Source: Gemmatimonas groenlandica (lineage in GTDB: Bacteria; Gemmatimonadota; Gemmatimonadetes; Gemmatimonadales; Gemmatimonadaceae). Taken from it: a DNA stretch of 64,000 bases. A model generated the notes under the pieces. The model was given only the letters and a program-made list of their open reading frames with translations, did no database searches and was not told the origin of the DNA. Location of the stretch: assembly GCF_013004105.1 (NCBI RefSeq), contig NZ_CP053085.1, positions 2,294,001 to 2,358,000 on the forward strand. The letters are read 5' to 3'. The number at the start of each line of letters is the position of its first letter. Within the stretch, counting starts at the first letter, position 1. Of this stretch, positions 1-64,000 are shown one piece after another. The translations under genes were made by a program, and so were the position numbers.

Positions 1-306
1 GTACGGCAGACCGCCGAACAGATACGGATTCCACTGCGGAATCGCGCCGTCTTTCAGGAACGACTCGGCGCCGAACAACCGGAACGAGTAGCCGGCGATG
101 AACATGTCGGAGCGACCGCCGCCGAACAGCATCTGTCCGGTGAGGAGCGGCCAGAGCAACAGCATCGCCGCGCCAAGACAAAGCGCAAAGGCAAGCGTGT
201 GGTCGAGCGTATACGAACGCGTCGGCCCGGCGCTCGGCGAAGCCGCGCTCGGCGAGGTCGAAATCGTGGAATTGGCGGAAGGCATCGGGGAAAAGTAGAC
301 CGCCAT
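1..306 (-). CDS. YfhO-like multi-pass membrane protein, N-terminal fragment
   Basis: The first 102 codons read inward from an ATG at 306 and run off the window edge. After a Ser/Pro/Thr-rich cytoplasmic start (residues 1-35) comes one hydrophobic segment (about residues 38-58), then the stretch FRLFGAESFLKDGAIPQWNP followed by YLFGGLPY. This tryptophan-proline-rich loop is typical of the YfhO family of bacterial multi-pass membrane proteins (first periplasmic loop of GT-C-like fold proteins). The family is linked to glycosylation of lipoteichoic acids in Firmicutes, but the substrate here is unknown. An alternative ATG lies at codon 8 (285). The gene diverges from the neighbour at 320 with only 13 bp between starts, so one of the two starts may be annotated too far upstream. 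Confidence 0.8.
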   Translation of the reverse strand, partial: MAVYFSPMPSANSTISTSPSAASPSAGPTRSYTLDHTLAFALCLGAAMLLLWPLLTGQMLFGGGRSDMFIAGYSFRLFGAESFLKDGAIPQWNPYLFGGLPY

Positions 307-307
307 A

Positions 308-313
308 TATGAT
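308..313 (+). promoter_or_regulatory. Possible -10 element of a leaderless transcript
   Basis: TATGAT matches the -10 consensus at five of six positions and ends 6 nt before the ATG at 320, the spacing expected if transcription starts at the start codon itself. No Shine-Dalgarno sequence precedes that ATG. I see no -35 element, so this is a weak call. Confidence 0.25.
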
Positions 314-319
314 TCATCT

Positions 320-850
320 ATGCATTACCCTCCACCGGCCGCCGTTTTCGCGCTTTGGCTCATGACCGCCGCCTCGCTGGGTGGCCAAAGTCGGCCACTC
401 GTGGGCAGCGTGGGGCCACAGGCATTCGGACCGCCCGCACCGGCGCCCAAGCCGATCGGAGGCCTGACCTCTCGTCCTCTTCCACGGGGGGAGCCGAGAA
501 TGGGGTACCTGCCCTACCGCGTGGCCGACGCCCCGTTGGCCCGCTCCGGCGTCTCCGTCAGCCCGAGCTCCAGTGCCCCCGATCGCGCCTCCGATCGCGC
601 CTCCGATCGCGCCTCCGATCGCGCCCCGCGTCGCCTGACTTGGACGCCGACGGCCGAGAAGCCGCGTTGGGTCATCGACTCCACGCTCTCCCCGGTGCAG
701 TCGCAGCGCGATCTCATCGTGACCGACATGGTCTGCAACTTCGCCGGCACCTGCCACGAGCGGCGACAGCGTGTGGCAGCACGTTGGGTGGCTCGCTGCG
801 GCTGCTATGCCTTCGCCGACGGGTGGAATCGCGTGTGGCGCGTGGAGTAA
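320..850 (+). CDS. Small secreted protein of unknown function with DRAS repeat
   Basis: 176 residues. Residues 1-22 look like a signal peptide ending near SLGGQ. The middle is low complexity and Pro/Ser/Arg-rich, with four tandem Asp-Arg-Ala-Ser units (last one ends Asp-Arg-Ala-Pro). The C-terminal 70 residues look folded and carry four cysteines (VCNFAGTC and RCGC), suggesting disulfides. I do not recognise the family. It lies upstream of and in the same direction as the hydrolase at 864, with 13 bp between them. An inner ATG at 362 would shorten the signal peptide too much. An overlapping open frame on the other strand has no protein-like features. Confidence 0.6.
   Translation: MHYPPPAAVFALWLMTAASLGGQSRPLVGSVGPQAFGPPAPAPKPIGGLTSRPLPRGEPRMGYLPYRVADAPLARSGVSVSPSSSAPDRASDRASDRASDRAPRRLTWTPTAEKPRWVIDSTLSPVQSQRDLIVTDMVCNFAGTCHERRQRVAARWVARCGCYAFADGWNRVWRVE
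581..628 (+). repeat. 12-bp tandem repeat, four units
   Basis: Units of GATCGCGCCTCC start at 581, 593, 605 and 617; the last differs in its final bases. The period is a multiple of three, so the repeat stays in frame and adds Asp-Arg-Ala-Ser units to the secreted protein. It looks like slippage expansion in a linker. Confidence 0.9.
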
Positions 851-863
851 GTTCCGCCGCACT

Positions 864-1790
864 ATGATACGACGCATTCTTGCAGCCGCCGTCGCCGTTG
901 CCATCATCGCCGCCGGCGTTGCCTTGTACACCCCCGATGCCGATCAGAACACGCTGCGCGCCCGCTACCTGGCGAGCCCCGGCGACCTGCGCACGATCGA
1001 AGGTACGTCGCTGCACGTGCGCGATACCGGACCACGTGATGCGCCGGCGCTGATCCTGCTGCACGGCTTCGGCTCGAGCCTGCACACGTGGGAACCGTGG
1101 GCCCGCGCGCTCGACAGCACGTATCGTGTGATTCGCTTCGACTTGCCCGGCAGCGGCCTGAGCGCCCCTGATCCCACCGGCGACTACGCCGACATGCGCA
1201 GCATGCAGCTGCTGGCCACGCTCATGGACACGCTTGGGCTGCGGCGCGCCACCTTGATCGGCAACTCGATGGGCGGCCGCATCGCCTGGTCGTTCGCCGC
1301 CCGCTATCCCGAGCGCGTGGAGAAGCTGGTGCTGATCTCGCCCGACGGGTTCGCGAGTCCGGGCTTCGAGTATGGGAAGCCCGCCGAGGTACCGTTCGCG
1401 CTGTCGATGATGCGGTACGTGATGCCGATGCCGTTGCTGCGCATGAGTCTCGAACCGGCCTATGCCGATCGCCGCACCATGACCGACAGTCTGGCGACGC
1501 GCTATTACGACCTCATGCTCGCGCCGGGCGCCCGTGACGCGATGCTGCAGCGCATGCGTCAGACGATCCTGACCGATCCCGTGCCGCAGCTCCAAAAGAT
1601 TCAGGCACCAACGTTGCTGTTGTGGGGGCAGCAGGACGCGATGATCCCCTTCAGCAACGCCGCCGACTACACGAAGGCGCTGCCGCATGCGACGCTTGTC
1701 CCGCTGCCCAACGTGGGACATCTGCCGTTCGAGGAGTCCCCCGACGCGTCGCTGGTTCCGTTGCTCCGGTTTCTCAGGGGCGCGAACTAA
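864..1790 (+). CDS. Membrane-anchored or secreted alpha/beta hydrolase
   Basis: 308 residues. An N-terminal hydrophobic segment (residues 5-22) anchors or exports the protein. The alpha/beta-hydrolase fold is marked by the oxyanion-hole motif LLHGFGSS (about residue 66), the nucleophile elbow GNSMGG (about 133), the acid in WGQQDAMIP (about 255) and the histidine in NVGHLPFEE (about 285). This is a complete Ser-Asp-His triad of the esterase, haloperoxidase or C-C hydrolase type; the substrate is unknown. The frame stays open upstream to an ATG at 771, but the hydrophobic signal starts right at 864, so I use that start. It is followed 37 bp later by the dehydrogenase gene in the same direction. 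Confidence 0.85.
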   Translation: MIRRILAAAVAVAIIAAGVALYTPDADQNTLRARYLASPGDLRTIEGTSLHVRDTGPRDAPALILLHGFGSSLHTWEPWARALDSTYRVIRFDLPGSGLSAPDPTGDYADMRSMQLLATLMDTLGLRRATLIGNSMGGRIAWSFAARYPERVEKLVLISPDGFASPGFEYGKPAEVPFALSMMRYVMPMPLLRMSLEPAYADRRTMTDSLATRYYDLMLAPGARDAMLQRMRQTILTDPVPQLQKIQAPTLLLWGQQDAMIPFSNAADYTKALPHATLVPLPNVGHLPFEESPDASLVPLLRFLRGAN

Positions 1791-1827
1791 GCGGGTGTCG
1801 CACCGCCTCTCCCACTGAGAAGATTCC

Positions 1828-2748
1828 ATGGCTCGACGCGTCGCCATCATCGGCACCGGCTGGGTAGGATCGAGCGTCGCCATTTCCACGCTGCAGCTGG
1901 GCGTGGCCGACGAGCTCCTGCTGTACGATGCGCGCACCGAGGTCGCCGAGGGGGAGGCGATGGATCTCGCGCAGGGGAGTTCGTTCTATCCGGGCGCCAC
2001 CGTGCGCACGGCGTCGATCGAGGAGATGATCGACGCCGACGCGGTCGTGATCGCGGCCGGGCGCAACGGCAAGCCGGGCGAATCGCGACTGGCCCTGTTG
2101 CGCGACAACGCGATACTCGCGCGTGAACTCGGCGCGCGACTCTCGGCTGCGCGCGGTGTGATTGTCGTCGTCACCAATCCGGTCGACGTACTCACGCGCG
2201 TGGTACTGGAAGCCTCGGGGCTGCCGCCCGCTCGCGTGATCGGCACCGGCACCATGCTCGATACGGCCAGACTCCGCGAAGCACTCGGGCGCGCCCTCGA
2301 CCTCGATCCGCGCTCGGTGCATGCGCAGGTGGTCGGCGAACACGGCGACTCCGAGGTGGTGCTTTGGTCCGGTGTGCAGATCGGCGGAGTGCCGCTGGCG
2401 CAGTGGCCAGGATGGAGTGCCGACCGCGAATCGTCGCTGGCCAACGAGGTACGCACCGCCGCCTACGAGATCATCAAGCGTAAAGGCGCGACGAATCACG
2501 CGATCGGATTGGTCACGGCGACCTTACTCCGAACCGTGCTGCGCGGGGAGCGACGCGTGCTGACGGTGTCACGCTGGCACGAGGGCGCGTCTGGCGTCCG
2601 CGATGTGGCGCTGTCGATGCCGACCATCGTGGGCAGCGGCGGCGCCGAGCTCGTGCTCGAACCCGCGATGGTACCGCAGGAACGCGAGCGCCTCGAGCAT
2701 TCGGCGCAGGTGCTGCGCGATGCATACGCGAGTGTGCGCGACGCCTAG
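1828..2748 (+). CDS. L-lactate dehydrogenase-like NAD-dependent 2-hydroxyacid dehydrogenase
   Basis: 306 residues, the normal length for the LDH/MDH family. The Rossmann loop is GTGWVGSS (residues 9-16). Catalytic features are present: VTNPVDVLT, the Asp-Arg pair in MLDTARL, and VGEHGDSE with the proton-relay histidine. The overall pattern (DTARLREAL, GEHGDSEVVLWSG) is LDH rather than MDH. The residue at the substrate-specificity position (102 in dogfish numbering, Gln in LDH, Arg in MDH) is Gly here, in AGRNGKPGESR, so pyruvate specificity should not be assumed. It would interconvert a 2-oxoacid and its L-2-hydroxyacid in the cytoplasm with NADH. It is convergent with the cyclase-family gene that ends at 2756. 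Confidence 0.85.
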   Translation: MARRVAIIGTGWVGSSVAISTLQLGVADELLLYDARTEVAEGEAMDLAQGSSFYPGATVRTASIEEMIDADAVVIAAGRNGKPGESRLALLRDNAILARELGARLSAARGVIVVVTNPVDVLTRVVLEASGLPPARVIGTGTMLDTARLREALGRALDLDPRSVHAQVVGEHGDSEVVLWSGVQIGGVPLAQWPGWSADRESSLANEVRTAAYEIIKRKGATNHAIGLVTATLLRTVLRGERRVLTVSRWHEGASGVRDVALSMPTIVGSGGAELVLEPAMVPQERERLEHSAQVLRDAYASVRDA

Positions 2749-2755
2749 GGGCTTA

Positions 2756-3427
2756 TCAGCCGACCGTCGCGAAAGCGCGCACGGGAAAGGTCCCCACCCC
2801 GACAAGCTTGGGCGGCACGGCCGTGAAGGTGAAACCGGCGTCGGGCAGCGACTGCAGGTTGCACAGATGCTCGGCAATCAGGATCTCTTCGCGCAGCAAC
2901 ACCGTATGCACCGGGCGCGAGCCGCCGTCGGTGTTGTCGATGTTGAACGAGTCGATGCCGACCAATACCGCGCCGGCCTCACGCAACCAGATTGCCGCCT
3001 GCTCGGTGAGATACGGATGCCCCTCGAAGTACGCGTCGGTGCCCCAGTGCGCGTCCCAGCCGGTATGCACCAGTACCGCCTTGCCGCGCACGTCGGGCCG
3101 CGAGAGCAGCGCCGACAGCTGCGCCACATCGATCGCGCGTCCATCACGCTCGGTCGCTCGCACCACGAGAGCGGGTTGATCGACGAACCGCTCGAGCGGC
3201 ATGGACGCCGTGTCGCGTCCGTCGGCATAGCGATGAAACGGGCAGTCGATATAAGTACCCGTGTTCGTGATCAGCTCCACCCGACCGATCTGAAACTCGG
3301 TGCCTGGCTCGTACAGCGCACGTGACGCGTCGCGACTCAGGTAGTCGCAGATGACCGGCGCTGGCAGACCCTTGTAGTACACCACACCATCTTCGATCGC
3401 GTGGCTCAGGTCTACCAGCGTGTGCAT
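2756..3427 (-). CDS. Cyclase-family (kynurenine formamidase-like) hydrolase
   Basis: 223 residues of the PF04199 cyclase fold. The family motif HxGTHxDxPxH appears as NTGTYIDCPFH near residue 55: the Asp and the last His are kept, while the first two His are Asn and Tyr. Further family marks are VHTGWDAHWG, VGIDSFNIDN and the closing FTAVPPKLVGVGTFPVRAFA. True kynurenine formamidases hydrolyse N-formylkynurenine; the changed motif makes metal binding and substrate uncertain. No kynurenine-pathway gene is nearby. The start ATG at 3427 follows 8 bp after the SOD stop at 3436, so the two are probably one transcript. Confidence 0.8.
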   Translation of the reverse strand: MHTLVDLSHAIEDGVVYYKGLPAPVICDYLSRDASRALYEPGTEFQIGRVELITNTGTYIDCPFHRYADGRDTASMPLERFVDQPALVVRATERDGRAIDVAQLSALLSRPDVRGKAVLVHTGWDAHWGTDAYFEGHPYLTEQAAIWLREAGAVLVGIDSFNIDNTDGGSRPVHTVLLREEILIAEHLCNLQSLPDAGFTFTAVPPKLVGVGTFPVRAFATVG

Positions 3428-3435
3428 GGGCGTGC

Positions 3436-4053
3436 TCAGGAGCCGGAGGCCACGCCGCAGGCGATGCGCGCGCCCGAGTTTCCCGACGGATCGGTCTTGT
3501 AGTCGTCGGCGGTCGCATGAATCACGATGGCCGCACCATCGGCGTCGAGCAGCGGGTTTTCGCCGCGCAGCGAACCGGCCGGCGTCGACATCTTCACGAC
3601 GACGCTGCTGTCGGCACCGACCGTGAGATTCATCAAGTCACCGTGATGCGGGCCAGCCTGGTTCGTGCTGCCGTGCTGCTTGGGCGTCGGGCTCCAGTGC
3701 GGTCCGGCGCTGGCGAAATCAGGAGCGTCGCAACGGCCGACCGCATGGATATGCATGCCGTGCACGCCCGGTGGCAGGCCGCGCAACGTGCCATCCACCG
3801 AAATCGCGGCACCCGCGTCGGCGAGCGTGAGCACGCCGAGTTCACGGCCACCGGCATCGACGACCTTCGCGGTCACGCCGGTGCTGGCACCTGCCGTCGC
3901 GGTGGAGTCGAGGGTCAGCGACGCGGCGGAATCGGCCGCCATGGCCGAATCCTTGGCCGAGGCATCCTCGGCTTTGCTGCAGGCCGCGAAGAGGAGCGCG
4001 GCACCGAGCGCGGCGGTGGCGCGGGTGGCGAAGCGGGGCGAGTGGGGGCGCAT
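3436..4053 (-). CDS. sodC: Cu/Zn superoxide dismutase, lipoprotein
   Basis: 205 residues. The lipobox LLFAAC (Cys about residue 26) indicates a lipid-anchored envelope protein. The Cu/Zn SOD domain keeps its ligands: HIH in GMHIHAVG, the His of GPHWSP, KQHG, HHGD with the zinc Asp, and the late copper His in VIHATADDY. The disulfide pair is also kept (Cys after GR and Cys of RIACGV). It converts superoxide to peroxide and oxygen in the periplasm. A linker rich in Ala/Ser/Asp (residues 27-55) separates anchor and domain. The frame is open further upstream, but the signal sequence fixes the start at 4053, with AGGA 8 bp before it. It diverges from the amine oxidase at 4150 over 96 bp. Confidence 0.92.
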   Translation of the reverse strand: MRPHSPRFATRATAALGAALLFAACSKAEDASAKDSAMAADSAASLTLDSTATAGASTGVTAKVVDAGGRELGVLTLADAGAAISVDGTLRGLPPGVHGMHIHAVGRCDAPDFASAGPHWSPTPKQHGSTNQAGPHHGDLMNLTVGADSSVVVKMSTPAGSLRGENPLLDADGAAIVIHATADDYKTDPSGNSGARIACGVASGS

Positions 4054-4149
4054 AGGCGTGTCCTGGCTGATTGGGAGATGGGGGCAGAGGTACAAGTCTA
4101 CTGCACGGGCCGTGCTAGGCGAGCCGACTTGCGGTAGCTTGCCCGCCCG

Positions 4150-5307
4150 ATGAACGACAGCCGCCTCCCAGCATCCATACCCGTCCACGCCGACGTCGCC
4201 GTTGTAGGCGGCGGTCTGGCCGGTCTCACGGCCGCCTGGCAGCTCGCGGCGTCGGGACAGCGCGTGACCCTGTTCGAGGCCCGATCGCGCCTTGGCGGCC
4301 GCGTGCTGACCGTCCCGGCCGCCCCCTTCGCCGACCGCGCCTGGCTGGATCTCGGCCCCGCGTGGTTCTGGCCGCATCAGCAGCACATTCGCGCGCTCGT
4401 GGCGCGCTTCGAGCTCCCCGTGTTCGCGCAGCACCGCGACGGGCTCGCGAGGTACGAAGCCGGAGCCGGACGCGCCCCGGAGTCGTTCGATGCTTCAGGA
4501 CAGTCCGACGCGTCGTATCGCCTGGCCGGCGGCATGACGGCGCTCACGCAGGCGCTGTATGCCGCCACGCAGACCGGGCCGACACCGGTCACCGTGCATC
4601 TCGACGCGGAGGTGCACACGCTGACCCTGCAACCCGACGGCGTAACCATCGACGGCACTGGCTTCAGCGCAACGGCCCGTCGCGTCATCGTCGCCGCTCC
4701 GCCGCGGGTCGTGGCGCGTGACATCCTGTTCGCGCCGCCGCTCTCCGACGCGATGCGGGCGACGCTCACCGACACGGTGACGTGGATGGGTCATGCGATG
4801 AAGTGCGTCGTGACCTACGACACGCCGTTCTGGCGCCACGCAGGGCGCTCGGGATACGCCGTGAGCTGGGGCGGACCGCTGCAGGAAATTCACGACGCGT
4901 GCATGGCGCCGCACGACGGATCGTCGGCCGGCTACGCGCTCATGGGCTTCGTGACAGCGCGCACCACTGTCGCCGCACGGGCATTCCGCGACGCGAGCCT
5001 CGACGAACGCCGCACAGCGGTGTTGGCCCAACTGTCTCGGTTATTCGGCCAGGAAGCGCTCAACGCCATAGGCTATGACGAGTATGACTGGACGCGAGAT
5101 CCGCTCAGCTGCGGACCGCTCGACGAGATGCCGCCGTCTACGCATCCCGACTACGGGCATGCGCTTTTCAGCGGCGATGCATGGAATGGTCGCCTCATCT
5201 GGGCCGGCTCGGAAACCTCCGCGATTGGTGGCGGGTATCTCGATGGAGCCGTGGCGTCGGGTTCGCGCGCCGCTCGCGCAGTGCTCTCCTTCGCCGAGTC
5301 GTCGTGA
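4150..5307 (+). CDS. FAD-dependent amine oxidase family protein
   Basis: 385 residues, a little short for monoamine oxidases (about 450). The dinucleotide motif VVGGGLAGLTAAW is at residues 18-30, followed by LFEARSRLGGRV, the GG doublet typical of the amine-oxidase/phytoene-desaturase group. The C-terminal FAD signature GSETSAIGGGYLDGAVASG is intact. It would oxidise an amine or similar substrate; the substrate is unknown. It lacks a signal peptide, so cytoplasmic. Its TGA stop overlaps the GTG start of the M23 peptidase, which indicates translational coupling. Confidence 0.85.
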   Translation: MNDSRLPASIPVHADVAVVGGGLAGLTAAWQLAASGQRVTLFEARSRLGGRVLTVPAAPFADRAWLDLGPAWFWPHQQHIRALVARFELPVFAQHRDGLARYEAGAGRAPESFDASGQSDASYRLAGGMTALTQALYAATQTGPTPVTVHLDAEVHTLTLQPDGVTIDGTGFSATARRVIVAAPPRVVARDILFAPPLSDAMRATLTDTVTWMGHAMKCVVTYDTPFWRHAGRSGYAVSWGGPLQEIHDACMAPHDGSSAGYALMGFVTARTTVAARAFRDASLDERRTAVLAQLSRLFGQEALNAIGYDEYDWTRDPLSCGPLDEMPPSTHPDYGHALFSGDAWNGRLIWAGSETSAIGGGYLDGAVASGSRAARAVLSFAESS

Positions 5308-6227
5308 ACGTGTCTGCCCCGCTGCACACCGCCCCGCTGCACACCGCCGCGCTGTTGGTCGCGATGTGGCTCTCGAGCGACCCTGCGTTTCGTGAACGCA
5401 CGACGGCCTGTCCAGCGCCCTCCGACTTCGTCTGGCAACCGGCGTCGCCGAAGGCTGGCTCGCTCTTTCGCGTGACGACCTCCGCGCGCACGCTTGCAGC
5501 TACACGCGCTGCACTGACGACGGCACTCACCGCCACCATTGCCGGTGAGCCCCTGCACTTCCGCGTCACCGGTGACTCGGCCATCGCCATCGCGGCGGTG
5601 CCGATTGATTCCACGACCGGCATCACGATGGCGTGGCCCTGTGCTGGCGAGGCGTGGGGGAACGTGCGCATCGTGACGACCGCCGGGAGCTACACGCTCG
5701 AGCGCCTGCGAGTCGCACCGCGCTTTGGCGCGCCACCCGATTCGGCCACGGCCGAACGCATGCGCGTGGAAGCCGAGCGTGCGGCCGCCGTCTCACGAAA
5801 CGCGCACGACACGCCGCGACTCTGGTCGACGGCATTTCTCGCGCCGCGGCCGTCGCGCATCACAAGTCCGTTCGGCGGCGGTCGCACCTTCAACGGTGCC
5901 GTGACCAGTCGTCATATGGGCACCGACTACGCCGGCGCGGTGGGCGCGCCGGTGCGCGCGGCCAACCGCGGCGTGGTCCGCATCGTCGATGCGTTCACAC
6001 TCGGCGGCAACGTGGTTTATCTCGATCACGGCGAAGGACTCGTCACGGCGTATCTGCATCTCAGTAAACAACTGGTGTCGGTCGGTGACACCGTCGCGCG
6101 TGGCGACACGATCGGACGCGTCGGTGCCACGGGTCGCGTGACGGGGCCGCACCTGCACTTCATTGCGCGCTACGGCACCATCACCGTGGATCCGGCGGGA
6201 CTCAGCTCGCTCGCGCGTTCGCGCTGA
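5304..6227 (+). CDS. M23 (LytM-type) peptidase, exported
   Basis: 307 residues from the GTG at 5304, which overlaps the preceding stop (GTGA); an inner ATG at 5364 is possible. The N-terminus is a signal sequence that includes a 15-bp tandem duplication. Residues 30-180 form an uncharacterised beta-rich domain. The C-terminal LytM domain has the zinc ligands HMGTD and HLHF, plus AVGAPVRAANRGVV and GATGRVTGPHLHF. M23 enzymes cut peptide bridges of peptidoglycan in the envelope, or act as activators of amidases when inactive; all ligands are present here, so it is likely active. It is convergent with the DUF1499 gene, 4 bp apart. Confidence 0.88.
   Translation: MNVSAPLHTAPLHTAALLVAMWLSSDPAFRERTTACPAPSDFVWQPASPKAGSLFRVTTSARTLAATRAALTTALTATIAGEPLHFRVTGDSAIAIAAVPIDSTTGITMAWPCAGEAWGNVRIVTTAGSYTLERLRVAPRFGAPPDSATAERMRVEAERAAAVSRNAHDTPRLWSTAFLAPRPSRITSPFGGGRTFNGAVTSRHMGTDYAGAVGAPVRAANRGVVRIVDAFTLGGNVVYLDHGEGLVTAYLHLSKQLVSVGDTVARGDTIGRVGATGRVTGPHLHFIARYGTITVDPAGLSSLARSR
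5317..5346 (+). repeat. 15-bp perfect tandem duplication
   Basis: CCCCGCTGCACACCG occurs twice in a row at 5317 and 5332, giving the repeated peptide PLHTA in the signal region of the M23 peptidase. The duplication keeps the frame. Confidence 0.95.
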
Positions 6228-6231
6228 GCGA

Positions 6232-6945
6232 CTAGCGCTGCAGTTCGCGCAGGTAACGCGCGATGCGTGCGGCGTTGGCGCCGACATCACTGCGGCCCAC
6301 GCGGGACACCGACCGTACATCGATGCGAGAGCCACCGTTCTCTGCGCGGATACGCACGACGACGTCGTCCTTGAAGCCGAACCAGGTCGTGGTGGCGGTG
6401 GCTTCGAGGCGACCGCTGGGCGAGTCTCCGGCGACGATCTCCCATCCCATCACCTTCGCGGCGGCGACGGCACGCTCGAAGGCGGCCAACGGCGGCACGG
6501 GCAGCATGAGTGGCTGCACGTCGGGGTACGCCGCCCGCTGCAGCGCGGCGATGCTGTCGCCGGCATACACGGCGGAGTTCGTGGCCGACGCACGCAGCGG
6601 CAAGACCGCCACGAATGCCGGCGGGTCCGTCATGTCCGTCGTGATGTCATGGATCGGCGGTACCTGCTTCGCGGTTTGCGAAAAACGATACGGCACGCCG
6701 ATCGTGATTCCCGCCAGCACCAAGCCGAACACCAGCGCGACACGACTGCTTCCGCTACGCCTTGTAACGATCAGCGCCAACACACAGGCAATGCCGGCCG
6801 CGACGCCAACGTAGGCCGAGTAGCGCAGCATCGACAGCCCGGTGCGGTAGTGCCACACACCGAAGCGCGTCCCCAGGCCCGACGCGGCCAGCATCACGAT
6901 GCCGGCCACCGCAAGCAGCACAGCCAACGCGCGGAGCGGTTTCAC
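6232..6945 (-). CDS. DUF1499 family membrane protein
   Basis: 237 residues. Three predicted membrane helices come first (about residues 5-23, 42-61 and 69-86), followed by a soluble DUF1499 domain with the family pattern PPAFVAVLPLRASATN and, near the end, ATTTWFGFKDDVVVRI and SVSRVGRSDVGANAARI. DUF1499 has no settled biochemical role. It lies 33 bp downstream of the fatty acid desaturase in the same direction, so the two may be co-transcribed and act in membrane homeostasis; that link is inference. Confidence 0.82.
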   Translation of the reverse strand: MKPLRALAVLLAVAGIVMLAASGLGTRFGVWHYRTGLSMLRYSAYVGVAAGIACVLALIVTRRSGSSRVALVFGLVLAGITIGVPYRFSQTAKQVPPIHDITTDMTDPPAFVAVLPLRASATNSAVYAGDSIAALQRAAYPDVQPLMLPVPPLAAFERAVAAAKVMGWEIVAGDSPSGRLEATATTTWFGFKDDVVVRIRAENGGSRIDVRSVSRVGRSDVGANAARIARYLRELQR

Positions 6946-6978
6946 GTGACGGCTCCGGCGTTGGCATGCATCACGGAA

Positions 6979-7998
6979 TTACGCCGCCTGGACGTCGCTG
7001 AAGCGCACCAGACGCTTCGTTTCCTCGTCGTACAGCGCCAGACGCAGCGCCTTCACACCCATGCCGATCGTCATCAAGGGCGCGGCCTCGAAGATCGGAT
7101 TGTCGTCGTGCGCTTCCTGCAACCGGAAGTTCGGGATCTTCGGGCCGATGTGGTGCACGTGGTGCAAGCCGATGCTGCCGGTGAACCACTGCAGGATCGG
7201 ATGGAGACGCAAATGCGAGCTGCCCGTGATCGCGGCCGTCGCGTAGTCCCACTCATCATGCGTTTCCCAGTATGCATCCTCGAACTGGTGCTGCACGTAG
7301 AACAGCCAGATACCGGCGGCGGCGGCCACGTACATGCATGGCAGATAGACCAGCAGGAACGCGCGCGGCCCCCACAGCAGAATCGACACGGTGATCGCTG
7401 CGGCGATCGCCAGATTCGTATACCACACGCTGTACAGCTGTTTGGTTTTCGTGGCCTTGCTGCGACCACGGAATCGCTGATTCAGCATGAGGTGGAGCGG
7501 ACCGACCAGCATGAGCGACAGCGGATGACGAATGAGCCGGTAGATGAGGCGCCCGCGCGCATCGCGCTCGAGATACTCCTTCACCGTGATCGTGGGTACG
7601 TCGCCATGACCGCGACGATCGAGATCACCCGACGAGGCATGATGCAACGCGTGGTCACGGCGCCACTGCGCAAACGGCGTCAGTGTCAGCACACCCGTCA
7701 CGAAGCCCAGCGCATCGTTCACCTTGGGCCACGGGAGAAACGACGAATGCGCGCAGTCGTGCATAATGATGAACGTGCGCACCAGCAAACCGGCGCCGGG
7801 CAACACGAGCAACGCCGTAACCCAGGGGGCGACGTCGATGAAGTAGTACATCGCCCACAACAGCGCACCCAAAGGAACGAGCGTATTCACCACTTGCCAC
7901 AAGGCGCGACGGACATCCGCACCGGCATACTTGGCAACGATCGCGGTCCACTCCGAGCGGGGGACCTCCAACGTGCGGGACTGGAGCAACTCAGCCAT
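6979..7998 (-). CDS. Membrane fatty acid desaturase
   Basis: 339 residues with the three histidine boxes of membrane di-iron desaturases: HDCAHSS (about residue 80), HALHH (about 116) and HHVHH (about 275). Hydrophobic segments flank the boxes in the usual two-plus-two arrangement. The box spacing and the form HDCAHSSFLP resemble the acyl-lipid delta-12/omega-3 group. It would introduce a cis double bond into membrane acyl chains using di-iron and an electron donor such as ferredoxin, a common response to cold. Donor and regiospecificity cannot be read from the sequence. A perfect inverted repeat lies 62-93 bp upstream of the start. Confidence 0.9.
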   Translation of the reverse strand: MAELLQSRTLEVPRSEWTAIVAKYAGADVRRALWQVVNTLVPLGALLWAMYYFIDVAPWVTALLVLPGAGLLVRTFIIMHDCAHSSFLPWPKVNDALGFVTGVLTLTPFAQWRRDHALHHASSGDLDRRGHGDVPTITVKEYLERDARGRLIYRLIRHPLSLMLVGPLHLMLNQRFRGRSKATKTKQLYSVWYTNLAIAAAITVSILLWGPRAFLLVYLPCMYVAAAAGIWLFYVQHQFEDAYWETHDEWDYATAAITGSSHLRLHPILQWFTGSIGLHHVHHIGPKIPNFRLQEAHDDNPIFEAAPLMTIGMGVKALRLALYDEETKRLVRFSDVQAA

Positions 7999-8059
7999 GC
8001 AGGCAATGACCTGAAAACGAGGGCGGGAAGGCGCAGCAACGGCGCGCCGATACGTATGA

Positions 8060-8091
8060 ACTATCGCAGGAACACCGAACTCGGCGATAGT
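8060..8091. promoter_or_regulatory. Inverted repeat upstream of the desaturase, candidate operator
   Basis: ACTATCGC (8060-8067) and GCGATAGT (8084-8091) are perfect complements separated by 16 bp. The element sits in the 158-bp gap between the desaturase start (7998) and the end of the next gene (8157). Arm-centre spacing of 24 bp would place both arms on about the same face of the helix. A regulator-binding site is likelier than a terminator because there is no T-rich tail. Confidence 0.35.
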
Positions 8092-8156
8092 CCTAGTGCA
8101 AGGAATACGCGCCGCCAGTGGTTCCCGCTGACGTGATACACCCGTAATCCCGACAG

Positions 8157-11100
8157 TTACGGTCGTTTGTCACGATCGAACACGTCGGATCGCTTCGTGT
8201 TGTTCTGCAACATATCGTCGTTCACCCAATAGGTTGGTCCGAACGGCACGGTCCTAGGCCAGAGCTGATCGAGTGACATGGCGTCATAGAGTGTGCCGCC
8301 CTTCATGACGAACGTCGCGTCGGCGGTGGCGCGGATGTTCTCGAGAGGGTTGCCATTCAGAATCACGAGATCCGCCAGCTTCCCGACTTCGATACTCCCG
8401 ATGTCTTTGTCGGCACCGAGGAATCGCGCGCCGTGCAGCGACGCCACTTCGAGCGCGCCATGATTGCCGAGCGCCGACGCCCCCATCCAGAGCTCCCAAT
8501 GCGGTGCGAGACCATGGTGCTCACCGTGACTGCCGAGCGCGCCCCAGCCCCCTTCGGCGATGATATCCGCCATCGACTGCGCGACCAGCGGATAGGAATA
8601 ATCCGTTTTTGGACGCAGGGTGCGGACACGCGTATCGGGTACCAACGCGCGCCAGGGGAACCACTTACGCTGCTTCGGATCCTTCCAGACGTCCGATTCC
8701 TGAAACCAGTATTCGATACTCCAGGCACTCGGGCCCGCCACGACCAGCGTGGGTGAGTAGGTCGCGCCCGCCTTGCCCAGGAACTTGGCGCCATCGCCGT
8801 ACATCGGAACTTCGCTGAACGAGTGCTCCCAGCCGGTCTGCCCGTCCATGATGAAGCCGAGATTCTCGAAAAAGAAGCCGCCTTCGGAGGTGAGATTGGT
8901 GCCGACGGAACGGGCAGCCTCGGCGGTCCACTGCCGCTGATCGCGACGCGGCTGCGCGTACTGCTTGATCGCCGTCGCGCCCCAACCGGCCATCTTCGTG
9001 ACCATGGCGAGTGCATCGCGCGGACTGTTGATCTCGTTAGCGCGCGCAGCATCTCCTGCGGTGATGTTGTCGCCGGTACTGAAGCCGCGCGGTCCGACGA
9101 TCTCGCCGACTTCGACCAGTTCTGCCGTCGGGAACATGTTCTGGCTGTACATCGACACGTCCATCGTCGTCGTGACGCCGTAGGCGAGATAGATCGCCTG
9201 TTCGAAGTCGTGACGCGGGCGCATGCCACGCCACTCGCGATAGTGATGCGAGTGCATGTCGACCAAGCCGGGAATGATCGTCTTCCCGGCGGCATCGACC
9301 ACGCGATCGACGCCGGCCGTGCTGCAGGTGCCCATGCACGCAATTCGACTGCCCTTCACGACGATCGTGCCGTTCTCGATCACCGCGCGCTTGTTGAGCG
9401 TGATGATGCGCGCGTTGGTAATAGCGATCGTGCCGGTCGGCACGGCGCGTGGCGCCGACAGTTTGAGCGTGAGGGTGTCGGTCTTCCCGGTCGCGACGTG
9501 GTGCACGTAATACGCCGCACCGTTGGAGTACTCCAGCGTAAGGCTGTCGCGCCAGCGGGGAAACAAACCACCATCGCGCGTGAGCTGCGTGACCGGCAGC
9601 TGTCCGCGGCGTTTCTCCACGCGTGGCACCGCACTGCCGATACCGCCCCACACCATCGGCGTGAGATACACGTTGTCACCTTCCTGAAACGCCACGTAGC
9701 TGCCATTCGGTGACGGCAGGATTTCGTCGGCATTGGGGAAGGTGAGATGATCCTGCAGATCGCTGCCGTCGAGCTTCACCGAGCGGAGCGTGGTGCCACT
9801 GGCGCGTCCGTTGCCACCCGCGCGCTGTTCCGGCCAGAACACGCGACCATCGGGCCCGACCGACGGACGCGGCAACTGCCGACGTGCTTCGCCGCCCACC
9901 GAGACGCCCGACGGCCGGTTGATCAACGCGATCGCGCGACCCGTATCACCCGCTGCCAGCGCCATTGCATCGAAGCGCGTGATGTCGAACCAGACGTTGT
10001 GCGTCATCGTGCGTCCGCGGGCTGTCGCGCCTTCACCACGCGCGACGATCACACTGCGCCCGTCGGCCGTCCAGGTCGGATCCGTGTAGTCGCCAGGATC
10101 GCGCGACAGACGCTTCGGCGCACCGCCGGCGGCGGGCACCGTCCACACATGACCGCGCGATGAATCATCCCACGTCACGAAAGCGATGCTGCGCCCATCA
10201 GGGCTCCAAGCCGGCGCGAATTCCAACGGACCGAAGGTCGCCGGCGTGACACGACGTGGCGCGCCGGTCGCGCCGTTCTGCAGATGAATGCGGCCGAGCG
10301 CCTGAAACGCGATCACGCGACCATCAGGGCTCGACGACGGCCAGCGGAAGAATTTCGCCTGCACGGCGTCGTCGGTGATGCGGAACTCCTTCCGCGCCAT
10401 CTGCGAGAGCGTGCGATGTACCGTTGCCGTAAACGGAATGGTGGACACGACGCGAGTGGCCACATCCACGCGTCGCAGCTTACCGCCCTGCGCCAACACG
10501 ATCGACTTGCCATCGGCCGCCCACTTGTAGCGCGGCAATACGCCCAACGTCTTGGATCCGCTCGCCACCATCGGATCGATCGGATCCATCAGCAACCGCT
10601 CGGCACCCGTCTTGAGGTCGCGCAGCCAGAGCGCGGTGCGCGGTCCGAACAGATGTCCTTTGAATTCGAGCGTGCCATCGGGGATGTGGCGGGCGAAGGC
10701 GAGGTAGCGCCCATCGGGGGAGATCTCCGGCGCCGCACCACCACCGCTCGAGAAGCGGGACGCGGCCGCATCGCCGCTTTCGCCGTTGGTGATGTCGAGT
10801 ATTTCACCGTCGGCGAAGGTGAAGCGCCGCAACTGCATCGAGCCCCCCAGCGGCTCACGCGGTACGACCGGCATCGACACCTGATAAAACAGGTATTTCC
10901 CATCGGCCGACACCGACGGCCAGGCTGGTGCGCCGTTCACGCCGGCCGCCCCCGCAGCCACGAGCGGGACGCCGGTGCCGCCGTCTTTATGGTACATCCA
11001 GAGGCCGCCAGCGGGCGCCGCGCCTTCCCCACCGCCGCGTCCGCCTTTGCGGACCACGATGAACCGCCCGTCGGGCGTCCAGGCCGGCTCGAAGGCCGTG

Positions 11101-11540
11101 GCGTTGAGATCAGTGAACACGGGGCGCGGATTGCTGCCGTCGGCATTCATGACCCAAAGGTTGTACTGCCCACGCCGGTCGCTGATGAAGGCGATCGTCT
11201 TCCCATCGGGCGAGATGCGCGGCTGGAAATTCAGCGCCACGCCGCTGTTCTGCGTGAGTACCGTGGCCGCGCCACCCGTGCTCGGCATGCGGTACACATG
11301 GCCCAGCAGGTCGAACACGATCCAACTCGCATCGGGCGAGAGATCGGCCGACATCCAGGTGCCCTCGCTGGTCGAGAAATCGACATCGCGTGTCGTGCCC
11401 CGCGGCGCTGTGACGTCCCATGGGGCGCGGGCGGTTGTTTCACTCGCAGGCGTCTGCGCGACCAACGGTCGCCCCGCCAGCAGGGTGACAGCCGAGAGAC
11501 AGCAGGCCACGACGGGAGGGGACAGTCGTCGAGTGAGCAT
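8157..11540 (-). CDS. Exported beta-propeller/amidohydrolase fusion protein
   Basis: 1127 residues from the ATG at 11540, which opens a clear signal peptide (about residues 1-28, ending LVAQ). Residues about 45-700 contain PD40/TolB-like propeller repeats recognised by recurring FQPRISPDGKTIAF, PAWTPDGRFIVV, PEISPDGRYLAF and PAWSPDGRSIAFV. Residues about 720-1100 form an imidazolonepropionase-like amidohydrolase with the metal motif GLVDMHSHHY, a lysine in AIKQYAQP, and GSHGEHHGL, closing with the family mark GNPLENI. Such fusions are usually annotated as secreted amidohydrolases; substrates are mostly undefined, with peptides or cyclic amides likely. It diverges from the SusC-like operon across 260 bp, which may place both in one uptake and degradation unit. 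Confidence 0.9.
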   Translation of the reverse strand: MLTRRLSPPVVACCLSAVTLLAGRPLVAQTPASETTARAPWDVTAPRGTTRDVDFSTSEGTWMSADLSPDASWIVFDLLGHVYRMPSTGGAATVLTQNSGVALNFQPRISPDGKTIAFISDRRGQYNLWVMNADGSNPRPVFTDLNATAFEPAWTPDGRFIVVRKGGRGGGEGAAPAGGLWMYHKDGGTGVPLVAAGAAGVNGAPAWPSVSADGKYLFYQVSMPVVPREPLGGSMQLRRFTFADGEILDITNGESGDAAASRFSSGGGAAPEISPDGRYLAFARHIPDGTLEFKGHLFGPRTALWLRDLKTGAERLLMDPIDPMVASGSKTLGVLPRYKWAADGKSIVLAQGGKLRRVDVATRVVSTIPFTATVHRTLSQMARKEFRITDDAVQAKFFRWPSSSPDGRVIAFQALGRIHLQNGATGAPRRVTPATFGPLEFAPAWSPDGRSIAFVTWDDSSRGHVWTVPAAGGAPKRLSRDPGDYTDPTWTADGRSVIVARGEGATARGRTMTHNVWFDITRFDAMALAAGDTGRAIALINRPSGVSVGGEARRQLPRPSVGPDGRVFWPEQRAGGNGRASGTTLRSVKLDGSDLQDHLTFPNADEILPSPNGSYVAFQEGDNVYLTPMVWGGIGSAVPRVEKRRGQLPVTQLTRDGGLFPRWRDSLTLEYSNGAAYYVHHVATGKTDTLTLKLSAPRAVPTGTIAITNARIITLNKRAVIENGTIVVKGSRIACMGTCSTAGVDRVVDAAGKTIIPGLVDMHSHHYREWRGMRPRHDFEQAIYLAYGVTTTMDVSMYSQNMFPTAELVEVGEIVGPRGFSTGDNITAGDAARANEINSPRDALAMVTKMAGWGATAIKQYAQPRRDQRQWTAEAARSVGTNLTSEGGFFFENLGFIMDGQTGWEHSFSEVPMYGDGAKFLGKAGATYSPTLVVAGPSAWSIEYWFQESDVWKDPKQRKWFPWRALVPDTRVRTLRPKTDYSYPLVAQSMADIIAEGGWGALGSHGEHHGLAPHWELWMGASALGNHGALEVASLHGARFLGADKDIGSIEVGKLADLVILNGNPLENIRATADATFVMKGGTLYDAMSLDQLWPRTVPFGPTYWVNDDMLQNNTKRSDVFDRDKRP

Positions 11541-11675
11541 GAGCGTCTGGTGTGGAGTTGGGCGACGAAACTCCGCCAATGCTACGCGCGTGTCACACAC
11601 CACGGTAAGAGCAACGGGGCACATCCCTCACCGCAAAGACGTGTCGCAACAATCATTTAGCCGTTTGTCCCACGT

Positions 11676-11704
11676 TTGACAGGCCTCTAGTCCCGGGATA
11701 ACCT
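11676..11704 (+). promoter_or_regulatory. Candidate sigma70-type promoter for the SusCD operon
   Basis: A perfect -35 TTGACA (11676-11681) is followed after 17 bp by TAACCT (11699-11704), a poor but acceptable -10. Predicted transcription start is near 11711, leaving a leader of about 90 nt before the SusC-like start at 11801. The rest of the 260-bp divergent region shows nothing else I can identify. Confidence 0.4.
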
Positions 11705-11800
11705 AGGCTATCGTACTCCCACCAAAGTGACTTCAGCGCCTGTGCTATTCCGCGGACGTGCCACGCCCGACTCGCTGATCACCACCACCCGGCACCCTTC

Positions 11801-14800
11801 ATGATGATGAAGCAACGAATACTCACGGTGTTCATGGGGACACTCCTGTGCGCGTCACAGGCGTTCGCCCAGACGAAAACCGTGACGGGCAAAGTGACCC
11901 GCGACGTCGGCGTTCCACTTTCCGGCGTCTCCGTCGTCGTGAAAGGCACGCCGACCGTCGTTCAGACCAATAACAGCGGCGACTACAGCATCCGCGCCGA
12001 TGTCGGCCAGGTGCTGCAGTATCGCCTCATCGGATACCTCCCGCAGGAGCGCACCGTCGGCACGGCTGACGTGATGAGCGTGCAGCTGACGAAGGCCGCC
12101 GCGAACCTCGACGCGGTCGTCGTCACCGCGCTCGGCCAGACCACCACGCAACGCAACCTCGGCACGTCGCAACAGACCGTCTCCGGCGCCGACGTGGCGC
12201 AGACCGGCCGCGAAAACTTCATCAACGGCCTGCAGGGTCGCGTGGCCGGCGTCGAAGTCACGAGCACGTCGGGCGTTCCCGGCGCCTCGTCGTCGATCAC
12301 CATTCGCGGCGTGAGCTCGATCAGCGGCAGCAACCAGCCGCTCATGATCATCGACGGCCTGCCGATGGACAACAAGACGCTTAACACCGGCTCGTTGGCC
12401 TCCGATGCGCCGGGCTCACTCACGGCCTTCAACAACCGCGGACTCGACTTCACGAACCGCGCCGCCGACATCAACCCGGAAGACATCGAAAGCATGGTCG
12501 TGCTGAAGGGCCCGGAAGCGGCCGCCCTCTACGGCATCGACGCCGCCAACGGTGCGATCGTGATCACGACCAAGCGCGGCAAGCCGGGCGTGGGCGGATT
12601 CGAATACAGCAACCGCGTGCGTGTCGACCAGACGCGCGCCCGTCCGGAAACGCAGCGCACCTACGGTCCCACCTCGGTGGCTGGCAGTGTGCTCGGCTCC
12701 TTCTCGTACTTCGGCAACCCGTACGCGAGCGGCACGCAGTTCTACGACAACATCGACGGCTTCTTCCAGTCGGCTGTGTCGCAGCAGCACAACCTGACCT
12801 TCAGCGGCGCCTCGCCCGACGCGAAAGTCAACTATCGCGTCGGCCTCGGTTACAACGCCCAAGGCAGCGTGATCCCGAACTCCGACTACACCCGCATCAA
12901 TCTGACCGGATCGGGCGGCGCCACGGTCACGAAGTGGCTCAAGACCGACCTCTCCATGCAGTACGCGCAGGCCGACAACGATCAGGCGCTCAAGGGTGAC
13001 AACGGCCCGCTCATCGGCCTGTTGCTCTGGCCGCAGACGGACAAGGCGAGCGATTACCTCACGCCCGCGGGCAACCGTCGCCGCATCACGGCGCTGGCCA
13101 CGAACTCGGAAACCGACAATCCGTACTTCAGCGTCAACAAGAATCGGGTGAACTCGCGCAACGGCCGCCTGATCGCGAATCTGGGCCTCACGATTACGCC
13201 GTTCAGCTGGGGCTACCTGAAGACGAATATCGGTTCCGACGGCTACACCAACGAGAACCTGATCCTGCGTCACCCGGAAAGCGCCGGTGTGGCCAACAAC
13301 AACAACGGCATTCTCGATGTGGCCAACGACGTCACGCGCAATCTGAACGCGCAGACGCTGTTCAACATCAACCGCATCCAGCTCACCGATAAGTTCTCGG
13401 TGAATGGCCTGGTCGGCAATCAGATCTCGGAGTTCCGGTCGGAAGTGAGCGGTCTACTCGGCCGCGACTTCCTCGATCCGCAGTTCGTGTCGGTGAACAA
13501 CACGAACGTCCGCACGACGCGCACGAACAAGCAGCAGCGTCGCCTCATGAGCCTGTTCAGCAGCCTCACGGCCAACTACAGCGATTACCTGTTCGTCACC
13601 GTCACCGGCCGGAATGACTGGACATCCACCATCCCGGTGGAGCGCAACTCGTTCTTCTACCCGTCGATCCAGACCAGCTTCATCTTCTCCGAAGCGATCC
13701 CGACGATCGGCAAGTACATGAGCGGCAAGCTGCGCGCCAGCTATGCCGAAGTGGGTAAGGACGCGCGCCCGTACGCCTATCGCCCGTCGCTCGAGTTCAA
13801 GACGACGTCGAACGGCGGCTACGGCTACGGCTTCACCGGTCCGAACCTCGATCTGCGTCCCGAGTTCGCGTCGTCGTACGAAGTCGGCACCGAACTTGGC
13901 TTCTTCAACGATCGTCTTGGCCTCGACGTGACGACGTATCGCAAGCAGACCGTCGACCAGATCGTGAACGACATCCGCGGCAGCTACGCGACCGGCTTCA
14001 TCTTGTTCAACCTGAACGGCGCCTCCACGCGGAACACCGGTGTCGAAGTCACGCTGCGAAGCACGCCCGTGATGAAGCGCGACCTCACGTGGGACGTGAT
14101 CGCCAACTTCGAGCGCGCGCGAGGTAAGGTGCTCAAGCTCCCGAATGCGCTCCCCGAGTCCTACGTGTCCGACACGTGGCTGTACGGCAACGTCCGCAAC
14201 GGCGTGGCTCCGGGGCTCTCCACGCGTTCACTGACCGGCCTGTTCTACCTGCGCGACACGATCCCGGGATCCAAGAAGATCCTCATCGATCCGACCACCG
14301 GACTTCCGCTGCGTTCCGCGGCGTTCATCGACGCCGGCTATGATCGCCAGCCTGACTTCACCATCGGCCTGACGAACACGATCCGCTTCAAGAAGCTCTC
14401 CGTCAGCTTCCTTGTCGACATCCGCAAGGGCGGCGATGTGTTCAACGCGACCGAGCACTTCCTCACCACCCGTGGCCTCAGCAACAGGACGCTCGACCGC
14501 GATCAGCCGCGCGTGATCGACGGCGTGCTGCGCGACGGCAAGGAGAACACCGCGAATCCCACGAAGAATACGATCGTGGTCATTCCCGCGGTGCAGCCGC
14601 AGTACTATACGGGCATCAGCGAAGAGCTCTTTATCGAGCGCAACATCAACTGGGTGCGCCTGCGCGACGTCACCGTGCGCGCGGTCCTGCCGGGCAAGTT
14701 CTTCAAGGCGCGCGACGCCAGCGCCTATGTCACCGGCACGGACCTGTTCCTCTTCACGAACTACTCCGGTCTCGATCCGATCGTCAACGGCAACAGCGCC

Positions 14801-14890
14801 GCCGTCGGTGGCTCGTCCGGCGTGGGCATCGACTATGGCAACTTCCCGATGCCGCGCGGTCTGGCCTTCGGCATCAAGATGGGGTACTAA
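11801..14890 (+). CDS. SusC/RagA-family TonB-dependent outer-membrane receptor
   Basis: 1029 residues. Signal peptide 1-23 (ends AFAQ). Residues 25-105 form the carboxypeptidase-D-regulatory-like domain (TVTGKVTRDVGVPLSGVSV). The SusC signature follows: ALGQTTTQRNLGTS, LQGRVAGVEVTS, SSITIRGVSSISGSNQPLMI and VLKGPEAAALYGIDAANGAI (plug domain). The remainder is a beta-barrel ending in an aromatic residue (KMGY). SusC proteins import large substrates such as oligosaccharides or peptides across the outer membrane with a SusD lipoprotein lid. Three consecutive ATG codons begin the gene; no strong ribosome site is visible. SusD follows after 3 bp. Confidence 0.93.
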   Translation: MMMKQRILTVFMGTLLCASQAFAQTKTVTGKVTRDVGVPLSGVSVVVKGTPTVVQTNNSGDYSIRADVGQVLQYRLIGYLPQERTVGTADVMSVQLTKAAANLDAVVVTALGQTTTQRNLGTSQQTVSGADVAQTGRENFINGLQGRVAGVEVTSTSGVPGASSSITIRGVSSISGSNQPLMIIDGLPMDNKTLNTGSLASDAPGSLTAFNNRGLDFTNRAADINPEDIESMVVLKGPEAAALYGIDAANGAIVITTKRGKPGVGGFEYSNRVRVDQTRARPETQRTYGPTSVAGSVLGSFSYFGNPYASGTQFYDNIDGFFQSAVSQQHNLTFSGASPDAKVNYRVGLGYNAQGSVIPNSDYTRINLTGSGGATVTKWLKTDLSMQYAQADNDQALKGDNGPLIGLLLWPQTDKASDYLTPAGNRRRITALATNSETDNPYFSVNKNRVNSRNGRLIANLGLTITPFSWGYLKTNIGSDGYTNENLILRHPESAGVANNNNGILDVANDVTRNLNAQTLFNINRIQLTDKFSVNGLVGNQISEFRSEVSGLLGRDFLDPQFVSVNNTNVRTTRTNKQQRRLMSLFSSLTANYSDYLFVTVTGRNDWTSTIPVERNSFFYPSIQTSFIFSEAIPTIGKYMSGKLRASYAEVGKDARPYAYRPSLEFKTTSNGGYGYGFTGPNLDLRPEFASSYEVGTELGFFNDRLGLDVTTYRKQTVDQIVNDIRGSYATGFILFNLNGASTRNTGVEVTLRSTPVMKRDLTWDVIANFERARGKVLKLPNALPESYVSDTWLYGNVRNGVAPGLSTRSLTGLFYLRDTIPGSKKILIDPTTGLPLRSAAFIDAGYDRQPDFTIGLTNTIRFKKLSVSFLVDIRKGGDVFNATEHFLTTRGLSNRTLDRDQPRVIDGVLRDGKENTANPTKNTIVVIPAVQPQYYTGISEELFIERNINWVRLRDVTVRAVLPGKFFKARDASAYVTGTDLFLFTNYSGLDPIVNGNSAAVGGSSGVGIDYGNFPMPRGLAFGIKMGY

Positions 14891-14893
14891 ACC

Positions 14894-16465
14894 ATGAAAA
14901 CTTTCCGCAAGATTCTGGCAATCGGCGCCGTCGCGCTGAGCACCGTCAGTTGCAACGAGTTCCTCGACGTCAACAACAATCCCAACGGTCCACAGAAGGT
15001 CTCGGCGAATCTGTATCTCGCGCCCATGATTCACTGGATGGTGACGTCGCCGCAGTTCGACGGCCGGTTCCTCGGTCGGTACACGCAGGAGTTCGTGCTC
15101 ACGGGCACGGTGCTCAGTACGTGGGACCGTATGGGCTACGACCCCTCCAGCGACAACGGCGCCCAACAGTGGCGTGACGTGTACTGGACGCTCGGCCAGA
15201 ATCTCGTCGACATGACCAACCTTGCCGAGGCCGAAGAGCGGTGGGACCTGCTGGGCGTCGCCAAGGTGCTCAAGGCGTGGGGCTGGCAGGTCACGACCGA
15301 CATGCACGGCGAGATCATCGTGAAGGAAGCGATCGATCAGTCGAAGTTCGCGTTCAACTACGATTCGCAGGAGTACGCGTATCAGGAAATTCAGAAGCTC
15401 TTGAACGAAGCGATCGTGTTGCTCAAGCGCACCGACGGCGCAGTGGATCAGGCCTACCTAGCGCGCACCGACAAGCTGTATGGCGGCGACCGCACCAAGT
15501 GGCTCAAGTTGGCGTACGGCATGTTGGCGCTGAACCTGAACCATTACTCCAAGAAGGCGGCGTACAAGCCGGCCGACGTCATCGCCGCGGTGAATCTGTC
15601 GTTCACCAGCAATGCGGATGATGCGCTGCTGACCTACCCGAATACCCAGAACGACGACATCAATTTCTGGGGACGGACGCGCGGCAATTTCAACGCGTAT
15701 CGCCAGACACAGTTCGTGGTCGGACTGATGAATGGCACGCAGTTCGGCGGCGCGGTCGATCCACGCATGTCGCGCATGCTCTCGCCGGCTCCCGATGGTG
15801 TGTACCGCGGTCTCGACGTGAATGTCGTCGGGTTCGGCGCGCTCACCGCGACGCAGCAACCGAACAACGTGTACGGCTATCCTGGGACCGGGGGACTCGC
15901 AGTGCCGGGTCGGTACATCTTCGACGACAAGGCGAAGATTCCGCTCATGACATATGCGCAGCTGCAGTTCATCAAGGCCGAGGCCGCGTACAAGATGGGC
16001 GATATGGGCACGGCACTCGCGGCCTACACGGCCGGTGTTTCGTCACACATCGATTTCGTGAACTCGCGCAACCTCGACAACAATCAGACGCCGACGCAGA
16101 TCTCGGCGGCCGAGAAGGCCGCGTTCCTCGCGAACACGGCCATCGTACCGGCATCGCCAGCAGGGCTCTCGCTCACCCGCATCATGTCGCAGAAGTACAT
16201 CGCGCAGTGGGGCTGGGGTCACAACGAGATTTGGATGGACATGCGTCGCTACAACTACACGGACGTCGATCCGGCCAGCGGCATGCAGGTGTTCCCCGGC
16301 TTCACGCCGCCGACGAGCCTGTATCCCGACAACGGTGGCAAGATCGTGCAGCGCGTCCGTCCGCGTTTCAATTCGGAGTACGTGTGGAATCTGGCAGCCC
16401 TCGAAGTCATCGGCGGCAGGGCGCTCGACTACCACACGAAGCCCCTCTGGATCACTCAACCGTAA
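14894..16465 (+). CDS. SusD/RagB-family substrate-binding lipoprotein
   Basis: 523 residues. The lipobox gives Cys20 (STVSC), followed by the classic SusD start NEFLDVNNNPNGP. TPR-like helices with the family patterns WRDVYWTLGQNL and KAEAAYKMGDMGTALAAY mark the SusD-like_2 group. The protein caps the SusC channel on the cell surface and captures substrate. There are no glycoside hydrolases beside it; the neighbours are an amidohydrolase and, further on, peptidases, so a peptide or amide substrate is at least as likely as a glycan. Confidence 0.92.
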   Translation: MKTFRKILAIGAVALSTVSCNEFLDVNNNPNGPQKVSANLYLAPMIHWMVTSPQFDGRFLGRYTQEFVLTGTVLSTWDRMGYDPSSDNGAQQWRDVYWTLGQNLVDMTNLAEAEERWDLLGVAKVLKAWGWQVTTDMHGEIIVKEAIDQSKFAFNYDSQEYAYQEIQKLLNEAIVLLKRTDGAVDQAYLARTDKLYGGDRTKWLKLAYGMLALNLNHYSKKAAYKPADVIAAVNLSFTSNADDALLTYPNTQNDDINFWGRTRGNFNAYRQTQFVVGLMNGTQFGGAVDPRMSRMLSPAPDGVYRGLDVNVVGFGALTATQQPNNVYGYPGTGGLAVPGRYIFDDKAKIPLMTYAQLQFIKAEAAYKMGDMGTALAAYTAGVSSHIDFVNSRNLDNNQTPTQISAAEKAAFLANTAIVPASPAGLSLTRIMSQKYIAQWGWGHNEIWMDMRRYNYTDVDPASGMQVFPGFTPPTSLYPDNGGKIVQRVRPRFNSEYVWNLAALEVIGGRALDYHTKPLWITQP

Positions 16466-16471
16466 CCAGCG

Positions 16472-17242
16472 ATGAACACATTCAGATCGATAGCGATGCT
16501 GCTGTGCGCCGTCGCGCTCACCGCGTGTGAGAAGAACGCCGTACAGGACATCACGGGCACCCTCCCGGGCGCTCGCGTCAAGTTCTTCAACTTCGGCGTC
16601 AGTGCACCGTCGGTGAACTTCTACGCCAACGACAGCAAGGTCACCGCGATCACGTCGGCGACGGGCATCGAAGCCGTGACCGGCGTCGCTTCCGGGGGCG
16701 TGGGTTCCGGTGGCTTCTACTCGGCCATCCAGCCCGGCGCGTACACGTTTACGGGCAAGATCTCGGCGGCCGTCGACAAGGACCTCGTAATTTCACGGGC
16801 GACCGCGACGCTGGCGGACGGGAAGGCCTACTCGTTCTACATCAGCGGTATCTACGATGCGACGGCCAAGACTGCCGAAGGCTTCGTGCTGGAAGACGCG
16901 TTCGTCGATACGCTCGACTACACCGTAGCGTATGTGCGCTTCGTCAACGCGATCTCGAACGCCAGTCCGATGACGCTGTACGCAAAAAACTCCACGACCG
17001 GCGTGGAATTGCCTGTCGGCGGCGCGGTGGCGTACAAGGCGGGCGGTGCGTTCACGGCACTGCCAGGGGCCGTGTACGACCTCAGCACGCGCTACGCTGG
17101 TTCGACGACCAACGTGATCACACGAACGGCCGTCTCTTTCTCAGCGGGCAAGGTCTACACCATCGGTGCACGCGGTGACATCACGGTGGTGTCCACGACC
17201 CTGGCCACTCGACCGCAGCTCGACAACACGGCCAACCGGTAA
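16472..17242 (+). CDS. DUF4397 lipoprotein, third gene of the SusCD operon
   Basis: 256 residues. Lipobox ALTAC (Cys19). Two DUF4397 units follow: ARVKFFNFGVSAPSVNFYAN near residue 30 and VAYVRFVNAISNASPMTLYA near residue 150. DUF4397 is an immunoglobulin-like surface domain found with SusCD loci; a role in surface binding or presentation of substrate is inferred. It starts 6 bp after SusD and is closed by a strong terminator at 17273. Confidence 0.85.
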   Translation: MNTFRSIAMLLCAVALTACEKNAVQDITGTLPGARVKFFNFGVSAPSVNFYANDSKVTAITSATGIEAVTGVASGGVGSGGFYSAIQPGAYTFTGKISAAVDKDLVISRATATLADGKAYSFYISGIYDATAKTAEGFVLEDAFVDTLDYTVAYVRFVNAISNASPMTLYAKNSTTGVELPVGGAVAYKAGGAFTALPGAVYDLSTRYAGSTTNVITRTAVSFSAGKVYTIGARGDITVVSTTLATRPQLDNTANR

Positions 17243-17272
17243 CGCCGGCGGGACAGTGTGGTGGTGTAGGAC

Positions 17273-17304
17273 AGAAGGCCCCCGGTTCACGCCGGGGGCC
17301 TTCT
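17273..17304 (+). terminator. Rho-independent terminator of the SusCD-DUF4397 operon
   Basis: A perfect 13-bp stem (AGAAGGCCCCCGG at 17273-17285 with its complement at 17292-17304) encloses a 6-nt loop TTCACG. The downstream tail GCTTTCGTT is only moderately T-rich. It lies 30 bp after the DUF4397 stop. Confidence 0.85.
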
Positions 17305-17388
17305 GCTTTCGTTGGCCCGAAACGCCGCGCCCGCCGAGTCGTCTTATCGGGAATGCACTGTTGCCGATGAATGCCGCCGAGAGGGATC

Positions 17389-19287
17389 ATGCCCCAACTG
17401 TCCGCCCCTGACGACCTGTTCCTGGCGTTTCAAACTGCCGTCGCGGGGCGCTATTCGATCGACCGGGAACTCGGCCGCGGTGGCATGGGTGTCGTGTATC
17501 TCGCGCGAGAGGTGCACCTCGACCGGCTGGTGGCGATCAAGCTCTTGCCGCCCGCGCGTGCGTCCGACCCGATGCTACGGGACCGCTTTCTCCGCGAGGC
17601 ACAACTCGCAGCCAAGCTATCCCACCCACACGTCATCCCGATCCATGCCGTCGATGTCGCCGGTGACTTCGCATACTATGTGATGATGTACGTCGACGGT
17701 GAAACGCTCTCACAACGCGTGCAATCACAGGGTCCCCTCGGCGCGCGCGAGGCATCGCGCCTCTTGCGTGAGGTCGCTTGGGCGCTCGGATACGCCCACG
17801 CGCAGGGCCTCGTGCACCGCGACGTCAAACCTGAGAACATCCTGATCGAGCGCGAGAGCGGTCGCGCGATCGTCTGTGATTTCGGTATCGCGGCGGCTTT
17901 GGGACAAGACCTCTCGATGGATGTTGCGGTCAGCGGCACGCCGGAGTTCATGAGTCCAGAACAGGCACTCGGCCACGAAGTCGACGCACGCAGCGACCTC
18001 TATTCACTCGGCATCACCGCGTACTACGCGCTCGCCGCGCGGCTGCCGTTTACCGGGAGCAGCGCTACGGAGGTGCTGGCAAAGCAGGTGACAGAGGCGC
18101 CGCCCCCGCTCTCGTCATTGGGCATCGCCGTCCCACGTCGACTCGCGCAGCTCGTGGAGCAATGTCTCGCCAAACATCCGAACGATCGGCCCGCGCGAGC
18201 GGATGCACTCGCCGAAGCCCTTGGTGTCGCCATCGAACAGCGTCGCGAGCTGCCCGCGGCGCTTCGCGCCTTCGTCAAGCGGGATGGTCGAATGGACGGT
18301 GGGGGTACGCTGCTCGGACTCATCACCGCCTTGGTCTCGGCCGTTGCGCTTTCTGCCTCGGCCGGGCCTTCGGCCGGAGTCGTGGCGCTCGTAAGCATGT
18401 TGGCGCTGATGCCGGCAGTGTTCGGCGTGCTGGCGGCGCGAGATCTTCTGAGTAGAGGCTTCGCTCAAGCGGACCTTCCTCAGGCCTTTCGTGTCGAGCG
18501 GGAAAGCGCGCGCGAGGAGCGCGCCGTACGGCAGCCGCGGTGGCGCACCCTGTTGACCCGCGCGTTAGGTGCGACGACACGCGTGGTGGCGTCGACGACC
18601 GCCCTCATTACCCCGCTGGCGTTCTTCGGAGGCACATCTCCACGGCTCTCCGCCGTCGCGTCGCTTGCCTTGGTGGGCACCGTGGCGAGCATCGCGCTCA
18701 CGATCACGTGGCTCGGTGTCATGCAGCGTCAGCGTGATGTCGACGTGGAGTTCTGGGGCGCTGCATGGACCGGCCGTTTCGGCGCACTCGCCTTCAGCGC
18801 GGCGAAGCGACTGCGTGGCGCACAGCGCGCCGCGCCGGCGATGACCCATCGCGCCACGGAGCTCTCGCTCGGTATGGCCGCCGAGCAGCTCTTCGAGACG
18901 TTGCCAGCGTCGTCGCGGGCGGCCCTGTCGGATCTGCCATCCGTGCTGAAACGCCTACAACAGGATGCACAGCGACTCCGTGAGCGACTCGATCAACTCA
19001 CAGACGCCATTGGCCATCATACGCACAACGAGGATCGTGGCGTAGACGGACTGCGCGGCGAGCGTGATGCCGTACTGGCGCGGCTTCGCGACGCGGTGAC
19101 GGCGCTGGAGACGCTTCGGCTGGGCTTACTGCGCCTGCATGCAGGATCAGCCTCACTGGAAAGTCTCACCACGCACCTGGAACTGGCGGCCGATGTTTCG
19201 GCTGAGGTCGATCGACTGGTTGCAGCGCAGCAGGAAGTCGAAGCTGCGCTCGCGTACCCTCTGCGTCCCGCACTCACTCCGGCGTGA
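17389..19287 (+). CDS. Membrane Ser/Thr protein kinase with coiled-coil tail
   Basis: 632 residues. The ATG at 17389 is chosen over 17371 because GAGAGGG lies just before it. Kinase domain, residues 20-285: ELGRGGMGVVYLA, VAIK (Lys51), HRDVKPEN, DFGIA and GTPEFMSPEQ are all intact, so it should be active. Two hydrophobic pairs follow (about residues 300-350 and 395-450), giving four membrane helices. The C-terminal 170 residues are charged and coiled-coil-like (LQQDAQRLRERLDQLTDAI). No extracellular ligand domain is present; signals may come through the membrane part or the partner protein. Its stop overlaps the next gene's GTG start (GTGA). Confidence 0.9.
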   Translation: MPQLSAPDDLFLAFQTAVAGRYSIDRELGRGGMGVVYLAREVHLDRLVAIKLLPPARASDPMLRDRFLREAQLAAKLSHPHVIPIHAVDVAGDFAYYVMMYVDGETLSQRVQSQGPLGAREASRLLREVAWALGYAHAQGLVHRDVKPENILIERESGRAIVCDFGIAAALGQDLSMDVAVSGTPEFMSPEQALGHEVDARSDLYSLGITAYYALAARLPFTGSSATEVLAKQVTEAPPPLSSLGIAVPRRLAQLVEQCLAKHPNDRPARADALAEALGVAIEQRRELPAALRAFVKRDGRMDGGGTLLGLITALVSAVALSASAGPSAGVVALVSMLALMPAVFGVLAARDLLSRGFAQADLPQAFRVERESAREERAVRQPRWRTLLTRALGATTRVVASTTALITPLAFFGGTSPRLSAVASLALVGTVASIALTITWLGVMQRQRDVDVEFWGAAWTGRFGALAFSAAKRLRGAQRAAPAMTHRATELSLGMAAEQLFETLPASSRAALSDLPSVLKRLQQDAQRLRERLDQLTDAIGHHTHNEDRGVDGLRGERDAVLARLRDAVTALETLRLGLLRLHAGSASLESLTTHLELAADVSAEVDRLVAAQQEVEAALAYPLRPALTPA

Positions 19288-20651
19288 TTTCCATGCACAC
19301 ACCTTCGGGTACATCGCACGCCAACACACCTCGCGACGCCAGCGCACAGGAAAGACGGGCGTCGGCGTGGTCGTCGCTCGGCGGCGCGCGCGCGATCGTC
19401 GAAAACGAGGCTGCCGCACAGCAGGTGCGTGATCCATCGACGGATACCGGCTCGCACCGTGGAGGCTGGCCACGGTCATTGCTCGGAGTGCTGCGGAACG
19501 CCGTTGTCGGCCTCGCGCTCTTGTCGGCCATTCCGCTGGCGCTGATCGGAAGCGGCCGAACGGTCGTGACCAGGGATTCCGTCCGGCTTGTGGCGCAAGC
19601 GACGCGCGTCGATCATCTGCGCGTGTTGCGGGCTCCCATCAATCAGGCGATCTCGCCACAAGAGGCAGGGGCAGCACTGCGTCGCCTGTCCACCGGCACA
19701 CCGACAAACACTTTTCCGTTGCAGTCGAGTTCCGCGGTGCACGACCGACCGTGGCAACGCATCGAGTTGAGTAGTGACATGTTTCCCACGATGCGTACGC
19801 CGCAGTTCAAGGGTCCGGCCAATTTTATGGTGATTGCGAAGACGGTAGAAGGCTACAGCGCCAAAGAGATGGCGTATCTGCGGGAGGTCGCGAACGCACC
19901 CGTTTGGGCAGATTTCGACGCAGTTGCGACGGCCGCCAACGTCGACCTCGTGGGAAGCATGTCCGGCACGACAATGTCCTCCAAAGTCACAACTTTAAGC
20001 CAATTTCCGAGCATCAGCTTCAGCGGCAACAAGCAACTCGCGTTTGCCGCCGTCTCGCGCGCCGCATATTACGAGGCTTCGGGCGATCATGCGGAGGCGG
20101 AACGTGTGCTGCGCACACTGGTGTCGTACGGATTCACGCTCATCGACCAAGGTGCCGGCGGCATCGACGCGATGCTCGGACGGGTCATCGTCGACATCGG
20201 TCGCGATGGATTGTGGCATTTCTACACGATACGTGGTCGCAGCGAGGAGTCCGTCCTCGTAGAACCACTGCCACTCGCGGCGTCGGTCACCACGCCCGTG
20301 TGGCGCAGCGCGACAGACATCGCGGCCGATGGTCACCTTCCGCGAACTGTGCGCCTTGAGGCCCTCAGTTCGCTCAGCCTCCAAAGCTGCGGTTCGCTCC
20401 GTACGGTGCTGACCGGTCCGAGCGCGGCCACGAAACGCGCGATCAGCGACGCGCGCGCCTCGATGGTTCGGTATCCCTCAGAGCACGCCCTGTTCGACCT
20501 GATCGAACGCTCCGTCGAACACGGACCGGAGCTCGACTATGGGAACGCGTACAATCCGATCGTCGGTATTGCCCAGGTTGTCAGCGCGGTCACCGGTAAT
20601 CCACGCGTCGCCAACTGTACGGTGCTCGCCGCCAGTATCAAACCGAACTAG
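19284..20651 (+). CDS. Single-pass membrane protein of unknown function coupled to a kinase
   Basis: 455 residues from the GTG overlapping the kinase stop; an in-frame ATG at 19293 is an alternative. Residues 1-70 are polar and probably cytoplasmic, a single membrane helix spans about 72-92 (VVGLALLSAIPLALIGSG), and about 350 residues lie outside. The outer part includes an alpha-helical stretch (LAFAAVSRAAYYEASGDHAEAERVL) resembling a TPR hairpin and ends with NPRVANCTVLA. I do not recognise the family. The coupling suggests that it is a sensor, substrate or regulator of the kinase at 17389. It overlaps the convergent P450 gene by 14 bp. Confidence 0.75.
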   Translation: MISMHTPSGTSHANTPRDASAQERRASAWSSLGGARAIVENEAAAQQVRDPSTDTGSHRGGWPRSLLGVLRNAVVGLALLSAIPLALIGSGRTVVTRDSVRLVAQATRVDHLRVLRAPINQAISPQEAGAALRRLSTGTPTNTFPLQSSSAVHDRPWQRIELSSDMFPTMRTPQFKGPANFMVIAKTVEGYSAKEMAYLREVANAPVWADFDAVATAANVDLVGSMSGTTMSSKVTTLSQFPSISFSGNKQLAFAAVSRAAYYEASGDHAEAERVLRTLVSYGFTLIDQGAGGIDAMLGRVIVDIGRDGLWHFYTIRGRSEESVLVEPLPLAASVTTPVWRSATDIAADGHLPRTVRLEALSSLSLQSCGSLRTVLTGPSAATKRAISDARASMVRYPSEHALFDLIERSVEHGPELDYGNAYNPIVGIAQVVSAVTGNPRVANCTVLAASIKPN

Positions 20652-21618
20652 CGCGTCGCTCGCGCACAATCGTCGGGATGGCACGGAGGGGGCGCATCGC
20701 GAAACCGTCCAGCCACTTCACGCTGCCGCCGTCGCTCGCATCGAGGTCGAATTCGCGTGGGCTGCGCACGAACGCCGCGATCGCTTCGTGCAGCAGCATA
20801 CGCACGATGCCCGCTCCCACGCAGCCGTGCGCGCCAGCACCGAACGCCAGATGCCCTGACTCGACACGCTGTACGTCGAGCCGCTCAGGATTGCTGAACA
20901 CGAGTGGATCGCGATTCGCTTCCGACAGCAGCAGCACGACCTCGTCATCGGTGTCGATCGCATGCCCGCCGAGCACCATTGGCGCCAAGGCCGTGCGAAA
21001 TACCGCGCGCGACGGCCCGGCGAAGCGCAGCAACTCGTTGGTTGCTACAGCGAGCGCCTGCTCCCCAGCGTGCGCCCGAAGCCATTCGAGTTGCGCCGGA
21101 TGCTGTAGTAATGCCAGCATCGCGCCTCCGCTGAGCGCGGGCACCGTATGCGTAAGGGCGACGAAGCTCTGTACGGTGCCGGCGCCGCCGTATCCCTCGA
21201 GCAGCCCCGCAAGTTTTGTGGCGGCCTGCGACAGCGCGACACTGGGGGAACCGCTCTTGGCCCGCGCCGATTCCTCGAAGAGCGTGGCGGCGAGTGGCAG
21301 GCACGTCGCAACTACTTGCGGGGGAATTCCCAGCACCTGTCGCGCGGCCTCGTGCGCCCACGGCTGGGCCATGTCCTGCATCAGATCGACGGCGCCTTCC
21401 GACGGAAGCGTAGCTAGCCGTTCGACAGCCCGCGCGCCGAGCGTTTCGCGCCATCGCGCCAGCAGTGTCGGTGGCAACTCCTGCTGCACCGCTGCGCGCA
21501 CGACGCGATGTGAAGCGTCGCGACGCGTGTGCACACCGTACGGCGCCAACCGGTCATCCCGTAGCGCCGCGTGGACGTCGGCGTACGCGCACAACGTCCA
21601 CACCGCCCGCGCGGTCAC
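20638..21618 (-). CDS. Short cytochrome P450-like protein
   Basis: 326 residues from a GTG that overlaps the stop of the M20 gene (GTGA). The heme-binding loop FGAGAHGCVGAG and the ExxR motif (NELLRF) are intact, and AYADVHAALRDDRL matches the usual N-terminal region, but about 60-80 residues before it are absent compared with typical bacterial P450s (about 400). In the I helix the usual A-G-x-E/D-T is ALTHT: the acid is His, so oxygen activation may be altered. A class I P450 would need ferredoxin; none is nearby. The upstream M20 frame leaves no room for a longer N-terminus without overlap. A divergent or specialised P450, or a decaying one, is possible. Confidence 0.8.
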   Translation of the reverse strand: MTARAVWTLCAYADVHAALRDDRLAPYGVHTRRDASHRVVRAAVQQELPPTLLARWRETLGARAVERLATLPSEGAVDLMQDMAQPWAHEAARQVLGIPPQVVATCLPLAATLFEESARAKSGSPSVALSQAATKLAGLLEGYGGAGTVQSFVALTHTVPALSGGAMLALLQHPAQLEWLRAHAGEQALAVATNELLRFAGPSRAVFRTALAPMVLGGHAIDTDDEVVLLLSEANRDPLVFSNPERLDVQRVESGHLAFGAGAHGCVGAGIVRMLLHEAIAAFVRSPREFDLDASDGGSVKWLDGFAMRPLRAIPTIVRERRASSV

Positions 21619-22946
21619 GGAATCAGCTTCGGTGCTCCGCCCGAGCGCAGGAAATCCATCGCCATGTTCGTCATGGCGCGCACACCGACGGTCAACGCGC
21701 GGTCGTCGCCCTGAAACAGCGGCGAGTGATTGCTCGCCACCGTCTTCGGATCGAGATTCGGCGGCGTGACGCTGAGGTTGAAGAAAAAGCCCGGTGCGAG
21801 TTCGGAGAAACGCGAGAAGTCCTCACCGGCCATCGTGACGTCACCTTCGGTGGCGCCCGCCGCCCCGGCCACGCGCTTGAGCGTGGGATAGAACTTGGCG
21901 ACCATCGCATCGTTGTTCACCGAGCTCGGATAGCCGATGTCCACGATCACATCGGCGGTCGCCCCGTGCGCTTCCGCGATGTTGGTCGCGATGCGCTTCA
22001 TGCGCTCATGAATCGTCTTGCGGGCCTGCGAGTCGAACGCGCGAATCGTGCCGATCATCCACACCGAATCGGGGATGATGTTCTCGCGCAGTCCGCCGTG
22101 AATCGCGCCGACGGTGACCACCGCCGGCGCCTTCGACAGGTCGAGCTGACGCGACACGATCGTCTGCAGTGCCGTCACGATCTCCGCGCTCACCACGATC
22201 GGATCGACGGTGTTCGACGGCATGGCGCCGTGCCCCTGTCGCCCGTGCACCACGATGCGCCAGCCGTCGGCGCTGGCCGAGATCGCACCAGCGCGATAGC
22301 GCATTGCACCGAGTGGACCGGGACCGACATGCAAACCGAACACGCCGTCTACGCCCTTCATCACGCCGGCATCGATCATCGGCTGCGCGCCACCGCGCGG
22401 CGGCACTTCTTCGGCCGGCTGGAACAGGAACTTCACCGTACCCGGAATGCGATCCTTGAGGCCCGCCAATACTTCGGCCGTACCCATCAGCATCGCCGTG
22501 TGCATGTCATGTCCGCAGGCGTGCATCACGCCCGTCTCCTGCCCGTTGTACACCGTGCGCACGGTGGACTTGAATGGCACGTCAACGAGTTCCGTGACCG
22601 GCAGCGCGTCCATGTCCGCACGCAGTGCGACGGTGGGGCCCGGCTTGCCGCCCTTCAGGATGCCGACCACGCCGGGAATACCGCCCACGTTCTCCTGCAC
22701 CTCCATCCCCAACGACTTGAGATGCGCCGCCACCAACGCCGCCGTGCGCTTCTCTGCGTAGCCGAGTTCCGGATGCTGGTGTATGTCGTGGCGCCAGGCG
22801 GTGACCTTGTCGGCGATCGCGGCGGTCCGACGATCGATCTCGGCGGCCAGCGCGGGATCGGCGGTAACCTGCTGCGCGCGCAGGGAGGGCGCGACGCTCA
22901 GCGAAGCCGAGAGCAGCAGCGCAGCGAAGTAACGTGACGAGCGCAT
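21615..22946 (-). CDS. M20 family amidohydrolase/carboxypeptidase, exported
   Basis: 443 residues from the ATG at 22946, which opens a signal peptide (ends SLRAQ). Metal and catalytic motifs of the M20D (hippurate hydrolase/IAA-amino acid hydrolase) group are present: LRADMDALPV, HACGHDMHTAML, QPAEEVPPRGG, and the late HSPLF. The dimerisation domain lies about residues 215-330. The protein would release amino acids from N-acyl or short peptide substrates in the periplasm. The frame is open about 80 codons further upstream, but that stretch has no signal or homology features. AAAGG lies about 8 bp before the chosen start. Confidence 0.9.
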   Translation of the reverse strand: MRSSRYFAALLLSASLSVAPSLRAQQVTADPALAAEIDRRTAAIADKVTAWRHDIHQHPELGYAEKRTAALVAAHLKSLGMEVQENVGGIPGVVGILKGGKPGPTVALRADMDALPVTELVDVPFKSTVRTVYNGQETGVMHACGHDMHTAMLMGTAEVLAGLKDRIPGTVKFLFQPAEEVPPRGGAQPMIDAGVMKGVDGVFGLHVGPGPLGAMRYRAGAISASADGWRIVVHGRQGHGAMPSNTVDPIVVSAEIVTALQTIVSRQLDLSKAPAVVTVGAIHGGLRENIIPDSVWMIGTIRAFDSQARKTIHERMKRIATNIAEAHGATADVIVDIGYPSSVNNDAMVAKFYPTLKRVAGAAGATEGDVTMAGEDFSRFSELAPGFFFNLSVTPPNLDPKTVASNHSPLFQGDDRALTVGVRAMTNMAMDFLRSGGAPKLIP

Positions 22947-23025
22947 GGCGAACCTTTGGGCGGGGAGCATGCGGAAAACGAGTAACCGAAAGATGGCGAC
23001 TGTCGGCCGTTGGCGCTCGTGCCGA

Positions 23026-24615
23026 TCACGGCACGATGACCGGTGTCGCGAAGAAGCTGTTGGGGCGCCAGGCCGGCCGCGATTTCCGGTTCGCCACGCC
23101 GAGCGCGAGATCGGCGTACAGCGCGTTGAAGCCCGCCGCCGCTTCGAAGTCGATGGGCTGCTGCAGATCATCGGACATCTTGTGGTATCGCTCACGCACC
23201 CAACCGGTAAACGTCTTCTCCTCTGCGGTGCCCGTCGTGTAGCCCAACTTGAAGGCTAGCGACGGCACGCCACGTCGGATGAAGCTGTACTGATCGCTGC
23301 GCACGAAGCGCATCTCCTGCGGCTCCGGATCAGGCAGCACCTGCAGCCCGCGCGCCGTGAGCACACCACCTACATCGTCGGCGAGGTCCGATTCGTCAAC
23401 GCCATACACGAACAGGCCTTTGAGCGGAAAGAGCGGCAGGAACATGTCGGTGTTGAGATTGGCTATGATCGTGCCGCGCGTGATCGATGGACGCGCCGCG
23501 AAGTAGCGCGACCCCAGCAATCCCTTCTCCTCGGCCGTGACCGCCACGAACAGCAGCGTGCGCTTGTTGCCGCCGCGCGCCGCGACCGCCTTCGCCGTTT
23601 CCATCAGCGTCGCGGCGCCGGTGGCATTGTCCATCGTGCCGTTGAAGATGCTGTCACCGGTGAGGGCCGGTCCTTTGAAGGTGCCGACATGATCGAGATG
23701 CGCGCTCAATACCACCACTTCGTCGCGCAAGGTGCGATCGGTGCCCGGCAAGATGCCGACGACATTCGGCGAGACGATATCGCGACGCACCGTGGGCAGC
23801 GTGGCGCGGAGCGATACGCTCAGCGCGGCCGTGGGCAGCGGCTCACCGCGCGCCGCCACCGCGACGACGCTGTCCCACACGATGCCGCTACCAGCCAGCA
23901 GGCGCGGCATGAGCGAGGGATTGAGCACGCTGTTGATCCGCTGGCCGCCCAGGTCATCGAGCGACGTATCGGCCAACGACACTGAACTACCGAGACGCGT
24001 GTTCTCGTTGTCCACCCAAGCGCCGCCGGCGCCGACGGCGATCACACCGACCGCCCCGGCTTGCCGCATGGTGGCCCATCGCGTGCGCGTGCCGTGCGCT
24101 AGCAGCGGTGCCGAGAGGCCCTTGGGGTTGGCGTTCACATAGACCACGATCTTACCGCGCAGATCGAGTCCCCTGAGGTCGTCCATGCCCGCCTGTGGCA
24201 GCGAGACGCCGTACCCCGCGAACACGAGCGGGGCCTCCACGTTGTCCGTAGCGAGACGCGCCGTGACGCGCATATCGCGACCTACCACGAGCGGTGACCA
24301 AACATCGCCTTCGCGCAGCGCCAGTGCGACGCCTTCCTTGGCCATCGCGACCTCGATGAATCGCACCGGCTGATACCACCCATCGGTGCCGGCCGGCGAG
24401 AGGCCCGCCAATCGAAACTGCTCGGCGACATAGCGCGCCGCCACTTCGTGACCTGGGCTGCCCGTGTCTCGGCCCTTCAGCGAGTCGTTGGACAGCACCT
24501 GTACATGGCGCCACCAGGCCTCGGCGGGCTGCTGCGCGGCCAGCGGGGCGGCCGTCGCGACCAGCGTGGCCAGGAGTGCGGCCGCGAAGGCGACGGACGT
24601 CGTGCGACGTGTCAT
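23026..24615 (-). CDS. M28 family metallopeptidase with inserted PA-like domain, exported
   Basis: 529 residues from the ATG at 24615, which begins the signal peptide (ends APLAAQ). A start at 24645, only 3 bp after the upstream stop, is possible and would add ten residues. A PA-like domain occupies about residues 110-260 (GVSLPQAGMDDLRG, ARGEPLPTA). M28 zinc and catalytic residues: SAHLDHVGT, NGTMDNATGA, VTAEEKGLLGS and NLNTDM. The fifth ligand position, usually His, reads RSDQYSF with Gln. It is an aminopeptidase or carboxypeptidase acting outside the cytoplasm and belongs to a peptidase pair with the M20 enzyme. Confidence 0.88.
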   Translation of the reverse strand: MTRRTTSVAFAAALLATLVATAAPLAAQQPAEAWWRHVQVLSNDSLKGRDTGSPGHEVAARYVAEQFRLAGLSPAGTDGWYQPVRFIEVAMAKEGVALALREGDVWSPLVVGRDMRVTARLATDNVEAPLVFAGYGVSLPQAGMDDLRGLDLRGKIVVYVNANPKGLSAPLLAHGTRTRWATMRQAGAVGVIAVGAGGAWVDNENTRLGSSVSLADTSLDDLGGQRINSVLNPSLMPRLLAGSGIVWDSVVAVAARGEPLPTAALSVSLRATLPTVRRDIVSPNVVGILPGTDRTLRDEVVVLSAHLDHVGTFKGPALTGDSIFNGTMDNATGAATLMETAKAVAARGGNKRTLLFVAVTAEEKGLLGSRYFAARPSITRGTIIANLNTDMFLPLFPLKGLFVYGVDESDLADDVGGVLTARGLQVLPDPEPQEMRFVRSDQYSFIRRGVPSLAFKLGYTTGTAEEKTFTGWVRERYHKMSDDLQQPIDFEAAAGFNALYADLALGVANRKSRPAWRPNSFFATPVIVP

Positions 24616-24648
24616 GGGATCGGGTCGGTGAGAGCGAATGAACATGGC

Positions 24649-25596
24649 CTACCGCGATAAGAGGCGCTTCAACAGTTCCGGCATGGCGTGCAACTGATCA
24701 ATGTGGTCCGGCGCCGTCGTGCCCGCGAATCCCAGCACGCGGAAGTTCCGCGCGTGGACCTCGCTCAGCTGTTGCATGCCGCGCGGGCCCCATTTGAGCA
24801 CCGGCTTTCGGACGAGCGCCATCGAAAGGAGAGTCCAGTCGGCAGTCTCGGTGGTGCTGGCGTACGTGCCGGGGAAGATCTCCGAGTGCGTGATCAGCAT
24901 GCGCTTGTCTCCGTACGCCGCAGCTCGCGCGAACGCGGTGAGAGACACCAGGTTGAGCGGGTCGAGCATGCCGCCGGCGGCGAGCACCTGCCCCGCCGGC
25001 ACGTACGACGTGTGCATGCCATCCAGCAGCAGCACCGCGTCAACCCGGGCCAGGTGCCGCGGCTCACGCAGGATCGCCCGAACTGCCCCGTGACCCGCGG
25101 AAAACCCCACGAGCGTGACGCGGCCCACGCGTGAGGGGCGGTCGGTCACCGCGGCGACCTCGCGCGTGACGGTGGCCAGCAGCGTGTCGAACGCGGCCGG
25201 ATCGGCGAAGCTGCGGTCGTAGATGCCGGAGCCGGCACCGAGGTTGAGCACGACGGCCACCGTGCGACTTTCGAGCGCGGCAACCGCCTGCTCGGGCAGC
25301 CAAGCCGCGCCGTGGAAGTGGACCACCACGTCGAACGCGTCGCGCGATCGCACGCGATCGGGGATCCAAATCTCGACTGGCTTGCCGGCCGGTCCTGTGA
25401 ACGACCGCGTCGTACCGCCCAACGCGCGCGGTGTGAGTCGCTCGTGCAATCGAGTAGACTCCACCATCGGCGACGCTTGCTGTGGCGCTGGTGCGGGCGG
25501 TGGCGCGACGGGAACCCCCTGCGCCGATGCCGACGGCGGCGGCCACAGGAGCGCCACGATGAAAATGCTGCTGGCGGTCTTCCCGCACCGATGCAT
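24649..25596 (-). CDS. Exported alpha/beta hydrolase-like protein
   Basis: 315 residues. Signal peptide 1-25 (ASAQ), then a proline/alanine linker. The fold is indicated by VVHFHGAAWLP (oxyanion region, about residue 90), VGFSAGHGAVR (nucleophile Ser elbow, about 165) and a candidate acid in LLLDGMHTSY. A C-terminal His candidate is in APDHIDQLHAMP. The arrangement resembles polyhydroxybutyrate-depolymerase-like or feruloyl-esterase-like lipases, but I cannot name the substrate. The M28 gene starts directly after its stop. It diverges from the FAD oxidoreductase at 25626 across only 29 bp. Confidence 0.72.
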   Translation of the reverse strand: MHRCGKTASSIFIVALLWPPPSASAQGVPVAPPPAPAPQQASPMVESTRLHERLTPRALGGTTRSFTGPAGKPVEIWIPDRVRSRDAFDVVVHFHGAAWLPEQAVAALESRTVAVVLNLGAGSGIYDRSFADPAAFDTLLATVTREVAAVTDRPSRVGRVTLVGFSAGHGAVRAILREPRHLARVDAVLLLDGMHTSYVPAGQVLAAGGMLDPLNLVSLTAFARAAAYGDKRMLITHSEIFPGTYASTTETADWTLLSMALVRKPVLKWGPRGMQQLSEVHARNFRVLGFAGTTAPDHIDQLHAMPELLKRLLSR

Positions 25597-25625
25597 GACC
25601 TCTCCACGCTGACGTCCGTGAGCCT

Positions 25626-27350
25626 ATGACGCTTCACCGGAAATCTACCGACGACGTTGGCCGACGCGACTTTCTCAAGCGGCTGGCCGTGTCGGCGCCG
25701 ATCGTGTGGGCCGCGCCGGGTTGTCTGGCGGTTCGAGCACACAGATCGCGTACGGATGCCGACGAACTCGTCGCCGACGAACTCGTCGCCGACCTGGTGA
25801 TCATCGGCGGTGGTCTCGGCGGCTGCTCGGCGGCGCTAGCGGCGGCGAAACGCGGCCTCCGCGTGATCATGACGGAAGAAACGGACTGGATCGGCGGACA
25901 GCTCACTCAGCAGGCGGTGCCGCCCGACGAGAATGCGTGGATCGAAACGATCGGCGGCACGCGCAGCTACCTGGCGCTACGGACCGGCATGCGCGACTAC
26001 TACCGTACGCAGACGCCGTTGACCGCGCGCGCCAAGGCCAACCCGCGACTCAATCCCGGCAACTGCTGGGTGTCGCGGATCGGGTGCGAGCCGCGCGTTG
26101 CGCTCGCCGTGCTCGAAGCCATGCTCGCGCCGTATGTGGCGAGTGGACACGTGCGCATCCTTCGCCTCCATGCGGCGGTAGCGGCCGATGTGGACCGCGA
26201 CCGCGTGCAGGCCGTGCGTGTGCGGCAGCGCGAGACCGGCCGCGACATCGTGCTCCGTGCTCCCTACTTCGCCGACGCCACCGAACTCGGCGACCTGCTG
26301 CCGCTTACGCGGACGGAGTATGTCACCGGCGCGGAGTCCACCGCGCAGACCGGCGAGCCGCACGCCAAGCGCGCGGCCGAGTCGGAAAACGTACAGGCCT
26401 TCACGATGTGCTTCGCGCTCGAACATCGCAGCGGCGAACATCACGTGATCGATCGCCCGAGCGACTACGCCTTCTGGCGTGACCTCGCGATCCCGGCTGC
26501 CGACGGCGTGACGTATCGCTTGCTCAGCTTTGACGAACCGGCGAATAAGCGCATCGGCTTCGATCCTGAGCGGCGTACCGGATACTGGTCGTATCGTCGC
26601 GTGATCGATCGCGATCTGTTCACGCCGAAACCTTCGGACGATGCGCGGTATCGACATGACGTGAGCATCGTGAACTGGGGGCAGAATGATTACTCGTTTG
26701 GATCATTGATCGACGTGAGCACCTCCACGGCACAGCAGCACATCACGCGGGCGAAGGCGCAGAGCCTGTCCCTGCTCTACTGGCTGCAGACCGAAGCCGC
26801 ACGGCCCGATGGCGGCGCCGGGTGGCCGGGCCTTCGCCTGCGCCCCGACGTCCTGGGCACCGACGACGGCTTCGCGAAGTATCCCTATATCCGCGAAAGC
26901 CGTCGCATCGCCGCCGAGTTCACCGTGTGCGAGCAACACGTGACCACGGAATCGCGACCGAACGCCACGCGTGCCGCCGATTTCCCCGACAGCGTGGGCA
27001 TCGGGCACTACAGCATGGACCTGCACCGCACTACTCGCGGCGACTACGGACGCTACGGCGCGACCTACCCCTTTCAGATTCCGCTGGGGGCGCTGCTGCC
27101 GACACGCATGGAGAACCTGCTGCCGGCGTGCAAGAACCTCGGCGTTACGCACCTCACGAACGGCTGCTATCGCCTGCATCCGATCGAGTGGAATATCGGC
27201 GAGAGCGTGGGGAGTCTGGTGGCGTTCTGCTTGGCGAGGCGCTGCGTGCCGCGTGCGGTGCGGCAGCAGACGCCGCTGCTTCAGGACTTTCAGCGGGAGC
27301 TCGAGCGCGACGGCGTGCCGCTACAGTGGCCGCGCGAGTTGCCGCGGTAG
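25626..27350 (+). CDS. Tat-exported FAD-dependent oxidoreductase (FAD_oxidored family)
   Basis: 574 residues. The twin-arginine signal GRRDFLKRLA (about residues 12-21) followed by a hydrophobic stretch predicts export of a folded flavoprotein. The FAD motif VIIGGGLGGCSAALAAAKRG is near residue 58, followed by ETDWIGGQLTQQ, the mark of the PF12831 group. The C-terminus has LPACKNLGVTHLTNGCYRLH and PIEWNIGESVGSL, also typical. Substrate is unknown; relatives are found in polysaccharide and xanthan-type degradation loci. A perfect 15-bp duplication after the Tat region gives DELVADELVAD. Confidence 0.85.
   Translation: MTLHRKSTDDVGRRDFLKRLAVSAPIVWAAPGCLAVRAHRSRTDADELVADELVADLVIIGGGLGGCSAALAAAKRGLRVIMTEETDWIGGQLTQQAVPPDENAWIETIGGTRSYLALRTGMRDYYRTQTPLTARAKANPRLNPGNCWVSRIGCEPRVALAVLEAMLAPYVASGHVRILRLHAAVAADVDRDRVQAVRVRQRETGRDIVLRAPYFADATELGDLLPLTRTEYVTGAESTAQTGEPHAKRAAESENVQAFTMCFALEHRSGEHHVIDRPSDYAFWRDLAIPAADGVTYRLLSFDEPANKRIGFDPERRTGYWSYRRVIDRDLFTPKPSDDARYRHDVSIVNWGQNDYSFGSLIDVSTSTAQQHITRAKAQSLSLLYWLQTEAARPDGGAGWPGLRLRPDVLGTDDGFAKYPYIRESRRIAAEFTVCEQHVTTESRPNATRAADFPDSVGIGHYSMDLHRTTRGDYGRYGATYPFQIPLGALLPTRMENLLPACKNLGVTHLTNGCYRLHPIEWNIGESVGSLVAFCLARRCVPRAVRQQTPLLQDFQRELERDGVPLQWPRELPR
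25761..25790 (+). repeat. 15-bp perfect tandem duplication
   Basis: GACGAACTCGTCGCC is present twice in direct succession (25761 and 25776), in frame, in the linker between the Tat signal and the FAD domain. Confidence 0.95.
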
Positions 27351-27637
27351 GCCGGCATTCACTTGAACTGCGTGGTGGGCCAGCGCGCCGTACGCGTACG
27401 CTCTCGCCGGCGCCGGCGCGTTGGATCGGGCTGCGCAACACCGCAGCCTATGGAGGCGCGTTGGGACGAAATGATCGAGTGTAAAGCGTGGCAGGGTTGC
27501 GGAGTCGCGAGCCAAATGGGATTCTACGCTACGCTCGCAACGTGAATTATGTCGGCGTCGATACGTCGGTCGGTTGAACGGGCGTTAGACCCCGAAAGTA
27601 GTGTTGCTGCTGGCCGCGGTTTCAATCGGAGAGCTCA
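27351..27637. other. Gap with a cassette-boundary-like GTTAGAC
   Basis: This 287-bp gap holds no convincing gene. Near its end, GTTAGAC at 27584-27590 in the context GAACGGGCGTTAGAC matches the integron core site GTTRRRY. It is the exact complement of GTCTAAC at 28247, as expected for the two ends of one gene cassette. I could not find a matching RYYYAAC half-site upstream of it, so a complete attC to the left is not demonstrated. Confidence 0.4.
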
Positions 27638-28219
27638 ATGGCGTTTGACGCGTCGCCCTTTGTTTTCATTCCGTTCTTTGCGGTTACGCTGTCCGTAGGC
27701 GTCGGTTCATCGATCGCCCTCGTGCGCTACTTGCTGTGGCGTCGAACCGCTACAGCGCGGATGGTCGCCGGATGCTGCGGATCGTGTGGAAGCAGCCTCG
27801 GATTCACGGCGACGTACAACGTGACGGGTATCCCTGTGTGCCGTTCGTGCGCGAATGGGCTCCGTCGCAAATTGGGCGGGTGGATGCTTGGCGCTGCCGC
27901 AATGATCTCCGCCCTGCTACTGGTCTCATCGACCGCGTTCGTGGCTGATCTACTCATCGATGGGGGGCCGGCATGGCGATGGTGGACCAAGAACTCGCGC
28001 GCCTGGGTCGTGGTCATCCCTGCCTTGACGGTCTTCGCTACCGCCGCGACCGCAATCGGACTCGGTCGGATTGCCAACAAGTTGGCGGCGGCACGCGAGA
28101 TGGCGCGGCTACGTAATGGAAGCGACTTGCCACTACTCGCGCGCGTGTTGGCGTCGTTTGAGTTGCCCACGCAACCGACAACTTCTGTGAGCTCTCGCTC
28201 TACGGAGGATGAACGTTGA
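27638..28219 (+). CDS. Membrane protein with zinc-ribbon loop, unknown function
   Basis: 193 residues with a good ribosome site (GGAG, 6 bp before ATG). Membrane helices lie at about residues 10-32, 82-105 and 122-143. Between the first and second is a CxxC...CxxC pair (CGSCGSS and CRSCANG, about residues 48-73), a zinc-ribbon-like treble on one side of the membrane. The tail is polar with Ser/Thr. I do not recognise the family. It occupies the position of a cassette gene: its 5' leader begins 48 bp after GTTAGAC, and an attC-like element begins 28 bp after its stop. Confidence 0.7.
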   Translation: MAFDASPFVFIPFFAVTLSVGVGSSIALVRYLLWRRTATARMVAGCCGSCGSSLGFTATYNVTGIPVCRSCANGLRRKLGGWMLGAAAMISALLLVSSTAFVADLLIDGGPAWRWWTKNSRAWVVVIPALTVFATAATAIGLGRIANKLAAAREMARLRNGSDLPLLARVLASFELPTQPTTSVSSRSTEDER

Positions 28220-28246
28220 GGAGCGGCTCGACTGGTCCCAGGTTTG

Positions 28247-28372
28247 GTCTAACGAACTGCTGCTGCTGGCAGTGCGAGGCGGTGTGCGGCAGGCGGTTGC
28301 CGTGCTGGCGCACGGCGCCCGTCCGGCCGCACTTTATTGGATGCGCTGCAGCAGAACGCTGAGGCGTTACGC
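28247..28372 (+). repeat. attC-like recombination site (candidate)
   Basis: The 126-bp element starts GTCTAAC (fits RYYYAAC) and ends GTTACGC (fits GTT, with one departure from GTTRRRY). Its ends pair: TAACG at 28250 with CGTTA at 28365. Inside, CTGCTG...CAGTGC on the left pairs with GCGCTGCAGCAG on the right through a 4-nt bulge, and the centre holds another hairpin (GCCGTGC/GCACGGC). Its first 43 bp recur at 28950 with 36 identities. Length, imperfect palindrome and end motifs are what integron attC sites look like. A rival reading is a duplicated coding fragment, because both copies also translate similarly. Confidence 0.5.
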
Positions 28373-28394
28373 ACACCAACTTGAACTGCTTACG

Positions 28395-28937
28395 ATGAGC
28401 CTCGTTTCTGATCCCGGTCTGCGCGCGGCATCACGCGAGTCTGATCATCGATTGCTCGCCGCTGGGCGCGCTGCAGTGACGACGTCGGAAACCGCAAAGG
28501 AAACCGCGCGGGCCCGTCGCGGCCGCATTCGATTCGTCTACGGCAGTCTGTTCGTCGTGTCCGCGCTGCTCGCGCTCCGTGTGCTCGCATCGGTGCTCGC
28601 TCAACCGCTCGAGGTCGTCGGAGCTGCTCCCGTGCCCACGTGGCAGGTCCAAGTGCGCACCAATACCAATGCGCCGGGGATTGTCTTGGCGTACGGGCCA
28701 GAGGTCGGCGTCCAGTTGCTGCGCATTCCCGGGCGCGAAGCGAGTGCAACGGAGCCGCGCGTGATTCCCGCGCGCCTCGCTCGCGGGGAGCTTCACCTGA
28801 TCACGCTCTCGCTCAACTCGTTGCATGTGGATGCCCCCGGTGCGCCAGGCACGGGCGTGGTGCGCTTGAGCGCAAGCTCTCCGATCATCACCCTCTTTCA
28901 GTCGCCGACCATGTCGGGCGTGCGAACTGGCTGGTGA
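28395..28937 (+). CDS. Single-pass membrane protein of unknown function
   Basis: 180 residues from the ATG at 28395. The frame stays open to an ATG at 28209, but that one overlaps the previous gene, has GGAGG directly abutting it, and would translate the attC-like element. Residues 1-48 are polar and charged, a membrane helix lies at about 52-72 (FVYGSLFVVSALLALRVL), and the rest is extracytoplasmic and beta-rich (VIPARLARGELHLITLSL). I do not recognise it. It fits as the second cassette gene: it begins 22 bp after GTTACGC and ends 13 bp before GCCTAAC. Confidence 0.6.
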   Translation: MSLVSDPGLRAASRESDHRLLAAGRAAVTTSETAKETARARRGRIRFVYGSLFVVSALLALRVLASVLAQPLEVVGAAPVPTWQVQVRTNTNAPGIVLAYGPEVGVQLLRIPGREASATEPRVIPARLARGELHLITLSLNSLHVDAPGAPGTGVVRLSASSPIITLFQSPTMSGVRTGW

Positions 28938-28949
28938 GCGGACGCGGGT

Positions 28950-28992
28950 GCCTAACGAACCGCTGCTGCTGTCAGCGCGATTCGGTGTGCGC
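28950..28992 (+). repeat. Second copy of the attC-like left half
   Basis: GCCTAACGAACCGCTGCTGC and following bases match the start of the element at 28247 over 43 bp (36 identities, no gaps). GCCTAAC fits RYYYAAC. A convincing complementary right half is missing; the only downstream GTT core-like sequence is GTTACGC at 29143, which would make the site 200 bp long, beyond the usual range. It may be a truncated or interrupted site. Confidence 0.5.
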
Positions 28993-29009
28993 TCAACATT
29001 GTCGCCTGT

Positions 29010-29177
29010 CTAATCATCGCTTCCGGCTTCTTCGCCCTGATTGACTAGCTCGGCGACCTCGTCTTCTCCGATCGTGTCCATTTTGAGCCGACTATTCTCG
29101 GTCTCTGGATCGGTCGCTGGCTCATGGAGCGGGAGCCGAGAAGTTACGCTGTAGCCGTTTTTCTCTGGAGCGACCAT
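29010..29177 (-). CDS. Possible small acidic protein, antisense to neighbours
   Basis: 55 residues from ATG at 29177, preceded by GAGG 4 bp upstream. The protein is polar and strongly acidic toward the C-terminus (GEDEVAELVNQGEEAGSDD), without Cys or hydrophobic segments. Such composition resembles small inhibitors or antitoxins, but nothing more can be said. Its start codon overlaps the start of the + strand gene at 29176 (CATGAT), so the two may be alternatives rather than both real. Confidence 0.35.
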   Translation of the reverse strand: MVAPEKNGYSVTSRLPLHEPATDPETENSRLKMDTIGEDEVAELVNQGEEAGSDD

Positions 29178-29430
29178 GATCCTCGCCCCCGTTTCACTGG
29201 TACTTCTTGTCATGATCGGTATGCGCCCGACCGTGCGGTTCGTCGGTGTTGATCTCGCGCACCTGTCCTGGCCCGTGGTCAAGGAGCAGGAGGGATACCG
29301 TGCGGTATACAAGCTGCTGGTGTCGCCCAGCGGCGGTCCGCCTCGGTCGACTCGCGACGTGTTGCGGCGAGCTCATCCTATTGCGTTCGTCCCGCAACCG
29401 CCCCGTTCGTCGCGGGAATGGCTAAATTGA
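29176..29430 (+). CDS. Possible small membrane-anchored protein
   Basis: 84 residues from the ATG at 29176, with GGAG 5 bp upstream. Residues 1-16 are hydrophobic (MILAPVSLVLLVMIGM), then a soluble, Arg/Pro-rich part. Third-position GC is high, as in neighbouring genes. The family is unknown. If the preceding GTTACGC at 29143 is a cassette boundary, this would be the third cassette gene, without a recognisable attC after it. Confidence 0.45.
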   Translation: MILAPVSLVLLVMIGMRPTVRFVGVDLAHLSWPVVKEQEGYRAVYKLLVSPSGGPPRSTRDVLRRAHPIAFVPQPPRSSREWLN

Positions 29431-29481
29431 AAAGCCGGCTTCTTCCCGGCGCCGTCTGCCCAATCCAATGAGACTGTCCCG

Positions 29482-31677
29482 GTGAGCCAGCCAAAGATTT
29501 GCCCGCGATGCGGCGAGGCATACGACGACGTTGTCGACTTCTGTGCGAAGGACGGCACGCGACTCGTGCGCGGTGCGCCGTCGGTGGACCTGATCGGTAC
29601 CGTGATCGCCGATCGGTACCGCATCGTGTCGCGCATCGGCGAAGGCGGCATGGGACAGGTTTACCTCGCGGAACACGTGCGCATGAAGCGCAAGAGCGCG
29701 ATCAAGATCATGCGCCCTGCGCTCGTGCACGAGGTCGAATCGGTACAACGCTTCACGCGCGAGGCGGAGAATGCCAGCCAACTCTCGCACCCGAACATCG
29801 CCGCCATTTTTGACTTTGGCGAGAGCGCAGAGGGCGTGGTGTACCTGGCCATGGAATACATCGACGGTCATCCGTTCTCCGACGTGCTCGAGCGCGAGGG
29901 CGCGCTCCACCCTGAAGTGGCCGCCGACATTATCGGACAGGCGGCCGACGGGCTGCAGGCGGCCCACGACCTTTCGATGCTGCACCGCGACATCAAGCCC
30001 GACAACATCATGCTGGGCACGCGGCCGGATGGCACGTACCTCGTCAAGCTGGTGGACTTCGGCATTGCGCGAGTGATGGGGGGCAGCGACCAGAGGATGA
30101 CGCGCACGGGCTACGCCGTAGGCACGCCGCAATACATGTCGCCCGAGCAACTGGCGGGTGACACGCTCGACGCGCGCAGCGACCAGTATTCCTTGGCCCT
30201 CGTCGCGTTCTCGGCGCTCACGGGCAAACAGGCGTTTTCCGCCGAGTCCACGAAGGAGTCGCTGATTCAGCGGCTCACCAGTCGTCCGCAATCGCTGCGT
30301 ACCGCGCGCGAAGGTGTGGAGTGGCCCGATACGCTGCAAGACGTGTTCAACAAAGCGCTGGCACCGGATGCGACCGAGCGGTATCGGACCTGCACCGAGT
30401 TTGCCGAAGCGCTGTCTGTGGCGATCAACAGCATGACGCCGACGCAAACCACCGAGCTGTATCGCCACGCGCTTGATGCGCGTTCCGCCAGTATGGTGGC
30501 ACGCACACCCAGTGGCGCCGCCGCGCTGGCGGCGGCGTCTGGGGAGCGCGTCGTGGTGACGCGCAGCGATGGCACCAATACGGTGGAACGGACATCGACG
30601 ACCGGTGAGCGCGTTGTCAATCCGGGGAGTGTCCCGCCCTCGCGGTCCCGCATCCCGATGATGGTGGGCGGCCTGCTGGTTGCCGGCTTCGCCGCCGTGG
30701 CGTTTGGTCTGCGCAACAACGGGGAGGCGTCCGCCGCCGGCGTCGCGGGGATTCTCAGTGACAGCAGCAAGCCGATGGCCGTGGCAGGCACGGCGAATGC
30801 CGCCGCCGACACGCTGGCGTTGACGCAGGATAGCGCCGGCGCCGGCGCTGCCGTAAACCCCTCAACGCGCACCGCGGCGCCCACGCTGCCTGTGTCGCCC
30901 AAGCCAGGCACCGCATCGCCGACTGCGGCCGGTGGTGCCGCCACGTCGGCGAAATTGGCCAAAACCAAAGCCGACTCCACCCGTGCGGCGGCCGCGAAGC
31001 GCACCAAGGCCGTAGAGGACAGCATCGCGGAGGTCGCTGCCGCGCGAGCACGCTATCCTGATGCCCCGTTGCGCGCCCTCATTCAACGCGGCATCGATGT
31101 CAAGGCGCATGTGGTGCGCAACAACGACCTGCGTGTCGTCGTCATGCCGACACCGATGTTCGTGGCGCGCGCCGAACAGGCAAAGGCGTGGAAGGACGCC
31201 AATGTGCGGGCGGACGGCAGCCGGTACGACGCCGCCGATCCGATTGAACGGTGGACAGCATGGAATACGCTAGTGAATGCACGCCGCGCGGTCTACGTGA
31301 TCGAGGTTGCTCCCGATCGCACCCCGTACCCGTCCATCGAGCCGGAGCGCATCATCGACTTCAAGAAGGGTGATGTGATGAGCGTTGAGGTTCTCCGCGA
31401 CGGCGCGGCGGTCGCGCTGGAGAATCCGGCACAACTACCCGCCGTCCTCAACGGCACCGCGCATCAGGCCGAAGGGAAGAAGGTGTTCAACAGCTACGTG
31501 GCCACGGTACCGGCGAGCGCCTTTGCGCCACGTGACGACGGCAAGATGCCACGCATCGAGGTACTGGTCACCGACGCGACGCGCGGCGGCGGGCCGGCGC
31601 GGATCGCGCTGTCTGACGGCCTGGTCAAACGATTGTACAACGAGTTTGCTCCGTGGCGTGACGCGTTGGCGCGATAG
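29482..31677 (+). CDS. Ser/Thr protein kinase with N-terminal zinc ribbon and exported C-terminal domain
   Basis: 731 residues from a GTG. Residues 7-25 form a zinc ribbon (CPRCGEAYDDVVDFC). Kinase domain about 45-305: GEGGMGQVYLA, AIKIM, HRDIKPDN, DFGIA, GTPQYMSPEQ, all intact. A juxtamembrane region follows, then one membrane helix (about residues 394-412, MVGGLLVAGFAAVAFGL), an Ala/Thr/Pro linker, a Lys/Ala-rich helix, and a C-terminal domain of about 200 residues with no family that I recognise (RVVVMPTPMFV, NARRAVYVIEVAPDR). The ribbon plus kinase pattern occurs in several soil bacteria; the outer domain is the likely sensor. The gene stands alone, 51 bp after the small-protein island. 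Confidence 0.9.
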   Translation: MSQPKICPRCGEAYDDVVDFCAKDGTRLVRGAPSVDLIGTVIADRYRIVSRIGEGGMGQVYLAEHVRMKRKSAIKIMRPALVHEVESVQRFTREAENASQLSHPNIAAIFDFGESAEGVVYLAMEYIDGHPFSDVLEREGALHPEVAADIIGQAADGLQAAHDLSMLHRDIKPDNIMLGTRPDGTYLVKLVDFGIARVMGGSDQRMTRTGYAVGTPQYMSPEQLAGDTLDARSDQYSLALVAFSALTGKQAFSAESTKESLIQRLTSRPQSLRTAREGVEWPDTLQDVFNKALAPDATERYRTCTEFAEALSVAINSMTPTQTTELYRHALDARSASMVARTPSGAAALAAASGERVVVTRSDGTNTVERTSTTGERVVNPGSVPPSRSRIPMMVGGLLVAGFAAVAFGLRNNGEASAAGVAGILSDSSKPMAVAGTANAAADTLALTQDSAGAGAAVNPSTRTAAPTLPVSPKPGTASPTAAGGAATSAKLAKTKADSTRAAAAKRTKAVEDSIAEVAAARARYPDAPLRALIQRGIDVKAHVVRNNDLRVVVMPTPMFVARAEQAKAWKDANVRADGSRYDAADPIERWTAWNTLVNARRAVYVIEVAPDRTPYPSIEPERIIDFKKGDVMSVEVLRDGAAVALENPAQLPAVLNGTAHQAEGKKVFNSYVATVPASAFAPRDDGKMPRIEVLVTDATRGGGPARIALSDGLVKRLYNEFAPWRDALAR

Positions 31678-31723
31678 CATCTCGCGGGAACGTGCGGAGG
31701 CATTCAACATGCTACGGCGCAAC

Positions 31724-31774
31724 GGTCGAGACCGAACCCACGCGACTCACTGTAACGAGGCAAGCGACATCCAT
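31724..31774 (+). repeat. 51-bp direct repeat, left copy
   Basis: This segment in the 165-bp gap after the kinase matches 37206-37256 without gaps (45 of 51 identical). Shared core: ACCGAACCCACGCGAC and CACTGTAACGAGGCA. The right copy ends on the start codon of the flavoprotein gene; here the following bases do not start that gene. The remaining gap shows nothing else. Confidence 0.85.
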
Positions 31775-31842
31775 TGCTCGACGGCAATCGTCTCTACCAC
31801 GCTCTGGCTAGGGGTCGTTTGGCCAATCGTCGGATGTGTGCG

Positions 31843-34800
31843 CTACCCTCGCAACCGCTCCACGACCCGCCGCGTCTCCACCGACGGCGAGGCGCCAAAC
31901 TCGCGTTGCAGCATCGCACTGAATGATTCGTAGTGGGCCAGCGCCCGTGCGCGTTCGCCCAAGGCAGCCAACGATTCCATGTAGGCGCGATGCGCGCTTT
32001 CTCGGTATGGATCGCGCCGCACCAACAGTTCACAGAGCGCCAGCAGCTCATGGTGGCGACCGCCGATGCGCGCGAGCTGCACCAACCCGTCGGCAGCGTC
32101 GGCCCACTGCACCCTCAGCCGGTCCTGCGCGGTGACCATCCACCCGTCGCCAGTGTCGCCCGACAGAAAGTCGCCATCGCATGACGCCAGCACGAGTGCC
32201 CAGCGATCGAGTACCTCGGCGTCTACCACGAGCCGCCGCTTGACCGCCGACTGCACCTCCTGCTGGAGGACCCGCAGTTCGTCGGTGTCGCACGTCAACC
32301 GTACATCGGCGCCGGGCTCGCGCAGCACTCGGTAGCGTCCGCGATCAAAGCTCACGAACGGCTGTTCGCCCAGATGCCGCCGCACATGATGCGCCGTCAC
32401 ATGAAAGACATTCCGTAGCTGTGCCGTTGATGCCTCGGGCCACAGCTCGAGGCCGATCTCTTCCTTCGTGACGACGTCATGTACCAGGAGATAGGCCAGC
32501 AGTTCGCGCACCTTCCCCGACGGCAACTGCCGACTCGGTAGCTCGACGCCGTCGCGCCACAGCGTGAAACGGCCGAGAAGCTGCACACGCACGGTCGGCG
32601 GTGGAGGCGAGTGCACCGGCGCGACCGCCGGTGCGTCGCCGCCCGGCTCAAGGCTGCGCTCGAGCGTCGTTACCTCGTTAGCCATCAGCTGCAGCGCGTC
32701 GTCGAGTACGTGGTGCAGTCCGTCGGCAATACGCGCCTCGAACTCCGCTGCCGCCATACGCGCTCGCAGTTTCTCGCGCATGACCCCGTCCCGCTGCACA
32801 TCCGGTCCGATGATCCCGGCACCACAGCTGCGGCGTAGGGCCTCGGCCACGCCAAGCAAACGCGCCGCAAGTGTACTGGCATCAGGGGTCGCCAAGACAC
32901 CGCCGGTGGCGTTGGCCACCACCCACGCCGCCGTATCGCAGGCGCGCGACACAAACCAGGCGTCGCGCTCCTCCACCAACACGGTCGCCGCCTCGCGCGC
33001 AAATGACAGCGCGGCGTTGGTGCGTCCGAGGGCCACCTGCACGTTGGCGATCCCCTCGAGCGCGAGCGAGAGAAACCACTGCTCACCGAGCTCGCGGAAC
33101 GCCGAAATGGCACGCGAATAGTCGTCCAGGGATTCATGCAGGTTCCCGACCATGTAGTGCACCAACGCGCGGCGCATTTGCATAACCGGCAACAGCCATC
33201 GATCGCTCGCGGTGGCGGCGAGTTCGAGGCTGCGATCCATGCATGCCAGTCCCTCCGGCGCGTTCCTTCGCATGGCAAGGGCAAAACCTCGCAACTGTTC
33301 ACTGAGGGCCGCCTGACGCAACAACGCTAAACGATCGCCCGCGCTGAGTGTCTGCTGTTCAACGTGCTCACGCAGCGCTCGCTCACGGGCGGTGGTGGCG
33401 AGCATGGTGTCGGTGTCGCCGGCAAAGTACGATAGCCCGGCTATGGGATACGTGAGACGCAGCACGTCCAGTTGCGACGCGAGCGGCAATTCGGCGTCAA
33501 CTCTACCCGTCGCGTCGTGTGTTTCGAGAATGCGCAACACGATGGCGCGCCCCTCACTCCACGCGACGCCGGAAATCCAGAACCAGCCGAGCACTCCACC
33601 ATAGTGCACGGCGAGTGAGATGTCCCCGTCGGCCCCCAGACACCAATCGAGCGCCGCACGGATCTCATCGAGAATTTCGCGCAATTGATTGACCGTGCGC
33701 CCCCGCGCGGGAGAGAACAATGCCGCCTCGCGCTGCGCAGCATAGCGCGCGAAGTAGCGCGCGTGCCGCTCGCGAACGACGTGTTCGTCGGCCGTCTCGC
33801 GCAGCAGCGCCGCACCATACTGACGTACGGTCTCAAGCAGTCGATAGCGGGACTGACTGTCGTCGTCACGGACTTCCACCAGCGACTGTTCGACCAATCG
33901 TCCCAGCGCCATCACGACTGCCGATCGCGCGCGCGGAGAATCATCGTCGGCACATATCGCCTCGACGGCCTCGAGCTCAAACGCCCCGCGAAACACCGAC
34001 AGGCGCCGCAGAAGCCGTTGTTCGTCATCCGCGAGCAGGTCGTAGCTCCAATCGAGCACCGCGCGCAGGGTCCGGTGACGGGGATCGGCGTTTCGCTTTC
34101 CGCGCGAGAGCAGCGCGAGCAGATCGTCGAAACGCGAAACCAGTTCATCAACACCGAGTACCGGCACGACGGCGGCGGCAAGCTCCAGCGACAGCGGCAT
34201 CCCGTCGAGTCGCTGGCAGAGCGCAACGACCGTGGCCGCGTTCGCATCGCTGAGCGCAAAGTGTGGCGTCACGGCGCGCACGCGTTCGGCGAAGAGCTGG
34301 ACCGCTTCGAACTCCGCGGCTGCACGCGCCGTGATCCGTGACGGCCCGACGCGCTCTGACGCCGCCGACACCGGTAGTGAGAGAGCGGGAATGCTCCACG
34401 CGAACTCCCCGTCCACCGCGAGCGGCTCGCGGCTGGTCGCGAGCACGCGCACCGTTTCCGTGCCGTGCAGCACCAATGCGACGACGCGTGCGACGTCGTC
34501 GATCAGATGTTCGCAGTTGTCGAAGACGATCAATGCCGGCTGCCGCTGCAGCGCCGTGCGTACCGCGTCGGCGAGCGATCGGCCGGGCGCACCACCCACG
34601 CCCAGCACCGCTGCCAGCGCTGACATCACATCACCGTCACTCCGCACCGGCGCGAGCTCCACCCACCATACCGCGTCGAAACGTCGCCACGCCGACTCGG
34701 CCATGGCCACCTCGCGCACGAGGCGCGTCTTACCGGCGCCACCGGGACCCACCACAGTCAGCAGCCGCACATTGGCGAGCCGGTCGCGTACCGCGTCCAG

Positions 34801-34890
34801 CTCCGCCTTGCGCCCTACGAACGACGACAGCGTGCCAGGGACGTTGTGGGACACGCTGGAATCGGCGAACGGCGGCGCAGCGAGGGACAT
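31843..34890 (-). CDS. NB-ARC/TPR/BTAD transcriptional regulator, SARP domain at the C-terminus
   Basis: 1015 residues. An NB-ARC ATPase comes first: Walker A VGPGGAGKTRL (about residue 47), Walker B LIVFDNCEH (about 126), then LATSREPL, LPLSLELAA-like (MPLSLELAAAVVP) and DWSYDLL. The middle (about 360-720) is TPR-like helical repeat. At the C-terminus is a winged helix (VQLLGRFTLWRDGVELP, GKVRELLAYLLVH, ELWPEAS) followed by a BTAD helical domain (residues about 900-1015). In AfsR-type SARP regulators the DNA-binding part is N-terminal; here it is C-terminal. It likely senses a ligand through the repeats and ATPase and regulates nearby genes, perhaps the divergent lipoprotein. Confidence 0.88.
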   Translation of the reverse strand: MSLAAPPFADSSVSHNVPGTLSSFVGRKAELDAVRDRLANVRLLTVVGPGGAGKTRLVREVAMAESAWRRFDAVWWVELAPVRSDGDVMSALAAVLGVGGAPGRSLADAVRTALQRQPALIVFDNCEHLIDDVARVVALVLHGTETVRVLATSREPLAVDGEFAWSIPALSLPVSAASERVGPSRITARAAAEFEAVQLFAERVRAVTPHFALSDANAATVVALCQRLDGMPLSLELAAAVVPVLGVDELVSRFDDLLALLSRGKRNADPRHRTLRAVLDWSYDLLADDEQRLLRRLSVFRGAFELEAVEAICADDDSPRARSAVVMALGRLVEQSLVEVRDDDSQSRYRLLETVRQYGAALLRETADEHVVRERHARYFARYAAQREAALFSPARGRTVNQLREILDEIRAALDWCLGADGDISLAVHYGGVLGWFWISGVAWSEGRAIVLRILETHDATGRVDAELPLASQLDVLRLTYPIAGLSYFAGDTDTMLATTARERALREHVEQQTLSAGDRLALLRQAALSEQLRGFALAMRRNAPEGLACMDRSLELAATASDRWLLPVMQMRRALVHYMVGNLHESLDDYSRAISAFRELGEQWFLSLALEGIANVQVALGRTNAALSFAREAATVLVEERDAWFVSRACDTAAWVVANATGGVLATPDASTLAARLLGVAEALRRSCGAGIIGPDVQRDGVMREKLRARMAAAEFEARIADGLHHVLDDALQLMANEVTTLERSLEPGGDAPAVAPVHSPPPPTVRVQLLGRFTLWRDGVELPSRQLPSGKVRELLAYLLVHDVVTKEEIGLELWPEASTAQLRNVFHVTAHHVRRHLGEQPFVSFDRGRYRVLREPGADVRLTCDTDELRVLQQEVQSAVKRRLVVDAEVLDRWALVLASCDGDFLSGDTGDGWMVTAQDRLRVQWADAADGLVQLARIGGRHHELLALCELLVRRDPYRESAHRAYMESLAALGERARALAHYESFSAMLQREFGASPSVETRRVVERLRG

Positions 34891-34950
34891 GCGGCAGGGG
34901 ACGAGGTGACGCGGGACTGGGACAATACGCGATGGTGCGGGGCGCGTCCA

Positions 34951-34971
34951 TTAAGCAGGCAGTTAAGCGGG
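34951..34971 (+). promoter_or_regulatory. Direct repeat in the regulator/lipoprotein divergent region
   Basis: TTAAGCAGG (34951) and TTAAGCGGG (34963) repeat with 12-bp start-to-start spacing in the 171-bp region between the divergent starts at 34890 and 35062. Members of the SARP group bind short direct repeats about one helical turn apart, so this is a candidate site for the neighbouring regulator. Confidence 0.3.
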
Positions 34972-35033
34972 CGCCCGTAGAATGTCGGCGTAGCTCATGG
35001 CCGGCGGCCGTCCTTCCCGGTCATTCGGCAGTC

Positions 35034-35055
35034 CACTGGCGTCACACTGGAGTCA
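35034..35055 (+). repeat. 11-bp tandem repeat before the lipoprotein start
   Basis: CACTGGCGTCA and CACTGGAGTCA follow each other directly, one mismatch. The spacing is the 11 bp typical of SARP binding sites, but the second unit also contains the likely ribosome site GGAG (35049-35052), so it may equally be a plain duplication. Confidence 0.6.
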
Positions 35056-35061
35056 CCTACT

Positions 35062-37122
35062 ATGCCTGTCAATTTATCAGTGCCCATCCGTTTGCGCCCG
35101 AGTGCGCGCACGCTGCTCGCGATCGTGGCGGCGCACATTCTGGCCGCCTGTGCCCCCGACACGACGGCACCCGTCGCGGTGGTGCCGGTGGCCACCGTGG
35201 AAATCACCACGTCCAGGGCGGAACTGGTGGTCGGGGAATCCCACGACTTCGACGCGGTCCCCAAATCAGCCACCGGCGCCATCCTGCGTGACCGTGCGGT
35301 GGTCTGGCAGAGCGAGAATGAGGCGGTAGCAAGCATTTCCGCAGCCGGAGTGTTGCTGGCGAAGAGCGGCGGCGCCGTGGGCATTGTGGCCACGAGCGAA
35401 GGGCGCAGCACGCGGTTTGTGGTGAACGTGCTCGTTCCCAATCCTGTCCCGGTCCTGCAGGCCATCACCCCTGCGACGATCAACGCCGGCATCACCACCA
35501 ACTTCACGGTGATCGTGCGCGGGGAAGGATTCACCGACGCATCGCGCGTGCGCTGGAACGATCTGGCGCGCCCCTCTGAATACGTGTCGCCAACGGAGCT
35601 TCGTATGACCGTCACTCCGAACGATGTGGCGGAAGTCGGCGCGCGCGCCGTCACGGTGGTCACGCCGGGCCCCGGTGGTGGCGCCAGCGCGGCGTTGATC
35701 TTTACGGTGGAGCAGCCGGCGCCGGTCATTACCACGGTCGCGCCGAGCCAGATCGTCGCCGGGTGGGGCATGCCGTTCACCGTGGTGCTCACGGGAACGG
35801 GCTTCACCGGCGCCACGCAGCTGTTCGTCGACGATCAACCGCGCGCCATCGAGCAGCGTACGGCCACGACCATCGCCTTCCGACTGGCGCCGACCGACGT
35901 GGCCGGCGCACGGCAGATCAGCATTCGCGTGGGCAATGCGGCGCCAGGCGGTGGCTCGGCGACCGCGGCCTTCGAGGTGCTCGCGGTGCCGGCGGCGTCG
36001 CTCTCCATCGAGCTCCCGTACGAGGTGGCGTGGACGTGGGCGGGCATTCGATTGCCGCTCAACGCGGTGGTGCGGAGCGCGACGAACCGTGAGCTGCCCG
36101 ATCGTCTGGTAACGTGGGGTGTGCAGTCGCAGGCGGTGGCATCGGTCACACCTACGGGGCTGCAAGGCGTTGCCGTGTTCGGCAACAATCCAGGCGTCAC
36201 GACCGTGAGCGCCAAAGTTGACGACATTACGACGTACGCGCAGGTCAAAGTCTATGCGACGCCGGCGTTCGACGTGATGTACAGCGGTGGCGTGTTGGGC
36301 AGTCGTCATATCCGCCGCTGGGACATCGCGACGAACAACCTGCCGCGTCGCCTCAACCTCGGTATGGAGGCCATGTACCCCGCACCCGCACCAGACGGAG
36401 CACACTTTGCCTTCATCGGACTGCCCGGTACGTCGGCGCAGACCGATCTGTACGTGGCGCGTGCCGACGGAAGCGATGTCCGTCAGCTCACGAGCGATAA
36501 TGCCAGCGATGTGTACCCGGCGTGGTCACCCGACGGCTCGCGCATCGCGTGGGTGAGCTCGCGCTCATCGGGGCTCAACATTTACACGGCGCGCCCCGAC
36601 GGGAGCGACGTGCAGCAGCTTACGTTCGCTCGATTCGACGATCCGCTCCCGGGCTCCGGTCAGGTCGCCACACGTCCTTCGTGGTCACCTGATGGTCGAC
36701 ACATTGTGTACACCGTGGGCGTCAACAACCGCTCACAGCTGTGGGTCATGAACGCGCAGGGTCACGACAAGCGCCGGCTGACGGCACCCGCCAACGCCGA
36801 CGATTACGAGCCGACGTGGTCGGCTGACGGCCGCACCATCGCCTTTCGGCGTGTGTCGCGCACGTTCCCCCAGACGTCGCTCATGCGCGTTGACGCCGAG
36901 ACGGGCGCCGAGATCAACAATCTCTGGCTCGGCCAGATACCCTTTGCCGGCACACCCTCGTTCTCACCGGACGGCAACTGGCTCATCATGTCGAGCGACG
37001 TAGCCTCCGATGCGCCAGCGCTGTACGGTATGCCTGCCAAGGAGATGGCGCAGGGTGCGCGTCCGCTGTGGCCGCTGACGCTCACTGGTGGCGTGCGCGA
37101 CGCGGTGTGGATCAAGCGGTAG
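35062..37122 (+). CDS. Surface lipoprotein with Ig-like domains and beta-propeller
   Basis: 686 residues. Lipobox ILAAC (Cys about 30). Domains in order: a Big_2-like Ig domain (about 45-125, VWQSENEAVASISAAGVL), two IPT/TIG units (about 130-300, ATINAGITTNFTVIVRG and QIVAGWGMPFTVVLTG), a second Big_2-like domain (about 310-400), and a C-terminal PD40/TolB-like propeller (about 410-686; YPAWSPDGSRIAWVS, RPSWSPDGRHIVY, EPTWSADGRTIAFR, TPSFSPDGNWLIM). This architecture suggests a cell-surface adhesion or binding protein. It diverges from the BTAD regulator, a likely controller. Confidence 0.88.
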   Translation: MPVNLSVPIRLRPSARTLLAIVAAHILAACAPDTTAPVAVVPVATVEITTSRAELVVGESHDFDAVPKSATGAILRDRAVVWQSENEAVASISAAGVLLAKSGGAVGIVATSEGRSTRFVVNVLVPNPVPVLQAITPATINAGITTNFTVIVRGEGFTDASRVRWNDLARPSEYVSPTELRMTVTPNDVAEVGARAVTVVTPGPGGGASAALIFTVEQPAPVITTVAPSQIVAGWGMPFTVVLTGTGFTGATQLFVDDQPRAIEQRTATTIAFRLAPTDVAGARQISIRVGNAAPGGGSATAAFEVLAVPAASLSIELPYEVAWTWAGIRLPLNAVVRSATNRELPDRLVTWGVQSQAVASVTPTGLQGVAVFGNNPGVTTVSAKVDDITTYAQVKVYATPAFDVMYSGGVLGSRHIRRWDIATNNLPRRLNLGMEAMYPAPAPDGAHFAFIGLPGTSAQTDLYVARADGSDVRQLTSDNASDVYPAWSPDGSRIAWVSSRSSGLNIYTARPDGSDVQQLTFARFDDPLPGSGQVATRPSWSPDGRHIVYTVGVNNRSQLWVMNAQGHDKRRLTAPANADDYEPTWSADGRTIAFRRVSRTFPQTSLMRVDAETGAEINNLWLGQIPFAGTPSFSPDGNWLIMSSDVASDAPALYGMPAKEMAQGARPLWPLTLTGGVRDAVWIKR

Positions 37123-37205
37123 CAGTGACGCTTGGCGTGGCACTTGGCGAGTGACGCGATATCATTGTTGAGGCTTGGGCAAGCAGCAGGAAAGGCGGCG
37201 GTGAT

Positions 37206-37256
37206 GGTCGATACCGAACCCACGCGACCCACTGTAACGAGGCACACCCCATCCAT
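37206..37256 (+). repeat. 51-bp direct repeat, right copy
   Basis: Counterpart of 31724-31774 (45/51 identities). It lies directly before and includes the first two bases of the ATG at 37255 of the flavoprotein gene, so it covers the position of the leader and ribosome-binding region, including ACGAGGC about 13 bp from the start. Confidence 0.85.
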
Positions 37257-38628
37257 GATGCAAACGGACTACGTGGTCGTCGGTGCGGGAGCTGCCGGTA
37301 TGGCCATCACCGATGCGTTGCTCACCCATACCGACGCCACCGTCACGATGGTGGACCGCCGTCACGCGCCCGGCGGACACTGGATCGATACCTACCCGTA
37401 CGTGCGACTGCACCAGCCCTCGGCATTTTATGGAGTGGATTCCACAGCACTCGGGCAGAACACGATTGACACGACTGGCTTGAATGCCGGGTTCTACGAG
37501 CGCGCCAGCGCGGACGAGATCCGCTCGTACTATGGGCAGGTCATGCAGCACCGCTTTCTCGCCAGTGGACGCGTACGGTATTTCCCCAACTGCGAGTACC
37601 TGAACGACCAACGCGTTGGTTCACGAGTGAGTGGGGCAATCTGGGAGTTACGCGCCGCGCGCAAAGTCATCGATACGACATACCTGGAGGGCGACATCCC
37701 CGCCACGAGTCCGCCGCCGTTTGAGGTCGCAGACGGCGTGCGGTGTGTCCCGGCGGGTGCCATCACGCATCTTCAGGAGAGACCGGAAACGTTTGTGGTC
37801 ATCGGCGGCGGAAAGACGGCCCTTGACGCGTGTGTCTGGTTGCTTGAACAGGGCGTTGCGCCAGAAGCCATTCGGTGGGTCAAGCCGCGAGAGAGCTGGT
37901 GGATAAACCGCAAGTATGTGCAGCCGGCCACACTCCTGCCCGATCTCTATCGCGGCCATGCGCTCCACTTGGAAGCCACGGCGCAGGCTACGTCAGTTCG
38001 CGACCTGTTTGCCCGGCTGGAGGCAAAGCGCTTCATGCTGCGCGTCGACACTGAGGTAGAGCCGAGCATGTATCGCGGCGCATTCATCAGTGAGACCGAA
38101 CTCGATCTGGTCCGTACGATCAAGAACGTCGTACGACTCGGTCACGTGCGGCGGATCGATCAGCACACCATCACGCTCGATCAGGGTCAGGTACCAACCA
38201 GTGCGCGCAGCCTGCACATTCACTGTGCGGCGCGTGCCCTTCCGCGGCCCGAATTACGGCCAATGTTTGAACCGGACCGAATCACCGTCCAGCCGTTCAT
38301 GCGAGGACTCGCCTGCTTCCAGTTTGCGATGGTGGGAGTCGCCGAGGCGTTGTTGAACACGGACGACGAAAAGAACCGCGTGTTACCTCCGATCAACTAC
38401 TGGGACTCGACCAGAGATTCCCTCACCAGCCTGCTGGCTGGAGTCGCCCACGCAAAGGCTCGTGCCGACTACCCGGCGCTCGCCGCGTGGGCGAATACGT
38501 CGCGTCTCAATCCGATGGGAGATCTCGGGCCGTATCGTGATCACCCCGACGTGCTGGAGGCGCGAGCACTGATCCAACATCATAGTGCTGCGGCCTACGG
38601 CAACATGTCGCGACTGATTGCGATGTGA
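37255..38628 (+). CDS. FAD/NAD(P)-binding oxidoreductase (flavin monooxygenase-like)
   Basis: 457 residues from tandem ATGs at 37255/37258. The frame continues upstream to 37132, but that part contains the 51-bp repeat and no conserved sequence. FAD motif VVVGAGAAGMAI is at residues 6-17, followed by DRRHAPGGHWIDTYPYVRLH, a pattern of flavin-containing monooxygenase-like proteins. A second Rossmann motif, VVIGGGKTALDACVWLL, is near residue 180 for NAD(P)H. The C-terminal part is specific to this group. It is likely a cytoplasmic monooxygenase or reductase of unknown substrate. Confidence 0.82.
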   Translation: MMQTDYVVVGAGAAGMAITDALLTHTDATVTMVDRRHAPGGHWIDTYPYVRLHQPSAFYGVDSTALGQNTIDTTGLNAGFYERASADEIRSYYGQVMQHRFLASGRVRYFPNCEYLNDQRVGSRVSGAIWELRAARKVIDTTYLEGDIPATSPPPFEVADGVRCVPAGAITHLQERPETFVVIGGGKTALDACVWLLEQGVAPEAIRWVKPRESWWINRKYVQPATLLPDLYRGHALHLEATAQATSVRDLFARLEAKRFMLRVDTEVEPSMYRGAFISETELDLVRTIKNVVRLGHVRRIDQHTITLDQGQVPTSARSLHIHCAARALPRPELRPMFEPDRITVQPFMRGLACFQFAMVGVAEALLNTDDEKNRVLPPINYWDSTRDSLTSLLAGVAHAKARADYPALAAWANTSRLNPMGDLGPYRDHPDVLEARALIQHHSAAAYGNMSRLIAM

Positions 38629-38683
38629 TTGCGGGCGGCGGCGCCTCGACGCCGAGCGCCGCTCAGCGGCCGTACTCCCACCC

Positions 38684-41600
38684 TCAGCGCCGCAGCGACT
38701 CCGCGGGTAAAAGCGCCTGCATCCGCGCGCGTGCGTCACGTACGCTCGGCTGTAAGTCGGCATCCGCCCGCTCGTAGCGCGTCGCGTAGTCGCGATACGC
38801 GGCCGCCGCGTTGCGCGCGTCTCCCCGTGCTTCGTAAATGCGCGCCAGCGCCAGCATAGTCCGCGCTGGCACCGTGAGGTCGGGCCCGACTCGCGGTCGC
38901 ATGCCATAGGGGGTGCGGCGGTAGGCGTCGTACTGCGCCAACGCGGAGTCGGCAACGCCCTGCTCGGCAAACACCCGCAGCAGCTCCAGTGACAGGCACT
39001 CCACGCAATTAGTGGCCGGCCCATCCGCCTCTTGATCCGCGCGGCGTGCCGATGCCACCGCTTGCGCCCATCGTCCCTCGGCCATCGCCAGCTCCGTGAC
39101 GATCGCCATCCGGGAATCGGCGTAGCGCTTTCGCGCGGTCGAATCGCTCACGCTCCGGTCGAAATCGGCCAGCGCCTCCTTCATGCGCGACGCCATGCCG
39201 AGCTTGGCGTACACGCGCGCCGCAGCTAGGCTCGCGGCTACCCGCGATGTCGGTGGCGCACCGGCCCGTGCCGCCTCGAAGTCACGCAACGCCTCCGATA
39301 CGGGCGCACCGGCGTCGATCGTGCTCTCCAACGACATATACGATGCGGTGAACGCATCAATCGGCACCCCCTGCGCCCGGTAGGTCGCCAGCGACACTCC
39401 GCGAAAACGATCCGCATCGCGCAAGCGACCTTCGGTCAGCGCCAGCATCATCTGTCGGTTGGCGGTCTGCACCGGGTCGCGCGCGTCACCCTCAACCACG
39501 GCGCTGTCCACCAGGCGACGATACAACGGCAGGTCGCCGCTGAGCTGCGCACGCGTTCTGGCCCAGGCGCTATTCAGGTTGTCCTTCGGGAATCGGCGGC
39601 GAACGATGGCCTCAATGGAATCGACGCCGCTCCAGTGTCCTTGCAAAAAGAGATTCGAACGCAACGCACTGAGTCGCAGCACCCCCGAATCACGCTGAAC
39701 GACCAGTCGGCGCAGCACCTCGGCCCGGGCAAATTCGCGCCGGCTTTCGTAGCGCCCCGCGAGGTTGCCCAGCACGCTGCTGTCACCGAGCGCGAGGACG
39801 CGTTCGAACGCCTGAATGGCCTTAACGCGATCCGCGTGTGTGCCGGCGGCAAAGTACGACGCCGTCACCCGTTCGGCGTCGATCTCCGTGAGTCGGCCGC
39901 GGAGCTGGTACGCCTTGGAAAGCGCGGAATCGGCCGCACCAGGTGCCGCCGTCATGTTCGCCAGCAGCAGTCCCAGCCTCCGCCACCCTTCGGCAAAGAG
40001 CGTATCGATGGCCACGGCCTCGCGGAACAGTTCCGCCGCGCGCAGCGTGTTGCCTTCAACGTCTGCCGCTCGCACGCCAGCCGAGTATCGACGCAGCGCC
40101 TCGAGCGAACTGGTGGTGACCCGTTCGAGTGGCGGCGTGGCATTCACGACGCGTAGGGATTCACCAATGCGCGCGCGCAGCTTGCGAGAGAGTTCGTCCG
40201 CCATCTGAATCAGGCGGTCGGGGCTCTCGGCCGTTGCCCGATACGACGCCAGCTCTCGTCCCGAATCGGCCGTGACCAAGCGCACCGCCAGGATGTACGA
40301 CGATCCAACGGCCGTCAGTTCGCCATCGACAATCGCCCGCACGCCCTCGCGCGTGGCGACATCGCGCATGAGGTCGAGCGCAAGCCGGCTGTCACGCGGA
40401 CGCTGCATGCGCGTGAGTGCCTCGCCGATCTCCGTGGGCGTGAGCAGCGTGAGGGCACCAGACTGCACGAGGCCCGCCCGTACGGCATCGGAGGCCACGC
40501 GGCCAAGCAGCGTGTCAGCGCCACGCACCGAAAAGTCAGTCATGACGAGGCGCTCGTGATCGGCGAATGCGCCACTGGCTTGCAGCGAGCCCGCCGGTCC
40601 GACGCCCATCGCCCGAAGGCCCATGAATCCGGCTATCATAAGCGCAAACGCGCCAATCACGGCGATGCTGCCCTTCTCGACACGAGCCCAGGTGAGGTGC
40701 GGGCTCGCCGCCAACGCCGCCCGCGACAGGCGCGTCGGCGCGGTGTCGCTCGCTGAGGCGGAGGCGGAGGGGGAGGAGGCGTACGCGGTTGCGCTCGTAA
40801 TCGTGGTTGCGTTGGCGCGCGCCACGCGCTGCACGAACCCGGTCACGAGAATGAGTGGGAGGCCGAGCGCCGTGATCAGCAGAGTCGCCGGAAACACCCA
40901 CGTGGGGAGGCCGATACTCGACGTCGCGACTTTCGCGACCAGCCCCAGCACGACGACCGCGGCGCCCCACGTCACGATGGCACGCCACACACTGGTCACA
41001 CTGCTCGTGGCCTGCGGAATCTCTCCGCTACGCACATCCGTCTGTTCGAGCGCCAGCACCATGTCGCGCGCCTCCTGCGGGCGCAGCGCGGGGTCCTTCG
41101 CCAGACACTGCATCACCAGCGAGGCCAAGGCGGGCGGAATGCCGGACCGGCGCTCCGAGATCGGTGGCACCGTCTCGGTGATTTGCGCGACCAACTGTCG
41201 CTGGAACGGGCGACCGGCAAACGGCGCCGTGCCGGACAGCATCTCGTATGCGACGCATCCGAGAGCGTAGAGGTCCGAGCGCTGATCGATCGCATCGCTA
41301 CCGGCCGCCTGTTCCGGCGACATGTACGCCGGGGTACCGATGGCTATGCCGATCTGCGTGAGGGCGTCACCATGCGTCTCGGCGCGCGCCGAGCTCACGG
41401 CCTTGGCGATGCCGAAGTCGGCCACGGTGGCGGCGTCACCGGTGAGCAGAATGTTGTCGGGCTTGATATCGCGATGGATGATCCCGCGCTCGTGCGCGTA
41501 GGCGAGCGCCTTGGCCACGTCGCGCAACACGCTCACCACGTCGGCGATGGGCAGTTCGGGTACGCGGTCGATACGGGCCCGCAGCGATTCGCCCTCGATG

Positions 41601-41878
41601 TACGGCATGCTGAACCACGGGAGCCCGTGCAGTGACCCGACGTTGAGCACGGGCACGATATGCGGGTGCTGCAGCCGCGCCAACAACAACGTCTCGCGGT
41701 TGAATCGTTCCAGATGTACAACGCCCGCCAGTTCGCTCGGCAGTACTTTCAGCACGACCTGGCGACGCAGCGCGAGATCGTCAGCAAGAAAGACGCGGGA
41801 CATCCCGCCGCCACCAAGCTCGCGGTCCAGCCGGTACCCGGTACCGAGTGCGACCTGGAGGTCGTCAAAGGTGCTCAT
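38684..41878 (-). CDS. Large membrane Ser/Thr kinase with TolB-like and TPR domains
   Basis: 1064 residues from ATG at 41878. Kinase domain about 10-275: ELGGGGMSRVFLADD, VVLKVLP, HRDIKPDN, DFGIAKAV, GTPAYMSPEQ, all functional residues present. Three hydrophobic segments (about residues 305-330, 335-360, 415-440) anchor it. Then comes a domain of FlgO/TolB N-terminal type (VASDAVRAGLVQSGALTLL, VDGELTAVGSSYILAVRLV), followed by about 500 residues of TPR repeats ending RARMQALLPAESLRR. This is the commonest kinase architecture in Gemmatimonadota. The periplasmic repeats probably bind proteins or peptides. It diverges from the NTF2-like gene at 42118. Confidence 0.92.
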   Translation of the reverse strand: MSTFDDLQVALGTGYRLDRELGGGGMSRVFLADDLALRRQVVLKVLPSELAGVVHLERFNRETLLLARLQHPHIVPVLNVGSLHGLPWFSMPYIEGESLRARIDRVPELPIADVVSVLRDVAKALAYAHERGIIHRDIKPDNILLTGDAATVADFGIAKAVSSARAETHGDALTQIGIAIGTPAYMSPEQAAGSDAIDQRSDLYALGCVAYEMLSGTAPFAGRPFQRQLVAQITETVPPISERRSGIPPALASLVMQCLAKDPALRPQEARDMVLALEQTDVRSGEIPQATSSVTSVWRAIVTWGAAVVVLGLVAKVATSSIGLPTWVFPATLLITALGLPLILVTGFVQRVARANATTITSATAYASSPSASASASDTAPTRLSRAALAASPHLTWARVEKGSIAVIGAFALMIAGFMGLRAMGVGPAGSLQASGAFADHERLVMTDFSVRGADTLLGRVASDAVRAGLVQSGALTLLTPTEIGEALTRMQRPRDSRLALDLMRDVATREGVRAIVDGELTAVGSSYILAVRLVTADSGRELASYRATAESPDRLIQMADELSRKLRARIGESLRVVNATPPLERVTTSSLEALRRYSAGVRAADVEGNTLRAAELFREAVAIDTLFAEGWRRLGLLLANMTAAPGAADSALSKAYQLRGRLTEIDAERVTASYFAAGTHADRVKAIQAFERVLALGDSSVLGNLAGRYESRREFARAEVLRRLVVQRDSGVLRLSALRSNLFLQGHWSGVDSIEAIVRRRFPKDNLNSAWARTRAQLSGDLPLYRRLVDSAVVEGDARDPVQTANRQMMLALTEGRLRDADRFRGVSLATYRAQGVPIDAFTASYMSLESTIDAGAPVSEALRDFEAARAGAPPTSRVAASLAAARVYAKLGMASRMKEALADFDRSVSDSTARKRYADSRMAIVTELAMAEGRWAQAVASARRADQEADGPATNCVECLSLELLRVFAEQGVADSALAQYDAYRRTPYGMRPRVGPDLTVPARTMLALARIYEARGDARNAAAAYRDYATRYERADADLQPSVRDARARMQALLPAESLRR

Positions 41879-42023
41879 GCCGCTGAATCTGACGGGACGG
41901 ACGGACGAAGGGAACGGGGGAGCCCCTTGCCACGTCGCCGGTACGCCACGACGGCATCGATGACCGCGATGGACCTTCGATGCATCCGTGAAAGACACTT
42001 CGGGACGGGCACCTCGGACATCG

Positions 42024-42045
42024 CGTTAATCTGTTGCAGTTAACG
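42024..42045. promoter_or_regulatory. Inverted repeat between divergent kinase and NTF2-like genes
   Basis: CGTTAA (42024-42029) and TTAACG (42040-42045) are perfect complements with a 10-bp spacer. They lie in the 239-bp divergent region, 146 bp from the kinase start and 73 bp from the start at 42118. It is a candidate operator; the arms are short, so chance is possible. Confidence 0.3.
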
Positions 42046-42117
42046 ACACACGGTCGATAGCCCGGCGCGCGCGTCGCGCGCTCGCTCATCGCTCGTTCAC
42101 GTCCACACGCACGCATC

Positions 42118-42483
42118 ATGCATCAAGCATTAGTCGAACAGTTGGAAGCCGCGCTACGTCAAGCGCAACTCGACGGCGATGTCGACGCGCTCGATCGCCT
42201 CATCGACGAGGCGTTGCTCTTTGTCGGACCCGATGGCGCGCTGGCTTCGAAAGCAGACGATCTAGCGCTCCATCGGAGCGGCGCCGTGCGCTTTACGTCG
42301 CACGAGCCGCTCGATCTTCAATGGCGCCTCGTGGCGCCCGATGTCGTCGTGGTAGCGCTCCACGCGCGCCTTGCCGTTCTCGTCAACGGACAGCCATTCG
42401 CCGGAGAGTATCGCTACACCCGTGTCTGGGCGTGTCACGACGAGCAATGGCGCGTGGTCGCGGGCCACGTCAGCGCGGCATGA
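42118..42483 (+). CDS. NTF2-like (SnoaL/DUF4440-type) protein
   Basis: 121 residues, a complete cone-shaped NTF2 fold by pattern: N-terminal helices (LEAALRQAQLDGDVDALDRL), LIDEALLFVGPDG, then beta strands ending YRYTRVWACHDEQWRVVAGH. DUF4440 members are small cytoplasmic proteins, sometimes isomerases or hydrolases and often of unknown role. It precedes the VOC-family gene by 27 bp and is likely co-transcribed with it. Confidence 0.82.
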   Translation: MHQALVEQLEAALRQAQLDGDVDALDRLIDEALLFVGPDGALASKADDLALHRSGAVRFTSHEPLDLQWRLVAPDVVVVALHARLAVLVNGQPFAGEYRYTRVWACHDEQWRVVAGHVSAA

Positions 42484-42510
42484 CCTCCCTTCCCTTCACA
42501 CCCACCCGCC

Positions 42511-43275
42511 ATGACTGAGATGCAACCGATAGTTCCCGCCGGTACCGGCGCACATCCCATCATGCTCGTCGTCATCGCCGCCAACGCGCTGCGCGAATCG
42601 GCCGCGTTCTATGCGGAGCTGTTCGGCTGGACGCTCATGCCGTTGTCGGCCGAACTCATGGCGGGCAGCACGCCCGGCGGCCCCACCGTCGCGCTGCGGG
42701 CGAACGTCCCCGAGGGAGCGCCGGCCTCGGTGCCGTTTCTCAGCGTCAAGGATGTCGAGGCGACGCTGGCCCGAATCGTCGACACCGGTGGAAGCATCGA
42801 GCGCGCCCCGTGGAGCATGCCGATGATGGGTACCATGGCGCGCTTCAGGGATCCGTCCGGCACCGTCTATGGGCTCACCAGCGCCATCGCGCCGGCGCCG
42901 GTGGCGTCGATGCCGATGCCCACCGGCACCAACCCCAAGCCGCCCGCCGGCGCCATCTGCAGCATGGAAATGTTCGCCACCGACAACGCCGTCACCCCCG
43001 AATTCTTCCGCACCCTCTTCGGCTGGGGCACGGCCAACACCATGCCACGATTCGTCGGATTCGATCCGGGGGCCGGGATTCAAGGCGTGTTCCAGACGCA
43101 CACCCCCGCCACCACAGCCGTGAGCTACATCTTCACCCCCGACGTCGCCGCTATGCTCACGCGCGTCGATGCCGCCGGCGGCAAGCGCATGGGCGACGCG
43201 ATGGGTGTGCCGGGCTTCGCCACCTTCGGGTACTTCACCGATCCGTCGGGCACGGTCATGGGATTGATCGGCTGA
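42511..43275 (+). CDS. Two-domain VOC (glyoxalase/dioxygenase-fold) protein
   Basis: 254 residues with two VOC modules: the first about 15-125 (ALRESAAFYAELFGWTLMP ... ARFRDPSGTVYGL), the second about 145-254 (VTPEFFRTLFGWG ... GYFTDPSGTVMGL). The DPSG-T-x-x-GL ending occurs in both. The usual metal-binding Glu/His pattern is not evident in the second module. Proteins of this shape are annotated as glyoxalase/bleomycin-resistance family; function ranges from thiol transferases to binding proteins and cannot be settled here. Confidence 0.85.
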   Translation: MTEMQPIVPAGTGAHPIMLVVIAANALRESAAFYAELFGWTLMPLSAELMAGSTPGGPTVALRANVPEGAPASVPFLSVKDVEATLARIVDTGGSIERAPWSMPMMGTMARFRDPSGTVYGLTSAIAPAPVASMPMPTGTNPKPPAGAICSMEMFATDNAVTPEFFRTLFGWGTANTMPRFVGFDPGAGIQGVFQTHTPATTAVSYIFTPDVAAMLTRVDAAGGKRMGDAMGVPGFATFGYFTDPSGTVMGLIG

Positions 43276-43329
43276 GCGTGCTGGAGGCGAGCGGTACCGA
43301 CGCCGCCTCGTTCCCCATAATGTCAACGC

Positions 43330-44979
43330 ATGGCTGACGACACATTCCAGTTCGAGGCGCTCACCGGTGCCGTGCTGCACGACAAGTATCGTGTCGGACG
43401 TCGCCTCGGTGAGGGGGGTATGGGCGCAGTGTATCTCGCCGAACATCTGGGGATCGGCCGCGCCGTCGCCCTCAAGGTGGTGCGTCCGGATCTGCTGGCC
43501 GATCCCTCGGCCGCCGAGCGATTCGTCCGCGAAGCGCGGGCGGCCGGTGGAATTCAGCATCGCCACGTCGTCAATGTCACTGACTTCGGCGTGGATCGGG
43601 TGGCTGGCCACGACGTGGCGTATCTCGTGATGGAGCAGCTGCACGGCGAGACGCTCGAGGCCGTGCTCGAGGCGCAGCCTCGCCTGCCGCTGCCGCTGGT
43701 TGTCGACATCGTTGCGCAGGTATCGGCCGCACTCGCCGCGGCTCACGCACGGGGCGTCGTCCATCGCGATCTCAAGCCCGCCAACATCTGGCTCACGCCC
43801 GACGTACGGGGCGGCTTTCACGTGACGTTGCTCGACTTCGGTATCGCGAAGCTGCGCGATGATACGTTCGCACGGCGTGACGCCGCACCGCTGATATCGG
43901 TGCGAACCCACCAGACCGACAGCACAGCGACTCAGGTCGGCGAGTCGATCGGGACGCCCGCGTACATGTCGCCGGAACAGTGCGTGGGCGACGACGTCGA
44001 TCGGCGCAGCGATCTCTATAGCCTCGGCGTCGTGGTCTATCAGATGCTCGCCGGCACCCTGCCCTTTCGCGGCGACACCCGCGCCTTGCTGCGTCAGCAT
44101 TTCGTCGCGGAGATCCCACCGTTCCCCGCGGAAGCGGGTGTGCCCGAAGCGGTGGAGGCGGTGATACGGCGTGCGCTCGCCAAGGAGCCTGCCGCCCGCT
44201 TCGCGACAGCGCCCGCCTTCGCGGCGGCGCTGCGCGCGCACGCCTCGGGCTTCGGCGAGAGTATGCGGCGCGCGCTGGTCATGTTCGCCGAGCGTCTCCC
44301 GGAATTGTCCATCCTCGGCGGCTTCTTCGCGCTGCCTGGGCTACTGGCGACGATCATCGGCGTGCTCGGCTCGCAGCTGCCCGGCTTGGCGCAACCGATG
44401 GTCTGGGTGGTCGTGCTGATGGCGGCGATGCTGCTCGTAACGCCGGTCGCGATGGCGGGCATCGCCGCGATCTTCGGTGATCTGCGCGAACGGCCGTTCG
44501 TCCGCATCGACTGGCGCCGCGTCGCGCGCGCGGTGATCGGCGCGAGTGACGACAGGTCCCGCGGCGATACGGCGCTGTATGTGGCCTGGGTGCAGACCGC
44601 CCTCCGCCGCTATCTCGCGACCAGTCGCGCGACGAACGGCAACGGCATGAAGAACATGCTCACCTTCGTCGACGTGTTCCGTCATGGCGGCGCGCCGAGC
44701 CCTCCCGAGCGGCTGGAGGCGATGGCACTCGTGCTTCCCACGCGCGCGTTCGCGACCATGGCCTTCGCGCAGATCGGTGCCATGCTGTTGCTTCCGGCCG
44801 GTGCGATGTTGGCCGCGCTCGGCTTGACCTCCGCGCTGTCGATTCCGCCGTCGCGCGCGATGCCGCTGCTGGCACTGGCGGGCGGCCTCGCGTTTACGGC
44901 GGTGTTGTTTCTGCAGGTGTTCATCGCACTCGTAGACGTCATGCTGTACGATCTCGCGTACGACATGACAGAGGGCTAG
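43330..44979 (+). CDS. Membrane Ser/Thr protein kinase with four-helix C-terminus
   Basis: 549 residues. Kinase domain about 18-300: RLGEGGMGAVYLAE, VALKVVRP, HRDLKPAN, DFGIAKL and GTPAYMSPEQ are intact. The activation loop carries an insertion with several Ser/Thr (about residues 185-205), potential autophosphorylation sites. The C-terminal half has four hydrophobic segments (about 325-350, 355-380, 475-500, 510-535) separated by a cytoplasmic loop of about 90 residues. No extracellular domain is present, so it may sense the membrane itself. It follows the VOC gene by 54 bp. It ends in TAG. Confidence 0.9.
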   Translation: MADDTFQFEALTGAVLHDKYRVGRRLGEGGMGAVYLAEHLGIGRAVALKVVRPDLLADPSAAERFVREARAAGGIQHRHVVNVTDFGVDRVAGHDVAYLVMEQLHGETLEAVLEAQPRLPLPLVVDIVAQVSAALAAAHARGVVHRDLKPANIWLTPDVRGGFHVTLLDFGIAKLRDDTFARRDAAPLISVRTHQTDSTATQVGESIGTPAYMSPEQCVGDDVDRRSDLYSLGVVVYQMLAGTLPFRGDTRALLRQHFVAEIPPFPAEAGVPEAVEAVIRRALAKEPAARFATAPAFAAALRAHASGFGESMRRALVMFAERLPELSILGGFFALPGLLATIIGVLGSQLPGLAQPMVWVVVLMAAMLLVTPVAMAGIAAIFGDLRERPFVRIDWRRVARAVIGASDDRSRGDTALYVAWVQTALRRYLATSRATNGNGMKNMLTFVDVFRHGGAPSPPERLEAMALVLPTRAFATMAFAQIGAMLLLPAGAMLAALGLTSALSIPPSRAMPLLALAGGLAFTAVLFLQVFIALVDVMLYDLAYDMTEG

Positions 44980-45047
44980 GCTGAGGTACGCGTGCACGCA
45001 CACGTGTAAGACCGTGCCTCCTCACGCACACCGACGTTTCCACCACT

Positions 45048-46022
45048 ATGCGCCGCATCGCTCTCGCTCTCGTCAGTCTATCCTTGCTGTCTGGTTGCCA
45101 CGGCCAGATCGCGCGACCGGCCAACGCGCCACGCAAGGCGGTGTTCATTCTGCTGGATGGCATCCCTGCCGACGTGATCGAGCGCGTGGCCACGCCAAAC
45201 ATCGACGCCATTGCGGCGGCTGGTGGCTATGCACGCGCGTACGTGGGCGGTACGCTGGGCACACCAACCGAGACGCCCACGATTTCAGCGCCGGGTTACA
45301 TGAGTTTGCTCACCGCCACGTGGGCGAACAAGCACAACGTGCGGGGCAACAGCAACCAGTCCCCCAACTACGCCTACTGGAACATCTTCCGCATTGTCGA
45401 ATCGGCCGACTCGACGCGCCACACGGCCGTCTTCTCCACGTGGCTCGACAATCGGACGGTACTCATCGGGGCAGGACGCGCGGGCGCGGGCAACTTCAAG
45501 CTCGATCACGCGGCGGATGGATTCGAGCTCGACACGGTCGCGTTCCCGCATGACAAAGCGTCACGCTATATCCTCGCCATCGATGACCGCGTATCGCGCG
45601 ACGCGGCGGCGTACATCGCGACGCGTGGTCCCGACTTGAGCTGGGTGTACTTGCAGCACACCGACGACGTCGCCCACGCGAACGGTGACAGTGAAGCCTC
45701 GGATGCCGCGGTGCGGCAGGCCGACGAGTTCGTGGGGCGCGTCTGGGCGGCAGTGAAGCAGCGCGAGTCCATCGGTGAGCGCTGGATGATCGTGGTCACC
45801 ACCGATCACGGCCGCGATGCCGTGAGCGGCAAGGGACACGGTGGCAAGTCGACGCGGGAGCGAACGACGTGGATCGCCACCAATCAGCCCGCGCTCGATG
45901 CGCGCTTCACCAGCGGTGCCGCCGCGATCGTGGATATCACACCATCCCTCCTGCACCACCTGCGCATTCCCATTCGGGCAGCGGTGGCGAAGGAGATGGA
46001 GGGCGTCTCGTTCCTACGTTAG
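45048..46022 (+). CDS. Alkaline-phosphatase-superfamily phosphodiesterase, lipoprotein
   Basis: 324 residues. Lipobox LLSGC (Cys about 17). The metal-binding residues of nucleotide pyrophosphatase/phosphodiesterase enzymes are visible: LLDGI (Asp), a nucleophile candidate Thr/Ser in ETPTISAPGY, QHTDDVAHANG (Asp and His), TTDHGRD (Asp-His) and GKGHGG (His). It would hydrolyse phosphodiesters or related esters in the envelope. Its last 9 bp overlap the convergent AHSA1-like gene. Confidence 0.86.
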   Translation: MRRIALALVSLSLLSGCHGQIARPANAPRKAVFILLDGIPADVIERVATPNIDAIAAAGGYARAYVGGTLGTPTETPTISAPGYMSLLTATWANKHNVRGNSNQSPNYAYWNIFRIVESADSTRHTAVFSTWLDNRTVLIGAGRAGAGNFKLDHAADGFELDTVAFPHDKASRYILAIDDRVSRDAAAYIATRGPDLSWVYLQHTDDVAHANGDSEASDAAVRQADEFVGRVWAAVKQRESIGERWMIVVTTDHGRDAVSGKGHGGKSTRERTTWIATNQPALDARFTSGAAAIVDITPSLLHHLRIPIRAAVAKEMEGVSFLR

Positions 46023-46502
46023 CGAGAGCGCATGCGCGACGAACTGATCGATGGCGATCTCGGTGCCCTGGTAGAACCCTGACGCCATGTTGTTCTTGAG
46101 GTCCGCTTCATTCCGATGCAGCGCGGTAAAGACATAGCGCGTGCCCGTGCCCACGCTTTCCATCGTCATCATGGCGGTGATGGGAATGTCGTCAAAGACG
46201 GCCGGGCGATAGTCCGGAAATAGCATCGACGTCCAGACGAGCCGCTGCATGGGCACGACGTCGAGGATGCAGCCGAGATTGGGTACTTCCTGACCTTCTC
46301 CGACGACGATGTCGATGCGGATGATGCCGCCCGGCCGCAGCTCCAGTTCGGCATTAGACACACGCCCCCACGCCTTGGGCATGTACCACTCCTTGAGATG
46401 CTCCGGCTTCGTGAGCGCTTCCCAAGCGAGTCGGACGGGCGCATCGATGAAACGCTCGATGGCGAAATCGAGTGTCGGGTTCAAGACGAATGGCTGGCTC
46501 AT
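46014..46502 (-). CDS. SRPBCC/AHSA1-family protein
   Basis: 162 residues. The family pattern is clear: FAIERFIDAPVRLAWEALTKPEHLKEWY, then an RPGGIIRIDIVV region and MTMESVGTGTRYVFTALHR, ending with FYQGTEIAIDQFVAHA. These small START-fold proteins bind hydrophobic ligands; many are encoded with an ArsR-type repressor, as here. Its ATG overlaps the repressor's stop (ATGA), so the two are translationally coupled. Confidence 0.9.
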   Translation of the reverse strand: MSQPFVLNPTLDFAIERFIDAPVRLAWEALTKPEHLKEWYMPKAWGRVSNAELELRPGGIIRIDIVVGEGQEVPNLGCILDVVPMQRLVWTSMLFPDYRPAVFDDIPITAMMTMESVGTGTRYVFTALHRNEADLKNNMASGFYQGTEIAIDQFVAHALSLT

Positions 46503-46852
46503 GATTGCGATTCCCTCTCCTTGAGATGTTTGACGTGCGCATCGAACCGGTCGAGTCGCTCCTCCCATTCCCGGCGACGGGCGGTGAGCCAATTCTCGAC
46601 GACGGTGAACCGTTCCGGCGCGATCTCATACGTCCGCACGCGCCCCTGTTTCGTCGACTTCACGAGTCGACTCTTCTCGAGTACTGCGAGGTGCTGCACG
46701 AACGACGGCAGCTGCATGTCGAACCGTGCCGCCAGATCGCTGACGGTCGCTGGGCCGACGGATAGGCGCTCCAGCACTTCGCGCCGTGTCGGGTTGGACA
46801 AGGCGTGAAATACTGCGTCAGTGGCGGCGGTCTGCACCATGTCCGATCCCAT
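46499..46852 (-). CDS. ArsR-type winged-helix repressor
   Basis: 117 residues, or 113 from an inner ATG at 46840. Winged helix: FHALSNPTRREVLERL, VSDLAARFDMQLPSFVQHLAVLEKSRLV (recognition helix), GRVRTYEI (wing). There are no cysteine metal site motifs, so the signal is probably not a metal; members paired with AHSA1 proteins are the SdpR/YgaV-like non-metal group. It probably represses its own operon through the inverted repeat at 46900. Confidence 0.9.
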   Translation of the reverse strand: MGSDMVQTAATDAVFHALSNPTRREVLERLSVGPATVSDLAARFDMQLPSFVQHLAVLEKSRLVKSTKQGRVRTYEIAPERFTVVENWLTARRREWEERLDRFDAHVKHLKERESQS

Positions 46853-46885
46853 CCTTGTGCTCGGGTGATTCGATCTGCTGCACCG

Positions 46886-46927
46886 AGTCTACCATCGTTC
46901 AATACTTTTGTAAATACCTAAGTATTG
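46886..46927 (-). promoter_or_regulatory. Promoter and operator of the ArsR-AHSA1 operon
   Basis: On the minus strand, TTTACA (46914-46909) and TAGACT (46891-46886) are separated by exactly 17 bp, a good sigma70-type pair, 34 bp upstream of the ArsR start. A perfect 8-bp inverted repeat, CAATACTT at 46900 and AAGTATTG at 46920 with a 12-bp spacer, covers the -35 and spacer. The block is strikingly AT-rich against its surroundings. A repressor bound here would block the promoter, which fits autorepression. Confidence 0.65.
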
Positions 46928-47005
46928 ATTTTCACACAAAACCGCGCGGACGGGCGATCTGTAGATCACGCCCTGCCGCGCGTTCGCGTCCCTCTTCCCT
47001 CGGCC

Positions 47006-47929
47006 TTACGGCTTGGGCAGCGTGGCCCGGTAGGCGGTGATCGCGTTGATCGCCGTGGTCACGCGCAAGTCCGCCACCTTGCGACCGAGGTCCTGCAGCC
47101 ACTTCAGCGACTCGAACTTGATGCCATTGATTTCCGCCTGCCCGGCCTTCACGCGCTGCGCGAAGCGGATCGACTGCGGATCAGCCAGCGCCATCGTCGC
47201 GTCGATGCCGAGCTCCTCGTGCAATCCGCTGGTGCCGGTGCTCGCACCGATCTTGATGCCTTCAGGGATTTTGAGGTCGTTCTGGATGTACGGCTGCACC
47301 ACACTGGTGTGGTTGTAGAACTCGGGGATGTGCTTGAACGACACCTTGTCCGGACTGTCGGCATACACCTTGGTGAGTGAATCGGCGGCGCTCTGCATGC
47401 CGCGTCCGTTTCCGCCGCTGTCACCCATGTAGTAGATCTCTTTGAAGCCCATGCTGCGCAGGTAGTTCCCCATGTCGAACAGCAGCGCGGCGTACGTGGC
47501 CTGCGACAGCATCGGGCCGGCGCGACCGGGCTGAATGTTGGCGCCGGCATTGCCCGGTTCGAGCGTGACGAGCGGCGCGACCAGCGTCTTGCCCATTTTC
47601 CGCGCCATCATCTCGCCCAGCAACTTGATGTTGATGTTGTGCTTGTTCATCTGGAGGTTGCCGTCGTTGTTCTCGACGCCTCCCGTCATGACCAGCACGG
47701 TCGTGTAGCCGTCCTTGATCATGTCGCGGAACTCGGGCTGGGTGAGTTCCTCGAGCCACACCGTGTTGATCCCGTCGATGGTCCGCGGCTTGTTCGCCGC
47801 CGCCTGTCGCTGAGCCGCTTGCGCCCCGCCACCGGCACCACCGGCACCGCCAGTGCCTCCCGTGGCCTGCGCCGATGCGCTCGCCGCCAGCAGTGGCATC
47901 GTCAACAGCACCATCAGTCGTGTTCGCAT
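47006..47929 (-). CDS. Exported creatininase-family protein with altered metal site
   Basis: 307 residues. Signal peptide 1-21 (ASAQ) then a Gly/Ala-rich linker. The creatininase core is recognisable: TVWLEELTQPEFRDMI, a GGVENNDGN where the family has GSxExHG, LVAPLVTLEPGNAG, and GFKEIYYMGDSGGNG where the family has NGHGGN. Thus two of the usual metal-binding histidines are Asn and Ser. Creatininases are amidohydrolases that open cyclic amides; with this site the protein could use different ligands or be non-catalytic. It follows the S41-like gene in the same direction, 90 bp apart. Confidence 0.8.
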   Translation of the reverse strand: MRTRLMVLLTMPLLAASASAQATGGTGGAGGAGGGAQAAQRQAAANKPRTIDGINTVWLEELTQPEFRDMIKDGYTTVLVMTGGVENNDGNLQMNKHNINIKLLGEMMARKMGKTLVAPLVTLEPGNAGANIQPGRAGPMLSQATYAALLFDMGNYLRSMGFKEIYYMGDSGGNGRGMQSAADSLTKVYADSPDKVSFKHIPEFYNHTSVVQPYIQNDLKIPEGIKIGASTGTSGLHEELGIDATMALADPQSIRFAQRVKAGQAEINGIKFESLKWLQDLGRKVADLRVTTAINAITAYRATLPKP

Positions 47930-48019
47930 CTCATCTCCGGGGGCGGGGCCGCGTGCAGTTCAACGGTGGGTACTCACACGAACGTGTGGCCCGCGTGAGT
48001 CGTTGAACAGAGGCCGACG

Positions 48020-49000
48020 CTACTTCCCGGTAGACACCCAGTCCAGCACGCGTGAGAACAAATCCGCCTCACCGTCGATGCGCTCGTTCGGCTCGATGGG
48101 GCCGCGATACACCCGGCCATCGCGATCCTGCACGCGAAACGCCGACACCGAAAACTCGGCGCCGTCTTTCAGCTTCTGCGGCACCAGACGCATGGGGGGA
48201 ATGCCACAGGTCGGGGTGCCGAACACGCGCGTGTTGCTGCGCCCCATGAAGGCGATGGCCAGCAACTCGCCGACACCGGCAGTTCCGCCGTCCACCAACA
48301 CGGCGATCCGCCGCTTCTGACTCGACAGCTTGAACTTGCCGAGGTCCATCTGCAGCTCGTCCCCGTTGGACTTGATGGACGATTCGTTGGCGTTGAATGG
48401 GACGACATTGTTGGCGTACTGCATCTTGAAGACGGTGCCATCGCCCATGATCGGCGCGAGCCCGATTACGGCGGCCGGCAGCGTGCCCATGAAGTACCCG
48501 CGCAGGTCGATGATCCAGTGCACGGCGCCGTTGTCGTCACCCGACTTGAGTTTGGTACGCACCGCCACCGCCGCCTCGCGCTCGGCGCGGATTCCACGGT
48601 TGGGCGTCGGCGTCGCTTTCAGATATCCAACATCGGCCGGCACTGCGGGCGCGGTGGTGTTGGTCCGCACACAACGCGGTTGATCAGGGCCAACGACCTG
48701 ACCGGACGCCGAACGGTAGACGGCCCACGGATCGCGGATCTCGACGAGGGCCGCGCGAATGCCTGGTTGAGCGTCCGTGATCGACTGCGCGCCGGCCGCG
48801 GCCGCCAGCGCCTTGGATTCGACCTGACCCCAATCCACCTCGTCGCTGCCGACCCGGAACTCGCGCAGCTTGTTGACGAACTGGCGCAGGTACGCTTTCA
48901 CGTCCGACGCGATCGGCTGGTCCTGCGCCGCGATGGCGCGCGGCACCGCGCTTGTCGCGAGCGCGAGCACGCCGGCAAAGAGCAACGCACGCATGGTCAT
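48020..49000 (-). CDS. S41 (C-terminal processing peptidase)-like exported protein, probably inactive
   Basis: 326 residues from ATG at 49000; three more in-frame ATGs lie in the repeat upstream (49012, 49024, 49036). Signal peptide ends about residue 24 (AIAAQ). S41 core patterns: HWIIDLRGYFMGTLPAAV, VLVDGGTAGVGELLAIAFMG, FGTPTCG. The catalytic Ser of the family lies in the TASASE-type loop, here TAGVGE, and the Lys about 25 residues later is not evident. It is therefore likely a binding protein or pseudo-peptidase. No PDZ domain is visible. Confidence 0.75.
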   Translation of the reverse strand: MTMRALLFAGVLALATSAVPRAIAAQDQPIASDVKAYLRQFVNKLREFRVGSDEVDWGQVESKALAAAAGAQSITDAQPGIRAALVEIRDPWAVYRSASGQVVGPDQPRCVRTNTTAPAVPADVGYLKATPTPNRGIRAEREAAVAVRTKLKSGDDNGAVHWIIDLRGYFMGTLPAAVIGLAPIMGDGTVFKMQYANNVVPFNANESSIKSNGDELQMDLGKFKLSSQKRRIAVLVDGGTAGVGELLAIAFMGRSNTRVFGTPTCGIPPMRLVPQKLKDGAEFSVSAFRVQDRDGRVYRGPIEPNERIDGEADLFSRVLDWVSTGK

Positions 49001-49036
49001 AGGAGTTCGCATAGGTGTTCGCATAGGAGTTCGCAT
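49001..49036 (-). repeat. 12-bp tandem repeat giving multiple start codons
   Basis: Three units of ATGCGAACTCCT (minus strand; the middle one has one change) precede the S41-like start. Each encodes Met-Arg-Thr-Pro in frame, so four or more ATGs in a row could serve as start. No ribosome-binding sequence lies in the units. Confidence 0.9.
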
Positions 49037-49192
49037 TGGGGTGTGTACATCACAGCGAATAGAAGCGCGCCGCGGTGCTCTTCTCAAGCCTGGACATGTC
49101 CTTCAAGGGACCGCATGTTAGCGAATTGGGCCGAGCCGTTTCAGCGCCGATGCTGACTGCAATCGCCCCACCTCTCAATTTCTGGAGTGTCC

Positions 49193-50011
49193 ATGCGCCG
49201 CATACTCGCGTCACTCGCCGTCGCCGTGCTCGCCGGATGCTCCGAACACTCCATTGCGTCGAGTGACGCCAACGCACCCGAGCTCGAGGGGCCGCGCCTC
49301 GTGAAGAACGGCGCGCTCGACGGCGTCGCCCATCCGCAAGTCGGCCTGATGGTCGCGAAGGACGCCGACGGCACTCCGATGTGGCGCTGCAGTGGGACGC
49401 TGATTTCGCCAACCGTGTACCTGACCGCCGGACACTGCACCTCAGGTGCGACCACTGTCGAAGTCTGGTTCACGGCCGATCTTGAAGCGGGCTTTCCCGG
49501 TAACGGCTATCCGTCCACGGGTGAAGTCGCGGGTACGCCCTACACCCACCCGCAGTACAATGAGGCGGCGTTCTTCGTGATGGACGTGGGCGTCGTGGTG
49601 CTCAATGCCCCTGTCGTCGCAGCGGCCTACGGCACGCTACCAGACGAGAATGCGCTCGAGGCACTGGCGCGCGTCCGCGGCCGGCAGGACCAGACGTTCA
49701 CGGCGGTTGGTTATGGCTTGCAGCAGGCAAACCCCGTGTTCGTCGTGGCCGAACGGATTCGCATGAGCGCGTCTCCGCGTTTGGTGCAGATCAACTCCGG
49801 TCTCACCGGCGCGCACTCGCTCCTCCTGTCAAACAATACCGCGACCGGTGGCACCTGTTTCGGCGACTCAGGCGGACCGAACTTCGTCGGCACCTCCCTC
49901 GTGATAGGAGGGGTGACGTCGTTCGCCCTGAACGGCAATTGCGCCGGCACCGGCGGCGTATTCCGCCTCGACCGGAAGGTCGCCCGCGACTGGGTTCTGA
50001 GCATGATGTAA
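49193..50011 (+). CDS. Trypsin-like (S1) serine protease, lipoprotein
   Basis: 272 residues from ATG at 49193, with CTGGAG 5 bp before it (a GTG at 49187 would lie inside that site). Lipobox VLAGC (Cys about 16). The triad is intact: LTAGHC (His), FVMDVGVVVL (Asp) and GTCFGDSGGP (Ser). The zymogen-like start (VKNGALDGVAHPQVGLM) replaces IVGG. It would degrade proteins at the cell surface. It is convergent with the M1 gene, 29 bp apart. Confidence 0.88.
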   Translation: MRRILASLAVAVLAGCSEHSIASSDANAPELEGPRLVKNGALDGVAHPQVGLMVAKDADGTPMWRCSGTLISPTVYLTAGHCTSGATTVEVWFTADLEAGFPGNGYPSTGEVAGTPYTHPQYNEAAFFVMDVGVVVLNAPVVAAAYGTLPDENALEALARVRGRQDQTFTAVGYGLQQANPVFVVAERIRMSASPRLVQINSGLTGAHSLLLSNNTATGGTCFGDSGGPNFVGTSLVIGGVTSFALNGNCAGTGGVFRLDRKVARDWVLSMM

Positions 50012-50040
50012 GCGGCACCGTAACCTCAGTCCGAAACGCG

Positions 50041-51693
50041 TTACGGCTTCTTCGCGAACGTGGCCTCCATCAGCACCCAGAGGTTCGGATCCAGGCGTAC
50101 GCTATCTGGGGCCGTGGGGGTGCTGATGGTGAAGCTGTTGGATTTGGCCGTTACCCGCACCCGCTCCATCGCGGGTACCGGCTGACCTTTGGAATACACG
50201 CCGATCTCGATCGGCATCGTGAACAGGCTGCCGTCGTTCTGCACCTGATCCAGCGCAATGCGTACTTGGCGGGCAGCGGCATCGTACGTCCAGCTGCCCG
50301 CGACCTTGAGCGCGCCGGGCTTGTAGAGCCACTGCTCGAAAAACCATCCGAGCTCCTGCCCCGACGCTTCCTCCATCGCACGGCGGAAGTCGGCGGTGGT
50401 GGCGTTCCCATTGAAATGCCGCGCGTAGTACGCGCGAATGCCCCGCTGGAACGCGACCTCGCCGATCACGCCGCGCAGCATGTGCAACGTCCAGCTCCCC
50501 TTCTGATAGGTGTGGGAACTGGTGACATCTTCCATGCGGCTCAAATTCTTGTGGATGATGGTGTACGCGGGATTCTTTGCTTCGAAGGTCATGACCGTAG
50601 TGCGGCTGGACTGCAGCCCGCGCACAAATTCATCGCGGCCATAGGCGTGCTCGATGTACAGCAGCGTGAAGTACGTCGCGAAGCCCTAACTGAGCCACAC
50701 ATCATCCCAGTCCGCCTCGGTGACGGCGTTGCCGAACCACTGATGGGCGATCTCGTGAATCACCACATTGCGCCAGCGCACACTGCCAGTGCCGGTCACC
50801 GAACCCTCGCTGTAGAGGATGGCGGATGCCGCCTCCATGCCGCCGCTCACGCTGTTGGACTGAATGTTGGCCAACCGCTCGTAGGCAAAGGGCCCCACGT
50901 AATCGCTGTAGTACGCCAGCACGTCTTTCGTCGGTGTCGCAAAGTCGGCAAACCCGGCGTCGCGATCCTGCGCATATACCCACGTCTCGATCGCCTTGCC
51001 ATCGAACTTCCCCACGTGTTGCACGGCAAAGCGCGCCGCGCCCAGCACGTACAACCACGGCGCGATCGGCACCGAGTTCTTCCAGTGCGTGCGGCGACGT
51101 CCGCCGGGTACGTCGCTGATCTCCACCTGCAGGCCGTTGGACACGACCTGATAGTGACTGGGCGCCGTCACGATGAACTCACTGGTGGCCTTGTCGTACG
51201 GATGGTCGATTATCGGCAACCAATGGCGGCCCTTGTCGGGCCAGTTGTCGCTGAAGAACGTACGATCGCCGTACTTGTTCTTACCGATCTTGAGTCCCGT
51301 CGCGGGTGTCCCCTGATAGCGTACGACCAACCGCGCGCGCTGATTCACAACCGGCGCCGACGCCAGCGGCACCATCAACACATCGTCGGCGTGTGTGTAC
51401 GGTATCGCGGCGCCGTTCATCGTCACACCTGACACGCGCATCCCCTTGCCGCCCTGCGCCGCACTGGCGCTGATGAGATCGAGTCGTACGGCACGCACAC
51501 CCGGCCCCACGAAGCGGACATCGAGCGCCATCTCCCCGACGATCAGGTCCGTCGTATCCGACAGCTCGATCGTGAACGCGTAATTGAGCGCATCGACATT
51601 GGGATTCTTGGGGTACGTGTCCGTTCTCGTCGGTGGCGACAGGAACGCGCCCACGACGGTTAGCGCGGCGGCGACGTGATATCTCATTTGCAT
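50041..51693 (-). pseudogene. M1-family aminopeptidase interrupted by an amber codon at a zinc ligand
   Basis: Continuous frame of 550 positions except one TAG at 50688-50686. Signal peptide about 1-20, then the M1 N-terminal beta domain, the exopeptidase motif GGMEAA (GxMEN-like), and HEIAHQWFGN. The canonical third ligand is the Glu 18 residues after the second His, in WLxEGFA; here WLS is followed by the stop and then GFATYF. A single G-to-T change (GAG to TAG) would explain it. The remaining 214 codons (YGRDEFVRG, YQKGSWTLHMLR) show no other damage, so the event is recent, or a sequencing error, or read through. As written it makes an inactive 335-residue fragment. It is the last gene of a run with M24, flotillin and NfeD-like genes. 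Confidence 0.88.
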
Positions 51694-51702
51694 CTCATTT
51701 GC
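51681..51702 (-). repeat. 11-bp tandem duplication at the M24/M1 junction
   Basis: ATCTCATTTGC (plus strand) occurs at 51681 and 51692. The duplication duplicates the ATG region: the M1 gene can start at 51693 or 51687, and the M24 stop lies 1 bp before the first ATG. Confidence 0.9.
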
Positions 51703-53125
51703 GGAATTGGATCACGCCGGCCTCGCCGATCGTGCGTTGCACATCCGTGATACGCGACGGCACGAATCCGCTCAGATTCTCCACGCCGTCGGCCGTCACC
51801 AGGGCCACGTCTTCGATGCGGATGTAGAGCTGCTCCTCGGGAATCCAGATCATCGGATCGATCGTGAATACCATCCCCGCTCTCAGTGGCACGCCGCGCA
51901 CACGCCCGACGTCATGCACCGCCATGCCGACCGGATGCTGGAAGTGACCGCGGAACACCACCCCTTGCTCAACTGCTTTGCGATGCGCCGGCGACGCAAA
52001 CGTTTTCCCCACCAGATACTGCGTCATGTCGGCGGCCGCACGGTCGAGCACTGCATCGGCGGTGACGCCCGGCTTGATGTACCGGAACAGCGCGTCACGA
52101 TACGCCACGATGTACTCGTACAGCGCCGCTTGTGGTGCGGTGTACTTCCCGTTTACCGGCCGGATGCGCGTCACGTCGCTCGTGTAGTAGCGGTAGTCGG
52201 GTGCGTAGTCCATCAGCACCAAGTCGCCGTCGCGCAGCGCGTCGGACTTACGGAAATAATGACCCAGAAAGGCGTTAATGCCGCCGCCGATGATCGAGGC
52301 GTAGCCGTCGCCGCGTGCACCACCCGCATGGAACACATACTTGGCAGCGGCATCGAGCTGGTACTCGTACACGCCAGGGCTCGTGGAACGCATCGCTTCC
52401 ATGATGCCGAGTCCTGCCAGTTGTGTGGCCTGGCGAATGAGCGCGATCTCGGCGGCGCTCTTGATCACACGCAGACTATCGATCGTTGGTGACAGATCGC
52501 GCACGGCGAACTGCGGGAAGCGCTCGTGAACGAGTCGCACGAAATGCGCCTCGCGCGACGGTCGCCCGTCCCACGGATCACTGGCGGCGCGCGCCTGACC
52601 GGCCAGCAATTCATCACGACTGTCGTTGCCGGTCTCCATGGGGCTGAGCGGCGTGTACAGCGCCAGCGCCGGTGGGCGTATCAGGTCGGCGCTCACGAGG
52701 TCGAGCGAAAGACTCTCCAGGCCCTTCACCTGATTGACACCGGTGAGTCTGGCAACGAGAGCCGAATCCTCCGCCGAGAGAACCTTCCCCTCCGAGCGTT
52801 CCCTTCCTTCGTCGCGATGCGGGAGATACAGCGTGGCGGTGCGCGTGCGCCCGTTGAGCAACAGGTACGCATGCGCCGATTCGAGGCCACACAGATAGTA
52901 GAAATCGTTCGACTGACGGAACACGCTGAAGCCGGGCACCCCGCTCGCCCCTTGTACGACGGCGATCCCCTGCGCGCCGATCGCGTCGTAGATCCGGGCG
53001 CGTCGGGCGGCGAACTCCTCGACGGTGAAGTCAGTCTGGTAGGCGTATTTCTCCTGGGCGCGGCTCTGCGATGGAACAGCGACCAGGAGGCACGCGATCA
53101 GATACCACGGACGCGTAGAACGCAT
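51695..53125 (-). CDS. Exported M24 family Xaa-Pro aminopeptidase
   Basis: 476 residues. Signal peptide 1-23 (SRAQ). The N-terminal creatinase-like domain (about 30-200) is followed by the pita-bread domain. Metal residues: LVLMDYAPDY (Asp), YYTSDVTR (Asp), HPVGMAVHDVG (His), TIDPMIWIP, where aminopeptidase P enzymes have TxEP (Glu), and RIEDVALV (Glu). The fourth ligand is thus Asp. It cleaves N-terminal residues before proline, probably in the periplasm. It starts 32 bp after the flotillin stop. Confidence 0.87.
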   Translation of the reverse strand: MRSTRPWYLIACLLVAVPSQSRAQEKYAYQTDFTVEEFAARRARIYDAIGAQGIAVVQGASGVPGFSVFRQSNDFYYLCGLESAHAYLLLNGRTRTATLYLPHRDEGRERSEGKVLSAEDSALVARLTGVNQVKGLESLSLDLVSADLIRPPALALYTPLSPMETGNDSRDELLAGQARAASDPWDGRPSREAHFVRLVHERFPQFAVRDLSPTIDSLRVIKSAAEIALIRQATQLAGLGIMEAMRSTSPGVYEYQLDAAAKYVFHAGGARGDGYASIIGGGINAFLGHYFRKSDALRDGDLVLMDYAPDYRYYTSDVTRIRPVNGKYTAPQAALYEYIVAYRDALFRYIKPGVTADAVLDRAAADMTQYLVGKTFASPAHRKAVEQGVVFRGHFQHPVGMAVHDVGRVRGVPLRAGMVFTIDPMIWIPEEQLYIRIEDVALVTADGVENLSGFVPSRITDVQRTIGEAGVIQFRK

Positions 53126-53157
53126 ATGGCGGCGGGTAGGGGTTTGCGACTGGACGA

Positions 53158-54903
53158 CTACTTCACCGGCAGCACTTCCTCGCCTTTCGAGGCTTCAGCC
53201 CCAGCCGTCGGCGCCACACTCGGCGTCGTTTCCGGCGTCATCGCGCCGAGAAACGCCGGCAGCTCCACGCCGGCCACGGTGCGCAGCACGTCCATCATCG
53301 GCGGCATACTCTTCGCCATGTTCTGGATGAAGCCCGCCGTGCCGCTCGGTCCGCCGTTCGCGTTGCCGTTGCCACCCTCCCACACCACGACCTTGTCGAA
53401 CTTGATGTTCGAGATGGCCTTCGCCGCCGACTCGGCGAGCAGTGGGATCTGGTCGACCATGAGCAACTGAAACGCCTCGCGCGCGCCACCAGCCTTCTCC
53501 ACGAGCTGTCCCAGTGCCTCGGCGCGCTTGGAGAGCACCTCGTACTCACCTCGGGCCTGTGCATCGAGCTTTGCGAAGATCGCGGCGGCTTCGGCGGTGG
53601 CGTGAATGCGCTGCCGCTCGGCGTCGGCTTCCGCCTCGACGATGGTGCGCGCCTTTTCGGCCTTCGCAGGTGCTTCGACCTTGGCGCGCTGCTCGGCTTC
53701 CACGCGCTCCGCGTCCGCGAGCGCCGCACGCGTCTGCGCGCGGTTGCCAGCTTCGACCACCGCCGCCTCTGCTTCGCGCTTCTTCGTCTCCACCATCTGA
53801 TAGGCTTCCGCCTGTCGTACCGAGAGCTGCGCCTGCGTAGCGACGATCAGTGCCTGCGACTCCGCTTCGCCCGCGATCGCGCGGGCGTCGGCATCGGCCA
53901 CCGCGACACGCTTCTTCTGCTCGGCCTCCTTCACCATCGCATCGCGCTCGAAGATCGCGGTCTGCTCACCGATCTTCTGTTCCTTGTCGAACTGTGCGAT
54001 ACGCACCGCCTGAAGACGTTGCGCGTCCTTCACCTGTGTGTCACGCTCGAAGACGGCCATCTGCTCGCCCACCTGGCGTTCCTTGTCGAGCTCCGCGAGC
54101 CGCACCGCGCGTTCACGATCGGCAAGCGCGAGGCCGATCTCCCGGTCCTTCGACGCATTCGCCACGAGGACCAGCTTCTCGCGCTCGGCTTCGGCCACGC
54201 GCACTTCGCCCATGCGCTCCTGATCGGCCACGTCGCCGCGCGCTTGCTGGACCGCCGTCGCGGCGGCCTTGCGGCCGATAGCCTCGATGTAGCCGCTCTC
54301 GTCGCGCAAGTCGTGAATGTTCACGTTGATGAGCACGAGACCGATCTTGCGCAGCTCCGGCTCGAGCGAGAGCTGGATCTTGTGCAGAAATCCATCACGA
54401 TCGCGGTTGATCTGGTCGATCGTCATCGACGCGATCACCTGACGCAGCTGTCCGAAGATGATATCCTGCGCGTCCTTCATGATCGCGTCTTGCAGACGAC
54501 CGAGCAGTCGCATCGCGGCGTTCTGCCGCACTTCAGACTCCGAGCCGATGGCGACCGTGAACACGCTGGGTACCGCGACGCGAATGTTCTCGAAGGAGAG
54601 CGCGTCCTTGAGCGGGATGTTGATCTGCATCGGCTCGAGCGACAGATACGCGAACTCTTGAATGACCGGCCACACGAACGCACCACCACCGGAGATGCAT
54701 CGGGCGGCTTCGTTGCCCCCCACGCGGCCGGAAATCACGAGCACACGATTCGCCGGGCAGCGCTTGTAGCGCGACACGAACAGGATGACGAGGCTCACGA
54801 ACAGGATGAGCGCGAAAGCCGCTCCCGCCAGCGCGATGCTAGTGCTGTTCAAGAGATCCACAGAGCCGACCTGCAGCAGCGGGTGCATGGCAACGACGTG
54901 CAT
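53158..54903 (-). CDS. floT: Flotillin-like SPFH-domain protein
   Basis: 581 residues. A single N-terminal membrane helix (about 24-43) precedes the SPFH domain (about 50-220: NRVLVISGRVGG, GGAFVWPVIQEFAYLSLEPM). A long coiled coil follows (about 225-500), with an internal repeat of the type RQVGEQMAVFERDTQVKDAQ then QKIGEQTAIFERDAMVKEAE. The C-terminus is Gly/Asn-rich and flexible. Flotillins form membrane microdomain scaffolds. The immediate upstream NfeD-like gene matches the yuaF-floT arrangement of Bacillus, which supports the symbol. Confidence 0.9.
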   Translation of the reverse strand: MHVVAMHPLLQVGSVDLLNSTSIALAGAAFALILFVSLVILFVSRYKRCPANRVLVISGRVGGNEAARCISGGGAFVWPVIQEFAYLSLEPMQINIPLKDALSFENIRVAVPSVFTVAIGSESEVRQNAAMRLLGRLQDAIMKDAQDIIFGQLRQVIASMTIDQINRDRDGFLHKIQLSLEPELRKIGLVLINVNIHDLRDESGYIEAIGRKAAATAVQQARGDVADQERMGEVRVAEAEREKLVLVANASKDREIGLALADRERAVRLAELDKERQVGEQMAVFERDTQVKDAQRLQAVRIAQFDKEQKIGEQTAIFERDAMVKEAEQKKRVAVADADARAIAGEAESQALIVATQAQLSVRQAEAYQMVETKKREAEAAVVEAGNRAQTRAALADAERVEAEQRAKVEAPAKAEKARTIVEAEADAERQRIHATAEAAAIFAKLDAQARGEYEVLSKRAEALGQLVEKAGGAREAFQLLMVDQIPLLAESAAKAISNIKFDKVVVWEGGNGNANGGPSGTAGFIQNMAKSMPPMMDVLRTVAGVELPAFLGAMTPETTPSVAPTAGAEASKGEEVLPVK

Positions 54904-55488
54904 TTACTGAACTCCGTCGACAGAAGAGAGAAGAAGCACTTCGAGAACGTCGTCGTCGCGGATTCCCACGACGACCACCGGAGCACCGGTGGGAAGTACG
55001 CTTCCCTCCAGTGTGACCGCCTGATACTCCACGGTACGCCCCTGCACGGCAAGCGTCACCTTACCCACTCCACCAAGTGACCCGGGCACCGGCACGTACA
55101 CGGTGCCAACCTTGCCCATCGCGTTTCGAATGTCGAGCGTCGCATCGCGCTGAAGGCCGAGCATCGCACGCATGCTGACGGCGACCCCGAACATCCCCAT
55201 GGCGCCGAGCAATATCGCCGTGATGATGGTGAGCGGCGTTGCGGCACCCAAGGAGCGCGCGCCGAGCCCACCGATACCGAAGAATGCGACGGCGGCAGTG
55301 AGTGCACGAACGCTGAAGAGCTGCAGGCCGCTGCTGGCCTCATGCGCGCCGTTGTGCAGCGGAGTGAGTGAACCGTCGTGCGTCGTCGCGTCGTGCTCGG
55401 CGCCGATGGAGCCGAATACGAGCTGCGCGAGCAGCAGTACGCCACCGACAAGCGCGCAGGTCAACAAGAAGGTGGTCACTGAATTCAC
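54904..55488 (-). CDS. NfeD-like flotillin partner (YuaF-type)
   Basis: 194 residues. Membrane helices at about 5-25, 62-80 and 83-107, then an OB-fold domain (about 115-190: MGKVGTVYVPVPGSLGGVGKVTLAVQGRTVEYQA shows the usual beta pattern, ending GAPVVVVGIRDDDVLEV). The family (DUF1449/NfeD1b) occurs with flotillins and influences membrane fluidity. Its TAA abuts the flotillin ATG with no gap. Confidence 0.85.
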   Translation of the reverse strand: MNSVTTFLLTCALVGGVLLLAQLVFGSIGAEHDATTHDGSLTPLHNGAHEASSGLQLFSVRALTAAVAFFGIGGLGARSLGAATPLTIITAILLGAMGMFGVAVSMRAMLGLQRDATLDIRNAMGKVGTVYVPVPGSLGGVGKVTLAVQGRTVEYQAVTLEGSVLPTGAPVVVVGIRDDDVLEVLLLSSVDGVQ

Positions 55489-55536
55489 TACGGAAGAATG
55501 GCGGAGGATGTTACACCACGGCTATCGTTCCCCGTC

Positions 55537-56253
55537 ATGAGAATCACACACGCTCTCCATCTCGCGTCGGTGGCCGTCGGTATGCTACTGACGCGCCCGC
55601 TGCACGCGCAAGACGCGCGTACCGTCTTGCTTCGCTTCCGGAAGGCCGGCGACACGGTGGCGATCCGTAACGCGCAGATCACCATCGATCACACCATCGA
55701 CGCCGGTGTCACCGATTCGCTCGGCATCGTACGCGTCCCCGACCTCGAGGACGGCGGGCACATCGTCGAGGCCGTCGCGCGCGGCTATCAGGCCTTTTTC
55801 GACAAGTTCACGAGCGGCCCTGGGGTGGCGATGCCGATCGACCTCGAGATTCTCGCGGTCGTGGCGGCACCCAAACCCAAGGGCGTGACGACCGCGCTTA
55901 CGCTCGCGGGATTCGACGCGCGTCGGGTGAAGGCGCAGGGCAAGTTCTTCACCCTCGCGCAGCTCAAGGCGGCCGACGGACGTCCGCTCGCCAATCTCCT
56001 CAAGGTGAACGCCGCCGCGCTCATCGGCGCGGGACCGAACGGCGAATCGTTTCTCGCCGCGCGCGGCAACGCGACTTGCTACACCGCAGTCGTTCGTGAC
56101 GGTCTGCTCGTGTACCCGTTCGAGAACGCCGCGCCGCCAGACCTCGACAAGATCTTCACCGACGACCTGACGGCCGTGGAGCTGTACGCGACCACGCCCG
56201 CTGATCTCAAGAACGCCGGCAGCTGCGGCGCCCTCGTACTCTGGCGCCGCTAG
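55537..56253 (+). CDS. Exported protein with carboxypeptidase-regulatory-like and TonB-plug-like domains
   Basis: 238 residues from ATG at 55537 (the frame is open to 55498, without a better start). Signal peptide ends PLHAQ. Residues 30-110 form a beta-sandwich of the carboxypeptidase-regulatory type (AIRNAQITIDHTIDAGVTDSLG). Residues 130-238 resemble the plug of TonB receptors without a barrel: GFDARRVKAQGKFFTLAQL, then RPLANLLKVNAAALIG and a final GSCGALVLWRR. Stand-alone proteins of this kind are common in Gemmatimonadota; function is unknown. Confidence 0.8.
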   Translation: MRITHALHLASVAVGMLLTRPLHAQDARTVLLRFRKAGDTVAIRNAQITIDHTIDAGVTDSLGIVRVPDLEDGGHIVEAVARGYQAFFDKFTSGPGVAMPIDLEILAVVAAPKPKGVTTALTLAGFDARRVKAQGKFFTLAQLKAADGRPLANLLKVNAAALIGAGPNGESFLAARGNATCYTAVVRDGLLVYPFENAAPPDLDKIFTDDLTAVELYATTPADLKNAGSCGALVLWRR

Positions 56254-56267
56254 CCCCAGCTTTTGGC

Positions 56268-58118
56268 TTACTTCGACGCCGCCGCGAGGCGCCGGATCTC
56301 ACCGGCCATCGTCTTCACCCGCGCGCCGTCCTTGGCGCCGGCGACGTCCTTGTCCACCTGCAACGCCAGCGCGTTGAGCGCCGTCGCGCGCGCCAGCCCT
56401 GACTTCATCTCCGCCGCATCGAGTGCCGCGTAAATCGCCGTCGTGCGCTCGGACGCGAGTCCGTTGCCGCGCACCAGCTGGTCGAGGTACGAGCGCACCA
56501 CCACGAACGCCGCCGGCCACGTCATCTTGGGCTGGCTCTGCGGGTTGTAATCCGTGAACGTCACCAGCTTCGCGGCGGCGATCTCGTTCGCCGACAACTG
56601 CGCGCTCGGCGTGAGCTCGAGGATGTCCATGCCGCGATCAAGTTCGGACGAGAAGATGAGGCCGTTCCAGTAGTACGCGCCCCACGAACCGCCGATGGTA
56701 TTGCTGCGCGGACGCGCGCCCGGCGCCGCGGCAGCCGCAGCGGCGGCGGGTACATCCACCGGCTGCGGCGGATCGATCGAACCACGATCGAAGTAGCCGA
56801 TTTCGAACGCCTTGTCAGGATCGGTGAAGTCCATGATGTTCACGCCGCCCTGATACCAGCCCTGCACATACAGGTCGCGTCCCGGCACGGGGATGATGCC
56901 ACCGTTGTGCGACACACAGTTCTCTTCGGCCGTCTGGGACGACGGCAGCTTGAAGTACGCGCGCTGCGCCTGCTTCTTCTTCGCGTCGAGCGAGATCACC
57001 GTGTTGCCACCGAGCTCGATCATGCTGGAGGCCTGACACATCGGGCCCGTGCCGCCGCCCCATTCGTCGGTCTGAATCAGCTTCTTGCCGTCGTTGCTGA
57101 ACGCCGCGGTGTGCCGCCCCTGATAATTGTTCGTGTCGGCGAGTGCACTGATGCGGAACGGCTTCTCGGGGTTCGAAATGTCCACGAGAATGGAGTGCGT
57201 CGAGCAGGACGCCGCGAGCAGATTCAACGCCGGATACGCCGTCACGTCATGGCAATTGCGCGGTCCGGTGGGCATGGCCGGATCGGGCGCCGGGCGTGCC
57301 GGACGACCCGCTCCTGCGGCAGCACGACGTGCGTCCGCCGGTGCGCAGAACCGCATGCACTCACTCGCACCGTCCAAGCCGGTGAACACGCGCGCACCGG
57401 GAATCACCTTGGCCTGCTCGGGACGATCGAGCTGCACCTTGATGATGTCGAGCTGGAAGAGCGAGTTCGTGGGGTCAGCCGGATCCGTGCCGTTCTTGCA
57501 GCCGGCGAGCTCGGTCTCAGGCCGCGCCGCCTGCTGTCCCGACACGTAGATGTAAATCGTGCGAGGATCGGTCGGGCTGGGCACGATCGTGTGCGTGTGC
57601 GAGCCTTTGCAGGTCTGCACGTTCTTCACGAGCTTCGGTGCCTTCGGATTGGACACGTCGAAGATGCGCACGCCAGCCATGTGATCCTTCGGATCCTGCA
57701 CGCCGCCGCTCCCGCAATCGTTGCGGTTGCCCGCGCCTTCTGCGGAGATGAACAGCAGGTTGCCGTAGATCGACGGGTCACCCTGCGAGGTGATGCACTG
57801 GACCACGGCCGTCATGGCCGGCTTGGCGGGGTCGGTGATGTCCCAGATCGAGAAGCCGGCGAAGTTGGCCTGGTAGACGTAGTGCGTGCCGAACGCGAGG
57901 TCGGAATTGACGAACGTCAGGCCGCGCACCGTGTCGAACTGGGCGGGCTTTGGCGTGAACGACAGCAGCTTCATGTTGCTCGCCGCGACGCCCGCGTCCA
58001 ATCGACCCGGCTTGAGGTTATTCCGGGGATCTGACTTGCTCGGGTACGTCTGCGCCGACGCGAGCGTCGGCACGACGGCAGTCGCGAACAGCAGGATCAA
58101 TCCACGCATGACGCGCAT
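56268..58118 (-). CDS. Exported LVIVD-repeat beta-propeller protein
   Basis: 616 residues from ATG at 58118, with GGAG about 9 bp upstream. Signal peptide 1-22 (ASAQ). LVIVD-type repeats recur: FAGFSIWDITDPAKP, VRIFDVSNPKAPKLV, STHSILVDISNPEKPFRI, VNIMDFTDPDKAFEIGY and GMDILELTPSAQ, giving a propeller. Eight or more cysteines occur, likely disulfides. LVIVD proteins are surface or periplasmic binding proteins of unclear role. The DUF305 gene is 64 bp upstream in the same direction, probably one operon. Confidence 0.87.
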   Translation of the reverse strand: MRVMRGLILLFATAVVPTLASAQTYPSKSDPRNNLKPGRLDAGVAASNMKLLSFTPKPAQFDTVRGLTFVNSDLAFGTHYVYQANFAGFSIWDITDPAKPAMTAVVQCITSQGDPSIYGNLLFISAEGAGNRNDCGSGGVQDPKDHMAGVRIFDVSNPKAPKLVKNVQTCKGSHTHTIVPSPTDPRTIYIYVSGQQAARPETELAGCKNGTDPADPTNSLFQLDIIKVQLDRPEQAKVIPGARVFTGLDGASECMRFCAPADARRAAAGAGRPARPAPDPAMPTGPRNCHDVTAYPALNLLAASCSTHSILVDISNPEKPFRISALADTNNYQGRHTAAFSNDGKKLIQTDEWGGGTGPMCQASSMIELGGNTVISLDAKKKQAQRAYFKLPSSQTAEENCVSHNGGIIPVPGRDLYVQGWYQGGVNIMDFTDPDKAFEIGYFDRGSIDPPQPVDVPAAAAAAAAPGARPRSNTIGGSWGAYYWNGLIFSSELDRGMDILELTPSAQLSANEIAAAKLVTFTDYNPQSQPKMTWPAAFVVVRSYLDQLVRGNGLASERTTAIYAALDAAEMKSGLARATALNALALQVDKDVAGAKDGARVKTMAGEIRRLAAASK

Positions 58119-58182
58119 CGGTTCACACTCCGGTAGGTTAGGATGGGGCAGACAGAACGCCGGACGGCGCCGTGTGCCCGGG

Positions 58183-58806
58183 TTACTTCGGGGGGAGCTT
58201 GGCGAGCAGGCTGCGCATGATGCCGATCTCGGCGGTCTGCGCACTCACGACATCGTTGGCGAAGATATTGGCGTCGACTTCCTGACCGGCGCCGGGCGAC
58301 TTGAACAGCTCGTCGACCATCTTGATCGCGCCCTCGTGGTGCTTGATCATGCCGACCAGAAAGAGTCGATCGAACTCGACTCCCTTCGAGGTACTCAGCG
58401 CCTTGATCTCGTCATCCGACAGCATGCCGTCCATGCGCATGGAGTGCCACGATGCCGTGTCCGGCGCGAACTGCTCGTGGCGGCGGAGCCACTGCTGCAT
58501 GATCTGAATTTCGGGGACCTGAGACTGATCGATCTTCCGCGAGAGCTTGAGCACCTGCGGGTTGGCACCGTTCGCTTCAGCCAGCCGGGACATTACGATG
58601 GCCTGAGCGTGATGCGCGATCATGCCCTGCATGAATTCGACATCCGCCTTGGTGTAGATCGCGCCTTTGGGGATGACGATCTCGGGCCCCATGCGGTGCA
58701 TGCTGTGATCCATGCCCGCCATACCGCCTTGCGCGGACGCACGCGACGAGGCGCCGGTCAACAGGGCAATGACCGAAAGGGCGAGAATCGGACGACGGGC
58801 CATCAT
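58183..58806 (-). CDS. DUF305 family exported protein
   Basis: 207 residues from ATG at 58806 (58803 also ATG). Signal peptide ends ASAQ. After a Met/His-rich stretch (GGMAGMDHSMHRMG) come the two DUF305 motifs EFMQGMIAHHAQAIVMS and LVGMIKHHEGAIKMV, a ferritin-like helical bundle. The paired His and Met-rich region suggest copper binding in the periplasm, as reported for several family members, but that is inference here. Confidence 0.9.
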   Translation of the reverse strand: MMARRPILALSVIALLTGASSRASAQGGMAGMDHSMHRMGPEIVIPKGAIYTKADVEFMQGMIAHHAQAIVMSRLAEANGANPQVLKLSRKIDQSQVPEIQIMQQWLRRHEQFAPDTASWHSMRMDGMLSDDEIKALSTSKGVEFDRLFLVGMIKHHEGAIKMVDELFKSPGAGQEVDANIFANDVVSAQTAEIGIMRSLLAKLPPK

Positions 58807-58946
58807 GGCGTGTGTGCTCCGGAAAGGTGTCGAACCGGCATGTGGGCCGGCGGACGGGGAAGCGTACGGTACGTCTCCATTGGACGATACGGTCTGTGCT
58901 GTCCCCGCACTAGGCACCATACGGGTAGACCGCGCACGTCGCTCCG

Positions 58947-59846
58947 TCAGGCGATCGCGCCCACCGCCGTGATGAGACGCGCCCGCAGCGCGATCGCGCG
59001 TACACTCAACTCCCGTTGACGGCGCTGATATTCGTCTCGCCCTGCCGGAGTTTCGACTTGCACCGGATCGAAGCCGATGGCACGGAGATCATACGGCCCG
59101 GCCTGCATGTCGAGCACCCGCAACTCCACCGCGAGCTCAAAGCAGCACCAGAGCAGATCGCTGCCAATCCAGGGCATCGACGTGAAGGCCCAGCGGTACA
59201 GATCCATGTTGGCGTGGATACAGCCCGGCTGCTCCGTGTCATGACGGGTGGACCATTCCAGCCCGACGCGGTTGAGCGGCTTCGCGGCCGGTGCGAAAAA
59301 CCGGAAGGCGTCGAAGTGGCTGCAGGCCACGGGACGGCTCTCCACAAACTCGTCCACTTGGGCCTGCGGAAGCCTGAGCGGTGCGATTTCCGCGTGCCGC
59401 ACATCATGCCCGCCGTACACCATGGCCCACTCGTGCATGCCGTAGCATCCGAAGTTCGCCGGGCGATCCTGTGTCGACCGCAACACGTGCGCGACCTGGC
59501 CGAGCGCCGCGCGTCCCGCGGCGGAGAGGGCGGCCGCGTTGCGCCGGATCACGCCCTCAGTCGCCTGATACACCGGCCCCGCGAAGCGCTCGCGGGCCTC
59601 GGGGCTATCGACCAGGAGCTCGTCGGGACCGGGGTGCCAGGTCTCCAGCCGCCCGGCGGGAAAGTGATAGTACTGAAAGAGGAAGTCGTAGACCGGATGC
59701 ACTTCTCCGCGCGAACGCCGCTCACGCCGCGGTTGCGTCCACCGCTGCACCCGCTCACGGTGCGTGGCGGCGCGTGCCTGCCACTCGGCGGTGGTCAACG
59801 CAGACGCCGCCGCCAGTGGCGTCGGTCGCAGGGGGGAGTCGGGCAT
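58947..59846 (-). CDS. Conserved protein annotated in relatives as 3-methyladenine DNA glycosylase
   Basis: 299 residues from ATG at 59846. Recognisable sequence: HPVYDFLFQYYHFPAGRLE, NFGCYGMHEWAMVYGG, LPQAQVDEFVE, CSHFDAFRFF, QPGCIHANMDLYRWA and PAGRDEYQRRQREL. This matches a family common in Actinobacteria and carrying a 3-methyladenine DNA glycosylase label in databases. I see no helix-hairpin-helix or AlkA-type catalytic Asp motif, so the label should be treated as unproven. It diverges from the ABC-F gene. Confidence 0.72.
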   Translation of the reverse strand: MPDSPLRPTPLAAASALTTAEWQARAATHRERVQRWTQPRRERRSRGEVHPVYDFLFQYYHFPAGRLETWHPGPDELLVDSPEARERFAGPVYQATEGVIRRNAAALSAAGRAALGQVAHVLRSTQDRPANFGCYGMHEWAMVYGGHDVRHAEIAPLRLPQAQVDEFVESRPVACSHFDAFRFFAPAAKPLNRVGLEWSTRHDTEQPGCIHANMDLYRWAFTSMPWIGSDLLWCCFELAVELRVLDMQAGPYDLRAIGFDPVQVETPAGRDEYQRRQRELSVRAIALRARLITAVGAIA

Positions 59847-59956
59847 ATCGTAGGGTACCACCAAGCGCCCGCGGTGTCATCCGACTGAATCGTCTGCCAG
59901 CTCAGCCGCCATTAGCTTTCCCGGAGACGTATTCCACCTGACGCCACCATCGCCGC

Positions 59957-61567
59957 GTGACTCTTCTCTCCTGCTCCAATATCGGTATCTCCTTCGGAGC
60001 CACCGAACTCCTCAAAGACATCACCTTCACCGTGGCCGAAGGCGAGCGGTGGGGAATCATCGGGCGCAATGGCGCCGGAAAGACGTCGATTTTCGGCGTC
60101 ATTACCGGCGATATCCAGCCCACGGTTGGCGCCGTCGCCCGCAAGCCGGGACTTCGCCATGCCCTCCTCGACCAGCACCGGGCCTTCGAAGGGGCCACCA
60201 CGGTGTGGCAGGCCGGCGCCGCGGCCTGGCGTGACGTCATCGCCCTCGAGCAGCGCATTGCGGATCAAGCGATGGCGCTGGGGGAGCTGGGCGACAAGTG
60301 CACCGACGAGATGCTCGAGAAGTTCGGACACGATCAGGAGCGCTTCGCTGACCTCGGCGGCTACATCTACCACGCCCGCGTGGACGCCGTGCTTCAAGGT
60401 CTGGGCTTCGATGCCGAGGAGTCGAAGACGCGGCTGGTATCGACGCTCTCGGGTGGGGAGCGCGGACGTGTGGGGCTGGCGGCGCAACTCATCGCGCCTG
60501 CCGACCTGCTGATGCTCGACGAACCCACCAATCACCTCGATCTCGACACCACCACCTGGCTGCAGGAGTGGCTCAAGGAGTGCGACGAAACCGTGCTCGT
60601 GGTATCGCACGATCGTGCATTCATGGATGCGGTCTGCACGAACATCCTGCACATCGAGGCGAAAACGAGCGAGGCGTACAAGGGGAACTACAGTCAGTTC
60701 GTGCCACAGCGCGCCGAACGTCGACTCACGCGCGAGCGTGAAGTGGAGAAGCAGCGCGCGTACGTGAAGAAGGAAGAGGAGTATATCCGACGGAATCTGG
60801 CCGGCGTCAATTCGTTTCAGGCGAAGGGCAAGCGCAAGCGACTCGAACGCCTGCCCCGCCTCGCGCCACCGGTGGGCGATCCGGCCGCGATGTCGCTCGA
60901 GTTCAAGATCGCCGAACGCGGCGGCGATCAGGTGGTCTCTATCAATGAACTGCGCGTCGAAGTACCGGGCCGGGTGCTCGTGGACGACTTCACGGCCACG
61001 CTGCGACGCAACGACTTCATCGCGCTGGTCGGCCCCAACGGCGCGGGCAAATCGACGTTCATCTCGACGATGCTGGGTGATCTCGCGCCGGCAAGCGGCG
61101 AGGCGCGCGTAGGTAGTTCGATCACGCCGGCGTGGTTCCGACAGGACTTGGCCGATCTCCCGCTGCGTCTGTCGCTCTCGGACGCCATTCAGGCGCAGCG
61201 GCCACTCTGGAGCCGCGGCAACATTCAGAATCATCTCGGCGCGTTCGGCTTCAGCGGCGACGAAGTGTTCCGCGAAATCCGTACCCTCAGCGGTGGCGAG
61301 CGCGCCCGCATGGCACTGGCGCTGATGACCCTCGCAGGCGCCAACCTGCTCGTGCTGGACGAACCCACCAATCACCTCGACGTCGAGAACATCGAAGTGC
61401 TCGAAGATGCGCTCGACGACTTCGACGGCACCGTCCTGCTGGTGAGCCACGACCGCGCCTTCCTGCGGCAGGTGGCCACGCGCGTGTGGTGGTTTGACGG
61501 CACGCGGCTGAAGGACTTCGACGGCCCGTTCGATGAATGGGAGGCATCGCGCGCGCGTCGCGCGTGA
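59957..61567 (+). CDS. ABC-F family ATPase
   Basis: 536 residues from a GTG. Two ABC modules without membrane helices: Walker A GRNGAGKTS (about residue 37) and GPNGAGKST (about 355), signatures LSGGERGRVG and LSGGERARMA, Walker B LLMLDEPTNHLD and LLVLDEPTNHLD, with switch His in VVSHDRAFM and LVSHDRAFL. A charged linker of about 80 residues (TREREVEKQRAYVKKEEE) corresponds to the P-site tRNA-interaction motif. ABC-F proteins act on ribosomes, as translation factors or in antibiotic resistance; the subfamily here is not clear to me. Confidence 0.9.
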   Translation: MTLLSCSNIGISFGATELLKDITFTVAEGERWGIIGRNGAGKTSIFGVITGDIQPTVGAVARKPGLRHALLDQHRAFEGATTVWQAGAAAWRDVIALEQRIADQAMALGELGDKCTDEMLEKFGHDQERFADLGGYIYHARVDAVLQGLGFDAEESKTRLVSTLSGGERGRVGLAAQLIAPADLLMLDEPTNHLDLDTTTWLQEWLKECDETVLVVSHDRAFMDAVCTNILHIEAKTSEAYKGNYSQFVPQRAERRLTREREVEKQRAYVKKEEEYIRRNLAGVNSFQAKGKRKRLERLPRLAPPVGDPAAMSLEFKIAERGGDQVVSINELRVEVPGRVLVDDFTATLRRNDFIALVGPNGAGKSTFISTMLGDLAPASGEARVGSSITPAWFRQDLADLPLRLSLSDAIQAQRPLWSRGNIQNHLGAFGFSGDEVFREIRTLSGGERARMALALMTLAGANLLVLDEPTNHLDVENIEVLEDALDDFDGTVLLVSHDRAFLRQVATRVWWFDGTRLKDFDGPFDEWEASRARRA

Positions 61568-61594
61568 GCCGTCTTTGACGTGCCGGGCGCTTCG

Positions 61595-63841
61595 CTACTT
61601 CAGCGTCGCGGCCCGCGCGTCGAGCTGCGTGGCCAGTGCCGCCCGGTTCGTGGCCCGCAGCAGCACGGCGTAGTCACGCAGCGTCTCGGCGAGATCGGTC
61701 GAGCCGTTGCCGATTTCACGAATGGCCAGCGCCCGCTTGTAGAGTGTTTCTGCCTCGGCCCCGCGTTTGCTGTCGCGCAGCACGCCAGCCAGCCCGTTCA
61801 GCGACACCGCGATCGACGAATGCTCCGGCGTGTACAACCGCTCCTTCGCCGCCAGTGCTTGCCGGAACAGCGGCTCGGCCTCGGCGTAGCGTTTGAGCTT
61901 CCAGAGCACCTCCGCCTGATTGTTGATGACGCTCACGGTGAGCGGATGCTCCACACCATACGCGCGCTCCAAGATGGGGCGCGCGCGTCCGTAGAACGCG
62001 TCGGCCTCGGCGTACTTCCCGTCGGAGTACGCGATGGCGCCGATGTTGTTCAGCGTGCTACCCACGTCGGGGTGTTCACTCCCCAGCGACTGTTCCTGAC
62101 GCTGCAGCGTGACTTTCCAGAGCGAGTCCGCCTGCGCATTCCGCTTCTGCGCGCGATACACCGCGGCGAGACCGCGCATATCACGCAGCGTGCGTGCATC
62201 GTCCGGCGACCGAGCGACCGCATCGATCGCCAAGACCCGCTGATACAACGACTCCGCTTCCGTGAGACGCGTTTGCCGCATCCGCAACGCCGCCATCATC
62301 GAAAGCGTCGTGGCCAGGTCGGCGTGCAGCGGTCCCAGCGCGCGCTCGCGGATGCGCTGGGCGCGCATGAGATAGCCGTCGGCGACATCGAGTTCGCCAC
62401 GATCACGCGTGAGCTCGCCCAGCGACGTGAGCGTTTCGCCAAGGAGCACATCGTCGGGACCGAGCAGGCGTTCGCGCGTGCGCAGCACGTCTTCCAGCAG
62501 CACGCGCGCCTCGACGTATTTGCCGAGTGAGGTCTGCACAGTGCCCATGGTTTGCATGAGCCGCGCTTGCAACAGTGGCTGCGACGAAAGGTCGGTGGAT
62601 ACACGACGGATGCCCTGTTCGAGTAGCGCCTGTGCCGTCATGTTCTGACGCCGCTGCACGTTGGGATCCGACTGCCGGAACAGATTCACCATGAAGTCGG
62701 CGACTTCCTTCGCCGCTTCCGCCTCACTCGCGGCCAGCTGCTCGGCACGACGAGCACGCACCAGCCCCACCGCGGCCATGACGCTGCTCGTGACCACCAA
62801 CAACGAGGCGACGCCCGCCGTGATCACGCCCACGCGATGCCGCCGCACGAACTTCTCTACGCGGTATCGTGTGCTCGGCGGACGTGCGGTGACCGGCTCG
62901 TTGGCCAGATGGCGACGGATATCGGCGGCCAACGCATTGGCCGTTTCATAGCGCTGCGACCGATCGGTGTGCATCGCCTTCATGACGATCCAGTCGAGAT
63001 CGCCGCGCAGCGCCCGCTTGAGATGACGCGCGTCGGTGCGACGTCGACTCGCGATCGTCTCGCTGAGGGCCGCTGCGGTGGCGAGTCCGACACTCGGGGT
63101 CGGCGGGCTCGTATCGCCACTCACCAGGCGCGCCAGAAACTGGTGTAGTCCCACTTCGGCCGGGTCGATCGGGAGGTGCCCCACGAGTAACTCGTACAGC
63201 ATGACGCCCAGCGAGTAGATGTCCGCTCGGGTGTCCACGTCCATCGACGCGTTGCTCGCCTGCTCCGGACTCATGTAGGCCACGGTCCCCATGGCAAAAC
63301 CCGCCATGGTCTTCGCCACCACCTCGGGGCCCTGTGGTCCGAGCGCCTTGGCGATACCGAAGTCGATGATCTTCGGCTGCGGGTGGCCGTCCTCGTCGGT
63401 GACGAGGATGTTGGACGGCTTGAGGTCGCGGTGCACGACACCCTTCTGGTGTGCGTGCTGGACCGCTTCACAGATCCCGACGAACAACTGCAGCCGATCG
63501 CGCACATTCAGACGGCGCGCATCGCAAAACTCGGTGAGCGGTAGGCCGCGTACGAGCTCCATGGCGAAGTACGGCTGCCCGGTTTCGCTGCTGCCGGCGT
63601 GCAGCACGCGCGCGATACCGGGATGATTCATCACCGCCAGCGCGCGCCGCTCCGCGTCGAAGCGCGCGAGCACATCGCGCGTATCGTCGAGCATGGTGCG
63701 CACCAGCTTTAGCGCAACGCGACGCCGGACCGGTTCGGTTTCCTCCGCTTCGTATACCACACCCATGCCGCCTTCACCGAGCAGCTGGATGATATGGTAC
63801 GGGCCGATGCGCGCGGGATGCAGCGTCCTGCTAGCCATCAT
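61595..63841 (-). CDS. Membrane Ser/Thr protein kinase with TPR sensor
   Basis: 748 residues. Kinase domain about 12-285: LLGEGGMGVVYEAE, VALKLV, HRDLKPSN, DFGIAKAL and GTVAYMSPEQ intact. One membrane helix (about 335-360, VITAGVASLLVVTSSVMAAV). The C-terminal 380 residues are TPR/kinesin-light-chain repeats (LGSEHPDVGSTLNNIGAIAYSDGKYAEA broken into 42-residue units). The architecture matches planctomycete-type kinases and differs from the other four in the window. Its ATG is 16 bp after the stop of the gene that enters at the right edge. Confidence 0.9.
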   Translation of the reverse strand: MMASRTLHPARIGPYHIIQLLGEGGMGVVYEAEETEPVRRRVALKLVRTMLDDTRDVLARFDAERRALAVMNHPGIARVLHAGSSETGQPYFAMELVRGLPLTEFCDARRLNVRDRLQLFVGICEAVQHAHQKGVVHRDLKPSNILVTDEDGHPQPKIIDFGIAKALGPQGPEVVAKTMAGFAMGTVAYMSPEQASNASMDVDTRADIYSLGVMLYELLVGHLPIDPAEVGLHQFLARLVSGDTSPPTPSVGLATAAALSETIASRRRTDARHLKRALRGDLDWIVMKAMHTDRSQRYETANALAADIRRHLANEPVTARPPSTRYRVEKFVRRHRVGVITAGVASLLVVTSSVMAAVGLVRARRAEQLAASEAEAAKEVADFMVNLFRQSDPNVQRRQNMTAQALLEQGIRRVSTDLSSQPLLQARLMQTMGTVQTSLGKYVEARVLLEDVLRTRERLLGPDDVLLGETLTSLGELTRDRGELDVADGYLMRAQRIRERALGPLHADLATTLSMMAALRMRQTRLTEAESLYQRVLAIDAVARSPDDARTLRDMRGLAAVYRAQKRNAQADSLWKVTLQRQEQSLGSEHPDVGSTLNNIGAIAYSDGKYAEADAFYGRARPILERAYGVEHPLTVSVINNQAEVLWKLKRYAEAEPLFRQALAAKERLYTPEHSSIAVSLNGLAGVLRDSKRGAEAETLYKRALAIREIGNGSTDLAETLRDYAVLLRATNRAALATQLDARAATLK

Positions 63842-63857
63842 GTTCGCAAGTGCGACA

Positions 63858-64000
63858 TCAGTTCACGATGATGTCGGGGTCGATGACGACGCGCACCGAA
63901 TCGCCGGTGGTACCGTTGCTGCAGGCCACCCGCACATCGTATCGATAGTCGCCATCCCTGTTCTTGATCTTCCCCTTGCCGTTCCCGTTGAGTGGCGGGG
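63858..64000 (-). CDS. C-terminal fragment of a protein of unknown family
   Basis: The last 47 codons before a TGA at 63860-63858: NGKGKIKNRDGDYRYDVRVA then CSNGTTGDSVRVVIDPDIIVN. The pattern (charged, then beta strands with one Cys) fits a secreted or surface protein and is too short to name. It sits immediately upstream of the TPR kinase and is probably co-transcribed with it. Confidence 0.7.
   Translation of the reverse strand, partial: PPLNGNGKGKIKNRDGDYRYDVRVACSNGTTGDSVRVVIDPDIIVN

Follow-up and report, generated by a model that had tools for sequence, protein, structure and literature searches.

The working model of an integron holds one intI, one attI and one array. In the sedentary chromosomal integron of the Treponema type, intI is transcribed toward attI (PMC3607928). 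Clusters of attC sites that lack an integron integrase are termed CALINs, and the sections of the literature drawn on here describe Xanthomonas examples at conserved loci (PMC12444791). CALINs as such, their capacity to be mobilised in trans, attG sites and the conservation of CALIN positions are all known from the same sections and from two further reports (PMC12444791, PMC8618304, PMC12901181).

The locus described here lies in a window of 64 kb (the whole stretch of DNA analysed) from Gemmatimonas groenlandica. The island at 27417-28991 is an integron cassette array without an integrase of its own, and it is best read as a platform headed by attI that carries two captured cassettes, with no intI alongside. 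No integron integrase was found inside the 64-kb window, and where a complete integron has intI linked to attI and cassettes, a FAD oxidoreductase gene adjoins instead. In window coordinates, the features are:

25626..27350, + strand: left flank, chromosomal gene of a FAD-dependent oxidoreductase (PF12831)
27417..27588, + strand: orphan attI-like site, from the attI sequence model; ends in core GTTAG; paralogue of the intI-adjacent attI (4064776-4064946)
27584..27590, + strand: core site GTTAGAC (R box) with crossover G|TT, from the identity step versus the intI platform
27585..28366, + strand: gene cassette 1, from homology with the first cassette behind intI
27638..28219, + strand: cassette 1 ORF, 193 aa, predicted membrane protein
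28247..28372, - strand (bottom strand modelled): attC of cassette 1 (attC1), from covariance model and fold
28367..28991, + strand: gene cassette 2, from DNA homology with a pond MAG; recognisable extent stops within its truncated attC
28395..28937, + strand: cassette 2 ORF, 180 aa
28950..28991, - strand: truncated attC of cassette 2 (attC2), R''-L'' side only, from an nhmmer match and a direct repeat
29176..29430, + strand: 84-aa ORF, no family
29482..31677, + strand: right flank, serine/threonine protein kinase gene (PF00069)

An earlier, sequence-only reading proposed an integrase-less cassette cluster at this place, and that proposal holds: attC is genuine, and each of the two cassettes is also present in another integron array. 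Its starting point, GTTAGAC at 27584-27590 and GTCTAAC at 28247-28253, is present, but the pairing of the two as ends of one cassette was loose reasoning, as GTCTAAC is the R'' of attC1 and cassette 1 lies between the G|TT crossovers at 27584 and 28366. Since the window contains 32 GTTRRRY and 34 RYYYAAC, the two 7-mers by themselves are weak evidence. The palindrome at 28247-28372 is a different matter. This 126-bp element has eight paralogues in the genome, with 82-93% identity; they form two clusters at distances of 1.7-2.2 Mb on the 5.18-Mb contig that also carries the window. The covariance model trained on those eight paralogues, from which the window site was excluded, recognised 28246-28373 on the bottom strand of the window (126.6 bits; E 8.8e-32, and 3e-30 genome-wide), and the bottom-strand fold of 28247-28372 was 3.5 SD better than that of shuffles. 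Among 37 attC sites of the window genome, its relatives and the pond MAG, 94.2% of the pair cells were standard and 29 of 38 pairs had double-sided changes, versus at most 53.8% and 18 pairs in a control with slid partners; the alignment of the 37 sites was fitted to the covariance model and thus leans toward the modelled structure. The R'' of attC1 (GTCTAAC, 28247-28253) fits RYYYAAC, and its R' (GTTACGC, 28366-28372) is one base away from the GTTRRRY consensus. The minimum-energy fold of attC1 itself deviates from the consensus structure and is weaker than the folds of its paralogues. The Rfam search returned nothing useful, and matches to TAACGAACNGCTGCTGC at 3 mismatches did not outnumber those of the reversed control, thus the short repeat by itself is not diagnostic. 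A chance palindrome with repeats unrelated to integrons could draw on the commonness of GTTRRRY and RYYYAAC; the covariance score, the paralogues in two other clusters and the cassettes common to other arrays refute it, and its probability is practically nil.

The half-repeat reported at 28950-28991 is likewise present (35/40 ungapped) and is matched by the attC profile over profile positions 2-42 (nhmmer, E 1.6e-6). This right-hand site was rightly described as incomplete, since the attC is truncated after about 42 bp. In the right flank past 28991 no recognisable attC was found, and the ORF at 29176-29430 yielded neither attC nor relative nor family and is not supported as a cassette.

The left-most site had been taken for an incomplete attC and is in fact a paralogue of attI. 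The sequence left of 27584 is collinear, to its very end, with the region from intI to the first cassette, and none of 2000 dinucleotide shuffles aligned as well. A genome search with the intI-linked attI (G000) returned copies at 4465690-4465860 (78%) and 4490614-4490783 (73%), each heading a cassette run without integrase. The attI sequence model built from these three sites, with the window excluded, matched 27417-27588 with 41.2 bits (E 1.6e-11 locally, 5.8e-10 genome-wide) over model positions 2-172 of 173. The island therefore begins, as an attI platform does, with a homologue of the cognate attI that ends in the core beside the first cassette, and this full-length site at the left end marks it as an attI platform, not a stray insertion. 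Off-target insertion of a cassette by IntI at a chance genomic site of the attG type, the usual account of some CALINs, has been described in the cited parts of PMC12901181 and PMC12444791 and would suit an island so distant from intI; as the left flank matches attI across about 170 bp and is no short chance site, it is largely refuted here and we give it hardly any credence.

Altogether, there are four strong and two weak attI-like sites in the genome, six in total, versus one intI. Both weak sites, 4595703 and 3583956(-), keep the 3' core, and behind one of them there is an attC match in the right orientation. Behind the weak site 4595703 (L130:3621-5365), an ORF of 345 aa without Pfam family, a possible cassette, is followed by a Phd/YefM-type antitoxin gene; such genes are common integron cargo. 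The attI core pattern, which was derived from the same six sites, finds with up to 2 mismatches those six only in the whole genome and gives zero matches in the reversed control. The window attI is the most diverged among the four strong copies. Most sites of the window genome are placed after the 3' end of a co-directional gene, whereas in relatives this placement is ambiguous. The attI measures about 170-210 bp and has a repeated motif near both ends, TTAGACTGCAG in G041 and TCGGTCGAGC in the window genome; these repeats are perhaps extra predicted IntI binding sites by analogy with DR1 and DR2 of attI1. It was also considered that the attI unit is a cassette between two GTTAGAC cores, and this was dropped because the homology between G041 and G009 extends about 28 bp further upstream.

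The suggested genome search for intI gave a single integron integrase gene, at 4063604-4064674, 1.74 Mb from the island, which scores 441 bits with TIGR02249 (cut-off 265) and accounts for the sole genome match above that cut-off, at 4063730. IntI aligns end to end with 2A3V, an integron integrase of solved structure, and the alignment takes in the catalytic region as well as the extra segment of IntI, so that the gene is intact-looking by alignment. intI is transcribed toward attI, and intI, attI and the cassettes all have the same direction. Within the genus, intI is found in 18 of 30 genomes. No intI remnant was found near the orphan attI sites examined, and the genes upstream of these sites are unrelated (FAD oxidoreductase, sodium/solute symporter, BlaR1/TonB protein), which together favour an origin of orphan attI by attI copying rather than by intI loss. 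We infer that the orphan sites probably originated as copies of attI.

Orphan attI loci are also found in relatives. With the attI of the complete genome G041 as query, three copies were found in G041, four in G009 and several in each of G016, G013, G004 and G005, and the orphan copies examined mostly have attC sites behind them in the right orientation and no intI nearby. Three loci, two of them orphan and the third that of intI, have orthologous flank and attI in G041 and G009, and the homology stops at the attI core each time; at one of the two orphan loci, both genomes have a single cassette in common further in. One orphan locus is common to four species (G041, G009, G016, G005). There, G016 and G005 have 98.0% identity over the 200 bp that lead up to the core and no homology over the next 300 bp, which is, judged from the alignment, cassette turnover at an attI without linked integrase. 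In the draft genome of G005 (99% completeness), two orphan attI sites (L165, L166) both lie near contig ends, and no integron integrase above threshold was found in this draft. These observations bear on the question whether the island is the relic of a second complete integron, in which an intI once beside the window attI was deleted and service in trans is unneeded. An attI without intI, its divergence and the cut attC2 agree with such a history; on the other hand, no orphan site examined has an intI remnant nearby, and since orphan loci, themselves without intI, are common to several species while their cassettes differ, exchange continued without a linked integrase. We regard a relic as unlikely, if still worth considering.

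Cassette exchange is also indicated by the window itself. From the core GTTAGAC at 27584 to attC, cassette 1 shares 97.3% identity with the cassette that comes first after intI (from 4064942). The attC sites of the two copies are 89.3% identical, below the cassette body, and past the attC core the surroundings are unrelated. Left of G|TT the identity between window and intI platform is 63.6% (shuffle maximum 56.8%), and right of it 97.3%; this step is as expected if a cassette was exchanged site-specifically between two old attI paralogues. A segmental duplication, or ectopic homologous recombination, that moved attI and cassette 1 from the intI platform as a single piece would explain why their order is identical at both places. 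However, a single event predicts one identity level, whereas the identity changes from 63.6% to 97.3% precisely at the crossover, and the homology stops at the attC core; a later conversion tract that ends by chance at the core is possible but contrived. Such a transfer is, in our estimate, very improbable.

The coding differences between the two copies of cassette 1 comprise 7 synonymous and 5 non-synonymous changes. The protein has CxxC-type motifs and 97% protein identity to the second copy in the genome; it has no Pfam or NCBIfam family, and outside its own genome only distant relatives were detected (298 genomes, phylum sample). The cassette 2 protein has one predicted membrane-spanning stretch and no significant family match. 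Cassette 2 recurs in the pond MAG contig JAIXTI010000170.1 with 77% protein identity, where three attC matches adjoin, and its DNA homology with that contig (81% across 28374-28969) extends from near the cassette start to the R'' of attC. A relation between cassette 2 and a protein encoded on the 4465690 platform was considered and dropped (E 0.012, short stretch). Elsewhere in the genome, a 312-bp stretch with 86.5% identity is common to the intI array (L065, G000 4087857-4088168) and the 4490614 platform (L067, 4493827-4494138), where it overlaps a HIT-domain gene; this may be a further sign of cassettes in two platforms. An IS110-family transposase unit of 1200 bp is 99.9% identical between L064 (G000 4069690-4070889) and L066 (4465854-4467053), with a third, partial copy in L067 (4491423-4491605; 92.9%). 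All three start exactly at a GCGTTAGCAAC core, after attC, after orphan attI and after another attC, respectively, and the unit is either an insertion sequence targeting these cores or a cassette common to three platforms.

As for the chromosomal surroundings, the FAD oxidoreductase gene ends 67 bp before the attI start. Its orthologues in relatives stand without attI and without cassettes alongside, and no platform behind this gene was found in any other species compared; other genes occupy the site there, so there is no clean empty site to compare. Homologues of the window genes at 55.5-60 kb directly follow the FAD gene in relatives, and in the window about 28 kb (27351-55498) intervenes between them, with the cassette island at the left edge.

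Taking these data together, we consider it likely that the island is an integrase-less platform, composed of an orphan attI and two cassettes, that is served in trans by the single distant IntI; many stores of cassettes at separate places may thus depend on one enzyme. IntI expressed from the distant intI locus would act in trans at the orphan attI, where it would recombine the folded bottom strand of the attC of a circular cassette with the double-stranded attI at G|TT, and the insertion would put the cassette beside attI. Excision by IntI would proceed through recombination between adjacent sites, and cassettes would thereby be common to the array linked to intI and to several platforms with orphan attI. 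Anatomy and comparison indicate that IntI probably acts on orphan attI in this manner, and we infer that the window site may still be usable. Several findings stand against service in trans: the window attI is just 63.6% identical to the intI-linked attI and the attC1 fold is weaker than those of the paralogues; attC1 (89.3%) is less conserved than the cassette body, which a single clean transfer leaves unexplained; G005 shows turnover at orphan attI, yet its draft yielded no intI; and the FAD gene has a platform behind it in none of the other species compared. With the most diverged of the strong attI copies, a weakened attC1 fold and a cut attC2, the window platform has a partly decayed look, and it may be a platform in decay.

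For the genus as a whole, we lean, somewhat less firmly than for the window locus, toward integrons as distributed systems, in which one integrase exchanges cassettes among several attI platforms inherited vertically without intI, and some CALINs are attI-headed outposts, neither debris nor off-target insertions. If true, one integrase would have, in the conserved orphan attI sites, several independent places of storage and expression at different positions, and CALINs at conserved positions would have a concrete origin. Conserved orphan attI heading CALINs, multiple attI and a Gemmatimonas attI were not found in the open-access literature, and as this search was of limited scope, the novelty of orphan-attI platforms is provisional.

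The intI-linked platform of the window genome resembles the Treponema type in that intI, attI and cassettes follow one another in one direction, and differs from it, with its one attI per integron, since up to six attI-like sites accompany one intI (PMC3607928). As in the Xanthomonas CALINs, which, according to the cited sections, a functional IntI can mobilise in trans, attC cassettes are situated away from intI at positions common to related species, whereas here a paralogue of the cognate attI heads each cluster and those sections report no attI (PMC12444791). The window cluster has no intI nearby, as a CALIN should, and unlike usual CALINs it has one complete and one truncated attC, below the default threshold of at least two. 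Insertions at attG also place cassettes outside the main integron; attG sites, as characterised in the cited parts of PMC12901181 and PMC12444791, are divergent from attI and attC, whereas the window site is paralogous to attI from end to end. Finally, displaced attI ends are known that lie off their normal place and still recombine; those are situated behind a cassette gene in one array, whereas here whole attI sites head separate arrays.

Follow-up and report, generated by a model that had tools for sequence, protein, structure and literature searches.

A 51-bp direct repeat around a regulator and a lipoprotein-like gene of Gemmatimonas groenlandica as a candidate duplication scar

In the genome of Gemmatimonas groenlandica, two closely similar stretches of 51 bp bracket the genes for a BTAD-containing regulator and a lipoprotein-like protein. 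This arrangement raises the question of whether the two copies share a function or whether they are the trace of a rearrangement, and if so, of which one. A preliminary description of the window, i.e. the whole stretch of 64,000 nucleotides analysed here (positions 2,294,001 to 2,358,000 of NZ_CP053085.1), had offered two readings: a duplicated leader left behind by insertion or recombination of the regulator-lipoprotein module, or a shared regulatory element. The former is the best reading of the data presented below. The latter is weak, since the genes on either side of the left copy both end towards it.

The repeat pair and its setting

The 51-bp repeat is real and far above chance. Direct comparison bears out the preliminary description: the copies, spaced by 5482 bases, agree at 45 of 51 positions in a gap-free alignment, one lying on the leader and start of the flavoprotein gene and the other in the gap past the regulator (Table 1). 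In a comparison of 51-base direct pairs within the window using 13-base seeds, the next best pairs reached 43 of 51 matches, with both copies in one gene (59957-61567), and 33 of 51. The local alignment score of the repeat is 39, compared to a mean of 8.4 and a maximum of 15 in shuffled sequences, and none of 1000 shuffles reached 39. When the whole genome was searched with the left copy, the repeat match was returned with E = 8.6e-12. The edges of the repeat are sharp, with an ungapped identity of only 2-4 of 10 positions in all 10-base blocks compared to its left and right. Gapped alignments suggesting homology beyond the 51 bases were not accepted; upstream, the alignment was marginal (35 of 1000 shuffles, 6 of 150 random controls), and downstream it was at 85 of 1000 shuffles and 27 of 150 controls.

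Table 1. Features at the repeat locus, with positions in the window
Feature	Position	Strand	Remark or basis
Ser/Thr protein kinase, upstream of left copy	29482..31677	+	Pfam Pkinase
Left copy of 51-bp repeat	31724..31774	+	between convergent gene ends; probable vestige
Regulator: STAND ATPase, TPR, C-terminal BTAD domain	31843..34890	-	domain search
Lipoprotein-like protein (domains: Big_2, TIG, PD40 propeller); divergent from regulator	35062..37122	+	domain search
Sigma-70-like promoter match upstream of right copy	37137..37165	+	weak: 1 found, 0.6 expected in shuffles
Right copy of 51-bp repeat	37206..37256	+	flavoprotein leader through first two bases of ATG
FAD/NAD(P)-binding oxidoreductase (flavoprotein), probably horizontally acquired	37255..38628	+	domain search, homologues, G+C
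Second kinase, after flavoprotein	38684-41998	-

The flavoprotein gene has the right copy as its untranslated leader, with a ribosome-binding motif; this copy spans 49 bases ahead of the ATG and the first two bases of this codon. The start codon at 37255 is backed by the N-termini of two homologues (L066 and L069), which start near this position, and the only promoter-like match found in a promoter scan is the one listed in Table 1. An upstream-extended flavoprotein frame beginning with an ATG at 37204 was considered as an explanation of the repeat as coding DNA. In this frame, all differences between the copies alter the encoded residues, an excess of silent changes was absent as read by eye, and the two homologues start near 37255; the coding reading was rejected. 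The left copy lies within the 165-bp gap between the stops of the convergent kinase and regulator genes, and no supported gene follows it.

Two of the six mismatches between the copies are single changes (31730 and 31747), and the other four fall within five bases (31763-31767), located between a ribosome-binding-like GAGG and the start codon. Because of this clustering, the divergence of the copies may consist of two point changes and one local event.

Distribution of the repeat and of the neighbouring genes

Searches with either copy detect exactly two copies in the genome (5,179,092 bases, one contig), and the same two are found with a 28-base core allowing up to 3 mismatches, for which a reversed control pattern gave no match. 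Many unrelated copies, which the preliminary description had named as an argument against its interpretation, are thus not present. Among 179 genomes of the family, including the own genome, the 51-base match is confined to the latter, and the left copy with its flanks had no match better than E 0.0075 in 40 relatives. Five other family genomes have weak matches to the right leader (E 6.6e-4 to 8e-3), each 19-27 bases long and located at the left end of the right copy. All of them lie in long open frames, two of which (L157 and L161) resemble one shared gene while the remaining three differ, and we regard these matches as fortuitous hits to coding DNA. At six loci of flavoprotein homologues, compared on both strands, no similarity to the leader was detected (at most 27 of 51, which is background level). 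A plasmid collection contained no match to the repeat, and exact patterns had none in viral and genome contig collections, which may omit this organism. Rfam yielded no RNA match, and no tRNA was found.

The preliminary description had suggested checking whether relatives lack the segment between the repeats and have kinase and flavoprotein genes adjacent to each other. The regulator-lipoprotein segment is absent from the relatives examined, and its conservation in all of them, which had been considered as contradictory evidence, was not observed. No genome among those examined has the kinase gene adjoining a flavoprotein gene, and none of the relatives keeps both flanks together. The C-terminal part of the kinase is encoded in 7 of 30 genomes of the genus, including the own genome. 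No relative of the regulator or the flavoprotein was found at the six kinase loci of the other genomes, one of which (L060) contains another copy of the kinase and a remote match to PD40, while the view of another (L061) is limited by its end 404 bases past the kinase. The DNA following the kinase stop in these six relatives shares at best 21-27 of 51 positions with the left copy and does not resemble it.

Homologues of the regulator were found in 36 of 395 genomes of the phylum, including the own genome, at E 1e-70, some of them matching the N-terminal part only. Full-length homologues occur in other genera, whereas the 29 other genomes of the genus contain only partial or split matches. Neighbourhoods were inspected for the 24 best regulator matches besides the own one, with five genomes supplying two neighbourhoods each. 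A relative of the lipoprotein-like protein adjoins the regulator in five of these 24, in divergent orientation in L120, L121, L124 and L135 and co-directionally in L118; in L124 and L135, the lipoprotein match is short and the gene is not delimited, and a small intervening gene is possible. A further neighbourhood (L128) has two lipoprotein relatives located farther from the regulator, and none of the 24 contains the flavoprotein. As a rough control, 24 loci fetched for homologues of the kinase, the flavoprotein and the ATPase part yielded one lipoprotein match (L060), not beside a regulator, with an E cut of 1e-5 instead of the 1e-6 applied to the regulator neighbourhoods and with only the best query counted per place. 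Relatives of the lipoprotein are abundant, with 49 matches in the own genome, and the pairing is therefore only suggestive. The STAND-BTAD regulator and the Ig-like/PD40 lipoprotein-like gene are suggested to be a candidate pair of a regulator and a surface protein. The product of the latter gene is a putative lipoprotein as judged by eye from its N-terminal sequence, and it may be the target of the regulator, to which the divergent arrangement and its recurrence point.

The flavoprotein gene was probably acquired horizontally. Its best match, with 63% identity, is found in two Caballeronia plasmid records (megaplasmids). In the phylum, homologues are encoded in 6 of 395 genomes, including the own genome, with at most 47% identity (E cut 1e-40), and in the genus in 3 of 30, likewise including the own genome, with 38-39%. 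The regulator and lipoprotein genes both have a host-like G+C content of 66.6%, whereas that of the flavoprotein gene is 61.5%, and the flavoprotein may therefore be the newcomer at this locus.

Origin of the repeat pair

The repeat pair is best explained as a lineage-specific duplication scar in which the left copy is a vestige, a reading to which we give about an even chance. According to this reading, the 51-bp stretch that is now the flavoprotein leader would have been duplicated once in this lineage during recombination. In the slightly preferred form, the regulator-lipoprotein pair would have been inserted between the kinase and flavoprotein genes by illegitimate recombination, perhaps helped by short homology, and one leader copy would have come to lie on each side; we infer both that the duplication accompanied this insertion and the direction in which it proceeded. 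The right copy would have continued to serve as leader with its ribosome-binding motif, and the left copy, stranded between convergent gene ends, would be idle. This reading is supported by the presence of only two copies, their absence from the 40 relatives, the sharp edges, the position of the left copy before no supported gene, and the patchy occurrence of regulator and lipoprotein as a set across genomes. The insertion of the regulator pair is slightly favoured, since joining the flanks gives a sensible order of kinase and flavoprotein genes, on one strand, 95 bp apart and with the leader intact. On the other hand, none of the relatives examined has these two genes adjacent, and both the insertion of the module and the proposed order of events are therefore tentative. 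In addition, the G+C content suggests that the flavoprotein is the newcomer, and the pairing in five of 24 neighbourhoods rests on an abundant lipoprotein family. Furthermore, 51 bp is long for a transposon target-site duplication, which also counts against the scar.

A newcomer status of the flavoprotein is the core of the alternative that we consider possible but clearly less probable. In that case, the flavoprotein gene would have been transferred horizontally into the position after the lipoprotein gene, and resident intergenic DNA beside the kinase would have been copied to its front to serve as a leader. The match to Caballeronia, the scarcity in phylum and genus and the lower G+C content agree with this, but a 51-bp copy would have had to land 5.4 kb away, precisely in front of a start codon, and a greater age of the left sequence is unsupported, as the DNA past the kinase stop is different in the six relatives. 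It is improbable that the left copy is a deletion remnant, i.e. the leader of an earlier flavoprotein duplicate beside the kinase that was otherwise lost. Although the copy stops just where the gene would begin, no coding remnant of a flavoprotein follows it and the similarity of the downstream flanks is at the level of the controls. Even less probable is the shared regulatory element, in which both copies would be operators or leaders for one regulator such as the BTAD protein. In its favour, the copies match strongly across the ribosome-binding motif and the sequence upstream of it, in contrast to their dissimilar flanks. Against it, no gene follows the left copy on either strand, none of the copies lies between the divergent regulator and lipoprotein genes (34891-35061), the place expected for a target operator, and no third copy exists in the genome.

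The other short intergenic repeats of this genome, described below, would agree with a dispersed repeat family, an attachment site or a transposon end, but we regard these origins as very unlikely. There are two copies instead of many, and the searches of tRNA, Rfam, plasmid, viral and genome contig sequences gave no indication of an attachment site or mobile element. A segment bounded on either side by direct repeats resembles the product of a transposon insertion with target-site duplication; in contrast to the latter, terminal inverted repeats are lacking at the ends of the interval (score 7, control mean 8.2) and no transposase or integrase domain was found in the genes tested, of which the two main ones between the copies encode the regulator and the lipoprotein-like protein. 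A functional role of the left copy as antisense RNA is equally unlikely: a regulator transcript extending about 70-120 bases past its stop would be complementary to the flavoprotein leader including the ribosome-binding motif and could silence its translation in trans. A scan of the region past the regulator stop found no terminator-like site, and the energy of the duplex is -145.2 compared to a control mean of -91.3 and a minimum of -118.5; this energy is not independent evidence because it follows from the sequence identity itself. If it existed, such a regulatory RNA would be born from a rearrangement scar, a short recombination by-product creating a trans-acting RNA at one stroke.

For the duplication scar, the kind of event would be an ordinary one, fitting known small variable segments with direct repeats. 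According to one study, some 10% of the small variable segments in bacterial genomes are flanked by direct repeats and much of their diversity is attributed to illegitimate recombination (PMC2884548). As in the segments covered there, the DNA bracketed here is gene-sized, absent from the relatives examined, bounded at both borders by a short direct repeat and free of known mobile-element parts. In contrast to most repeats in that study, which are below 30 bp, the present one has 51 bp at 88% identity. Homology-facilitated illegitimate recombination, as described in a further report (PMC3240628), is similar in that one end of the foreign DNA needs little or no homology to be joined, but it differs in that the mechanism proposed here is deduced from sequence and not from an observed event. 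A literature search found nothing on this locus. The scar would record a rearrangement specific to this lineage, in a region of poor synteny, and suggests that regulator and lipoprotein may travel together.

Other repeats in the genome and the window

Among 20 stretches of 20 kb from the same genome (400 kb), six contain 51-base direct pairs with at least 38 matches within 20 kb, and of the pairs inspected, those in L136, L148 and L151 appear to be intergenic repeats. Therefore, short repeats near each other are not rare in this genome, but those are longer or present in more copies. In L151, 57-bp copies at 1739-1795 and 5420-5476 are accompanied by two further copies in inverted orientation (1877 and 5552), so that both direct and inverted pairs bracket segments a few kb long. 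The intergenic-looking repeats of L136 (3182-3301, 9704-9824 and 10530-10585) and L148 (391-659 and 2944-3210) have hairpin-like sequence as seen by eye.

Within the window, the second-ranking direct pair (60501-60551 and 61341-61391) probably represents repeated domains of an ABC-type ATPase, a domain name assigned by eye. Also by eye, two genes at 11801-16465 resemble a SusC/SusD-type outer-membrane uptake pair.
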